Origin: Gammaproteobacteria bacterium
GTDB lineage: Bacteria; Pseudomonadota; Gammaproteobacteria; Ga0077554; Ga007554
Reading direction: 5' to 3'
Assembly: GCA_021731145.1 (NCBI GenBank)
Contig: JAKFXX010000008.1
Location: 1 to 64,000, forward strand
DNA length: 64,000 nucleotides
The position numbers were made by a program, and so were the translations under genes. The first letter of the stretch is position 1. Each line of letters begins with the position of its first letter. The notes beneath the pieces were generated by a model, which was not told the origin of the DNA, made no database searches, and saw only the letters and a list, made by a program, of their open reading frames with translations. Of this stretch, positions 1-64,000 are shown piece by piece.

Positions 1-24
1 AAGGCGGGTTGAGTATTGTTTCAT
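1..24 (-). CDS. 5' end of an unidentified minus-strand gene (partial)
   Basis: On the minus strand an AAGGA ribosome-binding sequence lies seven bases ahead of an ATG at 24. Eight open codons (MKQYSTRL) then run off the left edge. Too little is present to name a product. The AT-rich stretch just upstream would suit a promoter, but no strong -35/-10 pair is evident. Confidence 0.4.
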
Positions 25-153
25 GGCGATATCCTTCGTTCGGTGGCGGCTTTTTTCACTGTAGCAAATTTTTTGCCGCCAGAACAATATCGCAAGCGAT
101 CATTTTCAGGTTTCACATCGTCCATGGCGTAAACGGGGGTTTTTCAGGCAGAG

Positions 154-288
154 TTATGGCTGCAAAGAATCTTCTGCTTCCCGCTCGGTTACTTTCTCTT
201 TACTCTTTAGATTAAGAGCGATAATTGCGCCTGCGAGACCGCCCATCGCGAATGACACTATGATTGCTTCTGCAAGTAACTCTATCAT
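154..288 (-). CDS. small single-pass membrane protein, 44 aa
   Basis: A minus-strand ORF reads MIELLAEAIIVSFAMGGLAG and continues through a charged KSKEKVTEREAED tail. An AGGAAA ribosome-binding sequence lies about eight bases before the ATG. Residues about 5-27 are a continuous hydrophobic, glycine/alanine-rich stretch, so a single inner-membrane helix with a charged cytoplasmic C-terminus is likely. It sits upstream of the partial gene at 24 on the same strand and could be co-transcribed with it. I do not recognise the family. Support comes only from the start signal, membrane segment and plausible codon use. Confidence 0.5.
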   Translation of the reverse strand: MIELLAEAIIVSFAMGGLAGAIIALNLKSKEKVTEREAEDSLQP

Positions 289-555
289 GGCCGTATTTCC
301 TGGATAAAAGACTTGTTTTTGTGCGGAATGCTTTCAAAAAACCGCAAACCGCCTCAATTCATATAGCGGCCGTTTTATACGGAATTTTTAGTGGACAAGA
401 AAAATATTTTATAGAGATTGAAATGATTTGGCTGGGGCGGTGATTTTTTAATCAGGTTATAAATTATTTATCCGTGCTGGACGATATAATATATAAATAA
501 GGGGGCTGGTCCATGGCAGGGAAGGTGTTGTCCTCAACAGAGTGACTGATAATCT

Positions 556-987
556 ATGAAATATAGTATGGTTATGCAGATGAGTTGCTATGAGGCCAAT
601 TTCGAGCGCCTGATGTGGCTTATTCCAGAGGTCCAAGGCATGGAAGGTTTGGCCTTGTCCGAGGGGCGGGACTTGATGGATCTGCAATTAGAAGTTGTAG
701 AGCGTTGCAGGTACACACTGACCATAGCGTTGACCCATTATTTTCGTTCGGACGGAGCATTGGTGTCTGATCCCTATATGAAAATCCGTATTTACCTTGA
801 TGCGAGGGTGGCGGAGGTGTTAAGTTATCAAAATCACCGGTTCCAGCTCTTTCGTCCTTCATATATCCTTGATGAATTGAATTTGTACGAAAAACGGCAA
901 ATCAACAAATTTCTTGGTGAATGGCTGGATTACTGCATTGCTCAGGGGCACAACTTCCTCCCGGAAGCACGATGCACCAAGGCGTAA
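556..987 (+). CDS. DUF1249 family protein (YqiB-like)
   Basis: The 143-residue protein has the length and residue pattern of the DUF1249 family. It is Cys/Tyr-rich at the N-terminus (MSCYEANFERLMWLIP), with conserved LTIALTHYF and IRIYLDARVAEVLSY segments and a C-terminal EKRQINKFLGEWLDYC motif. No signal peptide or membrane helix is seen, so it should be cytoplasmic. The E. coli homologue YqiB sits near nudF and cpdA and its role is not defined. Neither neighbour is visible here, although the partial gene at the left edge is too short to exclude one. The ribosome-binding site is weak, and a second in-frame ATG lies at codon 6. Confidence 0.85.
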   Translation: MKYSMVMQMSCYEANFERLMWLIPEVQGMEGLALSEGRDLMDLQLEVVERCRYTLTIALTHYFRSDGALVSDPYMKIRIYLDARVAEVLSYQNHRFQLFRPSYILDELNLYEKRQINKFLGEWLDYCIAQGHNFLPEARCTKA

Positions 988-1164
988 CATCAAGATTTAT
1001 CCATTTTTCGCCCATCCACATTTTATTCGTTCCTGGTAACCCCTCCAATCGCCGTTTTTAGGTTAAAATAAGGGGCTTTGTTTGCCTGTTTTTCAGGTTC
1101 GAGCTGGTTGCGCGCCTGAAGCGAGGATGACGTGCTTGTTTGTGTAATGGGGTTGAGGGTATCC

Positions 1165-1959
1165 ATGGATAATGTACTTCTGCTAAAGGCGCTAATCCTT
1201 GGCATTATTGAGGGTTTGACCGAGTTTCTTCCGGTATCGTCAACAGGCCATCTGATTATCATGAATGACCTGCTCGATTTCACAGGGGAGCGCGCCAAGA
1301 CGTTTGATATTTTTATCCAGCTCGGTGCGGTATTGGGCGTGGTATGGTGTTACCGGCACAAGGTGCTCAGCGTGCTGGGGGGGCTGAATCAGCCGCCGGC
1401 GCAGCGCTTTGTTTTGAACCTGGCTATCGCTTTCCTTCCGGCGGCATGCGTGGGGTTTTTATTTCATAATGCCATTAAGGCGTATTTGTTTAACCCGGTG
1501 AGCGTTGCTATAGCGCTGATTGTGGGTGGTGTCATTATTCTGCTGATCGAGCGTCGTCAGTTTCAGCCACGGGTGATGAGTGTCGATGACTTACGTCCTA
1601 TGGATGCGTTAAAGGTTGGCCTGGCACAGATGCTGGCGCTCTTTCCGGGGGTGTCGCGCTCTGGATCAACCATTATGGGAGGACTGCTGAGCGGGTTGTC
1701 GCGTACAGCCGCTACGGAGTTTTCATTTTTTCTTGCCATGCCTACCATGTTCGCGGCAACGCTCTATGAGTTATACAAAAGCCGGGCGCTTTTGCATGCG
1801 GAGGATGGAGCAATTTTTGCGACGGGTTTCATCGCCGCTTTTCTGACGGCTCTGGTGGTGGTGAAGTTGTTTCTGGCCTATGTGGCGCGTCATGATTTCA
1901 CGGTGTTTGCCTACTACCGCATTGTTTTTGGTACGCTGGTATTGCTCTATTTCTGGTAA
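1165..1959 (+). CDS. uppP: undecaprenyl-diphosphate phosphatase UppP (BacA)
   Basis: This inner-membrane enzyme dephosphorylates undecaprenyl diphosphate to recycle the lipid carrier for peptidoglycan and O-antigen synthesis; excess gives bacitracin resistance. The two family signatures are plain: the N-terminal [20 protein letters not shown] segment with its catalytic glutamates, and [13 protein letters not shown] near residue 170. Multiple hydrophobic helices span the protein. The ATG at 1165 is chosen because the protein then begins [13 protein letters not shown] as in the family and follows a GAGGG-like site. An upstream in-frame ATG at 1132 would add 11 atypical residues. Length is 264 aa, against about 270 usual. 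It is followed after six bases by dedA. Confidence 0.95.
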
Positions 1960-1965
1960 AGCCCT

Positions 1966-2583
1966 GTGATTGAAAAGATCATTACCCTGCTTGCGGGTTT
2001 TATCATTGCCACCATTTCCCGTTTGGGGTATGGCGGCATTGTGTTGCTTATGGCAATCGAGAGTGCATGTATTCCTTTACCCTCGGAAATCATCATGCCG
2101 TTTGCAGGTTATCTGGTATTTACAGGTGAAATGCAGTTATGGCTGGTGGCGCTGGCGGGCGCGGTGGGTTGTGTGCTGGGTTCACTGGTGGCCTATTATG
2201 TCGGCGCATGGGGTGGGCGGCCTCTTGTTGAAAAATATGGCAAATACATTCTCGTGTCGCATCACGATCTGGCGCTGGCGGACCGCTGGTTTCAACGCTA
2301 CGGTGATATCACTATCTTTGTAGGCCGTTTGCTGCCGGTGATTCGTACTTTTATCGCCTTTCCCGCCGGCATAAGCCGTATGCCGATGGGGCGTTTTGTT
2401 GTTTATACGTTTGTTGGTTCCTATATCTGGTCCTGGGGATTGGCCTGGGTTGGAGTGAAACTTGGTCAAAACTGGAATACACTGGGCGTTTATTTCCATC
2501 GCTTCGATGCGATCATCGGCGTTATCCTGGTGATTGCTCTTGTCTGGTATGTGCGCCGCCACCTCAATCACCGCAAGCTCTGA
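1966..2583 (+). CDS. DedA family membrane protein
   Basis: This 205-residue integral membrane protein has the DedA/SNARE-associated (VTT) arrangement. Residues 30-52 carry the conserved ESACIPLPSEIIMPFAGYLV segment, and FVGRLLPVIRTFIAFPAG lies near residues 120-140. Hydrophobic helices occur at both ends. DedA proteins are linked to flipping or recycling of polyisoprenyl and phospholipid carriers at the inner membrane. The six-base spacing behind uppP suggests translational coupling and a shared role in lipid-carrier turnover. The start is GTG; no better ATG occurs before the first conserved residues. Confidence 0.92.
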   Translation: MIEKIITLLAGFIIATISRLGYGGIVLLMAIESACIPLPSEIIMPFAGYLVFTGEMQLWLVALAGAVGCVLGSLVAYYVGAWGGRPLVEKYGKYILVSHHDLALADRWFQRYGDITIFVGRLLPVIRTFIAFPAGISRMPMGRFVVYTFVGSYIWSWGLAWVGVKLGQNWNTLGVYFHRFDAIIGVILVIALVWYVRRHLNHRKL

Positions 2584-2788
2584 TTCATTTCTGTTTTTCC
2601 CGTTGTAACTCTTTGATTATCCCATCGTAAAATACGCGATAGCGTTTTGTGCGCACAGATTGCGCCTCTCCCCGCCTTTCTTGACGAGATCCCCCGTTAA
2701 AGTTTTGTAACCTTCTGCCGCTGATTAGCGGGGTAGGTTTCATTTGCTGTTTCGTTGTGTTTCCGTTTGGGAAAAGGACACTCTATAT

Positions 2789-4786
2789 ATGTTATCTCTG
2801 ATCAACCGCATTTCTGTGCTTAATCGTCTTCCTGTTCTGGCCAAGGTGAATTTGACCATCGCTGTGATCTTTTTACTGGTAGTAGGTTCGGTGACGTTTT
2901 ATTCCGGTACGAGTGAAAAAGCGCGCATCCTGGATCTGGCTAAGAGCCACACCAAGGACATGACAAATTCTTACTTTGATGCCCTGAATACCCTGATGCT
3001 GACGGGCACCATGTCGCAACGCGACATCTTGCGCAAGAAGGCGTTAAAGAGGCACGGTGTTTTGGATGCGCGTGTCGTGCGCGGCGAGCCCGTTAATAAT
3101 CAATTTGGGCCGGGACGTACCGAGGAAAAGCCGGTTGACGAGCTGGACTTTAAGGCGCTGCGTGGCGAGGAGGTTGTTCAGGTGGATCAACGTCAGGAAG
3201 GCCGTGCGTTGACAGTGGTTACTCCCTTCCGGGCTACGGAAAACACCAATGATGTAAATTGCCTTGCCTGTCATAACGTGCCATCCGGTAGCGTGAACGG
3301 CGCAGTACGAGTCACTTATTCACTGGCAGATATGGACGCTACGGTAGAGCGTGACTTATGGATTGGGGCAGGCGCGAATCTAGTGTTAATGACGCTGGGA
3401 TTGATCATAGCCAGCTTCCTGTTACGCGGCTGGATTACCCGGCCCCTGGCGGGATTGATTGATGTTGTGACACGGCGGTCCAATGGCGATATTGGCGCGC
3501 GTGCTAACGTATCCAGCGCCGATGAAATAGGTCATCTGGGGCAGGCATTCAATGCCATGGCTGACAAAATGGATGAAGCAGATGCGCGCGAACGAGAGGC
3601 CACGCAGGATCTCAGAAATAAAGTAAATATCCTTCTTGATGTGGTGAATAAGGCTGCGAAGGGTGATTTGACGGGAAAGATCACCTTTGCTGGTGATGAT
3701 GCAATAGGCGAACTCGCTACGGGACTGCAGGGTATGGTTGATAATTTGAGATCATCCATCGAAGAAAAACATGTGGCGATGGATGATCTTAAGACTAAAG
3801 TGGATAGCATTTCCTCGGTGGTGGCTAAGGCCGCGGAAGGCGATTTGACAGGAAAAATACAGGTACGCGGTGAAGATGCCATTGGGCAATTAGCTACCGG
3901 CGTGCAGCGTATGATGGATAACCTGAACGTTCTGGTGGCACAGGTACAGCGATCAGGGATTCAAGTGACATCATCCAGTACGGAGATCGCAGCCACCGCA
4001 CGGCAGCAGGAGGCGACGATGACCGAGCAGGTCGCGACGGTGAATGAGATCGTGGCGACATCGACAGAGATTTCCGCAACCACGAAAGAGCTGACAAATA
4101 CCATGGACGCGGTTTCCAGGGTGGCGGAAAGTACGGCCGAGTCTGCGGCCAACGGCCAGGATTCACTGGTGAAGATGGAAGATACCATGCGCAAAATGGT
4201 CGAGGCATCGGCTTCCATTGCGTCCAAGCTCGAAGTGCTCAGCGAAAAGGCCAGCAACATCAATACAGTGGTTACGACTATCTCCAAAGTGGCCGATCAG
4301 ACAAATCTGCTTTCTCTGAATGCGGCAATTGAGGCGGAGAAGGCTGGCGAATATGGCCTTGGATTCTCGGTTGTTGCAACAGAAATCCGCCGTCTTGCCG
4401 ATCAGACTGCGGTCGCCACATGGGATATCGAGCAGATGATCAAGGAGATGCAATCCGCGGTAAACGCAGGTGTGATGAGTGTCGATAAATTCTCCGATGA
4501 GGTACGCCGTAGCGTTGAGGATGTGCGCCAGGTTGGAGGACAATTGACGCATATTATCGATCAAGTGCAAGCGTTAACGCCACGCTTTGAGATGGTTAAT
4601 GACAGCATGCATCAACAATCGCAGGGTGCCGACCAGATTAAACAGGCGATTGTCCAGTTGAGCGAGTCGGCGCAGCAGACAGTGGAATCGTTACGTCAGT
4701 CAAATGTCGTCATAGATCGGCTGAATGATGCGGCTCATGGTTTGCAGAACGGTGTTTCGCGCTTCAAGGTTCTGGGCGCATCTTGA
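2789..4786 (+). CDS. wspA: WspA-like methyl-accepting receptor with periplasmic haem-c motif
   Basis: This 665-aa transmembrane chemoreceptor heads a Wsp-type operon. A first membrane helix spans residues about 22-40. The periplasmic domain (41-190) contains C158-L-A-C161-H162, a covalent haem-c attachment motif, followed by VPSGSVNGAVRVTYSL, in the style of single-haem Cache/PAS-like sensor domains. A second helix at about 191-212 leads into a HAMP domain and then two tandem HAMP-like units containing DLTGKI. The cytoplasmic hairpin includes ISKVADQTNLLSLNAAIEAE and EYGLGFSVVATEIRRLADQT, the WspA class signature. The start at 2789 follows AAAAGGACA; an ATG at 2744 is less likely. The haem motif suggests redox or ligand sensing rather than plain surface sensing (inference). 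Confidence 0.9.
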   Translation: MLSLINRISVLNRLPVLAKVNLTIAVIFLLVVGSVTFYSGTSEKARILDLAKSHTKDMTNSYFDALNTLMLTGTMSQRDILRKKALKRHGVLDARVVRGEPVNNQFGPGRTEEKPVDELDFKALRGEEVVQVDQRQEGRALTVVTPFRATENTNDVNCLACHNVPSGSVNGAVRVTYSLADMDATVERDLWIGAGANLVLMTLGLIIASFLLRGWITRPLAGLIDVVTRRSNGDIGARANVSSADEIGHLGQAFNAMADKMDEADAREREATQDLRNKVNILLDVVNKAAKGDLTGKITFAGDDAIGELATGLQGMVDNLRSSIEEKHVAMDDLKTKVDSISSVVAKAAEGDLTGKIQVRGEDAIGQLATGVQRMMDNLNVLVAQVQRSGIQVTSSSTEIAATARQQEATMTEQVATVNEIVATSTEISATTKELTNTMDAVSRVAESTAESAANGQDSLVKMEDTMRKMVEASASIASKLEVLSEKASNINTVVTTISKVADQTNLLSLNAAIEAEKAGEYGLGFSVVATEIRRLADQTAVATWDIEQMIKEMQSAVNAGVMSVDKFSDEVRRSVEDVRQVGGQLTHIIDQVQALTPRFEMVNDSMHQQSQGADQIKQAIVQLSESAQQTVESLRQSNVVIDRLNDAAHGLQNGVSRFKVLGAS

Positions 4787-4812
4787 ATCCTTCGATAAGC
4801 GGAGCTGCTGAA

Positions 4813-5334
4813 ATGATGTTGCTGCTGTTTGTGATTGACAGGGATAGCTACGGGCTTGATGCGACCCAGGTCGTTGAGGTTATACCTTATGTTACTTTGA
4901 AGGAGGTTCCACGTACGCCAGATTATGTGGCGGGTTTGCTCAACTACCGGGGAAAGAGCGTCCCGGTCATTGATCTGACAGTGCTAATGACAGGAAATGC
5001 TTCGCGTGCCTGGTTGAGCAGCCGGATTGTTTTGGTAAGTTACCGGGATGATAGCAAGGCATCCCATCTTCTCGCATTATTAGCGGAAAGAATTTCTACG
5101 ACCATTAAGTTGCCTGAGTCAGCGTTTTCCCCGTCGGGGGTGGACACGGGTGAGACGGAATTCCTTGGGGACGTCGCAGTCTATCAAGGAAATATCATTC
5201 AGCGTATTAATATAGGAAAATTATTGCCCGTACAGGTGCATAGGATGTTTTTTTCTTCGGGGAGCGAAACAGCCAGTGCTGAAAATGATAGCGGGGGATA
5301 CGTTAATGATAGCAACAATAGAAACCCTGCTTGA
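4813..5334 (+). CDS. wspB: WspB-like CheW coupling protein
   Basis: A single CheW domain with the N-terminal MMLLLFVIDRDSYGLDATQV pattern, a central VAGLLNYRGKSVPVIDL motif and a C-terminal RINIGKLLPV segment. CheW proteins bridge receptors and the histidine kinase. The ATG at 4813 is chosen because GGAG lies eight bases upstream and the product then starts at the conserved beta strand. A TTG at 4783 overlapping the wspA stop is the alternative. The 3' end overlaps wspC by 29 bases, consistent with translational coupling inside the operon. Confidence 0.9.
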   Translation: MMLLLFVIDRDSYGLDATQVVEVIPYVTLKEVPRTPDYVAGLLNYRGKSVPVIDLTVLMTGNASRAWLSSRIVLVSYRDDSKASHLLALLAERISTTIKLPESAFSPSGVDTGETEFLGDVAVYQGNIIQRINIGKLLPVQVHRMFFSSGSETASAENDSGGYVNDSNNRNPA

Positions 5335-6586
5335 AAAGACCATTGGGCTGGACAGCGCCTCTGTAGGCTCCGCTACTGTTATGAGAGCGGTGCGCCGACG
5401 CATGGAGTTGTGCCAAGTAGATGATGACGATGCTTATCTCGTGTTGTTGAGGGATTCCTCGAGCGAGTTGCAGGAGCTGATTGACGAGGTCACCGTCCCT
5501 GAAACCTGGTTTTTTCGCGATCTCGAACCTTTTCGCTTGCTTGCCGAGCATGTTTCTCAGGTATGGCTCCCCGCCAATGACGGAAGGGTTTTGCGTGCCT
5601 TAAGTGTTCCCTGCTCGAGCGGTGAAGAGCCATATTCAATCGCCATGGTATTGGCTGATATAGGTCTGGAACCAGGGAGGTTTCGCATTGATGCAGTGGA
5701 TATTAGTACACGCATAGTGAGCCGGGCGAAGCGTGGCATCTATGGACGGAATTCATTTCGTGGAGATGAGGGAGATGCGCGTGACCGCTATTTTAAAGAA
5801 GTTGATGACAGCTATGAATTGAACGAGATTATTCGCGGCTCAGTCAATTTCAGGTGTGGAAATGTTCTTGATGATGGATTTCTGTTCGGTAGTGAGATGT
5901 ACGATGTCATATTTTGCCGTAATCTCCTTATTTATTTTGACCGTCCAACTCAGGCTAGAGCATTAAGAAAGCTGCATGGATTGTTGACGCCAAGTGGATT
6001 GATTTTTTTGGGTCATGCTGAAGGTGGTTGTGTTGATAATGCGTTGTTCAGTTTTATGCGCCGTAGCGGCGCATTCGCCTATCTTAAAAATATTCCACCC
6101 AACGAATATTCTTCCTCCTGTGACCCATCTCTCCCGGTAAAAGCGCGTGACATTTCAAGCGTGCAGATTAAATCACCTCCACGGCGGATGTTTACCACCA
6201 AGTCGAGTAAGGTTGGTACGTTGTTAAAATCCGATTTAACCACGCTGCGAACAGAGGAGGATATGATAAAGGAGGCCAGGCGGCATGCCGATCAGGGAGA
6301 ATTGGCATTGGCCGCGGCCCTGTGTGAGGATTGTCTAAGGAATTATTCCTGTTCGGCCCCCGCTTATTATCTTTTGGGTGTGATACGTGAGGCGGAAGGG
6401 AATTCTATTTTGGCGAATGAGCTATTCCACAAGGCAGTTTATCTTGATCCGAAACACTATCAGGCGCTGATTCATCTTGCCATGTATGCCGAGAAACAAG
6501 GTGACATGAAGTCTGGGGCGAGTTATCGCTCGCGTGCCCAGAGAATCATGATGGTGAATGATGAAGCAGATGTCAGGCTCTCCTAA
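5306..6586 (+). CDS. wspC: WspC-like CheR methyltransferase with TPR tail
   Basis: A chemoreceptor glutamate methyltransferase using S-adenosylmethionine. An N-terminal helical CheR_N region is followed by the SAM-binding core with VPCSSGEEPYSIAM near residue 100 and DVIFCRNLLIYFDR near residue 200. A linker and a C-terminal TPR-like region (about 330-420: GELALAAALCEDCL, YLLGVIREAEG) match the WspC architecture. The ATG at 5306 follows GGGGGA and is preferred to a start at 5276; it overlaps the 3' end of wspB. Its expected substrate is the upstream receptor, setting adaptation together with the CheB at 10023. Confidence 0.92.
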   Translation: MIATIETLLEKTIGLDSASVGSATVMRAVRRRMELCQVDDDDAYLVLLRDSSSELQELIDEVTVPETWFFRDLEPFRLLAEHVSQVWLPANDGRVLRALSVPCSSGEEPYSIAMVLADIGLEPGRFRIDAVDISTRIVSRAKRGIYGRNSFRGDEGDARDRYFKEVDDSYELNEIIRGSVNFRCGNVLDDGFLFGSEMYDVIFCRNLLIYFDRPTQARALRKLHGLLTPSGLIFLGHAEGGCVDNALFSFMRRSGAFAYLKNIPPNEYSSSCDPSLPVKARDISSVQIKSPPRRMFTTKSSKVGTLLKSDLTTLRTEEDMIKEARRHADQGELALAAALCEDCLRNYSCSAPAYYLLGVIREAEGNSILANELFHKAVYLDPKHYQALIHLAMYAEKQGDMKSGASYRSRAQRIMMVNDEADVRLS

Positions 6587-6598
6587 GAGTTAATAATT

Positions 6599-7291
6599 AT
6601 GGATAATGACTTTAACATCAATGATTGCTGGAACAAGATCGGTGTGTGGGGCCGTGAGGTGCCACGATGTCCTGAGCTGGAGGGCGTCGTTCATTGCATT
6701 AACTGTAATGTCTATGCCGATGCAGGGCGAAGATTATTGGATCGTAATGCCCCCGCTGAATATATAGGTGAAAGGACGGAGGAGGTAGCCAAGGAGGCAA
6801 AAAAAACCCAGGAGCGTAATACCTCGTCGGTGGTTGTTTTTAGGGTGGGTGATGAGTGGCTTGGATTGCCGACAAATTTATTTCAAGAGGTGGTCGAATT
6901 TCGCAAGATACATAGTATTCCACACCGTCGTGGCAAGATATTGCGTGGTTTGGTGAACATACGTGGCGAGTTGCAGTTGTGTGTTTCTCTCGGACAATTG
7001 CTCGGCATCCAGCGCGGGGAGGTGCATGGCAATAATGTTGTCAATGGCGTCTATGAACGTATGATGCTGATCGCCAAAGGTGATGCCCGTTACGTGTTTC
7101 CGGTGGGGGAGGTAAGGGGTATTCTGCGGTATACCCACCTGGAATTGTTAAGCCAGCCAGCTACGGCGGCACATGATGCCAAGAATTATTTGTGCGGCAT
7201 GTTGCACTGGAAAGAAAAAGGGCAGGAGAGGCACATTGGTTGCCTGGATGAAAATCTACTGTTTCCCTCCCTTGAGCGGGGGATTGCATGA
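6599..7291 (+). CDS. wspD: WspD-like CheW protein with cysteine-rich N-terminus
   Basis: This is the second CheW-type coupling protein of the operon, 230 aa. The N-terminal DCWNKIGVWG...CPELEGVVHCINCNVY region with four cysteines is typical of WspD and might bind metal (inference). The CheW domain occupies about residues 75-225 (VVVFRVGDEWLGLP, LRGLVNIRGELQLCVSLGQL, YLCGMLHWKEK). The stop overlaps the wspE start by four bases (ATGA). Two CheW paralogues in one operon are normal for Wsp systems. Confidence 0.9.
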   Translation: MDNDFNINDCWNKIGVWGREVPRCPELEGVVHCINCNVYADAGRRLLDRNAPAEYIGERTEEVAKEAKKTQERNTSSVVVFRVGDEWLGLPTNLFQEVVEFRKIHSIPHRRGKILRGLVNIRGELQLCVSLGQLLGIQRGEVHGNNVVNGVYERMMLIAKGDARYVFPVGEVRGILRYTHLELLSQPATAAHDAKNYLCGMLHWKEKGQERHIGCLDENLLFPSLERGIA

Positions 7292-10026
7292 TGGATCTGG
7301 GCAATTTCTCCATGATCGATCTGTTTCGCGTAGAGGCCGAACAGCAGACGGCGGTGTTGATTGAAGGGTTGTTATTGCTTGAAAAAACGCCTGCCGCACT
7401 GGATCATCTTGAGCCGTTAATGCGTGCGGCGCATTCCATCAAGGGTGCTGCTCGTCTTGTTGGCGTGCCGGCGGTGGTTAGCATTGCACATCTGATGGAA
7501 GATGGTTTCGTGGCCGCCCAGCAGGGCAAGATTGTGTTCACCGCCGATCATGTCGACGTGTTGTTGAAGGGCGTTGATATGATCTCCCGCATTGCCGCGC
7601 TGAATGATTCGGCCGATGCCTGGCTTGGTGAGAATCAGGGTGAATTTGACGCCCTGCTTACTGCGCTGGATGGGATATTGAATTCGCCGCCTGTGACGGC
7701 GAGCGGCAGCCAGATTGCACCTCCTCCAAATATCGCATTTGTTGATCCCCCTGTTTCTGACGAAATTGCCGGTACGGCTGGAGGTGATGGCGGTGGTTTG
7801 AGCGATTTATCGATGTTGTCGTTGTTCCGCATGGAGGTGGAACAGCAGGCGGTGGTATTGACGGAAGGGTTGTTGGCGCTGGAGCAAGATCCTGCGTCAG
7901 TAAAGCGCCTGGAGCCATTAATGCGCGCGGCGCACTCCATTAAAGGTGCTGCGCGTTTGGTAGGCGTGCCGGAGGCGGTGAAGGTAGCGCATCGCATGGA
8001 GGATGTTTTTGTCGCAGCCCAGGAAGGCAAGCTTGTGCTAAATGCCGATCATGTTGACGCACTCTTGAAAGGTGTGGACATGATCTCGCGCATCGCCATG
8101 CTGGACGGTCCGGCAGATACGTGGGTGAGCCAACATCAGGTCGAATACGATGGTCTGCTGGTGTCGTTGGATGCCGTTCTTCAGGGTGAAAAATTTCCTG
8201 TGAAGCCCGCTCAGACGCCGGTTGCTCAGCCCGCCGCATCAGCTCCCGTTGTGAAGGAGGCGGATGCCCCTGCCAAGGGCAAGGTGCTGCGTATCAGTTC
8301 TGAACAGTTGAATCGCTTGATGGGCCTGGCCGGCGAGTCGATGGTGGAGTCGCGCTGGGTGCGTCCTTATACGGAATCCATGTTAAAACTCAAGCGTAGG
8401 CAAGCTGAGCTTATTTCTCTGCTTGATGGTTTGCGGGATTTATTGGAAACCGGACGACGCGATGAGCTGGTGCAAGTGCAGTTGCGTGATGCGCAGCGCA
8501 AGATTGCCGGCAGCCGTGAGTTTCTTGCGGAGCGCCTGGCTGAGTTGGAGGCATTCGATAACCGTTTGAATAATCTTTCCTGGCGTTTGCGCCGTGAGGT
8601 GATCGCCAGCCGCATGCGTCCCTTTGCTGACGGTATTCATGGTTTTTCACGTATGGTCCGTGATGTGGCACGTTCGTTGGGTAAGGATGTGCAATTGGAT
8701 ATCACCGGGCAAGAAACCATGGTGGATAGGGAGATTCTTGAAAAGGTCGAGGCACCTCTTAACCACTTGTTGCGCAATGCCGTTGATCATGGCATTGAAA
8801 TGCCCGATGAACGTATCAAGGCAGGTAAGCCGGCTAAAGGTACTTTGCACTTGTCTGCCTATCACCAGGCGGGTATGTTGTCCATTGTCCTGGATGATAA
8901 TGGGCGGGGTGTGGATCTTGATAGACTCCGTAAAAAGGTGCTTGATCGTGGCTTGGTGAGCCCTGAAATGGCAACCAATCTCAGCGAGGCGGAGTTGCTC
9001 GAATTTTTGTTTCTGCCGGGATTCACAACAAGGGATGCTGTCAGTGAAATTTCCGGGCGCGGTGTAGGACTGGATGTGGTGCATGATACCGTCCAGGAAA
9101 TGCGCGGCACGGTAAGAGTTATTTCGCAGCCGGGCAAGGGTACACGTTTTCATATGCAGTTACCGTTGACTTTGTCTGTGATTCCGGCGTTGCTGGTGGA
9201 AATTGCAGGAGAACCGTATGCCTTTCCCTTGGCCCGTATCGAGCGAATTTTCCGGCCTGAAAAGAGTGAGATAGAGTCTATCGAAGGGCACCAATTCACA
9301 AGTATCGGTGGACAACGTATCGGTCTGGTAGCAGCCGCTCAGATTCTGGGAGAAGGGGGCATTACGGAGTCACCGGATTCTTTCTCCGTGGTGGTTTTGG
9401 CGGACCGTGATGACAAATATGGTCTCGTGGTCGAGCGCTTTCTAGGTGAGCGTGATCTGGTGGTGCACGTGTTGCCGCCGCGCCTGGGCAAAGTGAAAGA
9501 CATCAGCGCCGCCGCCCTGATGGAAGATGGTTCGCCAGTGCTCATTGTCGATGTGGATGACATGCTGCACTCGATTAAAGAGATGGCAAAAGAGGGGCGA
9601 TTGAACCGCATCGGGGATGATGCGGGTGGCGCACACGACCAGGCGCACGGCAAGCGTATTCTTGTGGTGGACGATTCCATCACGGTGCGCGAAGTGGAAC
9701 GCAACCTGCTGGAGTCGATTGGTTATGAAGTTGATGTTGCGGTGGATGGCATGGATGGCTGGAGCGCCGCGCGAGTTGGTGATTATAGCCTGGTGATTAC
9801 CGATGTGGATATGCCGCGTATGGATGGGATCGAGCTGGTACGCATGATCAAGCAGGATGCAAATTTGCGGCACACACCAGTGATGATTGTGTCTTATAAA
9901 GACCGTGAAGAAGATCGCCGCCGCGGCCTGAATGCCGGTGCGGATTATTATTTGACCAAAGGTAGCTTTCACGACGATACCTTGCGACAAGCGGTACATG
10001 ACTTGATTGGGGAGCCTATGCAATGA
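7288..10026 (+). CDS. wspE: WspE-like hybrid CheA kinase with tandem HPt domains
   Basis: A 912-aa CheA-type histidine kinase fused to a receiver. Two HPt domains are present, with phospho-accepting His49 and His216, each in an AHSIKGAARLVGVP motif. A dimerisation/linker region follows, then the ATPase with LNHLLRNAVDHG near 490, DDNGRG near 535 and GRGVGLDVV near 590. A CheW-like regulatory domain lies at about 640-775 and a receiver at 789-909 with Asp839 in TDVDMPRMDG. Ordinary WspE proteins have one HPt and are about 150 residues shorter; the extra length equals the duplicated HPt. The expected targets are the CheB and GGDEF regulators encoded next. Confidence 0.93.
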   Translation: MMDLGNFSMIDLFRVEAEQQTAVLIEGLLLLEKTPAALDHLEPLMRAAHSIKGAARLVGVPAVVSIAHLMEDGFVAAQQGKIVFTADHVDVLLKGVDMISRIAALNDSADAWLGENQGEFDALLTALDGILNSPPVTASGSQIAPPPNIAFVDPPVSDEIAGTAGGDGGGLSDLSMLSLFRMEVEQQAVVLTEGLLALEQDPASVKRLEPLMRAAHSIKGAARLVGVPEAVKVAHRMEDVFVAAQEGKLVLNADHVDALLKGVDMISRIAMLDGPADTWVSQHQVEYDGLLVSLDAVLQGEKFPVKPAQTPVAQPAASAPVVKEADAPAKGKVLRISSEQLNRLMGLAGESMVESRWVRPYTESMLKLKRRQAELISLLDGLRDLLETGRRDELVQVQLRDAQRKIAGSREFLAERLAELEAFDNRLNNLSWRLRREVIASRMRPFADGIHGFSRMVRDVARSLGKDVQLDITGQETMVDREILEKVEAPLNHLLRNAVDHGIEMPDERIKAGKPAKGTLHLSAYHQAGMLSIVLDDNGRGVDLDRLRKKVLDRGLVSPEMATNLSEAELLEFLFLPGFTTRDAVSEISGRGVGLDVVHDTVQEMRGTVRVISQPGKGTRFHMQLPLTLSVIPALLVEIAGEPYAFPLARIERIFRPEKSEIESIEGHQFTSIGGQRIGLVAAAQILGEGGITESPDSFSVVVLADRDDKYGLVVERFLGERDLVVHVLPPRLGKVKDISAAALMEDGSPVLIVDVDDMLHSIKEMAKEGRLNRIGDDAGGAHDQAHGKRILVVDDSITVREVERNLLESIGYEVDVAVDGMDGWSAARVGDYSLVITDVDMPRMDGIELVRMIKQDANLRHTPVMIVSYKDREEDRRRGLNAGADYYLTKGSFHDDTLRQAVHDLIGEPMQ

Positions 10027-11084
10027 GAATTGCGATTGTTAATGATATGCCTCTGGCGGTGGAAAGCTTGCGTCGCGGCGTGCTGGCGACCAGTGCGCAC
10101 CAGATAGCCTGGGTGGCACGCGATGGCGCTGAGGCAGTGCAACGATGTGCCGCAGATACACCGGACCTTGTCCTCATGGATTTGATGATGCCGGTGATGG
10201 ATGGGGTGGAGGCAACCCGGCGCATCATGGCTGCGACGCCATGCCCTATACTGATCGTAACCGGCTCGGTGGATAGCCAGTCAGCCCGCGTTTTTGAAGC
10301 GATGGGTGCGGGAGCCCTGGATGCCGTGAACACGCCGGTGCTCAGTATGCAGGGTGTCGTTTATGGCTGTGATACCTGCGAGACCTTCCAGTCAAAAATT
10401 ATGACGATTGAGAAATTGACTCGTCGTCCTGTAGCGCCGCGCTGTATTCCATTTGAGACGCAGGTGAAGCCCATAATTGGCGGTGATGAGCGTCTGGTGG
10501 TGATTGGATCGAGCACCGGTGGCCCGCAGGCATTGGCCAATATACTGTCTCATTTGCCGGTGGATTACCCCGTGCCTATTATTATTGTCCAGCACGTCGA
10601 TGCCCAATTTGTTGGAGAGTTGACCAAATGGCTGGATCAGAAAACGCCGTTGCATGTGCGCCTGGCGTGTGAGGGCGACCACCCGGAGGTGGGTACGGTT
10701 TTGATAGCGGGCACTAACGATCATCTGGTGATGTATCCCAATCAGTCGCTTGGTTACTCTCCGCTGCCGCGCGATCTGGTATACCGGCCTTCGGCGGATG
10801 TGTTTTTTTCCAGCGTCGCGGAAAACTGGCGAGGGATAACAGTGGGTGTTTTGCTGACCGGCATGGGCAGGGATGGTGCGCAGGGGTTGCTGAAATTGCG
10901 GAATAAAGGTTCTCATACCATTGCCCAGGATCAGGCCAGTTGTGCCGTATACGGTATGCCAAAGGCAGCGGCCGATCTGAATGCGGCTGTGGAAGTGCTG
11001 TCTATTGATCTTGTCGCGTCTGCGCTTATCAAGTGTTTTCCATACGCTGCCGATACAAGGAAAAGAGGTGTATCGTCACCGTGA
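10023..11084 (+). CDS. wspF: WspF-like CheB receptor methylesterase
   Basis: A response regulator with a C-terminal protein-glutamate methylesterase/deamidase domain, 353 aa. The receiver (1-125) keeps the acidic pocket and the phospho-acceptor in LVLMDLMMPVMDG (Asp53). The CheB catalytic domain shows VVIGSSTGGPQALANI (Ser), PIIIVQHVD (His) and TGMGRDGAQGLL (Asp), a complete catalytic triad. It overlaps wspE by four bases and wspR by four. In Wsp systems this protein resets the receptor, and its loss gives constitutive c-di-GMP signalling; the intact triad suggests a functional adaptation loop. Confidence 0.93.
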   Translation: MRIAIVNDMPLAVESLRRGVLATSAHQIAWVARDGAEAVQRCAADTPDLVLMDLMMPVMDGVEATRRIMAATPCPILIVTGSVDSQSARVFEAMGAGALDAVNTPVLSMQGVVYGCDTCETFQSKIMTIEKLTRRPVAPRCIPFETQVKPIIGGDERLVVIGSSTGGPQALANILSHLPVDYPVPIIIVQHVDAQFVGELTKWLDQKTPLHVRLACEGDHPEVGTVLIAGTNDHLVMYPNQSLGYSPLPRDLVYRPSADVFFSSVAENWRGITVGVLLTGMGRDGAQGLLKLRNKGSHTIAQDQASCAVYGMPKAAADLNAAVEVLSIDLVASALIKCFPYAADTRKRGVSSP

Positions 11085-12145
11085 ATGAGACACATTACAG
11101 AGCCGTGGATAACATGTCGACTGAATCAGCAGTGCTTGCCCGGGTATTGTTGATTGATGATCAAGCCATTGTGGGCGAGGCGTTGCGGCGCATGGTGGAA
11201 GGTGAGCAGGATATCGCGTGGCATTATTGTGCGGATCCGACAAAAGCGATGAGCGCAGCCATTGAATTTCAGCCTACCGTCATCCTACAGGATCTGGTAA
11301 TGCCGGAGGTTGATGGGCTGGTGTTGCTGCGGTTTTTTCGCGCCAATCCGGTAACCAAGACAACACCGATCATCGTCTTGTCGAGCAAAGAGGACCCCAA
11401 GACCAAGAGCGAGGCGTTCAAATTGGGGGCAACCGATTATTTGGTCAAATTTCCTGATCAGATTGAAGTGATAGCCCGGATTCGCGCACACACACGCACT
11501 TATCTTGCTCAACAGCAGCGCGACGAGGCTTACCGTGCGTTACGCGACATGCAAGTTGAGCTGGAAAAGAAAAATGCCGAATTGCAGCGTCTCTCCAGCC
11601 TGGATGGCTTAACAGGTATCGGCAACCGGCGCCGTTTCGACGAATATCTTGAGCAGGAATGGCTGCGTTCTGCGCGGGATGGCAACATTTTGTCTTTGAT
11701 ATTGATCGATATCGATCACTTCAAGGCCTACAACGACAATTATGGTCATCAGGGTGGTGATGAGTGTCTGCGCAAAGTGGCGCGGACCCTTGACGCCACG
11801 CTAAAACGTGCGGGTGATGTGGTGGCGCGCTATGGGGGGGAGGAGTTTGCGGTGGTGCTGCCCGATACCGATCTCAACGGTGCGGCGTTGATCGCCGAGA
11901 GGTTGCGCGCCAGTGTGGATGCGTTGGGTCTGACTCATGCGCATTCCAAAACAACCGATCACGTTACCATCAGCTTGGGGGTGGCGGGCATCGTACCCAG
12001 AGATGGGGGAAATCCTGCAGACCTGGTGAAAATGGCGGATGAGGCGCTTTATGAGGCGAAAGAATCGGGCCGCAACAGATTACGCGTCGCCGCCGCCTCG
12101 GATTCTGGACAGGTGGAGCAGTTGCCGGCCAGCCAAGTGGCATAG
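11081..12145 (+). CDS. wspR: WspR-like receiver-GGDEF diguanylate cyclase
   Basis: The output of the chemosensory operon is a 354-aa protein that makes cyclic di-GMP. The receiver has LLIDDQAIVGEAL and the phospho-acceptor Asp71 in LQDLVMPEVDG. A coiled coil (about 155-185) links it to a GGDEF domain with the active-site motif GGEEF preceded by RAGD, which fits the RxxD product-inhibition site five residues upstream. The GTG at 11081 overlaps the wspF stop and follows AAGGAAAAGAGG; an ATG at 11114 is the alternative. Length and arrangement match WspR. An AGCTCT/AGAGCT hairpin sits in the ten-base gap before the convergent corB gene. Confidence 0.93.
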   Translation: MNETHYRAVDNMSTESAVLARVLLIDDQAIVGEALRRMVEGEQDIAWHYCADPTKAMSAAIEFQPTVILQDLVMPEVDGLVLLRFFRANPVTKTTPIIVLSSKEDPKTKSEAFKLGATDYLVKFPDQIEVIARIRAHTRTYLAQQQRDEAYRALRDMQVELEKKNAELQRLSSLDGLTGIGNRRRFDEYLEQEWLRSARDGNILSLILIDIDHFKAYNDNYGHQGGDECLRKVARTLDATLKRAGDVVARYGGEEFAVVLPDTDLNGAALIAERLRASVDALGLTHAHSKTTDHVTISLGVAGIVPRDGGNPADLVKMADEALYEAKESGRNRLRVAAASDSGQVEQLPASQVA

Positions 12146-12154
12146 CTCTTAGAT

Positions 12155-13444
12155 TTAGAGCTCTTCGGCAACGCTGGACTTTTTCAACTCCGGATTGATT
12201 TTGACCGTTTTTACGGCATTACCTGTGGTTTGAATGATCTCGACAGGATAACCCGCCAACATCAGGCTGGTGCCGGGTTCCGGGATGGTTTCCAGGTATT
12301 CCAGAATCAGGCCGTTGAGGGTTTTCGGGCCGTCCGTGGGGAGGTCCCAGTGCATGATTCTGTTCAATACCCGGATATTGGCGCTGCCGTCCACCAGGTA
12401 GGTGCCATCTTTTAATGGGTGTACTTCCTTGCCGATGGCTGAAATATCGGTAGTGAATTCGCCGACGATTTCTTCCAGTATATCTTCCAGCGTTACCAAC
12501 CCCTGAATGTCGCCATATTCGTCCACCACCAATGCGACGCGGCGCTTTTGTTGCTGAAAATTCAGGAGCTGTTTGTTTAGCTGCGTGCCTTCGGGGATAA
12601 AGTAGGGGTCTTTTACCACTTGCAGCAGCGCCTGTTCGTCGAATTCTCTCCCGGCAAGCAGGGGTAGTGCATTGCGCACATGCAAAAAGCCGATGATCTG
12701 ATCGATATTGTCCCGGTATACAGGCAGGCGTGTGTGCTGGCTGGTGGTTAATTGCCGGACGATGTCATCCCATTCTCCATTGAGATCCATGCCCACTATG
12801 TCGTTGCGCGGGACCATGATGTCTTCCACCGTGGCCTTTTCCAAATCCATGATGCTGAGCAGCATCTTCTGGTGGCTACGCGGCATCATGGCGCCTGCTT
12901 CGTTAATCACGGTGCGTATTTCTTCGCTTCCCAGCGTCCGGGTTGCGGTGTCCTTGGGCGAGACGCCAAACAGTTTCAACAGGCTGTTGGCCATGCCATT
13001 GACCATCCAGACCAAGGGGTAGATTAACTTCAACAAGGGTCCCAGTACGAAAGCGCTGGGGAAGGCGATGTGTTCGGGATGCAGCGCGGCCAGCGTCTTG
13101 GGCGCAAGGTCGGTAAAAATCAGCACAATCAGCGCAATTGCAACCGTCGCTATAACAATGGTGCTCTCCTGTTCGCCAAGCAGCCGTATGGCGGTGACTG
13201 TGGTCAGGGTGGAAAGGAGTGCGTTGATAAAATTACTGCCGAGCAGAATCACGCCGATCAGCCGGTCTGGCCGCTTCAGCAGGAATTGCGCACGCCTTGC
13301 GCCTTGATTGCCGGTTTTGGCTAAGTGCCGCAGGCGGTAGCGGTCCAGCGTCATCAGGGAGATTTCGGCGGCGGAGAAAAACGCCGATAAAACAACCAAA
13401 AATACCAGCGCGCCGAATAAGACGCTTAACGGGATATCGTCCAT
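12155..13444 (-). CDS. CNNM/CBS-domain transporter family protein (CorB/YfjD-like)
   Basis: A 429-aa membrane protein of the HlyC/CorC (CNNM) family. An N-terminal DUF21 membrane domain (about 1-190, starting SVLFGALVFLVVLSAFFSAA with the family's SAAEIS motif) is followed by paired CBS domains (about 205-335, with VEDIMVPRNDI and ALVVDEYGDIQGLVTLEDI) and a C-terminal CorC_HlyC domain. The family is linked to magnesium or cobalt efflux and resistance. The ATG at 13444 overlaps the ypjD-like stop as ATGA, so the two genes are coupled, as in many gammaproteobacteria. The longer upstream ORF extension lies inside the neighbouring gene and is rejected. Confidence 0.92.
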   Translation of the reverse strand: MDDIPLSVLFGALVFLVVLSAFFSAAEISLMTLDRYRLRHLAKTGNQGARRAQFLLKRPDRLIGVILLGSNFINALLSTLTTVTAIRLLGEQESTIVIATVAIALIVLIFTDLAPKTLAALHPEHIAFPSAFVLGPLLKLIYPLVWMVNGMANSLLKLFGVSPKDTATRTLGSEEIRTVINEAGAMMPRSHQKMLLSIMDLEKATVEDIMVPRNDIVGMDLNGEWDDIVRQLTTSQHTRLPVYRDNIDQIIGFLHVRNALPLLAGREFDEQALLQVVKDPYFIPEGTQLNKQLLNFQQQKRRVALVVDEYGDIQGLVTLEDILEEIVGEFTTDISAIGKEVHPLKDGTYLVDGSANIRVLNRIMHWDLPTDGPKTLNGLILEYLETIPEPGTSLMLAGYPVEIIQTTGNAVKTVKINPELKKSSVAEEL

Positions 13445-14250
13445 CAGCGGTGCAGCACGAGTTCCAGCACCAACTTGCTGCCGAAGTAGGCCAGCATCAA
13501 TGCTAGCGCGCCGCTGATCGTCCAACGTATTGCGGTGCGTCCACGCCAGCCGAAACGCCAGCGCCCCCACAGCAGCACGGCAAACACCAGCCACGCGATG
13601 ATGGAGAGCACAGTCTTATGCACCAGATGTTGAGCGAACAGGTTTTCCAGAAATAATCCGCCCGTGATCAAGGACAGGCTTTGCAACACAAACCCTGCGC
13701 CAATCATCTGGAACAGCAGTGTCTCCATGGTTTGCAGCGGCGGCAGCGCACGTATGAACCCACCAGGCTGCCGGGCGCGCAGGTATTTATCCTGAATGGA
13801 CAGAAGGACGGCCTGCATTGCGGCAATGCTGAGCAGGCTGTACGCGAGCACCGAAATCAGGATGTGTGCCTGAATGCCTGGGGTGGTTTTTTCCAGGAAC
13901 AAATATTGGGATGGGAAAGTGATTTCCAGCGCGATGGCCAAACCGGCCAGCGGGAAGATGGTGATCCCCAGGTTTTCGACTGGTTTTGTAAGAGAGGCCA
14001 GAAGTACCAGCAGCGCAATTAGCCAGGAGAGCAGTGAAAACGCATTGAAGAAGCCGAGGTTTAGTCCAAGTTCGGTAAACAGGCCTTGATACAAGGTGGT
14101 GGCGTGCAGCGCAACGGCGGCCATCCCCATGGCGATCAATCCCCCTCTGGAGACCGGTGCATTCCCCCTCTTGTAGAGTGAGAATGCGAGCAGGAAGCCC
14201 GTTAAGCAATACAAAATAATGGCGGCAAAGCTGATTACAATAGTGCTCAT
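13444..14250 (-). CDS. CcsA-superfamily membrane protein (YpjD-like)
   Basis: A 268-aa integral membrane protein with eight or so hydrophobic segments and the cytochrome-c-assembly (CcsA/CcmC) domain pattern, including ALHATTLYQGLFTELGLNLGF, IQAHILISVLAYSLLSIAA and LVHKTVLSIIAWLVFAVLLWG. The histidines spaced through these segments are those expected of haem-interacting proteins. The E. coli homologue YpjD neighbours yfjD, as here. It is distinct from the ResC-like protein at 43875, which has the WGRYWAWD motif. The ATG at 14250 follows ACGGAAAC; a TTG fifteen bases upstream is possible. Confidence 0.88.
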   Translation of the reverse strand: MSTIVISFAAIILYCLTGFLLAFSLYKRGNAPVSRGGLIAMGMAAVALHATTLYQGLFTELGLNLGFFNAFSLLSWLIALLVLLASLTKPVENLGITIFPLAGLAIALEITFPSQYLFLEKTTPGIQAHILISVLAYSLLSIAAMQAVLLSIQDKYLRARQPGGFIRALPPLQTMETLLFQMIGAGFVLQSLSLITGGLFLENLFAQHLVHKTVLSIIAWLVFAVLLWGRWRFGWRGRTAIRWTISGALALMLAYFGSKLVLELVLHR

Positions 14251-14464
14251 GTTTCCGTGGCTCAATCTACAATTTGAGATAATCTCATATCTGCCGCTGT
14301 CATTGAAGGGGCAGGCTCATGTTTCCGGATAAATCGGCCGATGTAATGGATAACTGGGCTTTAGAGACCTATGGAGGCCAGTGTCATAGGGATATCTCTT
14401 GGGTTCAAGCCTCATGTATAGTCAGGAGCGGTGGGGGGATTATGGGAAAACAGGACGGTGACAC

Positions 14465-15229
14465 ATGAACGTGCGCGTGTTGGGGGCGAGTGGAGGGGTT
14501 GGAGCTGGGCTTAGAACCACGTCCTTGTTGATCGATGAGGATATCCTTATCGACGCGGGCAGCGGCGTGGGGGATTTAAGCTTTGATGAGATGGCGGCCA
14601 TTCGCCACATATTCCTCACACATTCCCATCTTGATCACATCGCCTTTCTGCCGCTGCTGCTGGACAGTATCTTCGACTGCATACACAATCCTATCGTAGT
14701 TCATGGTCAGGGCGCTACCCTGCGGGCGTTGCAAGAGCATATCTTCAACTGGGTGATTTGGCCCGATTTTGCCAGGTTGCCCAGCCCCGAAAAGCCGGTG
14801 CTGCGTTATGAGGTCATGGTCCCTGGCGAAGTTTGTGCGATAGCGGGGCGAACACTGGAAATGATCCCCGTCAATCACACGGTTCCGGGTGTCGGCTATC
14901 GTGTTGAATGTCCCACCGGCGTCTTCGCCGTCACTGGAGATACCACCAGCAACGATAGCCTATGGGGCGCGCTGAATGCCCATCAACGCCTGGATGTGCT
15001 CATTGTTGAAGCGGCCTTTGCCAACCACAATCTCGAGCTTAGCCGCCTGGCCCATCATTATTGTCCGGTATTGCTGGCTGAAGACATAGTAAAGCTGCGC
15101 CATGCCCCCCTGGTGTATATCACTCACAACAAACCCGGTGACGAAGAGATCATCTTCGCGGAATGCCAGGCCGCCATGGCCGGGCGTAATCTGCGGCGGT
15201 TGCAGGGCGGGGAGATTATTCGTTTATAG
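14465..15229 (+). CDS. metallo-beta-lactamase-fold hydrolase (class II cAMP phosphodiesterase-like)
   Basis: A 254-aa cytoplasmic protein with the metallo-hydrolase core: THSHLDHIAFLP (HxHxDH), NHTVPGVGYRV, VTGDTTSND and a final ITHNKPGDE histidine. The spacing and the GAGLRTTSLLID start resemble RNase Z and class II 3',5'-cyclic-nucleotide phosphodiesterases. The substrate cannot be fixed from sequence. The ATG follows an AGGACGGTGAC site. The next gene, ubiD, begins 50 bases downstream on the same strand and could share its transcript. Confidence 0.85.
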   Translation: MNVRVLGASGGVGAGLRTTSLLIDEDILIDAGSGVGDLSFDEMAAIRHIFLTHSHLDHIAFLPLLLDSIFDCIHNPIVVHGQGATLRALQEHIFNWVIWPDFARLPSPEKPVLRYEVMVPGEVCAIAGRTLEMIPVNHTVPGVGYRVECPTGVFAVTGDTTSNDSLWGALNAHQRLDVLIVEAAFANHNLELSRLAHHYCPVLLAEDIVKLRHAPLVYITHNKPGDEEIIFAECQAAMAGRNLRRLQGGEIIRL

Positions 15230-15278
15230 CGCATTATCGGGCTAGGCGAAACTCCCGGAACATTGCTATGATCCAGGC

Positions 15279-16760
15279 ATGAAATACCATGACCTGCGTG
15301 ACTTCATCGCCAAACTGGAGAAAGAGGGGGAGCTCAAGCGCATTGCCCTCGAAGTTGATCCCATTCTTGAAATGACCGAGATCTGCGACCGCACCCTGCG
15401 GGCCGGCGGGCCGGCGTTGTTGTTTGAAAATCCCAAGGGTTACACCATCCCGGTGCTGGGCAATCTGTTCGGCACACCACGCCGTGTCGCATTAGGCATG
15501 GGGGAAGATTCCGTCGAGGCGCTGCGCGAGGTGGGCAAACTGCTGGCCTTTTTGAAGGAGCCCGAACCGCCCAAAGGGATGCGCGATGCCTGGGATAAAT
15601 TGCCGATCTTCAAGCAGGTGTTGAACATGGCGCCCAAGGTGGTGAGCCGCGCCGCTTGCCAGGAAAATGTCATCGAGGCGGCGGACGTCGATCTGTCCAC
15701 GCTTCCCATTCAGACCTGCTGGCCGGGCGATGCAGGGCCGCTCATCACCTGGGCGCTGGTGGTGACCAAGGGGCCGCACAAGGAACGGCAGAATCTGGGG
15801 ATCTATCGCCAGCAGGTGATAGCGCGCAACAAGGTCATCATGCGCTGGCTATCGCACCGCGGCGGGGCTTTGGATTTTCGCGAGTGGCAGCTTGCCCATC
15901 CCGGCAAGCGCTTTCCGGTGGCGGTAGCGCTGGGCGCAGACCCGGCGACGATACTCGGCGCGGTAACGCCGGTGCCGGACACGCTGTCCGAATATGCCTT
16001 TGCCGGGCTGCTGCGCGGGGCCAAGACCGAGGTAGTGAAGTGCCAGACCAACGATTTGCAGGTGCCCGCCAGCGCCGAGTTCGTGCTGGAGGGATACATC
16101 GAGCCGGGTGAAGAGGCCCCCGAAGGACCGTTTGGCGATCACACAGGCTACTACAATGAAGTGGACACCTTTCCGGTGTTCACCATCGAGCGCATCACCC
16201 ACCGCGACAACCCCATCTATCACAGCACCTATACAGGCAGGCCGCCGGACGAACCTGCGGTGCTGGGCGTGGCGCTCAATGAAGTGTTCGTGCCGATTCT
16301 GCAAAAGCAGTTCCCGGAGATTGTGGATTTCTATCTGCCGCCGGAGGGTTGCTCCTACCGCCTGGCGGTGGTGAGCATGAGGAAACAATATCCAGGCCAC
16401 GCCAAGCGTGTGATGCTGGGCGTGTGGTCGTTCCTGCGCCAATTCATGTACACCAAGTTTGTCATTGTCACGGATGAGGACGTGAACGTGCGCGACTGGA
16501 AGGACGTGATCTGGGCGATGACCACGCGCATGGACCCTGGGCGCGACACCACCATCATCGAAAATACGCCTATTGATTATCTGGATTTTGCATCACCGGT
16601 GTCGGGCCTGGGTTCCAAGATCGGTTTCGATGCCACCAATAAATGGAAGGGCGAAACCAGCCGCGAGTGGGGTCAACCGATCAGTATGAGCGAGGACGTG
16701 AAAAGGCGCGTGGACGCAATGTGGCAAGATTTGGGGATTTCCGGCGGTAATAATCAATAA
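15279..16760 (+). CDS. ubiD: UbiD 4-hydroxy-3-polyprenylbenzoate decarboxylase
   Basis: This 493-aa enzyme is the prenylated-FMN-dependent decarboxylase of ubiquinone synthesis and is close to the E. coli UbiD length. Family segments are clear: [19 protein letters not shown] at the start, [20 protein letters not shown] in the cofactor/metal region, [23 protein letters not shown] and a C-terminal [17 protein letters not shown] UbiX flavin prenyltransferase is needed for cofactor supply and is not visible in this window. Confidence 0.96.
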
Positions 16761-16975
16761 TTGGGTATTGCTATCCGTTCGTTCCTATGTAATATAGGGT
16801 GGTCAGCGTTTGGGCCATGTTGTTCGTTTTTGGGCTTTTTCAAAGCACATTTAAACGACGGGGATGGGGGAAGATAGTGTCCATGCCGGACGAAATCATC
16901 TCAAGGCGCAGATGAGTTGATGGTTTCAAAAAAACAAATCTTGTTCAATATTATAATAGGTGGAGGATATAAGGG

Positions 16976-17719
16976 ATGTATAAATCAGCAAGAGCCTGTT
17001 TCGCGGTATTGTCATTGCCCGCTTTCCTCTTTGCAGGGCAAGCCATGGCAGCCGACGCTCATCATGATGCTCACTCGTCTGCCGCTGCGGGGAACGAAAA
17101 GGAGCAAATCAGGGCGATCGTCAAGAATCTCGTAGTTGACAATCAGAGTTTCGTTAAAGCAAACAAAGCAGCCCACTTTGCCGAGCACATCAAAGGGCAG
17201 AAGCCCCGCGCCACGGTTGTGACCTGTTCCGACTCGCGCGTCCACACCCATGCTCTGGACAAGGACCCCGAAGGCGATTTGTTCATGGTGCGTGATATCG
17301 GCAATCAGATAACGACCGCCGAGGGCTCCGTCGAATACGGCGTGCGTCATTTGCACACGCCATTGCTGCTGGTTATCGGCCATTCCGCTTGCGGTGCAGT
17401 GAAGGCGGCGATGGGTGATTACTCCAGCATAGAGGCGCCCATCAAGCGTGAGCTCGACACCATCAAAGTGCCTGGCAAGAATGCAGGTGACAACAAAGAA
17501 GTAATGACCAGCGTGGAGGCAAACGTCAACAACCAGGTTTCCTTCGCCATGGAGAAATTCGCTGCCGAAGTCAAGGCAGGCAAACTGGCGGTCATGGGTG
17601 GTGTTTACGACTTCCGCAATGATTACAACCTGGGGCATGGAAAGCTGGTGATCACCAATATCAACGGTGACACGGACCCGGCCAAGATCAAGGCTGCAGG
17701 CATCCTGCCCACCAAGTAA
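16976..17719 (+). CDS. exported beta-class carbonic anhydrase
   Basis: A 247-aa zinc enzyme that interconverts CO2 and bicarbonate. A signal peptide (AVLSLPAFLFAGQAMA, cleavage before ADAHH) sends it to the periplasm. The beta-class zinc ligands are seen in VVTCSDSRVHTH and IGHSACGAVKAA, with MVRDIGNQI between them. GGTGGAGG precedes the ATG. Most bacterial beta enzymes are cytosolic, so the export signal matters: it suggests periplasmic CO2 hydration or pH buffering. A histidine-rich stretch (HHDAHSS) follows the cleavage site. No operon partner is obvious. Confidence 0.93.
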   Translation: MYKSARACFAVLSLPAFLFAGQAMAADAHHDAHSSAAAGNEKEQIRAIVKNLVVDNQSFVKANKAAHFAEHIKGQKPRATVVTCSDSRVHTHALDKDPEGDLFMVRDIGNQITTAEGSVEYGVRHLHTPLLLVIGHSACGAVKAAMGDYSSIEAPIKRELDTIKVPGKNAGDNKEVMTSVEANVNNQVSFAMEKFAAEVKAGKLAVMGGVYDFRNDYNLGHGKLVITNINGDTDPAKIKAAGILPTK

Positions 17720-17724
17720 TCCGC

Positions 17725-18013
17725 GTTGGCGCCAGCCAGGGAAAGCGACGCGTAAGCGAGCGATGGCTGGCAACCCCCGGATAGCCGCAGGAGCCGGGAG
17801 TTTTCTCGGAGTCTGGGCGCAAGCCCGGGCGTAGAGAAAACACAAGGCCTACGATCAACGGCGTAGCGGCATTGTGGTAGCCATGGCGCCCCGCGCAGTG
17901 GGGTGTCGTGGCGGACGCAGGCCTGTCCGGGCCGCCGGAGGCATACTTGTCGCCAATTTTTCGCTCCTTTTGGGGGCTGGGATGTCCCAAAAGGTTTTGC
18001 GAAAAATGGCGAC
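17725..18013. repeat. hairpin-rich non-coding stretch
   Basis: No convincing gene lies in the 358 bases after the carbonic anhydrase, but successive inverted repeats do. GCCAGCCA (17731-17738) pairs with TGGCTGGC (17764-17771). GTTTTCTC (17800-17807) pairs with GAGAAAAC (17834-17841) around an inner CTGGGC-GCAA-GCCCGG tetraloop hairpin. A looser arm pair lies at about 17881-17912. A long imperfect palindrome has arms 17949-17974 and 17986-18013. The stems could form a structured RNA or represent packed REP-like repeats. Confidence 0.55.
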
Positions 18014-18036
18014 ACTATCATGTAGTTGCTGTATTA

Positions 18037-18074
18037 CGCCCGACACCGGCTCTACGCTGGTGCCGGGCGTTTTT
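18037..18074 (+). terminator. rho-independent terminator
   Basis: CGCCCGACACC (18037-18047) pairs with GGTGCCGGGCG (18059-18069) with one mismatch and is followed by TTTTT. It reads on the plus strand, ending transcription of the carbonic anhydrase and hairpin region just before the convergent SDR gene. Confidence 0.7.
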
Positions 18075-18077
18075 GAT

Positions 18078-18956
18078 TTACGTCTTATCAGGCAAACAAG
18101 CCGCCAAACCGGATTCCAGGCCGGAATAAAGCAATTCCACCCCCAATTCCTCCCGCATCTTGCGGTTGTCGATGCGCCGCGATTCTTCGATGAACGACAG
18201 CATGCCCGGTGTCAGGCGTTGACGTGCCTCTGCCATGCTCACGGCGGGGGGGCGCGGCAGGCCAAGCAGATCTGCAACACGGTAAAAATAATCGGTCATT
18301 GAAGTCGGGTGTCCGTCACTTACGTTGTAGATGGCGTCAGCCTGCCCTTTCTTTGCCGCAGCGATGCAGGTACGTGCCAGATCGTCGGCATGGATGCGAT
18401 TGCTATAAGGTGACTCCTCGTTGCGCACCACCGGCGCCCCCTGTTTGATACGCTCCACCGGCAGGCGGCCCGGCCCATAAATGCCCGGCACGCGCAGGAT
18501 CACCACGGGCACTCCCGTGGTGCGGTGCCAGTCGTGCAGCGCGTCTTCGGCATCGAGGCGGCGTGCGCCGCGTGCGCTGCGCGGATTCGCTGGCGTCTCT
18601 TCTGTGACCCATGCCCCCTGGCAGTCGCCATAGACGCCAGTGGTGCTGATGTACACGATGCGGGCGGGCCAATTTGATGGTGTTAGCGCAGAGAGCGTGG
18701 CACGCATGCGTGGATCGCCCTGTCCATCTCCGGGTGGCGGGGCAAAATAGAATAGCACCGAGTCTTTAACCGGCAGATCGTGCAGCGAATCAGGTCGATC
18801 CAGGTCACCACTGATCGGGGTGATGTTGACTTCAGTCAGTGATCGCGCACGTTCGATAGAACGAACCAATGCGCCCACCGAGCCGCCCGCTGTCTGCCAC
18901 AGCTTTGCTGCTCGTTGACCGATGTCGCCGCAGCCGATGATAAATGCATGATTCAT
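18078..18956 (-). CDS. NAD-dependent epimerase/dehydratase-like SDR protein
   Basis: A 292-aa extended short-chain dehydrogenase/reductase-like protein. It starts with an atypical Rossmann motif (AFIIGCGDIGQRAAKLW) and has VYISTTGVYGDCQGAWVTE near residue 115 and a VVILRVPGIYGPGR segment. The usual YxxxK is not clear, so it resembles the YeeZ-type atypical SDR subgroup. Substrate unknown. The ATG at 18956 follows GGAGCACCTC; a longer reading to 18992 lacks such a site. It is divergent from the flavin reductase at 19007 with only 50 bases between the starts. Confidence 0.85.
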   Translation of the reverse strand: MNHAFIIGCGDIGQRAAKLWQTAGGSVGALVRSIERARSLTEVNITPISGDLDRPDSLHDLPVKDSVLFYFAPPPGDGQGDPRMRATLSALTPSNWPARIVYISTTGVYGDCQGAWVTEETPANPRSARGARRLDAEDALHDWHRTTGVPVVILRVPGIYGPGRLPVERIKQGAPVVRNEESPYSNRIHADDLARTCIAAAKKGQADAIYNVSDGHPTSMTDYFYRVADLLGLPRPPAVSMAEARQRLTPGMLSFIEESRRIDNRKMREELGVELLYSGLESGLAACLPDKT

Positions 18957-19006
18957 GAGGTGCTCCGGTGTAAAATTAGGCAACAACAGCATACCAAGGT
19001 TAGCCC

Positions 19007-20020
19007 ATGCGCTTCAAAGTTCATATTCATCCCGGAGACCGTGACTTCACCGTTGAAGCAGGTGAGACCCTCATCGACGCCGCTGTGCGCCAGGGCGTGC
19101 CGCTGCCCTATGGTTGCCGCAACGGCCAGTGCGGGGCGTGCAAGGGAAAGATTTTGGAAGGCCGCGTCGATTATGGAGACTTTTCCCCGCATGCCTTGAG
19201 CGAACAGGAAATTAATGCGGGCATGGCGCTGTTCTGCAAAGCAAAACCACTGACTGATATTGCGATTGAGCCACGCAGCGGTCCCGCTATGCAGGATATT
19301 GTGGTGAAGAAGCTGCCGTGCCGGGTGGAAAAGATGGAGCTACTAGCGCCCGAGGTGATGCGCCTGCATCTCAAGTTGCCCAACACCGAGCGTTTGCAGT
19401 ATGCCGCAGGGCAATACATCAATATCATTCTGCGCGATGGGCGCAGGCGCAGCTTCTCGATCGCCAACCCTCCGCATGAACCGGGTTTCATTGAGCTGCA
19501 TATTGGCCGGGTCGAGGGCGGGGAGTTCACCGGGCACGTGTTCAATGGCATGAAGGAAAAAGATATTCTGCGTATCGAGGGGCCGCTGGGTGACTTCACT
19601 CTGCGCAAGGAGTCGGCGCGGCCCATTATCCTCATGGCCGCAGGCACGGGCTTTGCGCCCATCAAAGGCATCGTTGAGGACGCGCTGACGCAGGGCGTGC
19701 ACCGCCCCATCTATCTTTACCGGGGCGCATCCACGAAACAGGATCTTTATCTGGACAGGGTGGTGCGCGGCTGGGTGAGTGAGGTCGAAAATCTCGAATA
19801 CGCGCCGGTGCTGTCTCGGCCCGAGGCGGATGATGGCTGGCGTGGCAGGCGCGGCTATGTGCAGGATGCCGTGGTTGGAGATTTTCCTGACCTGAGCGCT
19901 TTTGAAATCTATGCCAGCGGCTCGCCGACAATGGTCAACGCCGCGCGTGAAACCTGCCTCGCACGTGGCTTGCCGCGCGAACATTTTTATTTCGATGCCT
20001 TTGAGTTTGGCGAGCGTTGA
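19007..20020 (+). CDS. 2Fe-2S ferredoxin-fused FAD/NAD(P)H reductase
   Basis: A 337-aa electron-transfer protein. The N-terminal plant-type ferredoxin domain has the cluster cysteines in YGCRNGQCGACKG and ALFCKA. The FAD-binding domain (about 105-205) has RRRSFSIANPP, and the NAD(P)-binding domain has IILMAAGTGFAPIKGI and a C-terminal FYFDAFEFG. This is the layout of proteins often annotated as CDP-6-deoxy-glucoseen reductase or NAD(P)H-flavin reductase; the sugar pathway itself is not present, so the generic name is safer. A decayed fragment similar to its C-terminal region occurs at 25612-25701. Confidence 0.88.
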   Translation: MRFKVHIHPGDRDFTVEAGETLIDAAVRQGVPLPYGCRNGQCGACKGKILEGRVDYGDFSPHALSEQEINAGMALFCKAKPLTDIAIEPRSGPAMQDIVVKKLPCRVEKMELLAPEVMRLHLKLPNTERLQYAAGQYINIILRDGRRRSFSIANPPHEPGFIELHIGRVEGGEFTGHVFNGMKEKDILRIEGPLGDFTLRKESARPIILMAAGTGFAPIKGIVEDALTQGVHRPIYLYRGASTKQDLYLDRVVRGWVSEVENLEYAPVLSRPEADDGWRGRRGYVQDAVVGDFPDLSAFEIYASGSPTMVNAARETCLARGLPREHFYFDAFEFGER

Positions 20021-20103
20021 CAGGCTTAACCCGTCATTTCTAAATCAATAGTGGAATCGTAGGGTGTGTAGGATGCACCCTGCATATAGCTGGGCATACG
20101 TTA

Positions 20104-20267
20104 GAACCTGTTCACGATCTCGCTGAAGGGCGCATTGCGGCGTTCACCCCTCAAGGGGGTACCGAGGAAAATCGAACTCAAAATGCTCACATACTTCATG
20201 TATGCTCCGCTTTTTCGTTCGATTTTGCCTTGCACTGCATCCCTTGATCAAGATCGTGAACAGGTTC
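20104..20267. mobile_element. MITE-like element, copy 1
   Basis: The 164-bp unit is bounded by 17-bp perfect terminal inverted repeats (GAACCTGTTCACGATCT and its complement) and flanked by TTA at 20101-20103 and 20268-20270. There is no ORF. The interior carries an ATACTTCATGTAT palindrome. Compared with copy 2 it contains an extra segment of roughly 20 bases after GGCGTT. Short terminal repeats with a TNA-type target duplication are compatible with trans-mobilisation by an IS5-family-like transposase (inference). Confidence 0.8.
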
Positions 20268-20329
20268 TTAGACATAAGGTGGCTAGGCGCGCTAGAATTG
20301 CCTCGTGAAATCTAAATAGGAATGCGATC

Positions 20330-20554
20330 ATGAACACGCAACTCTTACAGCAAGCAAGTGTGCTCGATATTGACGAACAAATCGAGCTGGTTGAGGCCAT
20401 CTGGGACGGCATCGTGAGGAGCGGTGCCGTGCCCTCGTTGACAGAGGCGCAGAAAACGGAACTTGACCGCCGCCTCGCAGAGCATCTAGCAAATCCTAAC
20501 GATGTGATTCCCTGGAGTGAAGTAAAAGCTGCCGCTCTTGCCAAAATCAGGTAA
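20330..20554 (+). CDS. addiction-module antitoxin
   Basis: A 74-aa acidic protein (LDIDEQIELVEAIWDGIVRS, TEAQKTELDRRLAEHLANP, DVIPWSEVKA) typical of the small antitoxins paired with ParE/RelE toxins. An AGGA site precedes the ATG. The stop codon TAA overlaps the ATG of the toxin gene by one base, so the pair is translationally coupled. Such antitoxins usually repress their own promoter. The module lies between two copies of the same MITE-like element, suggesting acquisition or mobility. Confidence 0.85.
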   Translation: MNTQLLQQASVLDIDEQIELVEAIWDGIVRSGAVPSLTEAQKTELDRRLAEHLANPNDVIPWSEVKAAALAKIR

Positions 20555-20850
20555 TGAGCCTCCCCATCACTTTTCACCGTGCCGCCAGTGCGGAGTTTAT
20601 CGAAGCAAGTGCATGGTATGAAAGCAAGCGACTTGGCCTTGCTCTTGAGTTCATGGCTGAAATTGACCGTTGCGTATCGCTTGCATCCGAACACCCTCTT
20701 CAGTATGCCATTGTTCGCGAGGACATTCGGCGCGTCGTGGCCAATCATTTTCCATACAGCGTTTATTTTCGTGTGGAGAAGCATCGCATTGTTGTCTTGG
20801 CGGTATTTCATGGCAGTAGAAATCCCGCTATTTGGCGGGAAAGAACCTGA
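20554..20850 (+). CDS. ParE/RelE-family toxin
   Basis: A 98-aa protein with the ParE-like fold pattern: ITFHRAASAEFIEASAWYES, LALEFMAEIDRCV, YAIVREDIRRVVANHFPYSV and a terminal IVVLAVFHGSRNP. Toxins of this group act on DNA gyrase or on ribosome-bound mRNA; which applies here cannot be told. The gene is complete and immediately follows its antitoxin. Confidence 0.87.
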   Translation: MSLPITFHRAASAEFIEASAWYESKRLGLALEFMAEIDRCVSLASEHPLQYAIVREDIRRVVANHFPYSVYFRVEKHRIVVLAVFHGSRNPAIWRERT

Positions 20851-20951
20851 CACGTCATTCAGGGGCGCGCCTTGGCGAGGCATTTTTAAATGATGAGTAT
20901 CACCAGTGCAGGGATGTTATTCTGGCCTCGTCGTTAATTCCAATGTTATAA

Positions 20952-21092
20952 GAACCTGTTCACGATCTCGCTGAAGGGCGCATTGCGGCGTTAAAATCGA
21001 ACTCAAAATGCTCACATACTTTGTGTATGCTCCGCTTTTTCGTTCGATTTTGCCTTGCACTGCATCCCTTGATCAAGATCGTGAACAGGTTC
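20952..21092. mobile_element. MITE-like element, copy 2
   Basis: This is a 141-bp copy in the same orientation as copy 1 with identical 17-bp terminal inverted repeats, flanked by TAA at 20949-20951 and 21093-21095. The body is nearly identical to copy 1 apart from the missing internal segment. It lies between the toxin gene and the subtilase start. Confidence 0.8.
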
Positions 21093-21179
21093 TAAGTCCG
21101 ACAAGCTGTTAGCTAAAGAACATCCTCTCCTCAACCGATAACAGAAGCATGTCTCCCTTGGATATGCGCTTCTGTTGTC

Positions 21180-23231
21180 ATGACCGGCAAAACCTCCACT
21201 CATCCTGAATACAGGCAAGCGCGCCTTGGTGTTCGTTTCGCGGCAATCACCACGCTATTTGTGCTGCTAGGCGCCTGCCTGTCTCACGACAGCATTGAAA
21301 GCATGTCATTGAAACGGGGATATGCAGGTTCTCCACCGAATGCGGTAACATGGACTCAAGGCCGCGAACCGGAGAAGATTCCCAGCAATGTGGTAGCGGC
21401 AACCGCCTCCAAGGTGGATCGCCTCTGGACCGCACCATATAGCCTCTCAGGCAGTGGTGTGGTGATCGGTGCCTGGGATGAGGGGGCGGCGCAGGCATCC
21501 CATCCCGATTTGACGGGCCGTGTCACCGTGGCCGAAGGAAGCACCGTCTCTGGCCATGCCACCCACGTCGCCGGTACGCTGATCGGCTCAGGTCTTGCCT
21601 CCCCCATGGCTCGGGGTATGGCGCCAGGCGCCTCCCTGTTGTCCTATGACTATTACGGAGACACGCTTGGGCAGCAGGTCGAGGCGCAAGCATCGAAGGG
21701 GATGGCGCTGAGCAATCACTCGTGGAATTATGCTGCCGGCTGGCAATACAACCGCTATGGTGGTAGCAAATGGGTGTGGTACGGCGGAGCGAACAACACC
21801 AGGGAGCCGGACTTCGGCGCCTATGGCCATGTTACGCGTCTGTGGGATCAGCTTGTCGCCGATCATGCCCTGATAGTCGTCAAATCAGCGGGTAACGACC
21901 GCAGCGACACCGGCGCGGGTAACGCGCCTCATTACCACATCGGCGACTCATCCACCCTGCATACCGATGAACACGCGCCGGATGGTGACTATGACAGCAT
22001 CGGGCTGGTGGGCGTCGCCAAGAATATCATCACCGTCGGCGCCGTGGATCAGGCCGGCGGCATGACCGCCTTCAGCGCTTGGGGCCCCACCAATGATGGC
22101 CGCATCAAGCCCGATATCGTCGCCGATGGCGTGGGCCTGTACTCCACGTATCTGAACAACGGCTACACCCGTTTGAGCGGCACGTCGATGGCCACGCCCA
22201 CCGTGAGCGGGGCCGTGGCGCTGATCATCGAGCGCTATCGCGCCAAAGCCAATGGTCAGGCGCCATCCCCGCACATGATCAAGGCTCTGCTCGCCCACAC
22301 CGCCCAGGACTTGGGCAATAAGGGACCTGACTATGCCTACGGGTGGGGGATGCTGGATGCCCAGGCCGCTACAGGCATCGTCAGCGCCGGTGTTGGCGAC
22401 GGGCGGCGCATGGATACCGGCAGCGTGACGGACGGCACCGAACAGGTGCTCCCCCTCGCGGTGCCGGAAGCGACGCCCAGGCTGAAGGTCACTATCGCAT
22501 GGACCGATCTTCCCGGCACGCCGGACGCCGCCAAGGCGCTGGTCAATGATCTCGATCTTGAACTCATCGCACCCAACGGCGTGACCTACTATCCCTATAG
22601 CCTCGCAGGCCTTGCAAACCCTGCCGCCCCGGCCATCGCCAGCGGCCCCAACCGCGTGGATAACATAGAGCAGGTCGAGGTCGACACCCCGCTGGCCGGC
22701 GCCTGGCAAGTGAAGGTCAAAGGCGTTACGGTGCGGGGCGGCCAGACTTATGCACTGGTGAGCAGCCTGCCCATCACCGGCAGCGCTTCCCTGGCCCAGG
22801 TCTCGATAAACATCAACCAAGGGGCTACCGAGGTATCTTCAAGAAATGTCACCGTATCCCTGAACGGCAGTAGTGATGTGGGCGTCAGCGGCTATTACAT
22901 CACCGAGCATCCTACCCCGCCTTCCGACGCCGATTTCACCCCAACACCTATTGCCACCAGCTATCAGGCGAGCCTTCCCTATACCTTGAGCGCAGGAGGC
23001 GGCAACAAGACTGTCTACGCCTGGTTGCGGGATGCCACCGGCAACATCAGTCCGGCGGCTTCCGATACGGTTAATTTGTCCGCCACGGAGACCCCTGGAG
23101 GAGGCGGCGCGTTTGATATGGCGGCATTGCTTTGCCTGGGGATGGCGTGGCTCAACCGTGCGCGCAAAAGAAAACCGGGCATGGCGGCCCGGTTTTCTCC
23201 TCCTGCAACAGATTCAAAAGATCAGAAGTGA
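21180..23231 (+). CDS. subtilisin-family (S8) serine protease, lipoprotein with GlyGly-CTERM-like tail
   Basis: A 683-aa exported protease. The N-terminus has a hydrophobic run ending in a lipobox (VLLGAC). The catalytic triad is seen in VVIGAWDEGA (Asp), VSGHATHVAGT (His) and LSGTSMATPTVSG (Ser). A P-like beta domain follows (TIAWTDLPGT, NDLDLELIAPNGVTY), as in Kp43-type subtilases, then a fibronectin-like segment. The end has GGGG, a hydrophobic helix (MAALLCLGMAWL) and RARKRK, the plan of a GlyGly-CTERM surface-sorting signal. Eighteen more residues follow and run through a transcription terminator at 23170-23197, suggesting loss of an earlier stop. The 3' end overlaps the convergent gene by ten bases. 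Confidence 0.88.
   Translation: MTGKTSTHPEYRQARLGVRFAAITTLFVLLGACLSHDSIESMSLKRGYAGSPPNAVTWTQGREPEKIPSNVVAATASKVDRLWTAPYSLSGSGVVIGAWDEGAAQASHPDLTGRVTVAEGSTVSGHATHVAGTLIGSGLASPMARGMAPGASLLSYDYYGDTLGQQVEAQASKGMALSNHSWNYAAGWQYNRYGGSKWVWYGGANNTREPDFGAYGHVTRLWDQLVADHALIVVKSAGNDRSDTGAGNAPHYHIGDSSTLHTDEHAPDGDYDSIGLVGVAKNIITVGAVDQAGGMTAFSAWGPTNDGRIKPDIVADGVGLYSTYLNNGYTRLSGTSMATPTVSGAVALIIERYRAKANGQAPSPHMIKALLAHTAQDLGNKGPDYAYGWGMLDAQAATGIVSAGVGDGRRMDTGSVTDGTEQVLPLAVPEATPRLKVTIAWTDLPGTPDAAKALVNDLDLELIAPNGVTYYPYSLAGLANPAAPAIASGPNRVDNIEQVEVDTPLAGAWQVKVKGVTVRGGQTYALVSSLPITGSASLAQVSININQGATEVSSRNVTVSLNGSSDVGVSGYYITEHPTPPSDADFTPTPIATSYQASLPYTLSAGGGNKTVYAWLRDATGNISPAASDTVNLSATETPGGGGAFDMAALLCLGMAWLNRARKRKPGMAARFSPPATDSKDQK
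23170..23197. terminator. bidirectional terminator inside convergent 3' ends
   Basis: GAAAACCGGGC (23170-23180) and GCCCGGTTTTC (23187-23197) form an 11-bp perfect stem with a six-base loop. A and T runs on both sides suit termination in both directions. It lies within the last codons of the subtilase ORF and just beyond the stop of the minus-strand barrel gene. Confidence 0.8.
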
Positions 23232-25240
23232 TAGGCTGCGCCGAGCGAGAAGAAATTGGCCCAATCGCTGCTCACCTGATAGCGCTCATACTCGGCACGC
23301 AACTCCCACTTGGGATGAGGCATGAACCGCGCACCCACGCCAAACATGCCATTGGTACCGTTCGCGCCGCGTGAGGTACTCAACCCGCTCGACACCTCCT
23401 TGATATCGACATCTGCCTTCCAGGTAAACAGCCCCGCCTTGGCAAACAAGGACACCGTCGGTTTTACCGGCCATATGCCGACGCCCGCCAGTGTCCAGCC
23501 CTTGGCCAGGTAGCCGTGTACGTCTGACGCATCTTTCAGCAGGGTGGGGATATTGGCCGGATCTATCGTCCCCTTGACCGTGGAGGTGATATCCCCCAGA
23601 TCCACATAGCTGGCCTCGGCGGCCAGGAACGGGTTGAACTGATAGCCGCCAAACAGCTTCCAGCCAGTGTCGGTGTTGTCCACGTTAACCGAGTCCAGGC
23701 TGTAGCCCTTGGCGGTCAATGCCCCCTGGAGGTCGGATGAGCTGAACTTGCCCTTCGTCCATCCGCCACTGGCGCCCGCGTACCAGCCGGGAACAGCCGC
23801 CAGCGCAGGCGGGGTTGCGATGACAGCAGCCACCATCACCAGACAGCTCAGCAGGCCAGCTACCACAGCCCTGCGCCTCCGGCTGATCAAGGCAAGCGCC
23901 GCGCAGCCTAACCCCAGCGCCAGGTCCAGCAGACCCATGCTGCCCCCGCCGCCCTTGCCCTCAAGGGTGAAGGGTTGTGTAACAGCGGTGGGGATAGCCT
24001 CTTTCCACTCTTTGGTTACCACCTGCGAGCAGATTTGCTGACTTCCACCGTTGACGTAACAGGCCTTTATCTGGTCAGCGCCCACAGCACCATTACTCTT
24101 GTAAGTGAAGCTGACGTTACCCGCTGCATCTGATTTGCAGTCAACCGGGCTACAGGTTCCAGTGGTCCCCGCATTTACTCCTCCCGCAAGAACCTCGAAT
24201 GACACCAAAACGCCAACAGTCGGCTTGCCCAGCAGATCGGTGAGGTTTGCTGTAACGGTATGGTTCCCCCCGGCTGGATTGGTTGCGGCCACTGGCGCTA
24301 ATGTTATGCCTGCCACCGTGACTCCGCAGGGCAGATTGGACGGGTTAAACGGCTGCTGCAGCTCCTGCACCCACATCTTCCTCAGGTTCTTTGAGCCATC
24401 GTTCGTAGCAGTAGGGCGCAGATAGTCAACATCCAGTCCGTTATAGATGATCAGCCCTGCATCTGTCCCGGCGGGATATTTGGCATAGGTATGCACTGGA
24501 CCTGTGACCTGGTTAGCGTTGGTGCCCGACATATCTACGCACCAGTTGGGATCAAATGTGGTCATTACATTCATATCCCCCACTGCATCCGTGCTCCCTC
24601 CCAGGAAAGTTGCGTCGATGTAATGTACATTTGCCGGGTCCTTGGACGAAAGTATGTTTTCCTCAAGGATATTTAGGGTTCCATTCGCGCCCATGGCGCC
24701 CGGATTGGCGGTGGTGAAGGGGAACGGCAGCCAGCTATAGTCTTGGGTAGAGCACTCGCTGTCGTAGATGATCAGCTTCTTGCCGCCCTTGACGAAATTC
24801 ACCAGATCCGTTTTCTGGTTTGCATTGAGCGTGTCTATATCACAATCAAAGTCATTGCTGGCTACATTCAACACAGCCGTGTCGTAATTCCCTAGAGTGG
24901 CCGCACTCACATCCGCTGAGACCATCCCAGTGAAGGTGAAATCCCCGAGCTCGCCCGCTAGGCCGGTAACAGGTAAACATCCGCCGTTGATAACCTTGTT
25001 GGCGTCCGTACTGGAACAGGTATCCGAGACCGTTTCCCCACCGATGATCACCACATTCTTTGACATGCCGGTGTGGGGATCGGCCTGTACCATTTGAACT
25101 GGTAAAACCCCACACATGACAATCATAAAAAGTATGATTAGTTCTGCTATTTTCCTTCCTGCCGCCGTCGGCCCCGCACCATGTAGCGCCGCCCTGAAGG
25201 CGGCCGTCCTCACCAATGCCTTTTGTTTAATGGCGTTCAT
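23222..25240 (-). CDS. chimeric surface protein: Big_1-like domain, GlyGly-CTERM-like helix, then outer-membrane barrel
   Basis: A 672-aa ORF with two exported proteins in line. Residues 1-53 form a signal region (IILFMIVMCGVLPVQMVQA). Residues 55-300 are a secreted domain rich in paired cysteines, with IGGETVSDTC and GGKKLIIYDSEC. An invasin Big_1-like domain follows (about 308-405: GNHTVTANLTDLLGKPTVGV). GGGGSMGLLDLALGLGCAAL with RRRR then makes a GlyGly-CTERM-like tail at about 433-457. Immediately after lies a second signal-like stretch ending ATPPALAA and an eight-strand OmpA-like barrel (GWYAGASGGW to SLGAAYHF, terminal Phe). AAAAGGAAA precedes the ATG. An internal GTG start could translate the barrel separately. 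Confidence 0.8.
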   Translation of the reverse strand: MNAIKQKALVRTAAFRAALHGAGPTAAGRKIAELIILFMIVMCGVLPVQMVQADPHTGMSKNVVIIGGETVSDTCSSTDANKVINGGCLPVTGLAGELGDFTFTGMVSADVSAATLGNYDTAVLNVASNDFDCDIDTLNANQKTDLVNFVKGGKKLIIYDSECSTQDYSWLPFPFTTANPGAMGANGTLNILEENILSSKDPANVHYIDATFLGGSTDAVGDMNVMTTFDPNWCVDMSGTNANQVTGPVHTYAKYPAGTDAGLIIYNGLDVDYLRPTATNDGSKNLRKMWVQELQQPFNPSNLPCGVTVAGITLAPVAATNPAGGNHTVTANLTDLLGKPTVGVLVSFEVLAGGVNAGTTGTCSPVDCKSDAAGNVSFTYKSNGAVGADQIKACYVNGGSQQICSQVVTKEWKEAIPTAVTQPFTLEGKGGGGSMGLLDLALGLGCAALALISRRRRAVVAGLLSCLVMVAAVIATPPALAAVPGWYAGASGGWTKGKFSSSDLQGALTAKGYSLDSVNVDNTDTGWKLFGGYQFNPFLAAEASYVDLGDITSTVKGTIDPANIPTLLKDASDVHGYLAKGWTLAGVGIWPVKPTVSLFAKAGLFTWKADVDIKEVSSGLSTSRGANGTNGMFGVGARFMPHPKWELRAEYERYQVSSDWANFFSLGAAYHF
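23864..23880 (-). promoter_or_regulatory. internal GGAGG plus GTG start for the barrel domain
   Basis: On the minus strand GGAGG (23876-23880) lies nine bases before an in-frame GTG (23864-23866). Initiation here would give a 214-aa barrel protein with its own signal peptide, so 23222-23866 may be a separate cistron fused in frame to the upstream gene. Confidence 0.45.
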
Positions 25241-25497
25241 ATACCGTTTCCTTTTATCGCTCTTTACTTTATGAATATGTTTGGCGAATTTCCGGGATAA
25301 GGGATGGCCTCACGCCCGGAACTAAAGCCCCCGCACCTTAAGTTGTCGACCATCTGTTTTATCCCACCCCCTTTTTTACAACCGCTACTTGACGAAAAAT
25401 TGCGGAAACAGAAATGCTGTCCTCTTCATGTTATTGAAAGTTATTTGAACAGCAAATTCAGTTTCGATCAGTAGATCAGATTTATATCAAGTCGTAT

Positions 25498-25511
25498 TTG
25501 ATCTATATCAA
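25498..25511. promoter_or_regulatory. FNR/ANR-type box
   Basis: TTGATCTATATCAA matches the TTGAT-N4-ATCAA consensus exactly. It is 258 bases upstream of the minus-strand surface-protein gene at 25240 and lies in AT-rich DNA. No other gene starts nearby, so this gene is the likely target. The surrounding stretch 25241-25839 has no full gene; it also holds a terminator-like hairpin, a reductase remnant and a palindromic element. Confidence 0.6.
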
Positions 25512-25540
25512 TAAATATTCAAGTTTTTAAAAATTTATAA

Positions 25541-25567
25541 CCCAAGCAAAAAAGCTGGGCTATTTTT
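25541..25567 (+). terminator. terminator-like hairpin
   Basis: CCCAAGC and GCTGGG form a short bulged stem around AAAAAA, followed by TATTTTT. No plus-strand gene ends immediately upstream, so its role is unclear. Confidence 0.3.
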
Positions 25568-25611
25568 AGGTGTATGAAGTGGGTGCCTCCAGGATCAAGT
25601 CGTACCTGAGT

Positions 25612-25701
25612 ACATCTACGAGACGTGCGTTTTATCTGGGCTGGCGGGTGTGCGGCGAGGTGGGTGAGGCGGTAAATCTCGAATATGCGCGGGTGCTTTA
25701 G
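25612..25701 (+). pseudogene. decayed fragment of a ferredoxin-type reductase gene
   Basis: About 30 codons ending in TAG resemble the C-terminal part of the reductase at 19007. The remnant reads YLGWRVCGEVGEAVNLEYARVL where the intact gene reads YLDRVVRGWVSEVENLEYAPVL. Flanking DNA does not continue the match. It is best seen as a truncated leftover of a duplication or an old paralogue. Confidence 0.4.
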
Positions 25702-25710
25702 TTCCAGTTT

Positions 25711-25808
25711 ATGCCTCTACATCATCCTCAGGTAGTGGGTATTCCCCCCTTTTCCAAAGGGGGATATGGGGTAGCGTGATACCCATCTGAGAATTGTGTA
25801 GAGGCATA
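25711..25808. mobile_element. 98-bp palindromic element with 9-bp target duplication
   Basis: Perfect 11-bp terminal inverted repeats (ATGCCTCTACA / TGTAGAGGCAT) enclose an inner CCCCCCTTTTTCCAAAGGGGG palindrome-like core. TTCCAGTTT occurs directly on both sides (25702-25710 and 25809-25817), as expected of a target-site duplication. There is no ORF. A longer related copy lies at 45473-45630. Confidence 0.7.
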
Positions 25809-25839
25809 TTCCAGTTTTTATTGAAAACGCAAATTGGAA

Positions 25840-26283
25840 TTAAATCATCAGCAGCGCCGCCGCGACGTTGCGCGCTTCATATACCAGGATATTGTAAGTG
25901 CGGCACGCCGCTGCGGTGTCCATAACCTCTACACCAATTCCGCGTTTGATAAAAGGTTCAAGAAGGGCGCTGGGTGGCCACCACAGGCGCGCGCCTGATC
26001 CGAACAGCACGACTTCGGGTTGCAGCTCGGCGACGGCCTCAAAATGGGCGGCGGTTATTTCTGCAGGGGTCATCGGTGGCCAGTCTCTGACCAATTGGCC
26101 GGGCATGACAATCACGCTGTTTGTCAGGGTTTCGTGACGGATGCGCCCGCGCACTTCGCCGTCGCGGTCGACGAGGAGAGGGGTGTCATCCCCTTCCCGC
26201 CAGGGAATGGTGACAACCACCTGTCCGGGGGCGTAGGAGATGAAGGTGTGGGTGCGGGGGTCGCGTTCCAGGTTGAATTGCAT
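25840..26283 (-). CDS. Mth938-like domain protein (DUF498)
   Basis: A 147-aa soluble protein with the Mth938/NDUFAF3 fold signature: SVIVMPGQLVRDWPP, PEVVLFGSGARL near residue 95 and GIGVEVMDTAAACRTYNIL near the end. These small proteins are widespread; human relatives assist assembly of respiratory complex I, but the bacterial role is not established. No signal peptide. It stands alone on the minus strand. Confidence 0.88.
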   Translation of the reverse strand: MQFNLERDPRTHTFISYAPGQVVVTIPWREGDDTPLLVDRDGEVRGRIRHETLTNSVIVMPGQLVRDWPPMTPAEITAAHFEAVAELQPEVVLFGSGARLWWPPSALLEPFIKRGIGVEVMDTAAACRTYNILVYEARNVAAALLMI

Positions 26284-26384
26284 GGCGGCAGGCGTCCAGT
26301 GATAGTAACGCCCCTATCTTACAGAAACCCCGCGAAAACCTCACCCATGAGATTTCGTTGCCGTAGCCCACGGCCCGTGCCCCA

Positions 26385-26649
26385 TTATTTCGAATATGCT
26401 TCCTTTCGGTGTCTGACTCGAATGATTTCTATGATCAAATCGGATTGAAGGACGTTGTAAATGATCCGGTAATCGCCGACCCGGACGCGGTAGCTGTGTT
26501 CTGATCCGACGAGTTTCTTGCTTCCCGTGGGGTGGGGGTTCGTTGCCAGGGATTCGACTGCCCCTAATATCTTGAGAAGCTCCTTACTTCTCCAGCGACC
26601 TCGCTTCCTTTTGCGCCGAGCGCTTCCATGTGATTTTATATGATGCCAT
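26385..26649 (-). pseudogene. frameshifted RelE/ParE-type toxin
   Basis: The minus strand encodes MASYKITWKRSAQKEARSLEK and then hits TAA. In the next frame the family continues: ELLKILGAVESLATNPHPTG, SYRVRVGDYRIIYNV and IIEIIRVRHRKEAY. The total of 265 bases is 88 codons plus one, so a single inserted base breaks an otherwise normal-length toxin. The ATG lies inside the 3' end of the antitoxin gene at 26636, the usual coupled arrangement. The antitoxin is intact, so toxin inactivation is the likely event; a sequencing error or programmed frameshift cannot be excluded. Confidence 0.75.
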
Positions 26650-26836
26650 CTCGTTTCAGCCCGGATACGAATTCGTCGTGGGAGGTTGTGGGTTCTTCGT
26701 GTCTTTCTGCTGCCGCAGCCAAATCCTCGATGTCCTCCATAAGTTCCTGGAATTGAGCTATTGGCAGGATGACAGCAGTTTTTTTGCCGGTTTCATTCGT
26801 GATGTACTGAGGTTTCAGGTTTTTCAGATTTATCAT
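26636..26836 (-). CDS. Phd/YefM-like antitoxin
   Basis: A 66-aa protein starting MINLKNLKPQYITNETGKK and continuing VILPIAQFQELMEDIEDLAA with an acidic tail. This is the pattern of small antitoxins of the Phd/YefM group, in which the N-terminus binds DNA and the tail wraps the toxin. The start at 26836 fits the family; an ATG at 26872 would add twelve residues. It overlaps the frameshifted toxin gene by 14 bases. Confidence 0.75.
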   Translation of the reverse strand: MINLKNLKPQYITNETGKKTAVILPIAQFQELMEDIEDLAAAAERHEEPTTSHDEFVSGLKRDGII

Positions 26837-26966
26837 GGCCGTTTCTCCGGTGCCGGGATCTCTGTCTATCATTCTATAGGTTCAGTTTCTGTGCCGCCAG
26901 TTGCCGTGGTCTGGACGGGGCAAATATAAAGCCATGGGATTCGCTGTGTTTCGATCAGTCCGGGTA

Positions 26967-27114
26967 GTGGGCACGGTTTGAGTGCCCACGCGCAATCCCC
27001 TCAATGACGTGACAACGTTCCATTATCAATTTATTTCCATTCGAACATTTCGACCATGGTTATGTCCGCCATTCATTGCACATCTGCCCGCGTGGGCACA
27101 AAAAACGTGCCCAC
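26967..27114. repeat. pair of identical-stem hairpins in the porin upstream region
   Basis: The 450 bases between the antitoxin and the first porin have no gene. They hold two hairpins with the same perfect stem GTGGGCAC/GTGCCCAC, at 26967-26989 (loop GGTTTGA) and 27092-27114 (loop AAAAAAC). Both look like copies of one dispersed intergenic repeat. Confidence 0.6.
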
Positions 27115-27286
27115 CCTACCCGGCTGATCCGTTTCATGGCAGGTTGTGTCATATTTACAACACAACTTCCCCGCCTGTTGCTTTTTTTAAAATAGTTGTT
27201 GCATTTCCGCTGAGCCCTTACTACAGTGCAGCCTGTGTCACTGTCAAAGTGACCTTCCAAACCTACTCTCAAGGGAGAATTTACAA

Positions 27287-28381
27287 ATGCAGAAGAAACT
27301 GATTGCTTTGGCCGTTGCTGGTGTACTGGCCGCCCCGTTGGCCGCGCAGGCCGGTGTCGAAGTATATGGTCAGGCCCGTATGTCGGTCGATTACAGCAAC
27401 AACGACGATGTTACCCCGATGGACAAGAGCGCCCTCTCCGTCTCCAGCAACAAGTCCCGCATCGGCTTCAAGGGCAGCGAAGATCTGGGTAACGGCCTGA
27501 AGGGCCTGTGGCAGATCGAGCAGGGCGTGAAATTCGACAGCGGCACGTGGGGCAACGAAGCGCGTGACACCTTCCTCGGCCTGGGCGGCAATTTCGGTAC
27601 CGTGCTGGCCGGCAAGCTGAGCACCCCCTACCGCACCTCCACCGAGCGTCTGGATGTGTTCAAGGACACCAAGGCCGACTATAACGCCATCGTCGGCAGC
27701 GTCGGCAGCGCCGGGCAACTGACTGGCGACACCAACGTTGGCAACCTGCGCGCCAACAACGCGCTGGCCTATGTTACCCCGAGCATGAACGGCTTCCAGG
27801 GTACGCTGGCCTATGTCGCCAACTATAACGACCTGCTCGGTGGTTCAGGCGACAACCTGCCGCGCACCAAGGCCGATGGCAAGAAGGACGCCTACAGCTT
27901 GAGCGGTACCTACGACAACGGCCCGCTGTACCTGGCGGCAGCCTATGAGGCGTTGAACAAGGCCGATCTGGGCGGCGGCACTGGCACCCCGAGCACCAAG
28001 TCCTGGAAAGTGGGCGGTGGCTGGAATTTCGGCCAGGGCACCACGGTCGGTGCGCTGTTCGAGAACATGGACCTGGGTGGCCTCACGGGCGACCGCAACG
28101 CTTGGTACCTGAGCGGCATGCACAAGATGGATGCCTTTAACGTCAAGGCGGCCTACGGCTCCGCAGACAAGTGGAGTGGTAGTACCGGCAAGAATGGTGC
28201 GCAGCAGATCTCGGTTGGCGCGGGCTACGAGCTGTCGAAGACCACCGAGGCCTATGCCCTGTACACCCAGGTCAGCAACGACAAGTCCGGTGCCTATGGC
28301 CTTGAGAGCATTGCCGGTTATGCCGACAAGACTGTGTCGTCCTTCTCGCTGGGCATCAAGCACGCGTTCTCGTCCAAGTAA
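27287..28381 (+). CDS. general porin, paralogue 1
   Basis: A 364-aa outer-membrane trimeric porin of the Gram-negative OmpC/Porin_4 type. The signal peptide is MQKKLIALAVAGVLAAPLAAQA, followed by GVEVYGQARMSVDY. Barrel features include SRIGFKGSEDLGNGLKGLWQ, the EQGVKFDSGTWGNEARDTF eyelet region and a C-terminal strand SFSLGIKHAFSSK. AAGGGAGAA precedes the ATG. A G+C-rich hairpin and a terminator follow. The next gene is a close paralogue. Codon use is notably C/G-ending compared with the second copy, suggesting high expression. Confidence 0.92.
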   Translation: MQKKLIALAVAGVLAAPLAAQAGVEVYGQARMSVDYSNNDDVTPMDKSALSVSSNKSRIGFKGSEDLGNGLKGLWQIEQGVKFDSGTWGNEARDTFLGLGGNFGTVLAGKLSTPYRTSTERLDVFKDTKADYNAIVGSVGSAGQLTGDTNVGNLRANNALAYVTPSMNGFQGTLAYVANYNDLLGGSGDNLPRTKADGKKDAYSLSGTYDNGPLYLAAAYEALNKADLGGGTGTPSTKSWKVGGGWNFGQGTTVGALFENMDLGGLTGDRNAWYLSGMHKMDAFNVKAAYGSADKWSGSTGKNGAQQISVGAGYELSKTTEAYALYTQVSNDKSGAYGLESIAGYADKTVSSFSLGIKHAFSSK

Positions 28382-28392
28382 GGCGGTGACGG

Positions 28393-28476
28393 GTTACGTA
28401 TGGCAAGTGGCGAGTGATGTGAACGCGGCGGGAGAGGTTCCCGCCGCGCCACGGTTCACCGCAGGCTATACGTAAC
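28393..28476 (+). promoter_or_regulatory. long stem-loop in the first porin 3' region
   Basis: Nested inverted repeats: GTTACGTAT (28393-28401) with ATACGTAAC (28468-28476), GTGAAC (28419-28424) with GTTCAC (28454-28459), and a perfect nine-base GCGGCGGGA/TCCCGCCGC stem (28425-28433/28439-28447). It lies between the porin stop and its terminator and could stabilise the transcript end or form an sRNA. Confidence 0.5.
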
Positions 28477-28494
28477 AAAAGTAGTAAAATTCGA

Positions 28495-28526
28495 CGGGCG
28501 CCTTTATCGGGCGCCCGTTTTTTTTT
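28495..28526 (+). terminator. terminator after porin 1
   Basis: CGGGCGCC, a six-base loop and GGCGCCCG are followed by nine T residues. Confidence 0.88.
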
Positions 28527-28626
28527 GCGTCTTTTGCAGGGTGCGCCATCCCCGTGAATCTCCGTAAGGGGGCAATGAGGGGTGGTTGATGGGTATATTA
28601 TTAATTACAGTTGAGAGGGGCAATAC

Positions 28627-29706
28627 ATGCAGAAGAGACTAATTACCTTGGCAGTTGCCAGTGTGCTGGTCATGCCGTTGGTCGCCCAGGCCGGGGTGGA
28701 GGTTTATGGTCAGGCGCGGATGTCCGCAGATTATGTTAATAACGACGACACAGGGCTTGCTTCTCCCGCAGGCAGCGGTCTTGCCAATCCTGACAAGAGT
28801 GCGCTTTCGGTAACAAACAATGTCTCGCGCATCGGCTTCAAGGGTGACGAGGATCTGGGCAATGGCCTGAAGGCGATATGGCAGATCGAGCAGCGCGTGG
28901 ATTTCGACACGGGTGGGTTTGCCACCGGCCCCCGCAATACCTTTCTTGGTCTGACAGGCGGTTTTGGTACCGCGCAGGTTGGTAAAATCGAGACGCCTTT
29001 CCGTCTGGCGACCCAGCGCATCGATATATTTGCCGATACCCGTGCCGATTACAATGCGATAATCGGTAACATCGGTGGGACGCTGGTATTCGATAAACGC
29101 AGTAACAATATCATCGTTTACACCTCGCCCGAGATGCAAGGCTTCAAGCTGTCAGGAGCCTACTCGCCGAGTGATAAAAATGATGATCTGCCTCGGATCA
29201 AAAGCGATGGTGACAAGAGTGTGTCCAGCGTGAACGCGACCTACGGTAATGGCCCGCTCTATCTGGCGATGGCTTATGAGTCGCAGGGCAATTACAGCGG
29301 CACCAATGATGCCAGGGCAACCCGGCTGGGCGGGTCGTGGGATTTCGGGCAGGGTACCACGGTGGGCGGTGTCTGGGAGAATGCCGACAAGGGCGGTAGT
29401 AATGGCGACCGTAAGGCGTGGTATGTGAATGCGGCCCACAAAATGGGCTATACCACCTTCAAGGCTGCGGTGGCCGGCGCGGGGGATATGGGTAGCAAGT
29501 CGGATACGGGCGCGATGCAATATTCGCTGGGTGCAGCCTACGCGATGACCAAAGTCACCGAGATTTACGCCCTCTACACGATGGTGAATAACGACAAGAG
29601 TGGCGCCTATGGCCTGTGGAACGGCCAGTTGGTCACTGCCGGTTACAACGACAAGAGCGTGTCCGCCTTGTCCGTCGGCATTAACTACAAGTTCTCGTCC
29701 AAGTAG
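28627..29706 (+). CDS. general porin, paralogue 2
   Basis: A 359-aa porin with the same plan as the gene upstream: signal MQKRLITLAVASVLVMPLVAQA, GVEVYGQARMSADYVNNDD, GLKAIWQIEQRVDFDTGGF and terminal SVGINYKFSSK. The tandem arrangement with separate terminators indicates independent transcription units arising by duplication. Differences are concentrated in predicted external loops (for example the N-terminal TGLASPAGSGLANP insertion), which would alter pore or surface properties. Confidence 0.92.
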   Translation: MQKRLITLAVASVLVMPLVAQAGVEVYGQARMSADYVNNDDTGLASPAGSGLANPDKSALSVTNNVSRIGFKGDEDLGNGLKAIWQIEQRVDFDTGGFATGPRNTFLGLTGGFGTAQVGKIETPFRLATQRIDIFADTRADYNAIIGNIGGTLVFDKRSNNIIVYTSPEMQGFKLSGAYSPSDKNDDLPRIKSDGDKSVSSVNATYGNGPLYLAMAYESQGNYSGTNDARATRLGGSWDFGQGTTVGGVWENADKGGSNGDRKAWYVNAAHKMGYTTFKAAVAGAGDMGSKSDTGAMQYSLGAAYAMTKVTEIYALYTMVNNDKSGAYGLWNGQLVTAGYNDKSVSALSVGINYKFSSK

Positions 29707-29733
29707 CGCGTGACGTATTGTTGTGGATCTGAG

Positions 29734-29761
29734 CGGGCGCCTTCGGGCGCCCGTTTTTTTG
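29734..29761 (+). terminator. terminator after porin 2
   Basis: CGGGCGCC and GGCGCCCG close on a TTCG tetraloop and are followed by eight T residues. Confidence 0.9.
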
Positions 29762-29872
29762 TGCCCCGTTTACAATGAAGTAAGCTGATGGGCGAACTCG
29801 TACTCTGCCCCCTCCATTTTAGTCGCTGGGCCATGTTTTGCCTGTGCTGTCTGTTTCTATTTCGTCATTTCA

Positions 29873-29901
29873 TTGACAGCGTAAAACCCCCTATGTTAGA
29901 A
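29873..29901 (+). promoter_or_regulatory. possible promoter of the cytochrome locus
   Basis: A perfect -35 TTGACA (29873-29878) is followed after 17 bases by TTAGAA, a weak -10. It ends 26 bases before the TTG start of the tetrahaem cytochrome. Confidence 0.35.
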
Positions 29902-29927
29902 AGCTAAAGACAACGAGGGTGGCATAA

Positions 29928-30782
29928 TTGAAAATAAATCACCAAGAACATTCGTTGCGTGGGAGAGGGCTCGTTGCCGGTGCAGTGCTGCTTATTGTCT
30001 GCGGCTCGATTTTTTTGGCTGCGGGCGGCGCGTTGGCCGGCATTTTTAACACCAAGCACAATCTCGGCAGCACGGGCGTGAACGCGGCCAGCCAATTCAG
30101 CGGCACGCGGGAGATTTGCGTGTTCTGCCATACCCCCCATGGCGGCAACGAGGCCGCTGCCGTTCCCCTCTGGAACCGCAATCTCGATCCCAATGGTTTT
30201 CAAACCTATGACCAGATGGGCACCACCACGCTCGATGCCCATGTGGAGCAGGTGGGTTCCGTATCTCTCGCGTGTCTTTCCTGTCATGACGGCACCCAGG
30301 CGATGGACTCGTTGCTTAACGAGCCGGGTTCCGGGCGGGTTGTGCCCGGCTTCAGGAGCGGCATCTGGAGCGGCCAGGCGGCCTCCGTCGGCGGCAGGAT
30401 CGCGTCACCCAGCGTTGTCACCAATTTGAGCAAGGATTTGACTAATGATCACCCGGTGGGCATCCAGTACGCGGGCGGGGGCTATTCCAATTCCAACCCC
30501 TCCGGCCCCGGTGCGGACAAGGACTTCAATCAAGCCAACACCGCGATTGTCGGCACGGAGAGGGTGTGGTGGGTAAACACCCCGGTCGAGGGCTCGCTGG
30601 CCTTCGAGAAGACCGACATGAAGCTGTACACCCGCATCGGCACGCGCGGAAAATATGCCGGCGAGCCGCAACCGTATGTCGAGTGCGCCTCGTGCCATGA
30701 TCCGCACGTCGATTACAACCCCACCTTCCTGCGCGTCGACCCCAAGGGCAGCGTGTTATGTTTGACCTGCCATGCGAAATAG
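29928..30782 (+). CDS. exported tetrahaem c-type cytochrome
   Basis: A 284-aa protein with four CxxCH haem sites: CVFCH, CLSCH, CASCH and CLTCH. A signal region (LVAGAVLLIVCGSIFLAAGGALA) sends it across the inner membrane. It begins with GIFNTKHNLGS and has ICVFCHTPHGGN followed by PLWNRNL, a motif shared with the 11-haem protein at 39878. Such CHTPHG/PLWNR cytochromes occur in extracellular electron-transfer loci. The TTG start follows ACGAGGGTGG; no nearby ATG suits the signal peptide. The 3' end overlaps the PPIase gene by 11 bases, implying translational coupling. Confidence 0.9.
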   Translation: MKINHQEHSLRGRGLVAGAVLLIVCGSIFLAAGGALAGIFNTKHNLGSTGVNAASQFSGTREICVFCHTPHGGNEAAAVPLWNRNLDPNGFQTYDQMGTTTLDAHVEQVGSVSLACLSCHDGTQAMDSLLNEPGSGRVVPGFRSGIWSGQAASVGGRIASPSVVTNLSKDLTNDHPVGIQYAGGGYSNSNPSGPGADKDFNQANTAIVGTERVWWVNTPVEGSLAFEKTDMKLYTRIGTRGKYAGEPQPYVECASCHDPHVDYNPTFLRVDPKGSVLCLTCHAK

Positions 30783-31758
30783 GGGTGGGCGCTGGCGGAC
30801 GGCGCTGATTTTAACCCTGGCCCTGGCGGGTGTTGCCGTTGCTGGCGCGCCGCCCGAGAAGGCTCAAGGAGCTGTCGATGCACAAGGAAGTGCGAGTGCC
30901 GCCAGAGGCACGACTGCAGGGATGCAGGAGGTAGAGCAACGCAAGGAGCAGTTGCCGAGGATGCCGGAAGCGGCCGCGTCGTTCGCTATAGTTGGGGGTG
31001 AAGCAATATCGCAGGAGCAGTATCATTCCGCGCTGCATGAGGGGATGCGGCGCAAGTTTTTTCATGGTACACCCTCGCGGGAACAGGTTGACGCCTACCG
31101 CCGCGAAGTAGCGCAGGGTTTGATTGAACGTGTCCTGTTGCGGCAGGAGGCGGCGCGCCGTGGTCTGGCAGGCGAAGGTCTGCTGGGGCGGCTGGAGGAG
31201 GTCGTGCGGCGCGTGCCGGAGCCGGGCGAGGAAGACGTGCGCGGTTATTACAATGCGCATCCGGACAAATTTACCGTGCCGGAGCGGTTGAGGGTATCGC
31301 TGATACTGCTCAAGGTAGAGCCTTCCGCGACAGGTGCGGCGTGGAAGGCGGCGGAGGCCGAGGCGGCACGGCTGGTTGACAGGCTGCTGAAGGCGGAGCC
31401 GCCGCGCCGGGGGGCGGAATTTGCCGAGTTGGCCCGGTTGCACTCCGGGGATGTATCCGCGAGCCGGGGCGGGGATCTGGGATATGTGCATAAGGGCATG
31501 CTGTCCGGTGAGGCGCAACAGGTGCTGGATGGCATGAAGCCGGGTGATATCTCCGCGCCGCTGTTGCTGTTGCAGGGTGTGGCGGTGTTGCGGCTGGAGG
31601 AGCGAGTGGCACCTGCATTAAGCGTTTTTGATGCCGCAAAGCCACGCGCGCGCGATTTGCTGGCAAGGGAGCGGGGGGGCGTGGCGTGGCAGGCGCTTAT
31701 CGAGCGGCTGCGCAGGGAAACGCCGGTTACAATAAGCGAAAATGATGCTGGTCCGTAA
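30772..31758 (+). CDS. exported parvulin-type peptidyl-prolyl isomerase (SurA/PpiD-like)
   Basis: A 328-aa periplasmic foldase. A short signal (ALILTLALAGVAVAGA) is followed by a low-complexity segment, a SurA-N-like helical region (YHSALHEGMRRKFFHGTPSR) and a rotamase domain (about 155-270: VPERLRVSLILLKV, FAELARLHSGDVSASRGGDL, LGYVHKGML). Dedicated PPIases accompany multihaem cytochromes in other electron-transfer loci, presumably helping export or barrel assembly. Residues about 35-68 come from a dispersed in-frame repeat (30875-30975) and interrupt the normal spacing between signal and chaperone domain. Confidence 0.88.
   Translation: MRNRGGRWRTALILTLALAGVAVAGAPPEKAQGAVDAQGSASAARGTTAGMQEVEQRKEQLPRMPEAAASFAIVGGEAISQEQYHSALHEGMRRKFFHGTPSREQVDAYRREVAQGLIERVLLRQEAARRGLAGEGLLGRLEEVVRRVPEPGEEDVRGYYNAHPDKFTVPERLRVSLILLKVEPSATGAAWKAAEAEAARLVDRLLKAEPPRRGAEFAELARLHSGDVSASRGGDLGYVHKGMLSGEAQQVLDGMKPGDISAPLLLLQGVAVLRLEERVAPALSVFDAAKPRARDLLARERGGVAWQALIERLRRETPVTISENDAGP
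30875..30975 (+). repeat. in-frame dispersed element, copy A
   Basis: This is a 101-bp GC-rich segment inside the PPIase gene. It shares TCGATGCACA and GTGCGAGTGCCGC with copy C. It also shares GGAGGTAGAGCAACGC followed by GGAGCAGTTGCCG with copy B at 39930. It stays open in the host frame, encoding the segment that ends QEVEQRKEQLPRMPEAAA. Confidence 0.65.
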
Positions 31759-31904
31759 AGCCGGCCGGAAAGAGTCTTCACCTGTATAAAAACACCCATC
31801 TTCCCTGCGCGATGCGGCGGGGCGGTGGCCGTGGTCGGGTGCTTTTTTTAATAATAATTTGAATGCTATTCAGGGGCGCGCCGTCGGCGCGGTTGGCAAT
31901 ATGA

Positions 31905-33773
31905 ATGTCACGCTTTATACATATGAGCAGATTTGACGCCAGACCTTATATGCTGGCGTTGTTTGCGCTCGTGTGGCCTTTGCGTGGCTTTGCAGTGGCG
32001 GTGGGGCCTGCTGAGGTGACGGGCAGTCTGGGCTATAACTACCGGCTGCTGAAAGGCGCTGACGATCGTGACTCGGCGAGCAATCAATTTCTGCTCAACC
32101 TGCGTGCGAACTCCTACATTTGGCAGCCCTGGTTTGCCACGGCGGAGGGCGGTCTGACCTTGACACGGGATGCTACCAATATCAGCAAAGCCAACCAGGA
32201 TAGCGGTCTTCAGGACAGTAGTTCCAATATAGCCACCGGCGAGTTCAATCTCAATCTGCTTCCGCAAAGCCGCTCGCCTTTTAGTGTGCGGTATTTGGCC
32301 AGTAATAGCCGCATCGACATGGGGAAGATCAGCAGCGCGCCGGTGACGTTTACGAACCTGGAGTTCGATACCCGCCGCCTTGAATTGCGGCAGTCCTACC
32401 TTACGGAGCAAAATGACCGTTTCTTGTTCAGATATGACACCTCGAACTGGAGTTCGGTCACCGACGGCAGCTACGACGATAGCCTGCTGGGAATGGAGAT
32501 GGATGTGCGGCGCTCGAAGCAGAATCTCCTGATCAAACTAAGTCAAGGGACTACCGAGCATTCGCTGTCCAGGCAGCGTAATGAGAATCTTATTTTTGAT
32601 CTGAGCCATTTTTACACGGCATCCTCGGCGCTACGGGTGGATACCAAGGCCAGTTATTACAATTTTGACCGGTCTTTCCGGGTGACCAGTGCCAGCGCGA
32701 CCTCTGGCAGCAGCACCAGCAATATCGCACAAGCCTCAACATTCGCGTTTTGGCGTCCCGAGGCGAGTCCGCTCTCGCTCAGCGGCGGTATGAGGGCCTT
32801 CAAGCTCGACGGCAATACCCTGCTTGATTCCAATAGCTCGCTCAATCTCAGCGGTAACCTTGGGGGATTCTATCAATATAGCAAGCGCTTGCGTTTCGAT
32901 GGCAGCGCGGCGATAACAGCCACGGACAGCAACGGCGTGGCAACACGGATCTCGCGGCAGCAAGTGGGGGTGTTGTATCAGTCGGATATTGTGGATCTTT
33001 TCAAGGGAACCGGCACATATCAATGGTATGCTACGGGATCGGCCGACAATCAGACTGACAAGGCGGATAATAAATTGCCGCAGAAAAACGAAAGTCGGCA
33101 ATCGGTCTATTCCACTTTGGCGCACAACGGCCAGAAAACATGGCTTGTTAACGAAACATCTTCAGTGAGGTTGAGTCTGGGGCAGTCACTTAACGGGTTT
33201 TACCGCTTTGGCGGCAGCGATACGATTACTGCCCAGGCGGATCATCAAGGAACGGTGGTGAATCGCCAGTTCGCGGGAATTGCATCCGCCAACACCCGGC
33301 TGGATCATACCGGCACGGCGGCCTGGAGCCAATCGGACAGCGGCACCTCGACCGTGCAGACGACCCTGTCGGATTCGCGTAGTCTGTCCGATACCAAGGA
33401 TAGCCAGCAGCTTGCCAACTTTCAGATAATGCGGACCCAGCCCATCGACCGCTTGAGTTTTTTGTCGGGTAATCTTACTGTGCAACATGTACGTCAGGAT
33501 TTTCCCGGCATAGGGCTGGCTTCCAATATTACAACGGCAACAGGTAGAATTGATTATCAGCATTCCAGCGTGTTTGGTGTCACCAATCTGCGCTTCCTGT
33601 CCAACCTGTTTGTCTCCAGGTCGGCCACGCAGCACGGGATTGATCGCTCTGAATGGGATAACCGCCTGGATTATGCGATTGGCCTGCTGGATGCAAGTTT
33701 GAGCTTGCGTTTAATACAGATCGACGGGCAGAATTCAAATTTGCTATTGTTCAGGATTGCGCGTCGTTTTTGA
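31905..33773 (+). CDS. outer-membrane beta-barrel protein of the cytochrome locus
   Basis: A 622-aa protein with a signal peptide (MLALFALVWPLRGFAVA, cleavage before VGPAEV). The body is long alternating polar/hydrophobic strands typical of large barrels (SLGYNYRLL, FNLNLLPQSRSPFSVRYLA, LELRQSYLTEQNDRFLFRYD). It ends in NLLLFRIARRF with a terminal phenylalanine, the BAM-recognition signature. No haem motif. Size and position among multihaem cytochromes fit the porin of a porin-cytochrome conduit, but no direct MtrB/OmbB similarity can be claimed by eye; PEP-CTERM-associated barrels look similar. Starts at 31905 and 31923 are both possible and neither has a strong ribosome-binding site. Confidence 0.8.
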   Translation: MSRFIHMSRFDARPYMLALFALVWPLRGFAVAVGPAEVTGSLGYNYRLLKGADDRDSASNQFLLNLRANSYIWQPWFATAEGGLTLTRDATNISKANQDSGLQDSSSNIATGEFNLNLLPQSRSPFSVRYLASNSRIDMGKISSAPVTFTNLEFDTRRLELRQSYLTEQNDRFLFRYDTSNWSSVTDGSYDDSLLGMEMDVRRSKQNLLIKLSQGTTEHSLSRQRNENLIFDLSHFYTASSALRVDTKASYYNFDRSFRVTSASATSGSSTSNIAQASTFAFWRPEASPLSLSGGMRAFKLDGNTLLDSNSSLNLSGNLGGFYQYSKRLRFDGSAAITATDSNGVATRISRQQVGVLYQSDIVDLFKGTGTYQWYATGSADNQTDKADNKLPQKNESRQSVYSTLAHNGQKTWLVNETSSVRLSLGQSLNGFYRFGGSDTITAQADHQGTVVNRQFAGIASANTRLDHTGTAAWSQSDSGTSTVQTTLSDSRSLSDTKDSQQLANFQIMRTQPIDRLSFLSGNLTVQHVRQDFPGIGLASNITTATGRIDYQHSSVFGVTNLRFLSNLFVSRSATQHGIDRSEWDNRLDYAIGLLDASLSLRLIQIDGQNSNLLLFRIARRF

Positions 33774-33854
33774 CGTGTTGTGTTGTGCGGTTGGGATATG
33801 GCCGCGAAAGTTGTTGTCAAACGATTTGATAATTAAAGATGGGAGGGTAGCGCA

Positions 33855-34319
33855 ATGTTTGTAACCAAGAGTCGTTCCGTGTGGGGCGCCGCTGTATTGG
33901 GTGTTGCCGCATGGTTTGCAGTTTTAATGGCGCCAACGCCCGCCCAGGCGGAGTATGGTGATGTTGTAATCAACAATTATGCGGATGCTGCGGGTATGCG
34001 CCCGGCAGTCTTCTCGCACTGGTTTCACCGCGTCCGTTTTCGCTGCAAGGTGTGCCATGCCGATTTGGGCTTCCAGTTCAAGGCGGGCGGCAATAAGATA
34101 ACCATGGCCAAGATCATCGATGGCAAATTCTGTGGCGCCTGCCACAATGGCGAAATTGCCTGGTCGGTGGAAAACTGTGGCATGTGTCATTCCGGCGTCC
34201 CCGGTATGCCGACGCACTTCCATGGCAGCACAGTCCAGACGCTGGTGGCGCCCGCATATCAACCGATGACGGCACCTTCCGCTCCCGCTGCGCCCCAAAC
34301 ACCTGCTCCTAAAAAGTGA
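33855..34319 (+). CDS. trihaem c7-type cytochrome 1
   Basis: A 154-aa periplasmic protein. A signal peptide ends PTPAQA. Three haem sites (CKVCH, CGACH, CGMCH) come in the c7-type triheme layout HWFHRVRFRCKVCH, MAKIIDGKFCGACH and ENCGMCH, with upstream histidines as distal ligands. A proline/alanine-rich tail (APSAPAAPQTPAPKK) would be flexible and could tether it to the cell envelope. It precedes the related gene at 34339 by 19 bases, so both are probably in one operon. Likely role: periplasmic electron carrier between inner-membrane quinol oxidation and the outer surface (inference). Confidence 0.9.
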   Translation: MFVTKSRSVWGAAVLGVAAWFAVLMAPTPAQAEYGDVVINNYADAAGMRPAVFSHWFHRVRFRCKVCHADLGFQFKAGGNKITMAKIIDGKFCGACHNGEIAWSVENCGMCHSGVPGMPTHFHGSTVQTLVAPAYQPMTAPSAPAAPQTPAPKK

Positions 34320-34338
34320 TGGATAGAGGAAAAAGAAG

Positions 34339-35079
34339 ATGAATCGGCATAATAAAACGCTTTTTGTGACATTTGTTCTGTCGCTACTGGTGACGGGGTC
34401 TGCATGCAGTTCGCAGGCTCAGGGGGTGGCTCGGCCTGACGGCTCGGTGCCGGTGCAAGACCTTTCTTATGCGCCGAGCTATAAGCCGGTAGACGAGGTT
34501 GCCCAATCCGATGCGCAGGTGATACATATCGCCGAAGTCGCTGATATCAATAGCTTCAACCGTAATCTGAAGAAACGGCCATTCCAGTTGCCGCCTGCGG
34601 AAGACGGTCTGCGTGATCCTCAAAATGAGGCCACCCACATCCTGGCGGCACCCAAGCCGGCATTCGAGGGGCTTCCTACCACTGAGTTTGGTAATCGCGT
34701 TGACTGGGTGAAGACGCTCGATGAGAAAAAGGTCAGGCCGCGCTGGGACCGTGAAGATCCCGATGCGGAACCGTTCGTGATGGATCTTGATATCGTACGC
34801 CCGGTGAAGGCCTCGGTGCCGGATGTGGTGTTCCCGCACCGGCAGCATACGGAGTGGTTGTTCTGCTCCAACTGCCATCCCGCGATCTTTATTCCGCAGA
34901 AGGGTGCTAACCAGATCAATATGTCCGCCATTCTGTTAGGCCAGAAGTGTGGTGTATGTCACGGCAAGGTGGCCTTCCCGATTACCACCAAGTCGTGCAA
35001 AAAGTGCCATTCCAAGCCCAAGCCGGATGATTGGAAGCCGCCATTGAGCGAGACTACCCTCAAAAATCCCTGGAAGTGA
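34339..35079 (+). CDS. trihaem c7-type cytochrome 2 with N-terminal extension
   Basis: A 246-aa exported cytochrome. The N-terminus (LFVTFVLSLLVTGSACSS) may be a lipoprotein signal. Residues 30-160 are a haem-free extension with EDGLRDPQNEATHIL and RVDWVKTLDEKKVRPRW, and the C-terminal third carries FPHRQHTEWLFCSNCHPAIF, CGVCH and CKKCH. The trihaem domain and the extension are both shared with the gene at 36881, so these two are paralogues. AGAGGAAAAAGAAG precedes the ATG. A strong terminator follows at 35091. Confidence 0.9.
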   Translation: MNRHNKTLFVTFVLSLLVTGSACSSQAQGVARPDGSVPVQDLSYAPSYKPVDEVAQSDAQVIHIAEVADINSFNRNLKKRPFQLPPAEDGLRDPQNEATHILAAPKPAFEGLPTTEFGNRVDWVKTLDEKKVRPRWDREDPDAEPFVMDLDIVRPVKASVPDVVFPHRQHTEWLFCSNCHPAIFIPQKGANQINMSAILLGQKCGVCHGKVAFPITTKSCKKCHSKPKPDDWKPPLSETTLKNPWK

Positions 35080-35090
35080 AGAAGTAAAAG

Positions 35091-35134
35091 TGAGTGGTGG
35101 ATCATGAAATTTACGGTCCACCACTCATGTTTTT
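35091..35134 (+). terminator. terminator after the trihaem pair
   Basis: TGAGTGGTGGA (35091-35101) pairs perfectly with TCCACCACTCA (35117-35127), followed by TGTTTTT. It separates the first part of the cytochrome locus from the cupredoxin gene. Confidence 0.85.
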
Positions 35135-35379
35135 GTGGTGAATTAAAGCAAGTGGCATTCCGAAAAAATCTTTCTTTGCCTGGGGTTTTTTGGGAATGGA
35201 AAACATTTGGATGCGGTTTTTCCGTGTCCCGGCTGGTTTCCTGGGGTTGCCATTTGATCCTTGTGTGCCGCTAACCTGAGTCTTGGCAGCCGCCCGTTGT
35301 GGATGGCTGCTGAGCGCGGGATTTTTTTGGTTAGGTAACCAGTGATGTACCGTCTTTTTTGCAGGTGAGAGCAGTTACG
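35135..35379 (+). promoter_or_regulatory. leader region of the cupredoxin gene with nested stems
   Basis: A non-coding leader of about 245 bases. CTAACC (35271-35276) pairs with GGTTAG (35329-35334), enclosing GCAGCC (35286-35291) with GGCTGC (35305-35310). A T-run follows the inner stem, so an attenuator is conceivable. It does not match the c-di-GMP riboswitch core that I would recognise. Confidence 0.3.
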
Positions 35380-36720
35380 ATGAAAAAATTTGCAAATCAA
35401 CAAATTGTATCTATGATCCGAGCGCTTGCGTTTTGTGTCGCAGGATACCAAGGGACGTTATGGGCCGCGCCGCAATCTGCGGCTGCCGAGCAGCGGGAGT
35501 TTGTGGTCACGTCTGCGTCCAAGGACAGTACCCATCCATTCTATGGACAGGGAAGCAAGATGGGGTTGGTCGTTGACGGCGTGCAGGGCAAAACCCTGGT
35601 TTTGACGCGCGGGGTGGAATATACCTTCAACGTCAATACGGGTCCGATGCACGACTTTTATTTTTCAAGCAATCCGATTGGGCAGGGTGCCAGTACGGTC
35701 ACCGAAGGCGTGACAGGCCAATTTACCTATCGGGGCGCGGTGGAGTTTGCGCCGGGCGCATCCACACCGGAAGTTGTGTATTACCAATGCCGCAATCATA
35801 AAAATATGGGCGGCAAAATATTCATCATAGATAAAGGGCAAGCCGCGCCAGTGGGGGCATCTTCTCCTGCGGCTCCAGCCCCTGTCGAGGCCGAGGGATC
35901 TACGCCACCACCCGTTGTCACGCCCGCTGCCGTGGAGGCCCAGGTCAAGCAGAAAATTGACTTTGCCAACATGCTGGTGAATGTGTCCAAGGGTGCGCAG
36001 CGTATTTCCGCAAGCAGTAACGCGCAGGCCAAGGAAATGCTGGGGTCGGCGCGCGGTCATCTTGATGCGTCGCGGACTGCCCTGGCTGCGGGGGATGTTG
36101 GCAAGGCGCAGACGGAAGTTGACGAGTCGCTGAAGTTGGTGAGTGCGGCAGCACGTATGGTGCCCAGCGATTCGCAGGAAGTGACTGATCCTAAATTCAA
36201 GTATAACGAGCTGCTCGATGCGATAAAGACGTTTGAGTCATCGTATAAGCAGCATCGTGACAGATTGGCCGCCAAGAAAGGGAATGCCGCAAACACACTG
36301 GACACGAAAAAATTCCAGGATGCCCTTGTCCAGGCCCGCAGCCATGCCGATGCTGGTCATTATGACGAGGCGAACAAGTCGTTGATGGGCGCGCAAAGAA
36401 TGGTCACGAGCGCGCTGGGCGCGTTGCTTAATGCAGAGACGGTGGTGTACGACAAGAGCTTCGCCACGCCCGCCGAGGAATATGAGTATGAGCTGGCACG
36501 TTACAAGAGCTATGAAGAGCTGATCCCGATTGCCATAGAGCAAAGAAATCCCCCGGCTACTACGCTGGAAAAGATGCGTGAGTTGGCGGAAAGGGCCAAG
36601 GGTATGCACGGAGAGGCTGTACAGCAGGCCACCAAGCAGGATTATGCGACCGCTATCGGCAATCTCCAGGACGCTACGATGCAGCTTCAGCGGGCGTTAA
36701 TGATTGCCGGGGTGAATTAG
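35380..36720 (+). CDS. blue-copper (cupredoxin) domain fused to a helical repeat region
   Basis: A 446-aa exported protein. After a signal ending GTLWAAP, residues about 35-155 form a cupredoxin domain: TGPMHDFYFS supplies a histidine and VVYYQCRNHKNMGG supplies Cys, His and Met in a C-x2-H-x2-M loop, completing type 1 copper ligands. A proline/alanine linker (about 160-190) leads to about 250 residues of amphipathic helices (KIDFANMLVNVSKGAQRIS, ARSHADAGHYDEANKSLMGA, DYATAIGNLQDATMQLQRAL) that look TPR-like. A soluble copper electron carrier tethered to a scaffold would suit the locus (inference). The ATG at 35380 is preferred to the one at 35359. Confidence 0.82.
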   Translation: MKKFANQQIVSMIRALAFCVAGYQGTLWAAPQSAAAEQREFVVTSASKDSTHPFYGQGSKMGLVVDGVQGKTLVLTRGVEYTFNVNTGPMHDFYFSSNPIGQGASTVTEGVTGQFTYRGAVEFAPGASTPEVVYYQCRNHKNMGGKIFIIDKGQAAPVGASSPAAPAPVEAEGSTPPPVVTPAAVEAQVKQKIDFANMLVNVSKGAQRISASSNAQAKEMLGSARGHLDASRTALAAGDVGKAQTEVDESLKLVSAAARMVPSDSQEVTDPKFKYNELLDAIKTFESSYKQHRDRLAAKKGNAANTLDTKKFQDALVQARSHADAGHYDEANKSLMGAQRMVTSALGALLNAETVVYDKSFATPAEEYEYELARYKSYEELIPIAIEQRNPPATTLEKMRELAERAKGMHGEAVQQATKQDYATAIGNLQDATMQLQRALMIAGVN

Positions 36721-36880
36721 TTGTGGTGACTGGCTTGGGGGCGTTTCATTAAGATGTGACGACCGAGCGCCGCTGGTAGCCGGATTGCAGTAAGGGCTGA
36801 GAAGCTGTGGCAACTAAAGAAAAAAGCCACTGATTCGGCGTTCTGGATGGCTGGGGAGGTTTTGCGGGTTTGGGGTGGCG

Positions 36881-37495
36881 ATGAGCGAAAAGAAAAATTT
36901 CCAATTCAATCGTCGGGTCGGGCGGGTGTTCTGCGCGCGCGTTTGGGCCGCAATGGCGGCGCTGCTGTGTCTGGTTCTAATGGAGGGTGCTGCCGCATCG
37001 GAGTTGATATGGTCCAAAGGACGGCATTTCCAGACTCAAGGCGAGGCGGTGCCGCTGGCGGAAGATGGTATTCGTGATCCAACCAATCCGGCAATCAAGG
37101 TGTTGGCTGACCCTGCCGAGGCATTGGCGGATTTTCCCAGAGATTCAAAAGGCATCATCGACTGGGTAAAGGCGCTCGATGACGGCTTGATCGATCCACG
37201 CAAGGGACTCAATGGTGAAGTTCAAATGTTCCCGGTGGATTTTGATATTATCTTCACGAACACTGGTTCGATGCCCAATGTCCGTTTTCCCCATCGGCAG
37301 CACACTGAATGGCTGACGTGCGCCAACTGCCATCCGTTGATTTTTCTTCCCCAGAAGGGGGGGAATCCCGTTAATATGGCGGCGATTATCCAAGGCCGGT
37401 ATTGCGGTGTGTGCCACGGCAAGGTCGCCTTTCCGCCAACCCTGAATTGTGGACGATGTCACTCCGTTCCCCGCCAAACCGCCGGTTTTCGCTGA
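36881..37495 (+). CDS. trihaem c7-type cytochrome 3
   Basis: A 204-aa exported protein paralogous to the one at 34339. A signal peptide (VWAAMAALLCLVLMEGAAA) is followed by the shared leader EDGIRDPTNPAIKVL and the IIDWVKALDDG segment. Three haem sites then occur in FPHRQHTEWLTCANCHPLIF, GRYCGVCHGKVAFPP and CGRCH. A GTG six bases upstream is an alternative start. Its 3' end overlaps the NHL lipoprotein gene by 40 bases. Confidence 0.9.
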   Translation: MSEKKNFQFNRRVGRVFCARVWAAMAALLCLVLMEGAAASELIWSKGRHFQTQGEAVPLAEDGIRDPTNPAIKVLADPAEALADFPRDSKGIIDWVKALDDGLIDPRKGLNGEVQMFPVDFDIIFTNTGSMPNVRFPHRQHTEWLTCANCHPLIFLPQKGGNPVNMAAIIQGRYCGVCHGKVAFPPTLNCGRCHSVPRQTAGFR

Positions 37496-38799
37496 CAGCG
37501 CTGGGTGTGATCCTGGCGCTGGCGCAGTCCGGCTGCTCCTCTCTGGGTAAGCCTGCGCCTGCGCCTGCGCCGCTGGTCAAGCAATCACAGGCTGTAAATC
37601 AGGCTCAATCTGCCCAGGCCGCTGGCGCGCCCGTTTCCCCGGTGGTTGTTCAAGCGTCTCCGCAAGACGAGGTTCTGCTGGCACCAGCGCCTGTGACGGA
37701 AATGCCTGCGCCGCTTCCCTTATCCGCCTTATCCGCTAGTCCAGATGTAGTTGCACCAGTAGAGCCAACTACGGCGCCAGTTGATCTTCTTCCTGGGCAG
37801 GACAAGTCAAATCAGCCTGTGGTGGAACGGAAAGGCGCGCCTGCCGTTGATGTGATTCCGGCGCCGCCTGCTGTGCCGGTTTCCGTGCCAGTGGCGCAAG
37901 GCACCGGTGTCGCCACAGTGCTGCCCACCCAGCCCTCCGAACTTTTGCAGCCTTTGGAGATTATTCGCGGCGGACCGGAAGGTAATTTTATCACAGGTGT
38001 CAGGGAACTGAACTTTGTACGGCCCATCGCCGTCGCGGCGCGCGGGAATGCCCTTTTTGTGATGGATGCCGGCCAGGTCAAGCTGTTCAGGTATGAGCGT
38101 GCTACCGGCAGGTTGATGCCCGTCATGAATTTGAATGGTGTGATGACGGGGGATGGGGCGGATATCTATGTTGCTCGTGACCTGTCGTTTTATATCGCTG
38201 ATACCTTTGGTGCACGGGTATTGCAGTTTGACCGGAACGGCCGTCTGCTGCGTATCTTCAGTAATCCGCTGAACATGACCCGGCCGGTCTCCGTGACTGT
38301 GGATGAGGCAAGTGGACGTGTGTTCGTGGCGGATGGGGTATATGATTACGTGTTGATATTTAACAGCACGGGCCAGTTGATCGGCTCCATGGGCGGTCGC
38401 GGCGGTGATCCTGGGGAATTCTTGAATATCACAGCCATGGCACGGGGGCCTGATGGTTTTTATGTCACGGCGCGCGTTGGGCAGCATATTCAGGTGTTGG
38501 GGGAGGATGGTCAATACACTTATTCTCTTCCGCAGGAGGGGATAATCTTTCCGACTGCGATTGCCGTTGATCAGGACAACCGTGTCTTTGTCAGCGATTT
38601 CAGCGATAGCAGCATCAAGGTTTATGAACAGGGACGCCTGGTCGGGAGTGTTGGCCATAATGGCTCAGACCTCGGTCAATTCCGACATATCACCGATTTG
38701 TGGCTTGATGAGGGCCTGCTATTTGTTGCTGACAGCCTGAATGGGCGCGTGCAGATAATGCGTGTTGTGCCTGGCGCCAAGGGCGAAAACAATAATTAA
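37456..38799 (+). CDS. NHL beta-propeller lipoprotein 1
   Basis: A 447-aa protein. The ATG at 37456 gives a lipoprotein signal (ALGVILALAQSGC, lipobox QSGC). Residues 25-165 are a proline/alanine/valine-rich spacer, then NHL-type propeller repeats run to the end (VAVDQDNRVFVSDFSDSSIK, LWLDEGLLFVADSLNGRVQI, REFNRNG-like blades). NHL proteins recur next to multihaem cytochromes in electron-transfer loci and may act as surface scaffolds. The long spacer would lift the propeller off the membrane. The start lies inside the preceding cytochrome gene, and the stop overlaps the next start as TAATG. Confidence 0.88.
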   Translation: MSLRSPPNRRFSLTALGVILALAQSGCSSLGKPAPAPAPLVKQSQAVNQAQSAQAAGAPVSPVVVQASPQDEVLLAPAPVTEMPAPLPLSALSASPDVVAPVEPTTAPVDLLPGQDKSNQPVVERKGAPAVDVIPAPPAVPVSVPVAQGTGVATVLPTQPSELLQPLEIIRGGPEGNFITGVRELNFVRPIAVAARGNALFVMDAGQVKLFRYERATGRLMPVMNLNGVMTGDGADIYVARDLSFYIADTFGARVLQFDRNGRLLRIFSNPLNMTRPVSVTVDEASGRVFVADGVYDYVLIFNSTGQLIGSMGGRGGDPGEFLNITAMARGPDGFYVTARVGQHIQVLGEDGQYTYSLPQEGIIFPTAIAVDQDNRVFVSDFSDSSIKVYEQGRLVGSVGHNGSDLGQFRHITDLWLDEGLLFVADSLNGRVQIMRVVPGAKGENNN

Positions 38800-39881
38800 T
38801 GGTGGCCTGTTTGCAGCGTTGTTGTCTTGGTGTCGTGTTGATGGCTTTTGCCTTGTTGACGGGCTGCGCCGAATCGCGCTCGGTATTGCGCTATCAGGCA
38901 GAAGGCACGCAGGCCATTGTGTGGCCCTCTGCCCCGGAGACGCCCCGCTACCGCTATGTTGGCGAGTTGACGGGCGAGGAGAATATAAAGACTGAGGAGG
39001 GCGGGGGCATTGGTGCCCTTGGGTTGAAGGGCTTGAAGTGGCTGGTCGGATTGTTTTCGGACCAGCGCCAGGCCGTGATATTGCAACGTCCGCAGGCTGG
39101 TGTGGTGGATGATGGCGGCAGAATTTATGTTACCGATGTCAGCCGGCAGGCGGTTTATGTGTTTGACGAGAAGGCGGGTAAGCTCCATGTATGGGAAATG
39201 GCGCTGGACAATACTCGTTTCGAGGCGCCTATTGGTATTGCGTTAGGTGCGAACGGTGAGATTTTGGTGGCCGATTCCTCGCTGGGCAGAGTGGTACGCC
39301 TTAATAGGGAGGGTGTACCTGTCGGCAGTTTTGGCAAGGGCGTGTTGAAACACCCGACAGGGCTGGCGCGTGATGCGGCGCAGGGCAGAATCTATGTGGC
39401 GGATACCCATGAGCATCGGATCAAGGTATTCGATGACGCAGGGAATCTGCTGGACACCTTCGGCAGCGGCGAGCGTCACGAGGGCCAGAACGGGTTTAAT
39501 TCACCGACTCACCTGACGTTTGCCAATGGCAAGCTGTACGTTGCGGATACGCTGAACGCGCGCATCCAGGTGCTTGCTCCGGACGGCAAGGTGTTGCGCA
39601 TGTTTGGCCGACGTGGCCTGTTTCTCGGCGACATAACGCGCCCCAAGGGCGTGGCGGTCGATGGTGCCGGCAATGTGTATGTCGTAGAATCTTATTACGA
39701 TCATTTGCTGGTATTTAATGATGAGGGTGAGCTGCTGCTGCCGATCGGTGGGGGGGGTAGCGGCGTGGGGGAATTTTATTTGCCTGCGGGGGTCTGGACC
39801 GATCAGCGCCAGCGGGTATATGTCGCAGATATGTTTAACGGGCGTATTGTGATCTTTGAGTATCTGGGGGGAGGGGCATGA
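38799..39881 (+). CDS. NHL beta-propeller lipoprotein 2
   Basis: A 360-aa lipoprotein (VLMAFALLTGC, lipobox LTGC). NHL/six-bladed propeller repeats run from about residue 60: GGRIYVTDVSRQAVYVFDEK, LGANGEILVADSSLGRVVRL, GRIYVADTHEHRIKVFDDAG and RVYVADMFNGRIVIF. It lacks the long spacer of its neighbour. It starts one base inside the previous stop and ends four bases inside the 11-haem gene, so all three are tightly coupled. Confidence 0.9.
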   Translation: MVACLQRCCLGVVLMAFALLTGCAESRSVLRYQAEGTQAIVWPSAPETPRYRYVGELTGEENIKTEEGGGIGALGLKGLKWLVGLFSDQRQAVILQRPQAGVVDDGGRIYVTDVSRQAVYVFDEKAGKLHVWEMALDNTRFEAPIGIALGANGEILVADSSLGRVVRLNREGVPVGSFGKGVLKHPTGLARDAAQGRIYVADTHEHRIKVFDDAGNLLDTFGSGERHEGQNGFNSPTHLTFANGKLYVADTLNARIQVLAPDGKVLRMFGRRGLFLGDITRPKGVAVDGAGNVYVVESYYDHLLVFNDEGELLLPIGGGGSGVGEFYLPAGVWTDQRQRVYVADMFNGRIVIFEYLGGGA

Positions 39882-42739
39882 CCGTTTTGCCGGAAACAAA
39901 ACGGGACAGCCAAAGGCTGCCCGAAGGACACGGATGTGCGAGTGCCGGTCGCTTCCGGCATCCTGCCTCTGGCGACACTTGTGCATCCCTGCACGTCGCA
40001 GGCGCAGGCGCAGGCGACGGCATGGATGCCGGAGGTAGAGCAACGCAGGGAGCAGTTGCCGGATGCGCAGGAGCGGCCGAAGGACGAGGGCCATGGAAGG
40101 ATCACGTCACCAAGCTGCGCGCGGTTGCCGCGATGCTGCTGTGTGCGGGTGCGCTGCTGCTGGGTGCCGTGAGCGCCCAGGCCGAGCGTGTGGCCGACAT
40201 ACGTAATACCAAGCATAATTTCTCGTCGACGGTGATACCGGTATTGCCGGAAGGCGTCACGCGCGATGCCTTTGCCACCAATGAGTCCCAGATCTGCGCT
40301 TTCTGCCATACTCCTCATGGCGCCACTCTTGCCCCCAGGACTCCACTGTGGAACCGCAAACTGTCAGGGGCGACCTATATTCCGTATACCTCATCATCCA
40401 TGGACGCGACCGATATCGGCCAGCCGACCGGCAAGTCCAAGTTGTGCCTCTCCTGCCACGACGGCACATTGGCGCTGGGTTCGGTCAATGTGTTGAATCG
40501 TGTTGAAAGACCGATCATTGACTTTACCGGCCCCGGCGTTGGACGGGACGACAAAATTCCCGAGGGACGTGGACGGCATACCGGCTACACGCGTCTGCTG
40601 GGCACGGATCTGACCAATGACCATCCTATCTCGTTCACCTACGACAGCGCCCAGGCGGCACGCGATGGTGAGCTGTATGATCCGGCGATGGTGGCGCACC
40701 TCGGCACCCGCACGCCGGGTGTCAAGCCCACCCTGCCGCTGGAGGACAACAAGGTCGAGTGCGTGAGTTGTCATGACCCGCATCTGCGCGATACGTCCGG
40801 CGACAACATCAAGTTCCTGCGTGTCAACCGCCTCCAGCAACAGCCGCCGACTGACAAGCGCTTCAACGAAAAGAGCGACATCATCTGCCTGGGTTGCCAC
40901 GACAAGGCGGGTTGGGTGGGTTCTGCCCATGCCCATCCTGCTGTGGCCAATGAGCGTTATGCGGATGCGGCGGGCAAGTTGCGTGATTTCCCCAGAAATC
41001 TGCCGGTATGGCAGGCGGCGTGCCTGAACTGTCACGACCCGCATACCGTGCAGGGGTCGCGTCGCCTGCTGCGTGAAGGTACGGATGGACCGACGATGGT
41101 GGGTGTGGATGGCGCCAAATTCAAGCAGGGCGGCAACCCGGCTATCGAAGAAACCTGCTATGCCTGTCATTCCACGGATGGCGGTACCCTGCAGGGGCAG
41201 GGGGTGAAACCGGGTTTCGAGGTGCCGGATATCAAAACCGATTTCACCACCATGGCGCGTCATATGCCGATTTCCAGCCGCGATCAGCCTGCCGGGCGCG
41301 AAAGGCATGATATCGGCTCTGGCACCGATGCGCAGGCTAATGGCCCTGGTGGGGGCAAGGATTTCTTCGAATCCCCAGCCAACTTGGGTAAGGCGAGTGC
41401 TGTGAACAAGAAGGGCGAGGTGGGTGGCCTGCAAAATCGTCACGCGGAATGCACGGACTGCCATAATCCGCACCGCGTGACCAAAAACCGTATTTTCAAC
41501 GCCGACACGTCAATTCCCGATACGGAGGGTACGCATAATCACACGGCGGCGCAGATCGCCAATAACCCTGAGCGTCACCACACCAATATTGCCTCGGGTG
41601 TGCTGCGCGGCATCACCGGCGTGGAGCCGGGCGGCTGGCCGAGCACCGCATTTGGCAGCGAACCTACAACTTTCGTGGTCAAGCGCGGTGATCCCGGCGT
41701 GGGCGGCAGCACCGATGTAAACGCACCGTATGTGACGCGCGAATATCAGGTGTGCATGAAGTGTCACTCCAATTACGGTTTCGACAAGCCACCCATGCTG
41801 GGGTCTTTTGCCGGGGGGACTCCGCCGGGGACCAATGCGATGATTCAATACACCAACATGGGTATGGAGTACCAGTCACCGGATGACCACAAGGGCGAGG
41901 GTACGTCACCCACTCCCAGCGGGGCGTACAAAGGCCCGGTTGCGGGGCAGGGGTACACAGTGGACTTTCAGACCGATAACCACCGTTCCTGGCATCCGGC
42001 ATTGAAGGATACCGGGCGTACCATTGATGTGAGACGGGTGGACAGCCCGAATATCTGGCGCGAACCTTTCAATGCAGGCGTAGGCATACAGACCATGTAT
42101 TGCACCGATTGCCATGGCTCAACCACGGCTCCGGGTACTACGGTGCCCGATGGTGGTGAGCAGGGCAATGTGTGGGGGCCGCATGGCTCCAACAGCGACT
42201 TCCTCTTGAAAGGCCCCTGGGATGATCAGACCGGCGAAAACAAGCAGGATCACCTGTGTTTCAAGTGCCACAACTATGATTATTACGGCAAAAAATTCCC
42301 GCTGGGGCCGATCCAGGACAGTCAGGTGCTCAAGAGCGGTTTTGCCAGAAACCCAAATGATGCGTCAGGTTTCGGCTGCCTGGCTGCCCAGCGCGCCAAT
42401 CTGCACACTGGTCATGCGCAGGTGGTACAGAATTTCCGTTGTACATATTGCCATGTCGCCGTGCCGCATGGCTGGAAGAACAAGAACTTCCTGGTCAACC
42501 TGAATGATGTTGGTTTGGAAGCAGGCCTGCCGGCAGGCACCCAAATGCGCAACAACACCACGGCGCGTTTTTACAATGGGCCTTATTACAACGGCTCCGT
42601 GCTAAAGGTGGTGAATTTCAGGCGCAGTGGTGAGTGGACGCCACAAAACTGTGGGTCTGCGGGTATGCCTGGCAATGGCGCGCGCGGGATCAGTTGGATG
42701 AACGGTAGTGGCGGTGAGACGTGTAGCAACTTGCCATGA
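39878..42739 (+). CDS. exported 11-haem c-type cytochrome
   Basis: A 953-aa protein with eleven CxxCH sites: CAFCH, CLSCH, CVSCH, CLGCH, CLNCH, CYACH, CTDCH, CMKCH, CTDCH, CFKCH and CTYCH. The mature part starts VADIRNTKHNFSS and has ICAFCHTPHGAT with PLWNRKL, matching the tetrahaem protein at 29928. The signal peptide (AVAAMLLCAGALLLGAVSAQA) is preceded by about 80 residues encoded by an inserted repeat (39930-40076). No other suitable start with a charged n-region is seen nearer than the ATG at 39878, which has GGGGGAGGGG upstream. Likely secreted or surface-exposed terminal electron carrier, possibly filament-forming (inference). Confidence 0.88.
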   Translation: MTVLPETKRDSQRLPEGHGCASAGRFRHPASGDTCASLHVAGAGAGDGMDAGGRATQGAVAGCAGAAEGRGPWKDHVTKLRAVAAMLLCAGALLLGAVSAQAERVADIRNTKHNFSSTVIPVLPEGVTRDAFATNESQICAFCHTPHGATLAPRTPLWNRKLSGATYIPYTSSSMDATDIGQPTGKSKLCLSCHDGTLALGSVNVLNRVERPIIDFTGPGVGRDDKIPEGRGRHTGYTRLLGTDLTNDHPISFTYDSAQAARDGELYDPAMVAHLGTRTPGVKPTLPLEDNKVECVSCHDPHLRDTSGDNIKFLRVNRLQQQPPTDKRFNEKSDIICLGCHDKAGWVGSAHAHPAVANERYADAAGKLRDFPRNLPVWQAACLNCHDPHTVQGSRRLLREGTDGPTMVGVDGAKFKQGGNPAIEETCYACHSTDGGTLQGQGVKPGFEVPDIKTDFTTMARHMPISSRDQPAGRERHDIGSGTDAQANGPGGGKDFFESPANLGKASAVNKKGEVGGLQNRHAECTDCHNPHRVTKNRIFNADTSIPDTEGTHNHTAAQIANNPERHHTNIASGVLRGITGVEPGGWPSTAFGSEPTTFVVKRGDPGVGGSTDVNAPYVTREYQVCMKCHSNYGFDKPPMLGSFAGGTPPGTNAMIQYTNMGMEYQSPDDHKGEGTSPTPSGAYKGPVAGQGYTVDFQTDNHRSWHPALKDTGRTIDVRRVDSPNIWREPFNAGVGIQTMYCTDCHGSTTAPGTTVPDGGEQGNVWGPHGSNSDFLLKGPWDDQTGENKQDHLCFKCHNYDYYGKKFPLGPIQDSQVLKSGFARNPNDASGFGCLAAQRANLHTGHAQVVQNFRCTYCHVAVPHGWKNKNFLVNLNDVGLEAGLPAGTQMRNNTTARFYNGPYYNGSVLKVVNFRRSGEWTPQNCGSAGMPGNGARGISWMNGSGGETCSNLP
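39930..40076 (+). repeat. in-frame dispersed element, copy B
   Basis: A 147-bp GC-rich segment flanked by the perfect direct repeat CCGAAGGAC (39921-39929 and 40077-40085). The start GGATGTGCGAGTGCCG and the end GGATGCGCAGGAGCGG match copies C and D. GGTAGAGCAACGC and GGAGCAGTTGCCG match copy A. Element plus duplication is 156 bases, a multiple of three. Confidence 0.7.
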
Positions 42740-43878
42740 TTCTCAAGATTCACGCGCTGGGTTCCGTCCGCTTGGCACTGCTGGGTATGGTACTGCTGGC
42801 CATAGGCGCGGCCTTGAGTTACAACAACCCGGTGAGCACCCCGGTGTGGGTTCTGGTGGTGCCCTTGGCGTTTTTGGCGATTAATCTGCTGGCCGCCATC
42901 GCCACCAATCCACGTATCAATCGCCGTGGCGGCTTGTTGGTTTTTCATATCGGCCTGCTTGCCATTATCGTGCTGGCAGGCATCGGACGCCTGACCCATC
43001 TGGATGCGCAACTGGAAATTACCGAGGGTAGCGCGTTTTCCCCCCAGGACTTGACCGAGGTGAACAAGGGGCCGTTTCACTTCGGCGCATTGGATCAAAT
43101 AGCCTTTGTGCAGGGTTCCTATACGGTGGAATATGCTGCAGGGATGGTGCGTGGCCTTACCCACAGCCAGGTGTTGATGCCGGATGAGCGCGGCAGGTTG
43201 GTGACCAAGGTGGTGGGCGATGATCGTCCCCTGGTGCTGGAGGGATACCGCTTCTACACCACATTTAACAAGGGCTTCGCCCCGGTGCTGACGTGGTTGC
43301 CTGATCCGGCAATTGCTCCCGGCATTGCTCTACCTTCGATGCACACGGAGGTGCGAGTGCCGCGGGCGCAGGATGCGCAGGAGCGGCCTGCATCCGTGCA
43401 GTCGGCTGCGCCGGGCGAGGCTATCACGGGTACAGTTCACATGCCCTCTTATCCGCTTTTTGAATATAAACAGGATAGTGCCTGGACGCCGCCAGGCGGC
43501 AAGGAGATCAAGCTCTGGTTACGACTCAAGACCGGATTGCGCGAGGATGCTCCCTGGGTGCTGGACGGTAAAGATGCCAGCGGTGTGCTGGTGGTCAATG
43601 CTGGCGCGCGGCGGGTTGAATTACAGCCGGGAGAGACGGTCCAACTGGAAGGTGGGCGGCTGCGCTTTGAGCGGTTGACAAGCTGGATGGGCTACAAGGT
43701 GTTTTATGATCCCACCCTGCATTGGTTGTTTGTCTCGGCGATGGTGGCGATAATAGGCTTGGGCACACACTTTTGGAGCAGGTTCGGTGTTCGATTGCCG
43801 CACACTCCTGCGCCATCAACAGGGGCGGGCTTGAAAGCCGCCCCTGCATCAGAGATTTCCGGCGGGAGGGGATTATGA
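42736..43878 (+). CDS. ResB-like cytochrome c maturation protein
   Basis: A 380-aa membrane protein of the ResB/Ccs1 family, half of the System II haem lyase. Helices occur at about 10-30, 37-58 and 73-95 (GGLLVFHIGLLAIIVLAGIG), then a large periplasmic domain (LDAQLEITEGSAF, LVLEGYRFYTTFNKGF, ELQPGETVQLEGGRLRF, WMGYKVFYDPTLHWLF) and a final helix (VSAMVAIIGLGTHFW). It is coupled to the 11-haem gene (ATGA overlap) and to resC, suggesting maturation dedicated to this locus. Residues about 196-218 carry a short copy of the dispersed in-frame repeat. Confidence 0.88.
   Translation: MILKIHALGSVRLALLGMVLLAIGAALSYNNPVSTPVWVLVVPLAFLAINLLAAIATNPRINRRGGLLVFHIGLLAIIVLAGIGRLTHLDAQLEITEGSAFSPQDLTEVNKGPFHFGALDQIAFVQGSYTVEYAAGMVRGLTHSQVLMPDERGRLVTKVVGDDRPLVLEGYRFYTTFNKGFAPVLTWLPDPAIAPGIALPSMHTEVRVPRAQDAQERPASVQSAAPGEAITGTVHMPSYPLFEYKQDSAWTPPGGKEIKLWLRLKTGLREDAPWVLDGKDASGVLVVNAGARRVELQPGETVQLEGGRLRFERLTSWMGYKVFYDPTLHWLFVSAMVAIIGLGTHFWSRFGVRLPHTPAPSTGAGLKAAPASEISGGRGL
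43322..43388 (+). repeat. in-frame dispersed element, copy C
   Basis: A 67-bp segment in the ResB-like gene. TCGATGCACACGGAGGTGCG leads into AGTGCCGC and ends GGATGCGCAGGAGCGGCC. The first 13 bases (GCATTGCTCTACC) are an inverted version of the GGTAGAGCAACGC motif of copies A and B. Confidence 0.6.
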
Positions 43879-44750
43879 GTGACGCCATTGAAAATTTCAT
43901 CGGCCCAGCCACGGAGCTTCCCTGGCTATGGGCCGGTCTTGCTGCCTATGCGCTGGCCACCTTCATTGCCGTAGTGGGGGTGATCAGAACGCAAGGGCGG
44001 GCGGTTGGCGCAATGGCGGTGAGCCGTTCGCATGAAAAGCTGGTGTTGATGATTGTGGCGACGGGCGTGGCGTTGATCGCCATAGCGCTGGCGGAGCGCT
44101 GGGTGCGCATCGGGCATGGCCCGTTCGTCAATCTGTTCGAACTGTTGATGAGCCAATTGTTCAGTCTGGGGTTGGTGTTTACGCTCGTTTATTGGCGCAT
44201 GCCGGTATTGCGGCCCAGTGCCGTGGTGGCGCTGCCGCTGATGGGGGTGCTGGGGGGTTGGGTGTTGGCCTTGCAGCCTATTGATACGCCGTTGCCTCCC
44301 ACCTATCACAATGACTGGTTATGGGCGCATGTGGGGCTGGGCAAGATTTTTCTGGCACTGAGTTTGATGGGCACGGGGCTGGCGGGTGTGATTCTGCTGC
44401 GCCACACCCAGCGCTTTGCCGCGTGGTTCCGCCAGATGCCCGCTGACGAAGTGCTTGATGGTCTGGCGTGGCGTTTTATGCTGCTCGCGTTCATCTTTCA
44501 CAGTTTGATGCTCACTGCAGGCGCGGTATGGGCGCAGGATGCGTGGGGGCGGTATTGGGCGTGGGATGCGCTGGAGACGTCATCGTTTTTGAACTGGCTG
44601 CTGCTCGGCGCAAGCATCCACGCGCGTCTGACATACCGCATTCCAATCCGTGTTGGAGCGATTGCTATCATCGCAGTCTTCATCTTTGCCTTTATTACCT
44701 ATTTCGGTACACCTTTTTACAGCGAAGCCGCGCATAAGGGCGTGATATGA
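43875..44750 (+). CDS. ResC/CcsA-like cytochrome c maturation protein
   Basis: A 291-aa integral membrane protein with about eight helices. The haem-handling tryptophan-rich motif is seen as AWGRYWAWDALETSSFLNWL, with conserved histidines in WLWAHVGLGKIFL and LAFIFHSLMLTAG. With the ResB-like partner it would export haem and attach it to CxxCH sites. The ATG at 43875 follows GGCGGGAGGGG; the ORF is open further upstream but overlaps resB heavily. It overlaps the next gene by four bases. It is distinct from the YpjD-like CcsA homologue at 13444. Confidence 0.9.
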   Translation: MSDAIENFIGPATELPWLWAGLAAYALATFIAVVGVIRTQGRAVGAMAVSRSHEKLVLMIVATGVALIAIALAERWVRIGHGPFVNLFELLMSQLFSLGLVFTLVYWRMPVLRPSAVVALPLMGVLGGWVLALQPIDTPLPPTYHNDWLWAHVGLGKIFLALSLMGTGLAGVILLRHTQRFAAWFRQMPADEVLDGLAWRFMLLAFIFHSLMLTAGAVWAQDAWGRYWAWDALETSSFLNWLLLGASIHARLTYRIPIRVGAIAIIAVFIFAFITYFGTPFYSEAAHKGVI

Positions 44751-45457
44751 ATTCTGTTGCCGTTGAACGTGATTCGGTTGAAATCACGACATCCCTTGTC
44801 TCACTGCTGCTGGTGATGGGGATGGTGGCCCTTATTGCGGGTGTGACACGCAATCCCTCCTTTGTGCCACCAGCGAAAATAAGCGAGACGCAAGTAGTTG
44901 CCGATCCCAAAAAAGATCCGCAGCTGCACGCAAAGCAGGCGCGCATGGCGCAGATCAAGACGCGCTTCGAGCAGGCGGTGGTGATGTTGCATGCAAAGCA
45001 GTATGAACACGCCGCCACTGCCTTGCACCGTGTCCTGGAGCTTTCACCCAATCTGGTCGATGCCCATGTCAATATGGGTTTTGCCTTGTTCGGGCTGAAG
45101 CGTTACAAGGAGGCCGAGAGCTTTTTCAACACGGCGACCAATTTGCGCCCCTATCAGGCCAATGCCTATTGGGGCCTTGCCGTTACCCTGGAGGAAATGG
45201 GTGACCTGCGGGGCGCGCTGGGAGCGATGCGTACCTATATCCATCTTTCTCCCCCTGAAGATCCGCTGGTGCGCAAGGCGCGTGCAGCACTGGGAGAGTG
45301 GGAATACGCGCTGGCGCGTGGGCCATTGCCCAGGGATGAAGCCGACTTCCTCGCCAGAAAAGGCAAGGAATGGACTGATCGCAACAGCCCTGCGGTGGAC
45401 ATGCCGGAGCAAAAGCAGCAAGAGGGTGCGGCGATCCGGGTGACGCCGGTGCGGTGA
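44747..45457 (+). CDS. membrane-anchored TPR protein of the cytochrome locus
   Basis: A 236-aa protein with one N-terminal helix (SLLLVMGMVALIAGVT) and a periplasmic region containing three TPR-like repeats (about 70-185: AVVMLHAKQYEHAATALHRV, DAHVNMGFALFGLKRYKEA, NAYWGLAVTLEEMGDLRGAL). Its place after ResB/ResC recalls TPR proteins such as CcmH/NrfG that present apocytochromes to the haem lyase, so an apocytochrome chaperone role is plausible (inference). Confidence 0.82.
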   Translation: MNSVAVERDSVEITTSLVSLLLVMGMVALIAGVTRNPSFVPPAKISETQVVADPKKDPQLHAKQARMAQIKTRFEQAVVMLHAKQYEHAATALHRVLELSPNLVDAHVNMGFALFGLKRYKEAESFFNTATNLRPYQANAYWGLAVTLEEMGDLRGALGAMRTYIHLSPPEDPLVRKARAALGEWEYALARGPLPRDEADFLARKGKEWTDRNSPAVDMPEQKQQEGAAIRVTPVR

Positions 45458-45472
45458 TGTTCTTTTTTAATA

Positions 45473-45630
45473 GGCCTCCGCACACATTCTCAGGTGAGTA
45501 TCACACTACTCCACCTCCCCCTTTGAAAAAGGGGGATCGAGGGGGATTTTATATCCGGCGCGTCTGAATCCCCCCTGCCCCCCTTTTTCAAAGGGGGGAG
45601 CTCTCACTACCTGATAATGGTGTAGAGGAA
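45473..45630. mobile_element. long relative of the 98-bp palindromic element
   Basis: The 233-base gap downstream of the TPR gene is mostly this imperfect palindrome. It runs from GGCCTCCGCACACATTCTCA to CTACCTGATAATGGTGTAGA and has inner CCCCCTTTGAAAAAGGGGG and CCCCCCTTTTTCAAAGGGGG units. The left end is very similar to the complement of the right end of the 25711-25808 element. No ORF. Confidence 0.6.
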
Positions 45631-45690
45631 TTTTTAAATAATAAAACGCGTGTTTCACGAACAAATCATCTTAAGTCGAGAAAGCAAAAA

Positions 45691-46998
45691 ATGAGCGAAA
45701 AATTATCTGCCGTTTCTGGTGATGTCAGTTGGTCGTTGGTGTGTTATGCCGGCGATGAGCAAATCGGCGCGGTATTGGTTATCAGGCATGATGGCGTGAC
45801 AGGAAAAACAACGGTAAAAACGTTGGACACAGAAACATCTGGTGACTCTGGCTCCCGGCCTGTTTTTATTAACACTACCCAGGACGGTCAGGCGGCGATG
45901 CTTGATCCCGTGAGCAAGCGGATTTATGTCCAGAATACATTCCCGGCCATGGCCCGGCCTGATCACATGTATCGTGATGTCGACAAGGCACAGCTTTGGC
46001 TGGGCAACGATGGTGACAAAGACACGGGTAATGATGCGCTCAATTGTGGTGAGAATGGTTCATCCGTCACGGTGATCCAGAATGACATTCAGGCAGGCAA
46101 GCAGGATGTGCCTGCCAAGGTGCTGAAGACGCTTTGCGTGGGTCGCGGTCATCACGTGACAACGTTTACCTTTCCCACCAGCACGGCACCCGCAACGCCG
46201 CTGCGTGCATTTGTCAGTAACCTGATGGACGGCACGATATCCGTGGTGGGTAATGATCCCGCCGATGCTGCCACATATCTCAAGGTGATTGCCACCATCA
46301 ACCTGTGCGAACCGGCGCGGGAAAAGAATGGCATCACCGGCGTACCGAACAACGCCGCGCCGCACGGCATGGTATTTTCACCGCTGACCGGCAAGGTCTA
46401 CAACATGAATAACGGCTATGGCACTATCGCGGTGATTGACCCGCTGACCCATAGCGTCGAGGATTCGATTTACGTCGGCACCAGCACCAATGCACTGCTA
46501 AGCCCGGACGGTCGATTCATCGTCTGCAAGGGCGCAGACCGCAAGAGTGATGAGAATCATGTGACCGGCAAAATCACCGTGCTGGATGTGGTGACCAAAG
46601 CCGTGTCCGAGACGCTGGATTTGAACGATGTCTATCCGAGTGTCTACCGCTTCTCCGCCGACGGCAAGAAGCTCTATTTGACCACCGCCTCCACCGGCAA
46701 CAAGACGCAGAAGGCCAACCTGAAAATGAACGCGCTGCTGGTATTCGACAGTTCCGCGCTGCCGATGCTGCGGCTGAGCAAGGAAGTCATCGTCGGCGTG
46801 GCCGACTGCGGGCGGCGCCCCATCGCGTTTCTGGAGCAGGATGGTGTGTTCACGCGCACGTTTGTCTCTAATCCCACCGAAGGCACCCTATCCGTCCTGG
46901 ACGGCGATGAGCAGGTGCTGGAAACAGTGACCGTCTCAGCTCAGCCGGTGCCAGCCCTGCATTTCTATAGCGATGAGGGAAGATTGCTCGGGGCGTGA
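45691..46998 (+). CDS. YVTN-type beta-propeller protein without signal peptide
   Basis: A 435-aa protein with repeated propeller blades (MLDPVSKRIYVQNTFP, AFVSNLMDGTISVVGND, MVFSPLTGKVYNMNNGYG, FVSNPTEGTLSVLDGDEQV), resembling YncE/surface-layer YVTN proteins. Unlike those, the N-terminus (MSEKLSAVSGDVSWSLVCYA) is not a signal peptide, so it would stay in the cytoplasm unless exported otherwise. A conserved-looking VGRGHHVTTF and several cysteines might bind metal (inference). Function not recognised. It follows the cytochrome genes after a repeat element and may be a separate unit. Confidence 0.75.
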   Translation: MSEKLSAVSGDVSWSLVCYAGDEQIGAVLVIRHDGVTGKTTVKTLDTETSGDSGSRPVFINTTQDGQAAMLDPVSKRIYVQNTFPAMARPDHMYRDVDKAQLWLGNDGDKDTGNDALNCGENGSSVTVIQNDIQAGKQDVPAKVLKTLCVGRGHHVTTFTFPTSTAPATPLRAFVSNLMDGTISVVGNDPADAATYLKVIATINLCEPAREKNGITGVPNNAAPHGMVFSPLTGKVYNMNNGYGTIAVIDPLTHSVEDSIYVGTSTNALLSPDGRFIVCKGADRKSDENHVTGKITVLDVVTKAVSETLDLNDVYPSVYRFSADGKKLYLTTASTGNKTQKANLKMNALLVFDSSALPMLRLSKEVIVGVADCGRRPIAFLEQDGVFTRTFVSNPTEGTLSVLDGDEQVLETVTVSAQPVPALHFYSDEGRLLGA

Positions 46999-47168
46999 TG
47001 TTTAGCTGCACGCCGAAGTGCCGATAACCTCGTTGTCTTTCAAGAAATTCTTCTCACTCAATCAGGCGGTGGCGAGGGGTGTTCGAATCACCCGCTTTCT
47101 TGCCACTCCCCTTGCGGGGAGAAGTAGTCCATCCTTTCCACCGATAAATTATTAAGGCGTCCTGCGGG

Positions 47169-47942
47169 ATGTTTAAAAAGCTGCGGATTGCGTTTCTGCT
47201 TGTACTGCTGTTGTTCGTTGCCGGGAATACCTGGCTGAACAAGGCGCGCACCACAAAATGGGATCGGCCATTATGGGTGGTGGTTTATCCGATCAATGGC
47301 GATGCGAGTGCCGCATCGTCCCGTTACATCCGTCAGCTGCGCCAGGACACCTTTCAATCTATTGAAGAATTCATGGGGCGCGAGGCGGCGCGCTATTCTT
47401 TAAAAATCGCAAATCCCGTCACCATAAAATTGGCACCAGAAGTTACCGTCTTGCCGCCTCAGCCACCGCGTAACGGCAATATGCTTGGTATCATGTGGTG
47501 GAGCCTGAAAATGCGCTACTGGGCGTTTCGCGCCGATAACTATGACGGCGCTACGCCGGATATCCGCATGTTCGTGGTGTATTACGACCCCGCTACCCAC
47601 GACGTTCTTAATCATTCTTTTGGTCTGGAGAAGGCCTTGGTCGGCGTGGTGAACGCCTATGCTGATGACAAAATGGCGCCGAGAAATAACGTGGTTATCG
47701 CCCATGAATTTCTGCATACCGTGGGCGCCACGGACAAATACGATATAGCCACCAACCAGCCGGTTTTTCCCGATGGCTATGCCGCCCCGGATCAACAACC
47801 GCGCTTTCCGCAGAAAGATGCGGAGATTATGGGGGGAAGGATTCCGCTGTCGGAGGTGGAAGCTGAAATGCCGCCGAGCCTAAAACGCGCTGTTATTGGC
47901 GGCAAAACCGCCAGAGAGATCAATTGGATTCATGTGGAATAG
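47169..47942 (+). CDS. membrane-anchored putative zinc metallopeptidase (HExxH)
   Basis: A 257-aa protein with one N-terminal helix (IAFLLVLLLFVAGNTWL) and a periplasmic domain. VIAHEFLHTVGATDKYD contains HEFLH, the zincin HExxH motif, with possible further ligands downstream. The conserved WVVVYPINGDAS start suggests a defined family that I do not recognise. A GATGCGAGTGCCGCATC palindrome at about 47302 echoes the dispersed element core. The last 63 bases overlap the convergent lipoprotein gene. Confidence 0.72.
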   Translation: MFKKLRIAFLLVLLLFVAGNTWLNKARTTKWDRPLWVVVYPINGDASAASSRYIRQLRQDTFQSIEEFMGREAARYSLKIANPVTIKLAPEVTVLPPQPPRNGNMLGIMWWSLKMRYWAFRADNYDGATPDIRMFVVYYDPATHDVLNHSFGLEKALVGVVNAYADDKMAPRNNVVIAHEFLHTVGATDKYDIATNQPVFPDGYAAPDQQPRFPQKDAEIMGGRIPLSEVEAEMPPSLKRAVIGGKTAREINWIHVE

Positions 47943-48830
47943 CGTCAGGCTGGGCGCGGTCCAGTCAGCGGTCACTTGCGACTGCTTGGTCAATGCCCCC
48001 AGGTCTGCCATGTACTCCTGAATCTTGCTGCGCAACCGCTGTTTTTGCTGCGGGGTCAATATTGTGTAGATATTTTCAATCATTCCGTTGGCGGCATCCT
48101 GAAGTTCGTTTATAAGTTTTTGTTCGTCCGGTGTGCGGGTATTTTCCGGTGTGGAAATCCATAGGCCGATGAAAGATGCGATTTTTTCGGTACCCTCATT
48201 GTTGTTTATGAGTTTGATGAGTTTCCTTTGATTGTTTTCCCGGTTTTGCATAAATGCCGGGGCGGCGAAGGGGAGTTGGCGGCTCATCAGGGTGATTTTT
48301 TCTTCCTGTTCACCGGATAGATTTCCCGTGAAATCTTCTATGAAGTCGATGGTTTTTTCGGCGCGTCTGTTCAGTTGCTCGTCGCGGCTTCCATCCAGCG
48401 ATTCCTCTTTCAGTTTTTCATTTTCTTCTTTCAGGGTTTGCTCAAATTCCTGAAGCTGGGGTTTGTTCAGATTTGCCAGTATATGGGCCGTAGGTTGGAT
48501 GGTAGGCCTCAGCGTCATGCGATAGAGGCCGCGCAATTCGTTACTGAGTACGGAAATTTGCTCTTTTTCCATGCTGCCACTTTGGAGTGTTCGATCTATT
48601 TTTTTGAGAAATTTGATGTATTCAGGAAGCATGTCGCGGCGATGCCTATTCATTAAAACACCGACCTCGCGCTGGATTTTTTCTTTTTGCGCGGCGTTGA
48701 AAGAGGTGTAGTTATTGATCTTGTAGCGCAGATACCAATCGGCGTTGTTGTAACCTATCGCCATCATGTTGCAACCGGCAACAGAAATCGCCAGTAAGAG
48801 GGTAATGCTGGTCAGTAGCAGTTTTGACAT
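47880..48830 (-). CDS. DUF6279-type lipoprotein
   Basis: A 316-aa lipoprotein (TLLLAISVAGC, lipobox VAGC) followed by NMMAIGYNNADWYLRYKINN, the typical DUF6279 opening. The rest is strongly helical and charged (REVGVLMNRHRRDMLPEYIKF, EQTLKEENEKLKEESLDGS). Role unknown in the family; helical periplasmic lipoproteins of this kind are common in gammaproteobacteria. It overlaps the 3' end of the HExxH gene by 63 bases. Confidence 0.85.
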   Translation of the reverse strand: MSKLLLTSITLLLAISVAGCNMMAIGYNNADWYLRYKINNYTSFNAAQKEKIQREVGVLMNRHRRDMLPEYIKFLKKIDRTLQSGSMEKEQISVLSNELRGLYRMTLRPTIQPTAHILANLNKPQLQEFEQTLKEENEKLKEESLDGSRDEQLNRRAEKTIDFIEDFTGNLSGEQEEKITLMSRQLPFAAPAFMQNRENNQRKLIKLINNNEGTEKIASFIGLWISTPENTRTPDEQKLINELQDAANGMIENIYTILTPQQKQRLRSKIQEYMADLGALTKQSQVTADWTAPSLTLFHMNPIDLSGGFAANNSAF

Positions 48831-48904
48831 AAAGAACCTGCCTTGAGCGTAACCTTGGTATTCATCCTCAATTTGACGGAAAAAGAGGAGAGAAGTTTCA
48901 TGCT

Positions 48905-49130
48905 TTAAGCGCGGCTAGTAAATGCCTGCGGTAACCATTTGTCGGCAATGGCCTGTTTAGTTGGCGTGCCAGCGCGGATTCTGGCTGCCGCAACCTGTAC
49001 GGCGGGACGTAGCTTCTCTTCGTCAACTTTTTCCTTGCTGTAATAGGGTCTTTGCACGGCGCGCACTGTTTCGCGCAGTTCCTGAGCCACTCCGAAACGT
49101 GCTTCCCATTCCCCCAACCCTTGTTCTACA
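48905..49130 (-). pseudogene. duplicated 3' fragment of batD
   Basis: About 225 bases repeat the end of the batD gene at 49845-50070 with over 90% identity. The minus strand reads GEWEARFGVAQELRETVRAV and PYYSKEKVDEEKLRP through to QAFTSRA. There is no start or upstream domain, so it cannot encode BatD on its own. With the intact end it brackets the DUF2442/DUF4160 genes as a long direct repeat. Confidence 0.8.
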
Positions 49131-49142
49131 CCCCGGGTTCGA

Positions 49143-49391
49143 TTAAGCAGCGACCTTTGATGTGCGCGTAGCATCGCCGCGCCCGGCCAGGAGCCCAGCC
49201 ACCGAAATATCTTCGTCCAGCTCGTCCCAATGAATGCCGGTAATCGACAGCTCATATTTTTGGCGCTGTTCCGGCTTGGCATGCAACAGTCGGGGGAACC
49301 ACGCTAATGGAATGCCGAGTGTGCGGCCATCCGACAATTCGACCCACATGATGTTATCGTCAAATCGCACTGCTTTAGCCGAAGTGTTCAT
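49143..49391 (-). CDS. DUF2442 family protein
   Basis: An 82-aa protein with the DUF2442 pattern: AVRFDDNIMWVELSDGRTLG, IPLAWFPRLLHAKPEQR, ELSITGIHWDELDEDISVAG. The ATG at 49391 fits the family start. DUF2442 genes commonly pair with DUF4160 genes, as here, and the pair is suspected to be a toxin-antitoxin-like module (not proven). It overlaps the DUF4160 gene by 17 bases. Confidence 0.85.
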   Translation of the reverse strand: MNTSAKAVRFDDNIMWVELSDGRTLGIPLAWFPRLLHAKPEQRQKYELSITGIHWDELDEDISVAGLLAGRGDATRTSKVAA

Positions 49392-49617
49392 TCCATACCC
49401 TCTCAATAAGCGCCGCATTCTGTTCAACCACTTCTAACAATTCACGCAATGTTCGGGCATCAAAACCATTGCTGTCATCCAACTGTACCGTCGGGCGCAG
49501 CCAGAACTTTGCCTCGCCCTCACCACTACGAACATGCACATGTACCGGCTCTCTCGGGTTCCCTTCGTTCGAGTAGAAAAAGAACCGAAAACCCTTGTAA
49601 CGAAAGATGACTGGCAT
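49375..49617 (-). CDS. DUF4160 family protein
   Basis: An 80-aa protein that matches DUF4160: MPVIFRYKGFRFFFYSNEGN, REPVHVHVRSGEGEAKFWL, LRELLEVVEQNAALIERVWNEHFG. The HVHV motif is characteristic. A near-perfect palindrome ATATAACATTTGCTATAT lies about 125 bases upstream (49743-49760) and could be an operator of the pair. The 227 bases between this gene and batD hold nothing else recognisable. Confidence 0.85.
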   Translation of the reverse strand: MPVIFRYKGFRFFFYSNEGNPREPVHVHVRSGEGEAKFWLRPTVQLDDSNGFDARTLRELLEVVEQNAALIERVWNEHFG

Positions 49618-49844
49618 TCTGCTCCTTCTTCTATGTGGTCATTTCCCGCTGCTGGGCGACCTGGTCATTTTTTTCGGTCTCTGCCGCTTGGGTGTGACAT
49701 GGTCGGGCTGGGCGCATGACTGCTGTTTCAATTCATTCGGAAATATAACATTTGCTATATTTTCTGCAAGATAAAGCTTAAGCAAACATGGATGAAGTGA
49801 TAGCGTGATCCGGGCTTGCTGAATGACTCTGAGGCCACTATATG

Positions 49845-51461
49845 CTAAACGCGGCTGGTAAATGCCTGTGGTGACCATTTGTCGGCAATGGCCTGTTTAG
49901 TTGGCGTGCCAGCGCGGATTCTGGCTGCCGCAACCTGGACGGCGGGCCGTAGTTTCTCTTCGTCAACTTTTTCCTTGCTGTAATAGAGTCTTTGCACGGC
50001 GCGCACTGTTTCGCGCAGTTCCTGATCCACTCCGAAACGTGCTTCCCACTCACTCAAGCCTTGTTCCAGCGAGGGGGAGCCGAAGGCGTCGAGCAGGATG
50101 GCCTGAAGAGGGTGTGCGGCGTGGAATGTCCTCGTTGCGCCGGGTATCTCTTTAAGCACGGACTTTTCCGGTGGCAAAGCGAGCCGTGCGCGTAGCCATA
50201 GCCCCAGCGTGGCAAGCCATAATACGGCGAAGGTCAGTGCTGTGATTTGCCATATTAGTGAAGATGGTTCATGATTTTCCGTGGTGCTGTGCGAGGCGGA
50301 AGCGGGCGAAGTTACAGTTGGTGTGGCAGGTTTTGGACCGCTTTTGACAATCAGTGTTTGCCCCGGTGATTCGGCAGTATCCATCACGCCGCGCTGTGGG
50401 TCGAAATAGGACAGGCGTATCGGCGGGAGGCGGAAATTCCCGGCGGCCAGCGGGGTGACGGACAGTATGTAGGTGGCGATATTGGTCAGGCCATCCTCGG
50501 TTTCGTCGGTCCGCCGCTGGGCGCTGTCTTGATAGAGTTTGACATTGGCCGGTGCGGTTAGCCCTGGCAGTGTGCCGGGCAGGGCATTGGTGCCCACCGG
50601 GGCGCGCAGGGTGATGCTCCACGAAGTCAGGCTGTTCGCATCCGGCAGGGCGGTGAGTGGGGATTGGCTGATTTCCGGTTTTCCGACCAGGATGTCAGCG
50701 GGTATGCCCGTCGGCAGTGCCTTGACCTGTAGCTGATGCTGTCCGCCGGGAAGACGCAAGCGGCGGCCATTGGCGGTGACGGCCCATACATCGGGCAGGC
50801 GCACTGTGAGATCGCCGCTCTGCGCAGGGAAGATCGCCCAGGCGATGCGCTGTACGTTGTAACTTATGCCCGCGACCTGTTCCTTGCGTTTGGCCTGTGG
50901 CAGTTTGCGGTATTCCATCAGGTCAATGCGCGTCGGGGTGGCCTCGATATCGCCGCCCAGGCTGGCGGTGGTGAGATTGACGCGGTGGTACAGGTCAATA
51001 TATGCGATGGTTTGTTCGCGCGCCCACACCGTGGTTTTGTTCACGCCGCTGCGGACAAATACTTCGGGGTTGGTATTGCTGGCAGTGGGGTTGGCCTTGA
51101 TTATGATCGGCTGACTGCGCAGGCCATCTACGCTGAAGGCCGGGATAGTCACTGCCCCTGGGTGTTTGGGGAACAGTTCCACGGTGATGCTGGAGGTGGA
51201 TCTGCCGCCTTCGCGCGTGAGGATGAAACGGTTGTCGGCGCGCGGCGTGCCGAGGTCGAAGTTTTTTGTCAGCACACTCAGGTCGACATTCGGCGCGATA
51301 CCTTCGGCGCGCAGCCGGGTATCACTATTGATCAACGACAGGGTGAATACGATGTGCTCGTTTACGGCCAGTTCCTTGCGGTCCACGGTGGTGGTCAGTG
51401 TTGCCGCCAAGGTGTTGCTGGCCCACAAGGTGAATAATATGAAAACAAGGCGCGCTACCAC
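49845..51461 (-). CDS. batD: BatD-like (oxygen tolerance) membrane protein
   Basis: A 538-aa exported/membrane protein. A signal (LVFILFTLWASNTLAA) precedes several immunoglobulin-like beta domains (VNEHIVFTLSLINSD, GRSTSSITVELFPKHPGAVT, EVFVRSGVNKTTVWAREQT). A transmembrane helix lies near residue 435 (WQITALTFAVLWLATLGLWL), followed by a helical C-terminal tail. This matches BatD of the Bacteroides-type aerotolerance operon. The GTG at 51461 follows AGAGGACG and overlaps the vWA-TPR stop. Its last 225 bases are duplicated at 48905-49130. Confidence 0.87.
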   Translation of the reverse strand: MVARLVFILFTLWASNTLAATLTTTVDRKELAVNEHIVFTLSLINSDTRLRAEGIAPNVDLSVLTKNFDLGTPRADNRFILTREGGRSTSSITVELFPKHPGAVTIPAFSVDGLRSQPIIIKANPTASNTNPEVFVRSGVNKTTVWAREQTIAYIDLYHRVNLTTASLGGDIEATPTRIDLMEYRKLPQAKRKEQVAGISYNVQRIAWAIFPAQSGDLTVRLPDVWAVTANGRRLRLPGGQHQLQVKALPTGIPADILVGKPEISQSPLTALPDANSLTSWSITLRAPVGTNALPGTLPGLTAPANVKLYQDSAQRRTDETEDGLTNIATYILSVTPLAAGNFRLPPIRLSYFDPQRGVMDTAESPGQTLIVKSGPKPATPTVTSPASASHSTTENHEPSSLIWQITALTFAVLWLATLGLWLRARLALPPEKSVLKEIPGATRTFHAAHPLQAILLDAFGSPSLEQGLSEWEARFGVDQELRETVRAVQRLYYSKEKVDEEKLRPAVQVAAARIRAGTPTKQAIADKWSPQAFTSRV

Positions 51462-53275
51462 GGTTTTTCGTCCTCTACCACTATAATCCCGGCCGCTTTG
51501 TCGGCAGTGGAGAAGCGGTTGCTCAGCAGTTCCTGCGCGTTGGCCGCTCCTGCGCATCCCGCGCTTGCGGCACTAGCACATCCCTGTGCGTTGTCCTGGA
51601 TGGTTTCGGGTTTATAGGCCGGATCAACGCCGGACAGGCCGGCGCTGCTTGTTGTTCCCGCGCCCTTTAGGGCATTCGTCGACCTGTTACTTCCTTCTTT
51701 TGTGTTTTTATCGCTTTGTCTTGCCGGGGTCAATGCGGCATTTTCTTGTGGAGCGCCAATTTTTCCTCCGCTGGCACGAAGCTGTTTTTCCTTGTTGATG
51801 AGGCTGAGGTTCAGCGCCGCGCGCGGGTAATTATTTTGCCACCTCAACGCGGCCTCATAGGCGCGGGTGGCCTCTTCCAGGTGGCCCAGTTGCACCAGCG
51901 CATTGCCGCTGTTGTATGCTGCCTTGGCCTGCTCCTCGTTTGATGCGGCAAGTCGTGCCGCTTGTCTGAATGCGGCCAAGGCCTGCTGCCAGTCGCGCTG
52001 GCGATAGGCGACGGCGCCCAGGCCAATTAATCCGTTGTAATTCTTGATGCCGCGATAAATGGTTGCGGCGCGCGCATAATCGCCTGCGGTCAGGGCTTCT
52101 ATCGCGCTTTGTTCACGCCAGGGTGAAGCCTGTGCGTCTTGTGGCAGGCCGATAAACGGCGTTATGAGAAAGATGGTCAAGACACTTACCCTGAAGGGTG
52201 CAGGCGCGTGGCGTGCGCCACTCCAGATGAACAGCAGCAGGCTTGCTCCAAGCAACCAAGGGAAGAGTTGATAGGCGTGTTGTGCCTCATGGGTTTGCTG
52301 GTAGCTTTTGGTTTCGATCTTGTGCAGCCCTGTGATCAATTGGCGGATATCACCATCATCGTTGCGCAGGTCGGCATAGCCGCCGCCAGTGCTTGCGGCG
52401 AGCGCCATCAATTCTTTGCGCGCCAGACGTGATACTACAAGATTGCCCTGTTGCTTGTGCCCCGGAGGGGAGGCATTGCCACCTTCACGGTGTGCTGCGC
52501 GCTGCCCTTCAGGGTGTTCGCCTCCTTCGGGGTGTTTCATGAAATGCCCCTTGCCGTCCGGCACTGGCCCGCCCGCTTCAGTGCCAACGCCGAGGATAAA
52601 CAGGGGGATCCCCGCCGCACGCAGTTTCTTTGTCTCGGCCAGAGTGGCTTTACTGTTATGCGTCTCACCGTCGCTGATCAGCAGTACGGCGCGGCCTTGT
52701 TGCTCTGCACCGTCCAGCGTCTGTCGTGCCACTTGCAGCGCGCGCGCCATGTTGGAGCCGTGCTTCATTACCAGCGCAGGGTCGAGCAAGTTGGCAAAAT
52801 GGAGGAAGGCATCTTTGTCAGGGGTGAGCGGCAGGGTGACATAGGCATTCGCCGAAAAAGCGATTAGCGCGACGCGGTCGCCGTGCAGACGGCTGACGAA
52901 ATCGCGCAATTCCAGTTTGGCGCGTTGCAAACGGCTGGGCGCAATATCGGGTGAGGTCATCGAGGGTGAGATGTCCATGATAACGGCGATGTCGATGCCG
53001 CGCCGCTGCTCGGGTTGCGGCGTCTCTCGCAGTAAATAAGGCCCGGCTGCGGCAAGCGCTGCCAGCGTCCAGGCGAGGATGATCGCCCACTGCGGTGCGG
53101 ATCCTGACTGAGAGGCCTTCCCTACCAGCAGACTTGGCAATAAATGAGGATCGGCAAACGCATTCAGCCTGTGTCGCTGCTGGGCATTTCTCTTTTTGTT
53201 CCATGCCAGCATCAGCCAGGGCATGAACAGGAGCAATAGCCACAGCGGTTCGCGCCATTCCAGGTGCGGCATCAT
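51455..53275 (-). CDS. BatB-BatC-like vWA and TPR membrane protein
   Basis: A 606-aa protein. Two N-terminal helices flank a von Willebrand A domain with an intact MIDAS (VIMDISPSMTSPD) and VLLISDGETHNS. A helix near residue 350 precedes TPR repeats (about 385-500: AAFRQAARLAASNEEQAKAA, GNALVQLGHLEEATRAYEAAL). The single chain combines the usual BatB and BatC. Two in-frame insertions stand out: a His/Gly/Glu-rich KHPEGGEHPEG segment after the vWA GKGHFM turn, and the dispersed element copy D near residue 565. GGAGGTGCTGCC precedes the ATG. Confidence 0.88.
   Translation of the reverse strand: MMPHLEWREPLWLLLLFMPWLMLAWNKKRNAQQRHRLNAFADPHLLPSLLVGKASQSGSAPQWAIILAWTLAALAAAGPYLLRETPQPEQRRGIDIAVIMDISPSMTSPDIAPSRLQRAKLELRDFVSRLHGDRVALIAFSANAYVTLPLTPDKDAFLHFANLLDPALVMKHGSNMARALQVARQTLDGAEQQGRAVLLISDGETHNSKATLAETKKLRAAGIPLFILGVGTEAGGPVPDGKGHFMKHPEGGEHPEGQRAAHREGGNASPPGHKQQGNLVVSRLARKELMALAASTGGGYADLRNDDGDIRQLITGLHKIETKSYQQTHEAQHAYQLFPWLLGASLLLFIWSGARHAPAPFRVSVLTIFLITPFIGLPQDAQASPWREQSAIEALTAGDYARAATIYRGIKNYNGLIGLGAVAYRQRDWQQALAAFRQAARLAASNEEQAKAAYNSGNALVQLGHLEEATRAYEAALRWQNNYPRAALNLSLINKEKQLRASGGKIGAPQENAALTPARQSDKNTKEGSNRSTNALKGAGTTSSAGLSGVDPAYKPETIQDNAQGCASAASAGCAGAANAQELLSNRFSTADKAAGIIVVEDEKPW
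51543..51582 (-). repeat. in-frame dispersed element, copy D
   Basis: A 40-bp core (on the minus strand GATGTGCTAGTGCCGC ... GGGATGCGCAGGAGCGGC) flanked by CCTGCGCGTTG (51532-51542) and CCTGTGCGTTG (51583-51593), a 10/11 direct repeat. Element plus one repeat is 51 bases, adding 17 residues between two copies of Asn-Ala-Gln in the vWA-TPR protein. Confidence 0.7.
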
Positions 53276-54279
53276 GGCAGCACCTCCGCATGCTTGCGCG
53301 CCTGATAAATCAGCAACAGGGCAAGCCCAATGATTAATGGTAGCCAGTACCATTCGGTGCGCAGCATTGCCGCGTCGTCAACGATGTCGGTTTTTTCCAG
53401 TTGCTCGATATCGCTGATGATGCGCCGCATCTCTTCAGTATTGCCGGCGGCATAATAATGTCCGCCGGTTTGCTCAGCCATGCGCCGCAGCAGGTCTTCG
53501 TCGAACGGCATTTCGGTGATTGCAGGCGTTTCTTTTGTACCGCGCGGGAAGGGCACCTGACGGTGTGAGCCGATGCCGACCGTATAGATGCGCACGCCCT
53601 CCTGTTTCGCCAGCAGGGTTGCGGCGTCTGGTGTGATGGCTCCGGCGGTATTGCTGCCGTCGGTAAGCAGGATCAGCGTGCGTGATTTGCTGTTCCCTTG
53701 TGAGTTATATTGCAAACGCTGGACTGCGAGCGCCACTGCCGTGCCAAGCGCGGTCTTCTCCCCCGCCATGCCGTGCCGCACCTCGGTAAGCAGGGCACGC
53801 ACGATGTTCATGTCGCTGGTGAGCGGAGCCAGGGTGTAGGCGTCATCGGCGAACACAACCAGTCCGATGCGGTCGCCATGGCGCTCGGCAAGGAATTGAT
53901 TGACCACACGCTTGAGCATATCGAGGCGGCTCAGGTTTTTTTCATCGACAATGAAATCCTGCGCCCGCATTGAGCCAGACACGTCAATCGCCAGCAGAAA
54001 ATCGCGCCCTTTGTAGGTGTTGGGCGCAGACTCCACCCATTGCGGGCGTGCAAGTGCCGTTATCAGCAGGATGCAGCCAACGATCCACAGCCAGGGCAGG
54101 TGAGTGCGGCGAGCCTGTGGTTGCGCGGTTAATTCCGCCAGGATATCAGTCTGGCTGTGAAGGAGGGCGGCGGGCCTAGATGATGCGGAGGTTCCGCTGC
54201 GAAAGCGCGCTGCCCCGATCCATGCGAGCCACGGCAGAGGCAGAGCGAAGAACCATAAAGGAGCGGCGAATTCCAGCAT
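53272..54279 (-). CDS. batA: BatA-like vWA membrane protein
   Basis: A 335-aa protein with N-terminal and C-terminal membrane helices around a vWA domain. The MIDAS is AIDVSGSMRAQD, with GLVVFADDAYTLAPLTSD and LILLTDGSNTAGAI. The terminal helix is WYWLPLIIGLALLLIYQAR. BatA interacts with other Bat proteins in families studied. It overlaps the next gene by four bases and follows DUF4381 by three, an evident operon. Confidence 0.9.
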   Translation of the reverse strand: MLEFAAPLWFFALPLPWLAWIGAARFRSGTSASSRPAALLHSQTDILAELTAQPQARRTHLPWLWIVGCILLITALARPQWVESAPNTYKGRDFLLAIDVSGSMRAQDFIVDEKNLSRLDMLKRVVNQFLAERHGDRIGLVVFADDAYTLAPLTSDMNIVRALLTEVRHGMAGEKTALGTAVALAVQRLQYNSQGNSKSRTLILLTDGSNTAGAITPDAATLLAKQEGVRIYTVGIGSHRQVPFPRGTKETPAITEMPFDEDLLRRMAEQTGGHYYAAGNTEEMRRIISDIEQLEKTDIVDDAAMLRTEWYWLPLIIGLALLLIYQARKHAEVLP

Positions 54280-54282
54280 GGA

Positions 54283-54753
54283 TCAGGCATCTCTCCCAGC
54301 ACTGGCTAACCAGTTTTTGGCGCGCTGAAAGACTTCCAGCGTCAACGTTACCTGCGGCGCCTGCTGATAACGCAGTTGCTCGAACAGGTGCAGCATGTCC
54401 CGCCATGCGGTTTGGTTTGCGGCGAGATGGGCGGGACATTCCGAAGTGAGTTGCGGCAGGCCCAGCCCCAACCGCAGCAGCGTCGCCAGCCGGTAGGCTG
54501 CCTCGCGGTCGTCCATTTTTCCGGCCTGCCAGTCCATGCGGATCTGTTCCAGTCGGGTTTGCGCCGTGGCGATAGGGGTGGCGGTTTGCCGGTTGCCTGT
54601 GCTGTGTTTGCGCGAACGCCAGGCCAGCCATGCTGCTGTCAAGATCAGCGTAATGGCGATGATGACCGCTGCCGCGATGATGAACGGCTGCCAGTCCGGC
54701 GCGGCGGGCAATTCGATGTCAGCCAGACGGCTCAGTGTACCGGTATCATTCAT
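54283..54753 (-). CDS. DUF4381 membrane protein of the Bat operon
   Basis: A 156-aa protein with one helix (FIIAAAVIIAITLILTAAWLAW) followed by a soluble helical domain (ATLLRLGLGLPQL, FEQLRYQQAPQVTLTLEVF). This is the DUF4381 layout found between the DUF58 and vWA genes in Bat operons. Here its usual upstream neighbours DUF58 and MoxR are displaced by about 4.5 kb. Confidence 0.87.
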   Translation of the reverse strand: MNDTGTLSRLADIELPAAPDWQPFIIAAAVIIAITLILTAAWLAWRSRKHSTGNRQTATPIATAQTRLEQIRMDWQAGKMDDREAAYRLATLLRLGLGLPQLTSECPAHLAANQTAWRDMLHLFEQLRYQQAPQVTLTLEVFQRAKNWLASAGRDA

Positions 54754-54870
54754 GTGCCAATGCTTGTTTGCAGGTGAAATCTTTTCTGGAGGATGCAGGA
54801 ATGTTAGGGGCCGATCCCACCATTCTAAATGTACAGATTACAATGAACGACGGCTTAGTAAACAAAAACA

Positions 54871-54906
54871 AATAGGCCGGAACATTTAATGATGTTACGG
54901 CCTATT
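54871..54906 (-). terminator. terminator downstream of the phytase-like gene
   Basis: AATAGGCCG and CGGCCTATT form a nine-base perfect stem. On the minus strand it is followed by TGTTTTTGTTT. It lies in the 304-base gap between DUF4381 and the PEP-CTERM gene, which holds no ORF of note. Confidence 0.75.
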
Positions 54907-55057
54907 CTAGCAGGCTGGCGAAGGAGGGGTTGTGTGATTCGTTTGATGCGGTTCTGTGGCCTGGGCGCCCCGACGTATCACGGATGCCAGGCTACGCCTG
55001 CGACGACAGGCTACCCTGGCGATTCAATCAGGGTGCCATGATTCTGCTGGGAAACTA

Positions 55058-56503
55058 TCAGACCTCTTTATCCGTTGCGCATTGCCGCCGCCGTGCCACG
55101 AAACCAGCCAGTCCCAAGCCTGTCAGCAGCATGGCGTAGCTTTCGGGTTCGGGAACCGGCGCCGTGTAGCCTCCCAAGTTTCCCAAGTCGGCCGCCGAAA
55201 TCTTGTAGGCGTGCAGCACGCCGGGGATCAACGCATAGCCAGTGGTGTCGGTGATCGGCGTGGTGGTGGTCGACCCCGTGGCGCTGATCGCTAAGCAGTT
55301 GCTCAACGTCCCCAGATCACACGATGCGCGTGCGCCAGTGGCTGGGTTGTAATAAATATCGAACTGCGTGCCGCTGCCATTTTGCGATACCGAGTAATCG
55401 TTATCGGTGCCGGCCAGTAACAGATAGGAGCCGTCATTGAGCTTCGGGCCGATGGTCAGGCCTTCCCATTTTTCTGGCGACTTGTTGCCCAGTTCAGTCA
55501 GCGTGTTGGCGTCCAGATCGATAAAAGGTGTGGTGTTTTTTCTGACAGCGGTGAACACCGCGCCGGTTGCATCAAGGTCGATGTTGGTAACATCGGTCGC
55601 GCCTGTGAGATCGAGGGTGAAGACATTTTTGTTCGCCGTCGTGAGTTCGGAATCCACGCCCACTCCACGGTTGTTGCGCTCGATCACCATGAACGTATGG
55701 TCGTTGACCGCCACCAGCGCCGAGGTGCCGCGTCCCTGGCTGGATCCTTCCATCTTGTAGGCGTACTGCGCCACCGCTGTGCCGGTGACATTGTCAAATT
55801 TGACGATGCGGTCATACACGCCGCCGCTGCCACCTTCGTCCAGCATCGCGCTTTGCAGCATGGCATAGGTGTACTGGCCGTCCGGGCTGACCGCCAGGCC
55901 TTCGAAGCCACGATTACCGCGCTTGCCCGCCGTATTGCCGGTATCGTTGGCATAGTTTGGTGTGCCGGTTTCGGCATTGCGCGGCACGATATTGGACGGC
56001 GTGGTGAACGTGCGAACCCGTTGCCCATTGCGGTTAAATTCTTTCAGCGACGGACCGTATTCGTCCGATATCAGGAAGTTGCCGTTGTTCGGGTTGATAA
56101 CAAAGCCCTCAGAGTCGAACGCATTGCCCAACACGTTGCCCGGGCTGGGCGCCAGACCGTTCAAGGCATTGCCACCGTTACTGAATTTGACTGTCTGCGC
56201 GATCTGGAAATTGGAAATCGCGCCAGTGTTCATATCCACGCCCAACGTAAAACGCTGCACGCGGGTTTCGTAGGAAATCGTGCCGCCACCGGGGCCACGA
56301 TCCGACAGGCCCCACCATTCATCGCGTTTGGGGTCGTAATATAAATCAGAAAAATAGCCGAGACGCCCGTTGTTGACACTGGAGCCGAACAGGTCCCCCG
56401 ACGCGCCAGGCAGCGCAAGACCATTGATGAAAACGGGCGCAGCCTGAGCAGTACCGGAAAACACGAGGCCCAGCAGCAGGGCAGGAATAGGTTTGATGCG
56501 CAT
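55058..56503 (-). CDS. phytase-like esterase domain protein with PEP-CTERM tail
   Basis: A 481-aa secreted protein. The signal peptide is IPALLLGLVFSGTAQA. The body has the esterase-like activity of phytase domain pattern (YYDPKRDEWWGLSDRGPGG, FDSEGFVINPNNGNFLISDE, GFEGLAVSPDGQYTYAMLQS, EKWEGLTIGPKL). It ends VPEPESYAMLLTGLGLAGFV followed by ARRRQ, a textbook PEP-CTERM sorting signal processed by exosortase, which is not in this window. The ATG at 56503 has GGAGAAATGACC upstream; an ATG six bases earlier is too close to the site. Located beside PhoA, it may belong to phosphate scavenging. Confidence 0.87.
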   Translation of the reverse strand: MRIKPIPALLLGLVFSGTAQAAPVFINGLALPGASGDLFGSSVNNGRLGYFSDLYYDPKRDEWWGLSDRGPGGGTISYETRVQRFTLGVDMNTGAISNFQIAQTVKFSNGGNALNGLAPSPGNVLGNAFDSEGFVINPNNGNFLISDEYGPSLKEFNRNGQRVRTFTTPSNIVPRNAETGTPNYANDTGNTAGKRGNRGFEGLAVSPDGQYTYAMLQSAMLDEGGSGGVYDRIVKFDNVTGTAVAQYAYKMEGSSQGRGTSALVAVNDHTFMVIERNNRGVGVDSELTTANKNVFTLDLTGATDVTNIDLDATGAVFTAVRKNTTPFIDLDANTLTELGNKSPEKWEGLTIGPKLNDGSYLLLAGTDNDYSVSQNGSGTQFDIYYNPATGARASCDLGTLSNCLAISATGSTTTTPITDTTGYALIPGVLHAYKISAADLGNLGGYTAPVPEPESYAMLLTGLGLAGFVARRRQCATDKEV

Positions 56504-56748
56504 GGTCATTTCTCCACGTAATATTGAAAGGCGGGCAGCATTGCTTGAATAAGGCAAGTACACCTTAGCGCCACAATGTGACACCCGTATTTCCGGCATA
56601 TTACACAGCGGGTTCGCGTGACCGACTGCATTCAACAACATCAGTACACAGAGAATAATCACCCTGCATCAGATGTTGATCGATTCAGTCCTGTTACGCA
56701 TCCAATCTGACGTTGGACGACAATCGCTCAGTGCTCCATTGCGTGCCG

Positions 56749-57453
56749 TCAATGTCCGTGATGCGATCCTTCCTTGTGGCCCACGACATTCTTCACGAAC
56801 GGGTCGTTTTCCTTGTCTCCGAGGTCGGCATAATCAAGGTGCTGATAGGATTGCATCCGGGTGTCGGAGGTCATGGTCCAGGGGGCGGACGCCAGTGGTT
56901 TGCAGTCCGCCATGCGCAGTCTCACCGTAACGCCGCCCTGGGTTTTCTCGATCCGTGTTGGCAGTTTCGTTTCCGGCAGCCATAAAACCTCGGTACTCAC
57001 GCCGTCAACCTCGCCTGCATAACGTTCAGTACGCTGGCCGTCGACGGTTTGTTCTCCGGTCCGTTTCAACTGCGTGCCCAGTAATTTTGGGTCGATGATG
57101 GATCTGATTTGGTTCCAGTCCGTCTTCATCGCAAGTGCGCGCAGGTCGCCGGGCGTATAGTCGATGGTTTTTCCGACGCCAGAACCGCCAGGGTGAAAAA
57201 GTCTGATGTATGAAATCTGGCCGCGCGGGTCTGATTCCCAAATCTCGCCGGTCTCTCCGTGTGCGTCGCGGGTTTCGACGCGGTTGTCGCTGCGCCAGAA
57301 GTACCACGGCCTGGTGTTATGTGGCTCCAGCTTCTGCCCGGAAGATGTGTCGATCAGATAGACGCAAGCCGTTGCTTCCGGTGCCTGATCGGCCAGCACC
57401 GAACCGCAGGCCAGCCAGAGCGCGGGTAGCGCCAATATCCACGGTTTTATCAT
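56749..57453 (-). CDS. exported protein of unknown function beside phoA
   Basis: A 234-aa protein with a signal peptide (PWILALPALWLACGSVLA). The mature part has a beta-rich look (ATACVYLIDTSSGQK, RPWYFWRSDNRVETRDA, TERYAGEVDGVSTEVLWLPE) reminiscent of LolA-fold carriers, two cysteines that could pair, and a His-rich end (GHKEGSHHGH) that could bind metal. I do not recognise the family. It lies 88 bases downstream of phoA on the same strand and is probably co-transcribed. Confidence 0.72.
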   Translation of the reverse strand: MIKPWILALPALWLACGSVLADQAPEATACVYLIDTSSGQKLEPHNTRPWYFWRSDNRVETRDAHGETGEIWESDPRGQISYIRLFHPGGSGVGKTIDYTPGDLRALAMKTDWNQIRSIIDPKLLGTQLKRTGEQTVDGQRTERYAGEVDGVSTEVLWLPETKLPTRIEKTQGGVTVRLRMADCKPLASAPWTMTSDTRMQSYQHLDYADLGDKENDPFVKNVVGHKEGSHHGH

Positions 57454-57541
57454 GTCATGCCTCGTAAGCAGGGGTTGCACCAAATGGAAAAAGGGAATGC
57501 GCTCGCGCGCACTCCCTGTCGCACCATTTTTCACAGATCAA

Positions 57542-59110
57542 TCAGAAACCGAAGGCTTCCTTCATGACATGGAAGATCGTGTTCTGTTCCATGGTGCCAC
57601 GGAACAGATAGGCCTTCGGGCCATTGGCGTAGATCGCGACATCCTCACCGGCATGGGTCTCGGACTGCATCGGCACGGCCGATTCCTGCATGTAGCTCGG
57701 GGCCGTGGTGTCGGTGGCTGTCAGGTTAGGCCGGCCTGCGGTGATCCCCGAATAGCTCGACGGGTTATGCGGGTAAGTTTTGCTTCCCTCCGGCTGGCTG
57801 TTGGAGGCGCCGGTGTATCCCGGGCCGTTGGCATAGCCCAGCGTGCTGTAAGGTAAGCCGAGCGCATCTGTGGCATAGGTGCCGTCGGCGTTGCCGGGGT
57901 TGACCACCTTGCCGAGGATGTTGTTGCCGCGCTTGGGATAACCGGCGATAGTGAAGACATGGCTGTGATCCGCAGTGACGATGATCAGCGTGTCATTGGG
58001 GTCGGTCTTCTCCAGCGTCACTTTCACCGCCTTGGCCAGTTCAATGGTGTCCGTCAACGCCCGGTAGGCGTTACCGGCGTGGTGGGCGTGGTCGACGCGG
58101 CCGGCTTCAACGTGCAGGTAAAAACCTTTGGGTTCCTTCTTGAGCAGGTCGATGGCCTTGCTGGTCATATCGGACAGGGAAGGTTCGCCGCCGGTGTCGG
58201 TGGTGCGGTCGTGCTCATACTCCATGTGCGAGCGTTCGAACAAGCCAAGCAGATGGCGGGTTGTAGACGGGTTGATGGCGTCGAATTGCGCCTTGTTCCA
58301 GGCGAAGGCGGCGTCCGGGTATTTCGTCAGCCACTCTGCGGTGAGGTTGCGTCCATCCTTGCGCACGCCCTTTTTGCCTGCATCCTCGGGGTCCGCCACC
58401 GTATTGGGAAGGAAGCGGTCGCGGCCACCGCCCATGGCCACTTCAAGTCCATCGCCATAGGGGAATTCGATGAGCTGCCGGGCGATGTCCGAAAAGCTTG
58501 AGCACGGGGCTGAAACTTCCGCATCGCTCTCCCAGTCGCGCTCGGGGGAGTGGGCGTAATTGGCCGCCGGGGTGGCATGGGTCAGCCTGGCGGTGGTGAC
58601 GATGCCGGTGGCCTTGCCGGCCTTTTCCGCGTGTTCGAGGATGGTTGTCAGGGTGTTGCCCTGTACCTGGCCACAGTTGCCGCGCTCGACATGATGGTTT
58701 ACCGACAGCACGCCATCATTGGTTTTCACGCCGGTGACCATGGCGGTCATGGTGGGGGCGGAATCGGGGGTCTGCTGGTTGACGCTATAGGTTTTGGACA
58801 GCGCCAGATAGGGCAATTGCTCGAAGGTGAGCTGGTTTTCTTCGCCGCTCTTGCCCTGCAACTGGCCGGCCAGGATGCGAGCGGCAGTGACTGTAGAGAT
58901 GCCCATGCCGTCGCCGACGAACAGGATTACGTTTTTGGCGCGACGCACGTTGGGGTGCAGTTTCTTGGCCTCGTCCACGGCGTTTGCGCCAGCATCGTAC
59001 CAGCCCTGCGGCGTCATCTCCGGCACCGGGAAGGAATCCGCCGCCAGGGCGGAGGTCGCAAAACTGGCAGCGACTACGACTGCCAGCGGTTTCAATATGT
59101 ATCTCTTCAT
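57542..59110 (-). CDS. phoA: alkaline phosphatase (PhoA family)
   Basis: A 522-aa periplasmic metalloenzyme releasing phosphate from monoesters. The signal ends ASFATSALA. Metal and active-site motifs are VILFVGDGMGISTVTAARI, the nucleophile segment QQTPDSAPTMTAMVTG (DSA), EAGRVDHAHHAGNAY and TADHSHVFTIAGYPKRG. A CHAGEDVAIYANGP-like ETHAGEDVAIYANGP motif closes the site. GGAGATCCATGTC precedes the ATG. No clear Pho box could be recognised upstream. Confidence 0.94.
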   Translation of the reverse strand: MKRYILKPLAVVVAASFATSALAADSFPVPEMTPQGWYDAGANAVDEAKKLHPNVRRAKNVILFVGDGMGISTVTAARILAGQLQGKSGEENQLTFEQLPYLALSKTYSVNQQTPDSAPTMTAMVTGVKTNDGVLSVNHHVERGNCGQVQGNTLTTILEHAEKAGKATGIVTTARLTHATPAANYAHSPERDWESDAEVSAPCSSFSDIARQLIEFPYGDGLEVAMGGGRDRFLPNTVADPEDAGKKGVRKDGRNLTAEWLTKYPDAAFAWNKAQFDAINPSTTRHLLGLFERSHMEYEHDRTTDTGGEPSLSDMTSKAIDLLKKEPKGFYLHVEAGRVDHAHHAGNAYRALTDTIELAKAVKVTLEKTDPNDTLIIVTADHSHVFTIAGYPKRGNNILGKVVNPGNADGTYATDALGLPYSTLGYANGPGYTGASNSQPEGSKTYPHNPSSYSGITAGRPNLTATDTTAPSYMQESAVPMQSETHAGEDVAIYANGPKAYLFRGTMEQNTIFHVMKEAFGF

Positions 59111-59226
59111 GACATGGATCTCCGTGAGTTTGTCGAAATGACACAGCCACCCAAATCTGGTTTTGGGTTTGTAGGGTAATCTAAGCGAAGTCTGTTACAG
59201 GATGATGAAGCAAGGGTTACACTGCA

Positions 59227-60117
59227 TCAGAAATCGAGGCCATCCATTTCTTGCAGAATATCCCGGTGGGTATGCACCTGGCGCAGCGCAATTCCGGCGC
59301 GCCTGAACAGGCCCTTCAGCGCGGCGGCGCGGTCCGCCATTGCTTTTGCATAACGGGCGCGCAGTGCGGCATCGGAGGTGTCTACGATGCACATCCTCGC
59401 GGCGGGTGACACGACACGGATCTTGCCGGCATCCGGCAGTTCTTCTTCGCCGGGGTCGACGATGCGCAGCGCCAGCACTTTGTGGCGCGCTGCGAGATGC
59501 AGCAACAGCGGCAGATGTTCCCCCCGCCATTGCGCGAAATCGCTGATCAGGCAAATCAGGGAGCCGCGTTCGGCGGCGCGGTCGATCTGTTCGAGCAGCC
59601 CTTCGACGGCAACCACTGAATGGCTTTCCGGGGGTGGCGCGCAGGCGGCCCGTAACAGGGTCAGCACGCCTTCCAGGTGTCGCGCCGGGGGAAAGAATTG
59701 TTCGCGGTCGTCGACCACGATACCGGCCACCGGCTCGCGCGCCGCCAGGGCCGAAAACGCCAGCAACGCTGCCACGCGTGCGGCACGCGCCGCCTTCAGT
59801 TCGCCGCGCGTGCCAAAGCGCATGCCCGGCCCCCGGTCGACCACCAAAAACAGCTCGCGGCTGCGTTCCTCGCGGAATACTTTCATGATGGGTTTGCCAC
59901 TGCGCGCAGTGGCGCGCCAGTCCATGCGGCGCACATCGTCGCCGGTCTGGTAGGCGCGCACGTCTTCAAGCTCTACGCCTCGGCCCCGGAATACGGAGGG
60001 TTGCTGTCCGGCAAGCGGTGATGCCACAACGTGCCGGGAGGGCTGGCCGCGTTCCAGGGTTTTTAGCTGCAACTCCTGGAGATCCGCCGTGGTAAGCAGG
60101 GGTGCTGGGCCGATCAT
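59227..60117 (-). CDS. DUF58 protein of the MoxR-Bat system
   Basis: A 296-aa protein with the DUF58 signature DDVRRMDWRATARSGKPIMK followed by VFREERSRELFLVVDRG and a vWA-like C-terminal half (SLICLISDFAQWRGEHLP). It sits four bases after moxR, as usual. The Bat partners DUF4381-BatA-BatB-BatD are further downstream beyond the phosphatase block. Confidence 0.92.
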   Translation of the reverse strand: MIGPAPLLTTADLQELQLKTLERGQPSRHVVASPLAGQQPSVFRGRGVELEDVRAYQTGDDVRRMDWRATARSGKPIMKVFREERSRELFLVVDRGPGMRFGTRGELKAARAARVAALLAFSALAAREPVAGIVVDDREQFFPPARHLEGVLTLLRAACAPPPESHSVVAVEGLLEQIDRAAERGSLICLISDFAQWRGEHLPLLLHLAARHKVLALRIVDPGEEELPDAGKIRVVSPAARMCIVDTSDAALRARYAKAMADRAAALKGLFRRAGIALRQVHTHRDILQEMDGLDF

Positions 60118-60121
60118 GGCG

Positions 60122-61078
60122 TTAAGGCGCGGGCACTTTTTCTACAAGGCGCGCGATTACCTGCCTGCGCGTCACACCATCGGCGCGGGCGGCGAAGCTC
60201 AGGGCGATGCGGTGATTCAGCACATGATAGGCCAGATCCATGATGTCTCCCGGCTCGACGAAGTCGCGCTCGCGCAACCAGGCGCGCGCCCGGGCAGCAT
60301 GGGCCAGTGCCAGGGTGGCGCGCGGCGAGGCGCCGCGTGACAGCCATGCGGCGGCTTCATTATCCCACGGCGCCGCATCGCGCGTGGCGCTCACCAGCGT
60401 GACGATATAGCGCTCCAGCATCTGATCCATGTATACGCGATTGACAGCAGCGCGCGCTTCCAACACCTGTTGTGGCGTCAACACGGCTTGTGTTACGGCA
60501 GGCTGATCCCCGCGCAGGCGGGCGCCGTCGCGGCGCAGGATCTCAAGCTCCTCTGCTGCGTTCGGATAATCCAGATCCACCTTCATCAAAAAACGGTCGA
60601 GTTGCGCCTCCGGCAGGGGATAGGTGCCCTCCTGTTCGATGGGGTTTTGCGTCGCCATTACGAGGAACACGGGTGAGAGTTTGCGCGTGACGCCGCCCAC
60701 CGTGACCTGGCGTTCCTGCATGGCTTCGAGCAGCGCGGTCTGCACCTTGGGCGGGGCGCGGTTGATCTCGTCGGCGAGGATGATGTCATTGAAAATCGGC
60801 CCTGGAGAAAATTGAAAACGGCCCTCGTTGGGCACGAAGATGTCCGTGCCGGTGATGTCGCCCGGGATCAGGTCGGGGGTGAACTGGATGCGCTGGAAGC
60901 GTGTCGCCATGCCATCGGCCAAGGCATGCACGGCAGTGGTCTTGGCTAGGCCGGGCACGCCCTCCACCAGCAGGTGGCCATCGGCCAGCACCGCGATCAA
61001 CAGGCGCTCCACCAGCACCGGTTGTCCGACGATGGTTTGCTCTACGTGTGTTTTGAGGGCGGCAAAGGCGTTTTTCAT
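60122..61078 (-). CDS. MoxR-family AAA+ ATPase
   Basis: A 318-aa chaperone-like ATPase. Walker A is VEGVPGLAKTTAVHALA, Walker B is IILADEINRAPPKVQTALLE, with sensor 1 in FLVMATQNPIEQEGTYPLPE. MoxR ATPases act with DUF58 and vWA partners to mature or insert metal into target complexes. It is the first gene of the minus-strand block and presumably starts transcription of moxR-DUF58. Confidence 0.94.
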   Translation of the reverse strand: MKNAFAALKTHVEQTIVGQPVLVERLLIAVLADGHLLVEGVPGLAKTTAVHALADGMATRFQRIQFTPDLIPGDITGTDIFVPNEGRFQFSPGPIFNDIILADEINRAPPKVQTALLEAMQERQVTVGGVTRKLSPVFLVMATQNPIEQEGTYPLPEAQLDRFLMKVDLDYPNAAEELEILRRDGARLRGDQPAVTQAVLTPQQVLEARAAVNRVYMDQMLERYIVTLVSATRDAAPWDNEAAAWLSRGASPRATLALAHAARARAWLRERDFVEPGDIMDLAYHVLNHRIALSFAARADGVTRRQVIARLVEKVPAP

Positions 61079-61341
61079 GAAGCGTTATCCCCGAATGTCA
61101 GCGTTCCTCCCAAGTATAGCGTTCCAGAAGAGGTTCGACACTGGTCAGAGCGGCAGGTTTGGTAATAAGTCACTTTCCGCGCGTGAATTATTTCCTTCCG
61201 GTAAAGCCGGCCGCCTAATAGTGTAGCCATACAGGACGGGCCGGTTATTTCTTTGTGGATTTGTAAGTCATCTGTAAGCGGGTCTGGATCAGACTGTCCG
61301 CTCGGGAATCTAAGTAAGTTTAAGCTTCAGGGGGAATTAAC

Positions 61342-63543
61342 ATGGATAAATCATTCTCTATCGCCGCAATCACGCAGCGTATTTTGCCTGCCAGGATTGA
61401 CCGCCGTTTGGAGTTTGTCAGGCACACCCCGCAACCAGGCAATGTCGCGCCTGGGCCCTCACCCATCAGCGATTGGGATACTGTTGCCCAGATTATTTGC
61501 AAACAGGCGTCCGCATTGATTGCCCAAGGGCGTTACCAGACTCTGGAAAGCCGGTTGCGGCGCTTGCCGGAGGGCATCGTCAAGGAAAATCCATGGCTAT
61601 TGTACTGGCGTGCGCGGTGTTGTTTGCCGCTTGATCTTGCCCAGGCGCGAACCCAGTTTGAGAAGGTGTTTGTCCTGTTCAAAGCCACGCCGGACGCCGC
61701 AGGGATGTTTTCGGCATGGTCCGGCGTGGTGGACAGCATTCTGGCTGAACGGACAGACTACACCTTGCTGGGAAACTGGATAAAGGTGTTGGATACTCTA
61801 ATGACCACCCATCCAACGTTTGGGCCTACTGAAATCGAAGCCCGTGTCACGGCAAGCATGTTCGGCGCGCTGGTTTTCCATCAGCCGCACCATTCCGATA
61901 TTGCCTCGTGGGAAGCGCGCGCACAGCGCTTGTTGCAACACGACATCGACATCAATCAACGGATTGCACTGGGCAATCACCTGCTCTCATACCATCTATG
62001 GCGAGGCCACTTTGACAAGGCTGCGCAGGTGGCCGACATTATCAAACTGGAAGCCGGAAAAGCGTCACCCCTGACGCAGATTGGCTGGCAGGCCAATGAG
62101 GCGATGCTGGCCTGGTTTACGCGCTCCGCTGAGGCGTGCCTGGAGACTGTTGCAGAGGGACTCGATAAGGCGCGGGTGGCCGGTGACCAAGCAGCCGGTT
62201 TTCAATTGCATGCGCAGGGCGCTCATGGCGCCTTGATCCGTGGCGACGTGACCGCCGCGCGTGGATATCTTTGCGCCATGCGTGCCTCGATGGATAACGC
62301 GCGTCGTCTGGATGTCGCCCTCCATTGCTTTCTGCTGGCATGGGATGCTTTGTGCCGCAATGATTTTCAGGGTGTTGTAGAGCAGGCTCAAACCGCGCTC
62401 AGGTTAGCCACCGAAGGGGGCATGCCGGTTCTTGAAGCGCTGTCTCACCTCATGCTTGCGCAAGGCATGTTTGAGTATGGCAAACGTCGTCAGACACTTG
62501 ATCATCTCGTTTGCGCGCGTGACATAGGTGTTGCCATGAAGAGCAATTACCTTGATTTCCAGTGTCTGCTCCTTGATGCCCAATTCTCTTTAGCTCAGCA
62601 AAGAGAGGAGCGCGCTTTACGCGCGTTACGCAAGGCGCTGGCATTGGGTAAGCGCCACGGTTATCTCAACGTTTACGGCTGGCGTCTCTGCATGATGGCC
62701 ATGCTGTGCAAAAAGGCGCTGGAAAATGGTATTGAAGTGGAATACGTCCGAGAACTGATCCGCAGCCATGACCTGCAACCGCCATGCCCCCCGCTGGAAT
62801 GTGAAAACTGGCCCTGGGCGGTGAAAATATACACATTGGGACGTTTCAGCGTGGTCAAGGAAGGCAAGTCCCTCCATACCGCCAGTGGCAAGGTGCAGGG
62901 CAAACCGCTGGCCTTGCTCAAGGCATTGATCGCCTTTGGCGGGCGGGAGGTTAGTGAGGCTCAACTTGTCGACGCTTTATGGCCGGACGCCGAGGGTGAT
63001 GCCGGCCGCCAGGCACTGCGGGTTACTCTGCATCGCCTGCGCAGCATGCTCGGTAACGACAAGGCTGTTCAATTGAAGGATGGGCGCATAACACTGGATG
63101 CGTCTTATTGCTGGGTGGACATCTGGGCCTTCGAGCGGTTGATAAGCCAGGGGGAAACCACAAGGCCCACGTCCAACTCCGAGAAAGCACACAACCTGTA
63201 CCAGGGGCATTTCCTGAGCAAGGATATCGAATATCCATGGGCACTCTCCATGCGTGAGCGCCTGCACAGCAAGTTTCTGCGTCATCTTGAAACGCTGGGC
63301 AGGCACTGGGAAAGCGCTGGCGAGTGGGGAAAAGCCATTGACTGCTATCGCAAGGGTTTGGAGGTGGATGCCCTGGCCGAGGTGTTTTATCAGCGCCTCA
63401 TGGCCTGCTACCAGCAGCAGGGCCGCCGCGCCGAAGCGATGGCGGTGTATCAACGCTGCCGCACAGCACTTTCCACATTAATGGGCATTGCCCCATCACC
63501 TAATGTGGAGGCTGTTCGCCGCGCATTGGCAAATGCTTTCTGA
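61342..63543 (+). CDS. BTAD/SARP-type transcriptional regulator with TPR-like N-terminus
   Basis: A 733-aa regulator. The N-terminal 480 residues are helical repeats (TRSAEACLETVAEGLDKARV, FQGVVEQAQTALRLATEGGM) of the MalT/TPR kind with no visible P-loop. A winged-helix DNA-binding domain starts near 495 (YTLGRFSVVKEGK, LLKALIAFGGREVSEAQLVDAL, RQALRVTLHRLRSMLG). A bacterial transcriptional activator domain (BTAD) ends the protein (HWESAGEWGKAIDCYRKGLE, EAMAVYQRCRTAL). AGGGGGAATTAAC precedes the ATG. Its target is unknown; the C1 peptidase gene immediately downstream is a candidate. Confidence 0.88.
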   Translation: MDKSFSIAAITQRILPARIDRRLEFVRHTPQPGNVAPGPSPISDWDTVAQIICKQASALIAQGRYQTLESRLRRLPEGIVKENPWLLYWRARCCLPLDLAQARTQFEKVFVLFKATPDAAGMFSAWSGVVDSILAERTDYTLLGNWIKVLDTLMTTHPTFGPTEIEARVTASMFGALVFHQPHHSDIASWEARAQRLLQHDIDINQRIALGNHLLSYHLWRGHFDKAAQVADIIKLEAGKASPLTQIGWQANEAMLAWFTRSAEACLETVAEGLDKARVAGDQAAGFQLHAQGAHGALIRGDVTAARGYLCAMRASMDNARRLDVALHCFLLAWDALCRNDFQGVVEQAQTALRLATEGGMPVLEALSHLMLAQGMFEYGKRRQTLDHLVCARDIGVAMKSNYLDFQCLLLDAQFSLAQQREERALRALRKALALGKRHGYLNVYGWRLCMMAMLCKKALENGIEVEYVRELIRSHDLQPPCPPLECENWPWAVKIYTLGRFSVVKEGKSLHTASGKVQGKPLALLKALIAFGGREVSEAQLVDALWPDAEGDAGRQALRVTLHRLRSMLGNDKAVQLKDGRITLDASYCWVDIWAFERLISQGETTRPTSNSEKAHNLYQGHFLSKDIEYPWALSMRERLHSKFLRHLETLGRHWESAGEWGKAIDCYRKGLEVDALAEVFYQRLMACYQQQGRRAEAMAVYQRCRTALSTLMGIAPSPNVEAVRRALANAF

Positions 63544-63581
63544 CGGGTTTTTATGGAATTTTTTAATAATCTTCGATAATT

Positions 63582-63595
63582 TTGATCTAGATCAA
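63582..63595. promoter_or_regulatory. FNR/ANR-type box upstream of the C1 peptidase
   Basis: TTGATCTAGATCAA is a perfect TTGAT-N4-ATCAA palindrome, extended to 18 bases by flanking T and A residues. It lies 87 bases before the ATG at 63682, a fitting place for oxygen-responsive control. Confidence 0.7.
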
Positions 63596-63681
63596 AATAA
63601 ACCGCCCTTGCGTCTGTTAGGTTGAGCGGGAAGTGATGTAAGCGGGGGTTTGTGGAATATCTCGATGGATAAGGGGGCGCC

Positions 63682-64000
63682 ATGGTTACCAAGCGAAAAA
63701 AACAATCGATCAATCGTCAATACAATGTCCGGCCTGATACGCTGGACTTCCGCGACAAGATGTATCAGGCAACCTTGGTGGAGGTGCCCTCCCTCATCAG
63801 CCTTGATGCCTACAAAAAAGCCAAGGTGCCGATCCTGGATCAGGGTGCGGAAGGAGCATGTACCGGCTTTGGTCTGGCGACTGTCGCCAATTATCTGCTG
63901 TGTACCCGTAAAATTAAGCCCGATTCTATCGCGGTGAGCCCGCGCATGTTTTATGAAATGGCCCGGCGTTACGACGAATGGCCCGGAGAAAATTATGATG
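63682..64000 (+). CDS. C1 (papain-like) family cysteine peptidase, partial
   Basis: An open frame from ATG at 63682 runs off the right edge after 106 codons. The segment PILDQGAEGACTGFGLATVA contains the oxyanion-hole Gln and catalytic Cys of C1A peptidases, and SPRMFYEMARRYDEW continues the fold. No signal peptide; the start is basic (MVTKRKKQSINRQ). AGGGGGCGCC precedes the ATG. The His and Asn of the active site would lie beyond the window. Similar proteins are found as cytoplasmic or phage/secretion-associated peptidases; role unknown. Confidence 0.82.
   Translation, partial: MVTKRKKQSINRQYNVRPDTLDFRDKMYQATLVEVPSLISLDAYKKAKVPILDQGAEGACTGFGLATVANYLLCTRKIKPDSIAVSPRMFYEMARRYDEWPGENYD

Follow-up and report, generated by a model that had tools for sequence, protein, structure and literature searches.

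Gene content and order of the locus

The window analysed is a stretch of 64,000 nucleotides of gammaproteobacterial DNA, and positions 29,928–45,457 hold a module of genes lying throughout on the + strand. The original prediction had claimed a one-strand gene set with 24 haem sites here, and coordinates, CXXCH counts and domain scans bore out all of its genes. The 24 CXXCH motifs are distributed over five cytochromes (4 + 3 + 3 + 3 + 11), with four in the open reading frame at 29928–30782, three each in those at 33855–34319, 34339–35079 and 36875–37495, and eleven in that at 39878–42739. Domain scans of the module returned a PPIase, three c7/‘nanowire_3heme’ proteins above cut-off (TIGR04257, 40 bits), NHL repeats, ResB, Cytochrom_C_asm (ResC) and TPR. 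Judged by gene content and order, the locus is the Uet (‘undecaheme electron transfer’) cluster uetABCDEFGHIJ, whose gene names are used below.

The module opens with uetA (29928–30782), encoding a tetrahaem cytochrome of the OmcE family with a signal peptide and a TTG start. It is followed by uetB (30772–31758), a PPIC-type peptidyl-prolyl isomerase with a SurA-like N-terminus (Rotamase, E = 8e-14) and with 33 residues inserted in frame relative to G001 in the comparison with L018, and by uetC (31905–33773), a large outer-membrane β-barrel with 28 predicted strands. Trihaem c7-type cytochromes are encoded by uetD (33855–34319; TIGR04257, 68.1 bits), uetE (34339–35079; 62.4 bits) and uetG (36881–37495; 67.1 bits), the last two with N-terminal extensions. 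Between uetE and uetG lies uetF (35380–36720), named by position, in which a cupredoxin domain is joined to a helical C-terminal part. Two NHL proteins, both probable lipoproteins, are encoded by uetH (37456–38799; NHL, E = 2.5e-11; likely start at the ATG at 37456, hydrophobic N-terminus ending SGCSS) and uetI (38799–39881; NHL, E = 9.8e-31; LLTGC).

The undecahaem cytochrome is encoded by uetJ (39878–42739). Its open reading frame carries an in-frame dispersed-repeat insertion near the start, at about 39930–40090, and because of this insertion the secreted part of UetJ begins only after the signal peptide near 40106–40185. Directly downstream are genes for a ResB-like haem maturation protein (42736–43878; PF05140, E = 1.7e-10), in which 33 extra residues are again inserted in frame relative to G001, a ResC/CcsA-like haem maturation protein (43875–44750; PF01578, E = 1e-23; likely start at the ATG at 43875) and a TPR protein with an N-terminal membrane segment (44747–45457; TPR_2, E = 5.2e-14), the last kept in every relative read that far. 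Two upstream porins (27287–29706) were kept out of the module as they vary between relatives. The genes at 45691–47942 are conserved in the near family only. A search of the plasmid collection gave no DNA-level match to the locus.

UetA and UetJ are homologous to the OmcE filament subunit

UetA matches the OmcE filament subunit (PDB 7tfs) by profile with an E-value of 9e-38, in two stretches covering both ends, and phmmer returned 7tfs at 3e-23 and 9yuq at 1.2e-26. Exactly eight histidines are invariant in all 31 of 31 UetA sequences and all eight align with those of 7tfs; on this alignment they are two ligands for each of the four haems. These ligands could equally serve a UetA that stays monomeric. 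Candidate residues that could ligate the haem of a neighbouring subunit, as in the OmcE family, are also present in the sequence, and UetA is, alongside the trihaem proteins, the most conserved protein of the module.

UetJ is likewise related to 7tfs (E = 4.8e-20 by sequence and 4.5e-31 by profile), with residues ~1–285, counted from position 40106, repeating the four-haem domain of UetA and OmcE. The protein thus reads, from its sequence, as an OmcE-like head followed by a seven-haem extension. The CHTPHG and PLWNR signature that had been noticed in both the tetrahaem and the undecahaem protein proved to be the haem-1 region of the OmcE family. In UetA and UetJ alike, the invariant histidines are sufficient for bis-His ligation of every haem. 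An AlphaFold2 model of UetJ (27 sequences) had a mean pLDDT of 35.

The barrel and the copper protein

The large β-barrel of the original prediction was reproduced in the AlphaFold2 model of UetC, a 28-strand barrel with a mean pLDDT of 86. UetC had no family match in Pfam or NCBIfam, and a fold search with the model matched outer-membrane barrels, MtrB included. Among the VIA-align matches, the MtrB chain 6r2q_B was aligned over the greatest length (450 residues, Z = 15.2), although siderophore and generic receptors were higher by Z. The fold search with this predicted model shows only that UetC is a large outer-membrane barrel.

In UetF, residues His91, Cys137, His140 and Met143 are invariant in seven of seven homologues and form a C-x2-H-x2-M loop, so the proposed ‘blue copper’ assignment of this fusion protein holds. 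Weak matches of UetF were to PF25489 (E = 6e-8) and YfdX. Matches of the helical part to designed proteins were judged spurious.

Identity with the Uet/MHCR cluster and distribution

The Uet cluster was first published from the electrode-feeding Ca. Tenderia electrophaga, and the counterpart in Ca. Thiomicrorhabdus electrophagus is called MHCR and reportedly includes both system I and system II genes for cytochrome c maturation (PMC10734462, PMC12575090, PMC9751133). The gene combination, initially described as unrecognised, is therefore not new. The locus runs from uetA to uetJ in the published order and has haem counts of 4, 3, 3, 3 and 11, the PPIase at B, the barrel at C and the NHL proteins at H and I. 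The check for co-occurrence in other genomes showed that the set recurs: eight relatives have an identical gene set in identical order, and 24 named loci, gammaproteobacterial MAGs among them and some from the same genomes, are complete from A to J. Because the order recurs in these relatives and loci, the gene set is not a chance grouping. In a locus of a Ca. Tenderia sp. (L035), UetA is 76% identical and genes A to F follow in order until the contig ends. A Uet-like locus is also present in the cultivated Dechloromonas hankyongensis XY25 (L071). Profiles of the barrel and of the undecahaem protein matched exactly the same 40 of 369 Gammaproteobacteria sampled, and this pairing of OmcE-family proteins with the barrel places the set in a much wider range than the order Tenderiales, where it was named.

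The gene combination is thus already known; the homology of UetA to OmcE and the reading of the UetJ head are a testable structural addition. Neither was met in the literature searched, with the founding Uet description outside that search, and a literature search on 9yuq or ‘OmcE-like’ found no paper.

A probable route for electrons and its alternatives

The locus probably encodes a Uet-type electron conduit with inward flow, in which UetA is the wire, UetJ the connector, the trihaem and copper proteins a relay, and ResB/ResC the haem-loading machinery. This reading draws on gene content, order, conservation, OmcE homology, ligand sets and the predicted barrel, from which we infer polymerisation, localisation, wiring order and direction. 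UetA subunits most likely assemble extracellularly into a haem wire, and UetJ most likely connects UetC with this wire or directly with the solid electron source. UetD, UetE and UetG, perhaps with UetF, would carry electrons across the periplasm, UetB may aid cytochrome folding or export, and the linked ResB/ResC pair would attach the haems. Flow is likely inward: an autotroph would draw electrons from minerals, iron or electrodes into its respiratory chain. The original prediction had offered a filament or a conduit. It was right about an extracellular electron-transfer locus with a filament-type cytochrome, and the OmcE match lends support to the nanowire idea, in which UetA would polymerise; filament and conduit are not alternatives, and the parts suggest both.

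A more specific and tentative version of the inward nanowire system makes UetJ a dedicated adaptor: its head would imitate a subunit and so dock at the base of an OmcE-type UetA filament, with the seven-haem tail extending to UetC. Even in Geobacter, the exchange of electrons between the cell and an extracellular cytochrome filament is poorly understood (PMC10553843). If true, the adaptor reading would show physical coupling of a cytochrome filament to an outer-membrane conduit. With an OmcE-type subunit, a second protein that adds seven haems to this domain and a 28-strand barrel all encoded in one fixed order, the locus makes electron exchange between filament and cell directly testable.

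A rival that is less probable than the wire-and-conduit reading is a porin-cytochrome conduit that has no long filament, with UetA remaining monomeric or forming short oligomers on the cell surface and UetJ crossing the membrane in or on UetC, following the MtrCAB plan. Published drawings show Uet as a porin-cytochrome complex (PMC10734462), the barrel and UetJ were inseparable across the 369 genomes, and MtrB gave the longest VIA-align alignment to UetC; however, generic outer-membrane receptors exceeded MtrB in Z, and the complete OmcE ligand set and high conservation of UetA fit a self-contacting subunit. That the cytochromes are instead soluble periplasmic reductases or electron stores, unconnected with the cell exterior, is very improbable. 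In its favour is only a distant likeness of the haem motifs to cytochrome c nitrite reductase (E = 0.09–0.4). No characterised periplasmic reductase was among the homologues found, and no open catalytic haem is indicated since the invariant histidines suffice for every haem of UetA and UetJ. The strict linkage to the barrel and the probable lipoproteins also speak against it.

The direction of flow has a further, unlikely alternative, an outward system that reduces extracellular acceptors like Geobacter OmcE and takes no part in uptake. OmcE itself serves metal-oxide reduction (PMC9473688), the manganese-reducing Ca. Dechloromonas occultata is reported to have related undecahaem cytochromes (PMC13264449), and Mtr-type conduits can be reversible (PMC10734462). 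Against this, the published cluster of like make-up is tied to cathode-enriched bacteria, its Tenderia and Thiomicrorhabdus carriers, and the present genome has RuBisCO and a haem-copper oxidase, while a search of it found no quinol dehydrogenase of the NapC/NirT family. Neither the autotrophy genes nor the absent NapC family settles which way the electrons run. A comparison of two potentials in Ca. Tenderia gave no differential expression of the undecahaem gene.

Comparison with known systems

The locus shares a large barrel and multihaem cytochromes with MtrCAB/MtoAB but differs in the 28 predicted strands of its barrel, and no member of the decahaem DmsE/MtrA family was above cut-off in the locus (TIGR03508, 29.0 and 32.7 bits against 192.2). 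PCC3 also combines a porin with multihaem cytochromes in Proteobacteria; its cytochromes have medians of 34 and 21 haems (~10–60, in repeats) and are accompanied by a conserved five-helix inner-membrane protein, whereas here a single protein exceeds 10 haems and the module has no such inner-membrane gene. OetABI, compared by description, similarly has a barrel neighboured by a PPIase, multihaem cytochromes and a six-bladed propeller protein, but its cytochromes have about 16 and 26 haems, against 4, 3, 3, 3 and 11 here, and its partners are of the OmcS/OmcX type.

Both UetA and the N-terminal domain of UetJ are homologous to OmcE of Geobacter sulfurreducens (7tfs), which has four haems and a filament rise of 34 Å, and all eight ligands align. 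UetA is longer (284 residues versus 232) and has additional sequence separating haems 2 and 3, and Uet adds a second, 11-haem protein bearing the same domain; a UetA filament is a predicted one. The closest likeness is to Uet of Ca. Tenderia and MHCR, in the order A to J, the haem counts, the PPIase, the barrel and the NHL proteins, and, as reported for MHCR, in linked system II maturation genes. The present locus differs in coming from another, uncultivated gammaproteobacterial family, in having ResB, ResC and TPR genes directly after uetJ, and in carrying dispersed repeats inserted in frame within uetB, the uetJ leader and the ResB gene.

Gene content and identity of the locus

The locus comprises 13 genes in a row on the forward strand (29,928-45,457), and its cytochrome ORFs carry 4, 3, 3, 3 and 11 CXXCH motifs, upholding the ORFs, strand and 24 haem sites of the original prediction. 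The PPIase, NHL, ResB/ResC and TPR calls were confirmed by Pfam and NCBIfam, which also matched three c7-type trihaem domains. The barrel protein has no family in either database; its large β-barrel was reproduced by structure prediction as a 28-strand model (mean pLDDT 86). The blue-copper (cupredoxin) reading likewise stands, as the copper ligands expected of such a domain are conserved without exception in seven homologues.

In gene order and haem numbers the locus equals uetABCDEFGHIJ, the undecaheme electron transfer cluster reported from Ca. Tenderia electrophaga, a cathode-enriched bacterium (PMC10734462; PMC12575090). The cupredoxin protein is assigned as UetF by its position. The combination had not been recognised originally, yet it already has a published name, Uet or MHCR (PMC10734462; PMC12575090; PMC9751133); in that respect the system is ordinary.

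Conservation of the neighbourhood

Among 56 genomes searched, the barrel was found in eight relatives, and in all eight the order was tetrahaem, PPIase, barrel, trihaem, trihaem, cupredoxin, trihaem, NHL, NHL, undecahaem, ResB and ResC, with ResC truncated by the stretch end in one. A TPR gene followed ResC in all seven relatives whose stretch reaches that far. A tandem pair of related general porins (27287-29706) lies immediately upstream of uetA (29928-30782); most relatives have one or two, and they are absent from G042 (locus L024).

A genome scan with the tetrahaem alignment returned 76 named loci, some of which belong to the same genomes as the eight relatives (e.g. L026 and the sister genome, G001). 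In 34 the tetrahaem protein was ≥60% identical to that of the window; A to J were complete and in order in 24, four lacked only a recognisable B, and the remaining six broke off early because the contig was short or ended there. These 34 are from gammaproteobacterial MAGs, including Ca. Tenderia, uncultured Chromatiaceae and one labelled Biocath_Gamma; a Caldilineales-binned contig among them is probably misassigned. Diverged versions occur in Betaproteobacteria, e.g. Dechloromonas, Polaromonas and Herbaspirillum, several with two tetrahaem genes. In L063, L069, L071-L074, L077, L081 and L082 the second, diverged gene (30-33% identical to the window UetA) precedes the main one; multihaem genes on the opposite strand lie further upstream. 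More distant loci (Nitrospirae and others) have the tetrahaem, NHL and an 11-13-haem gene and lack the full set. L086, L088 and L091 (Nitrosomonadales, Thiohalomonas and Thiobacillus MAGs) hold a different cluster, with 11-haem and 24-haem UetJ-like proteins, NHL proteins and ResC, and nothing in it matches the Uet barrel.

Across 369 evenly sampled Gammaproteobacteria, 40 genomes were matched by the barrel profile and the identical 40 by the undecahaem profile; the gene set co-occurs elsewhere, as the original prediction required. The tetrahaem profile matched all 40 and, with far weaker scores, 12 more. For G310, only a fragment gives the strong tetrahaem match, and its remaining matches are the UetJ domain and a paralogue. 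Because the sampled species share ancestry, no probability is placed on this co-occurrence; the barrel and undecahaem sets are nonetheless identical.

A dispersed repeat with 46 matches genome-wide, which resembles palindromic elements that sit within protein-coding genes, as in Rickettsia, lies in frame within the uetJ leader (39930-40090), uetB (30911-30976) and ResB (43304-43335, a 32-base match), and accounts for about 52, 33 and 33 extra residues, respectively, relative to G001.

OmcE-like histidines in UetA and UetJ

Searches of solved structures matched both ends of UetA to the Geobacter OmcE filament (7tfs) and to 9yuq, a 'putative multiheme cytochrome c' of 16 chains. Exactly eight histidines are invariant over 31 UetA sequences, four in CXXCH motifs plus H44, H71, H175 and H260, and each of them aligns with OmcE; no other histidine of the window UetA is conserved in more than three sequences. 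In OmcE, a haem in one subunit takes a histidine ligand from its neighbour (PMC9473688; PMC12954529); whichever residue this is, UetA possesses it. A filament subunit would require such a set, which does not itself prove that UetA polymerises. Elsewhere in the same genome (L144:10361-12749; G000:C2:25360-27748), a gene adjoining those for an NHL protein and a small, putative barrel encodes another OmcE-like protein, which has five CXXCH motifs; similar extra OmcE-like proteins of 250-300 residues are present in many carriers.

The same eight histidines recur in the first ~285 residues of UetJ (numbered from 40106) as H37, H68, H71, H118, H173, H223, H226 and H265, invariant in 27 of 27 sequences, and the UetJ profile matched 7tfs at 4.5e-31. 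Beyond them lie 13 further invariant non-motif histidines, a number sufficient to give each of the remaining seven haems bis-His ligation. UetJ can therefore be read as an OmcE-like domain extended by a seven-haem part, and we infer that it may be an adaptor linking the filament to the barrel.

Direction of electron flow and comparison with known systems

The genome encodes an NrfD-family protein. RuBisCO and haem-copper oxidases are also present, and no match was found in the genome to the NapC/NirT family, of which CymA is a member. With the published cathode enrichments, these last features favour electron uptake, circumstantially.

No link between Uet and OmcE was found in the literature searched; it is not claimed as new, because the founding Uet paper (PMC9599434) lay outside that search. 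The interest of the locus is that its sequences yield a concrete, testable model of how a cytochrome filament could be coupled to a conduit in the outer membrane. For OmcE the filament structure is solved (7tfs), whereas its homologue UetA is a candidate subunit on sequence grounds. MHCR is the name given to this cluster, cytochrome maturation genes included, in Ca. Thiomicrorhabdus electrophagus (PMC9751133); in the window, ResB and ResC follow the undecahaem gene.
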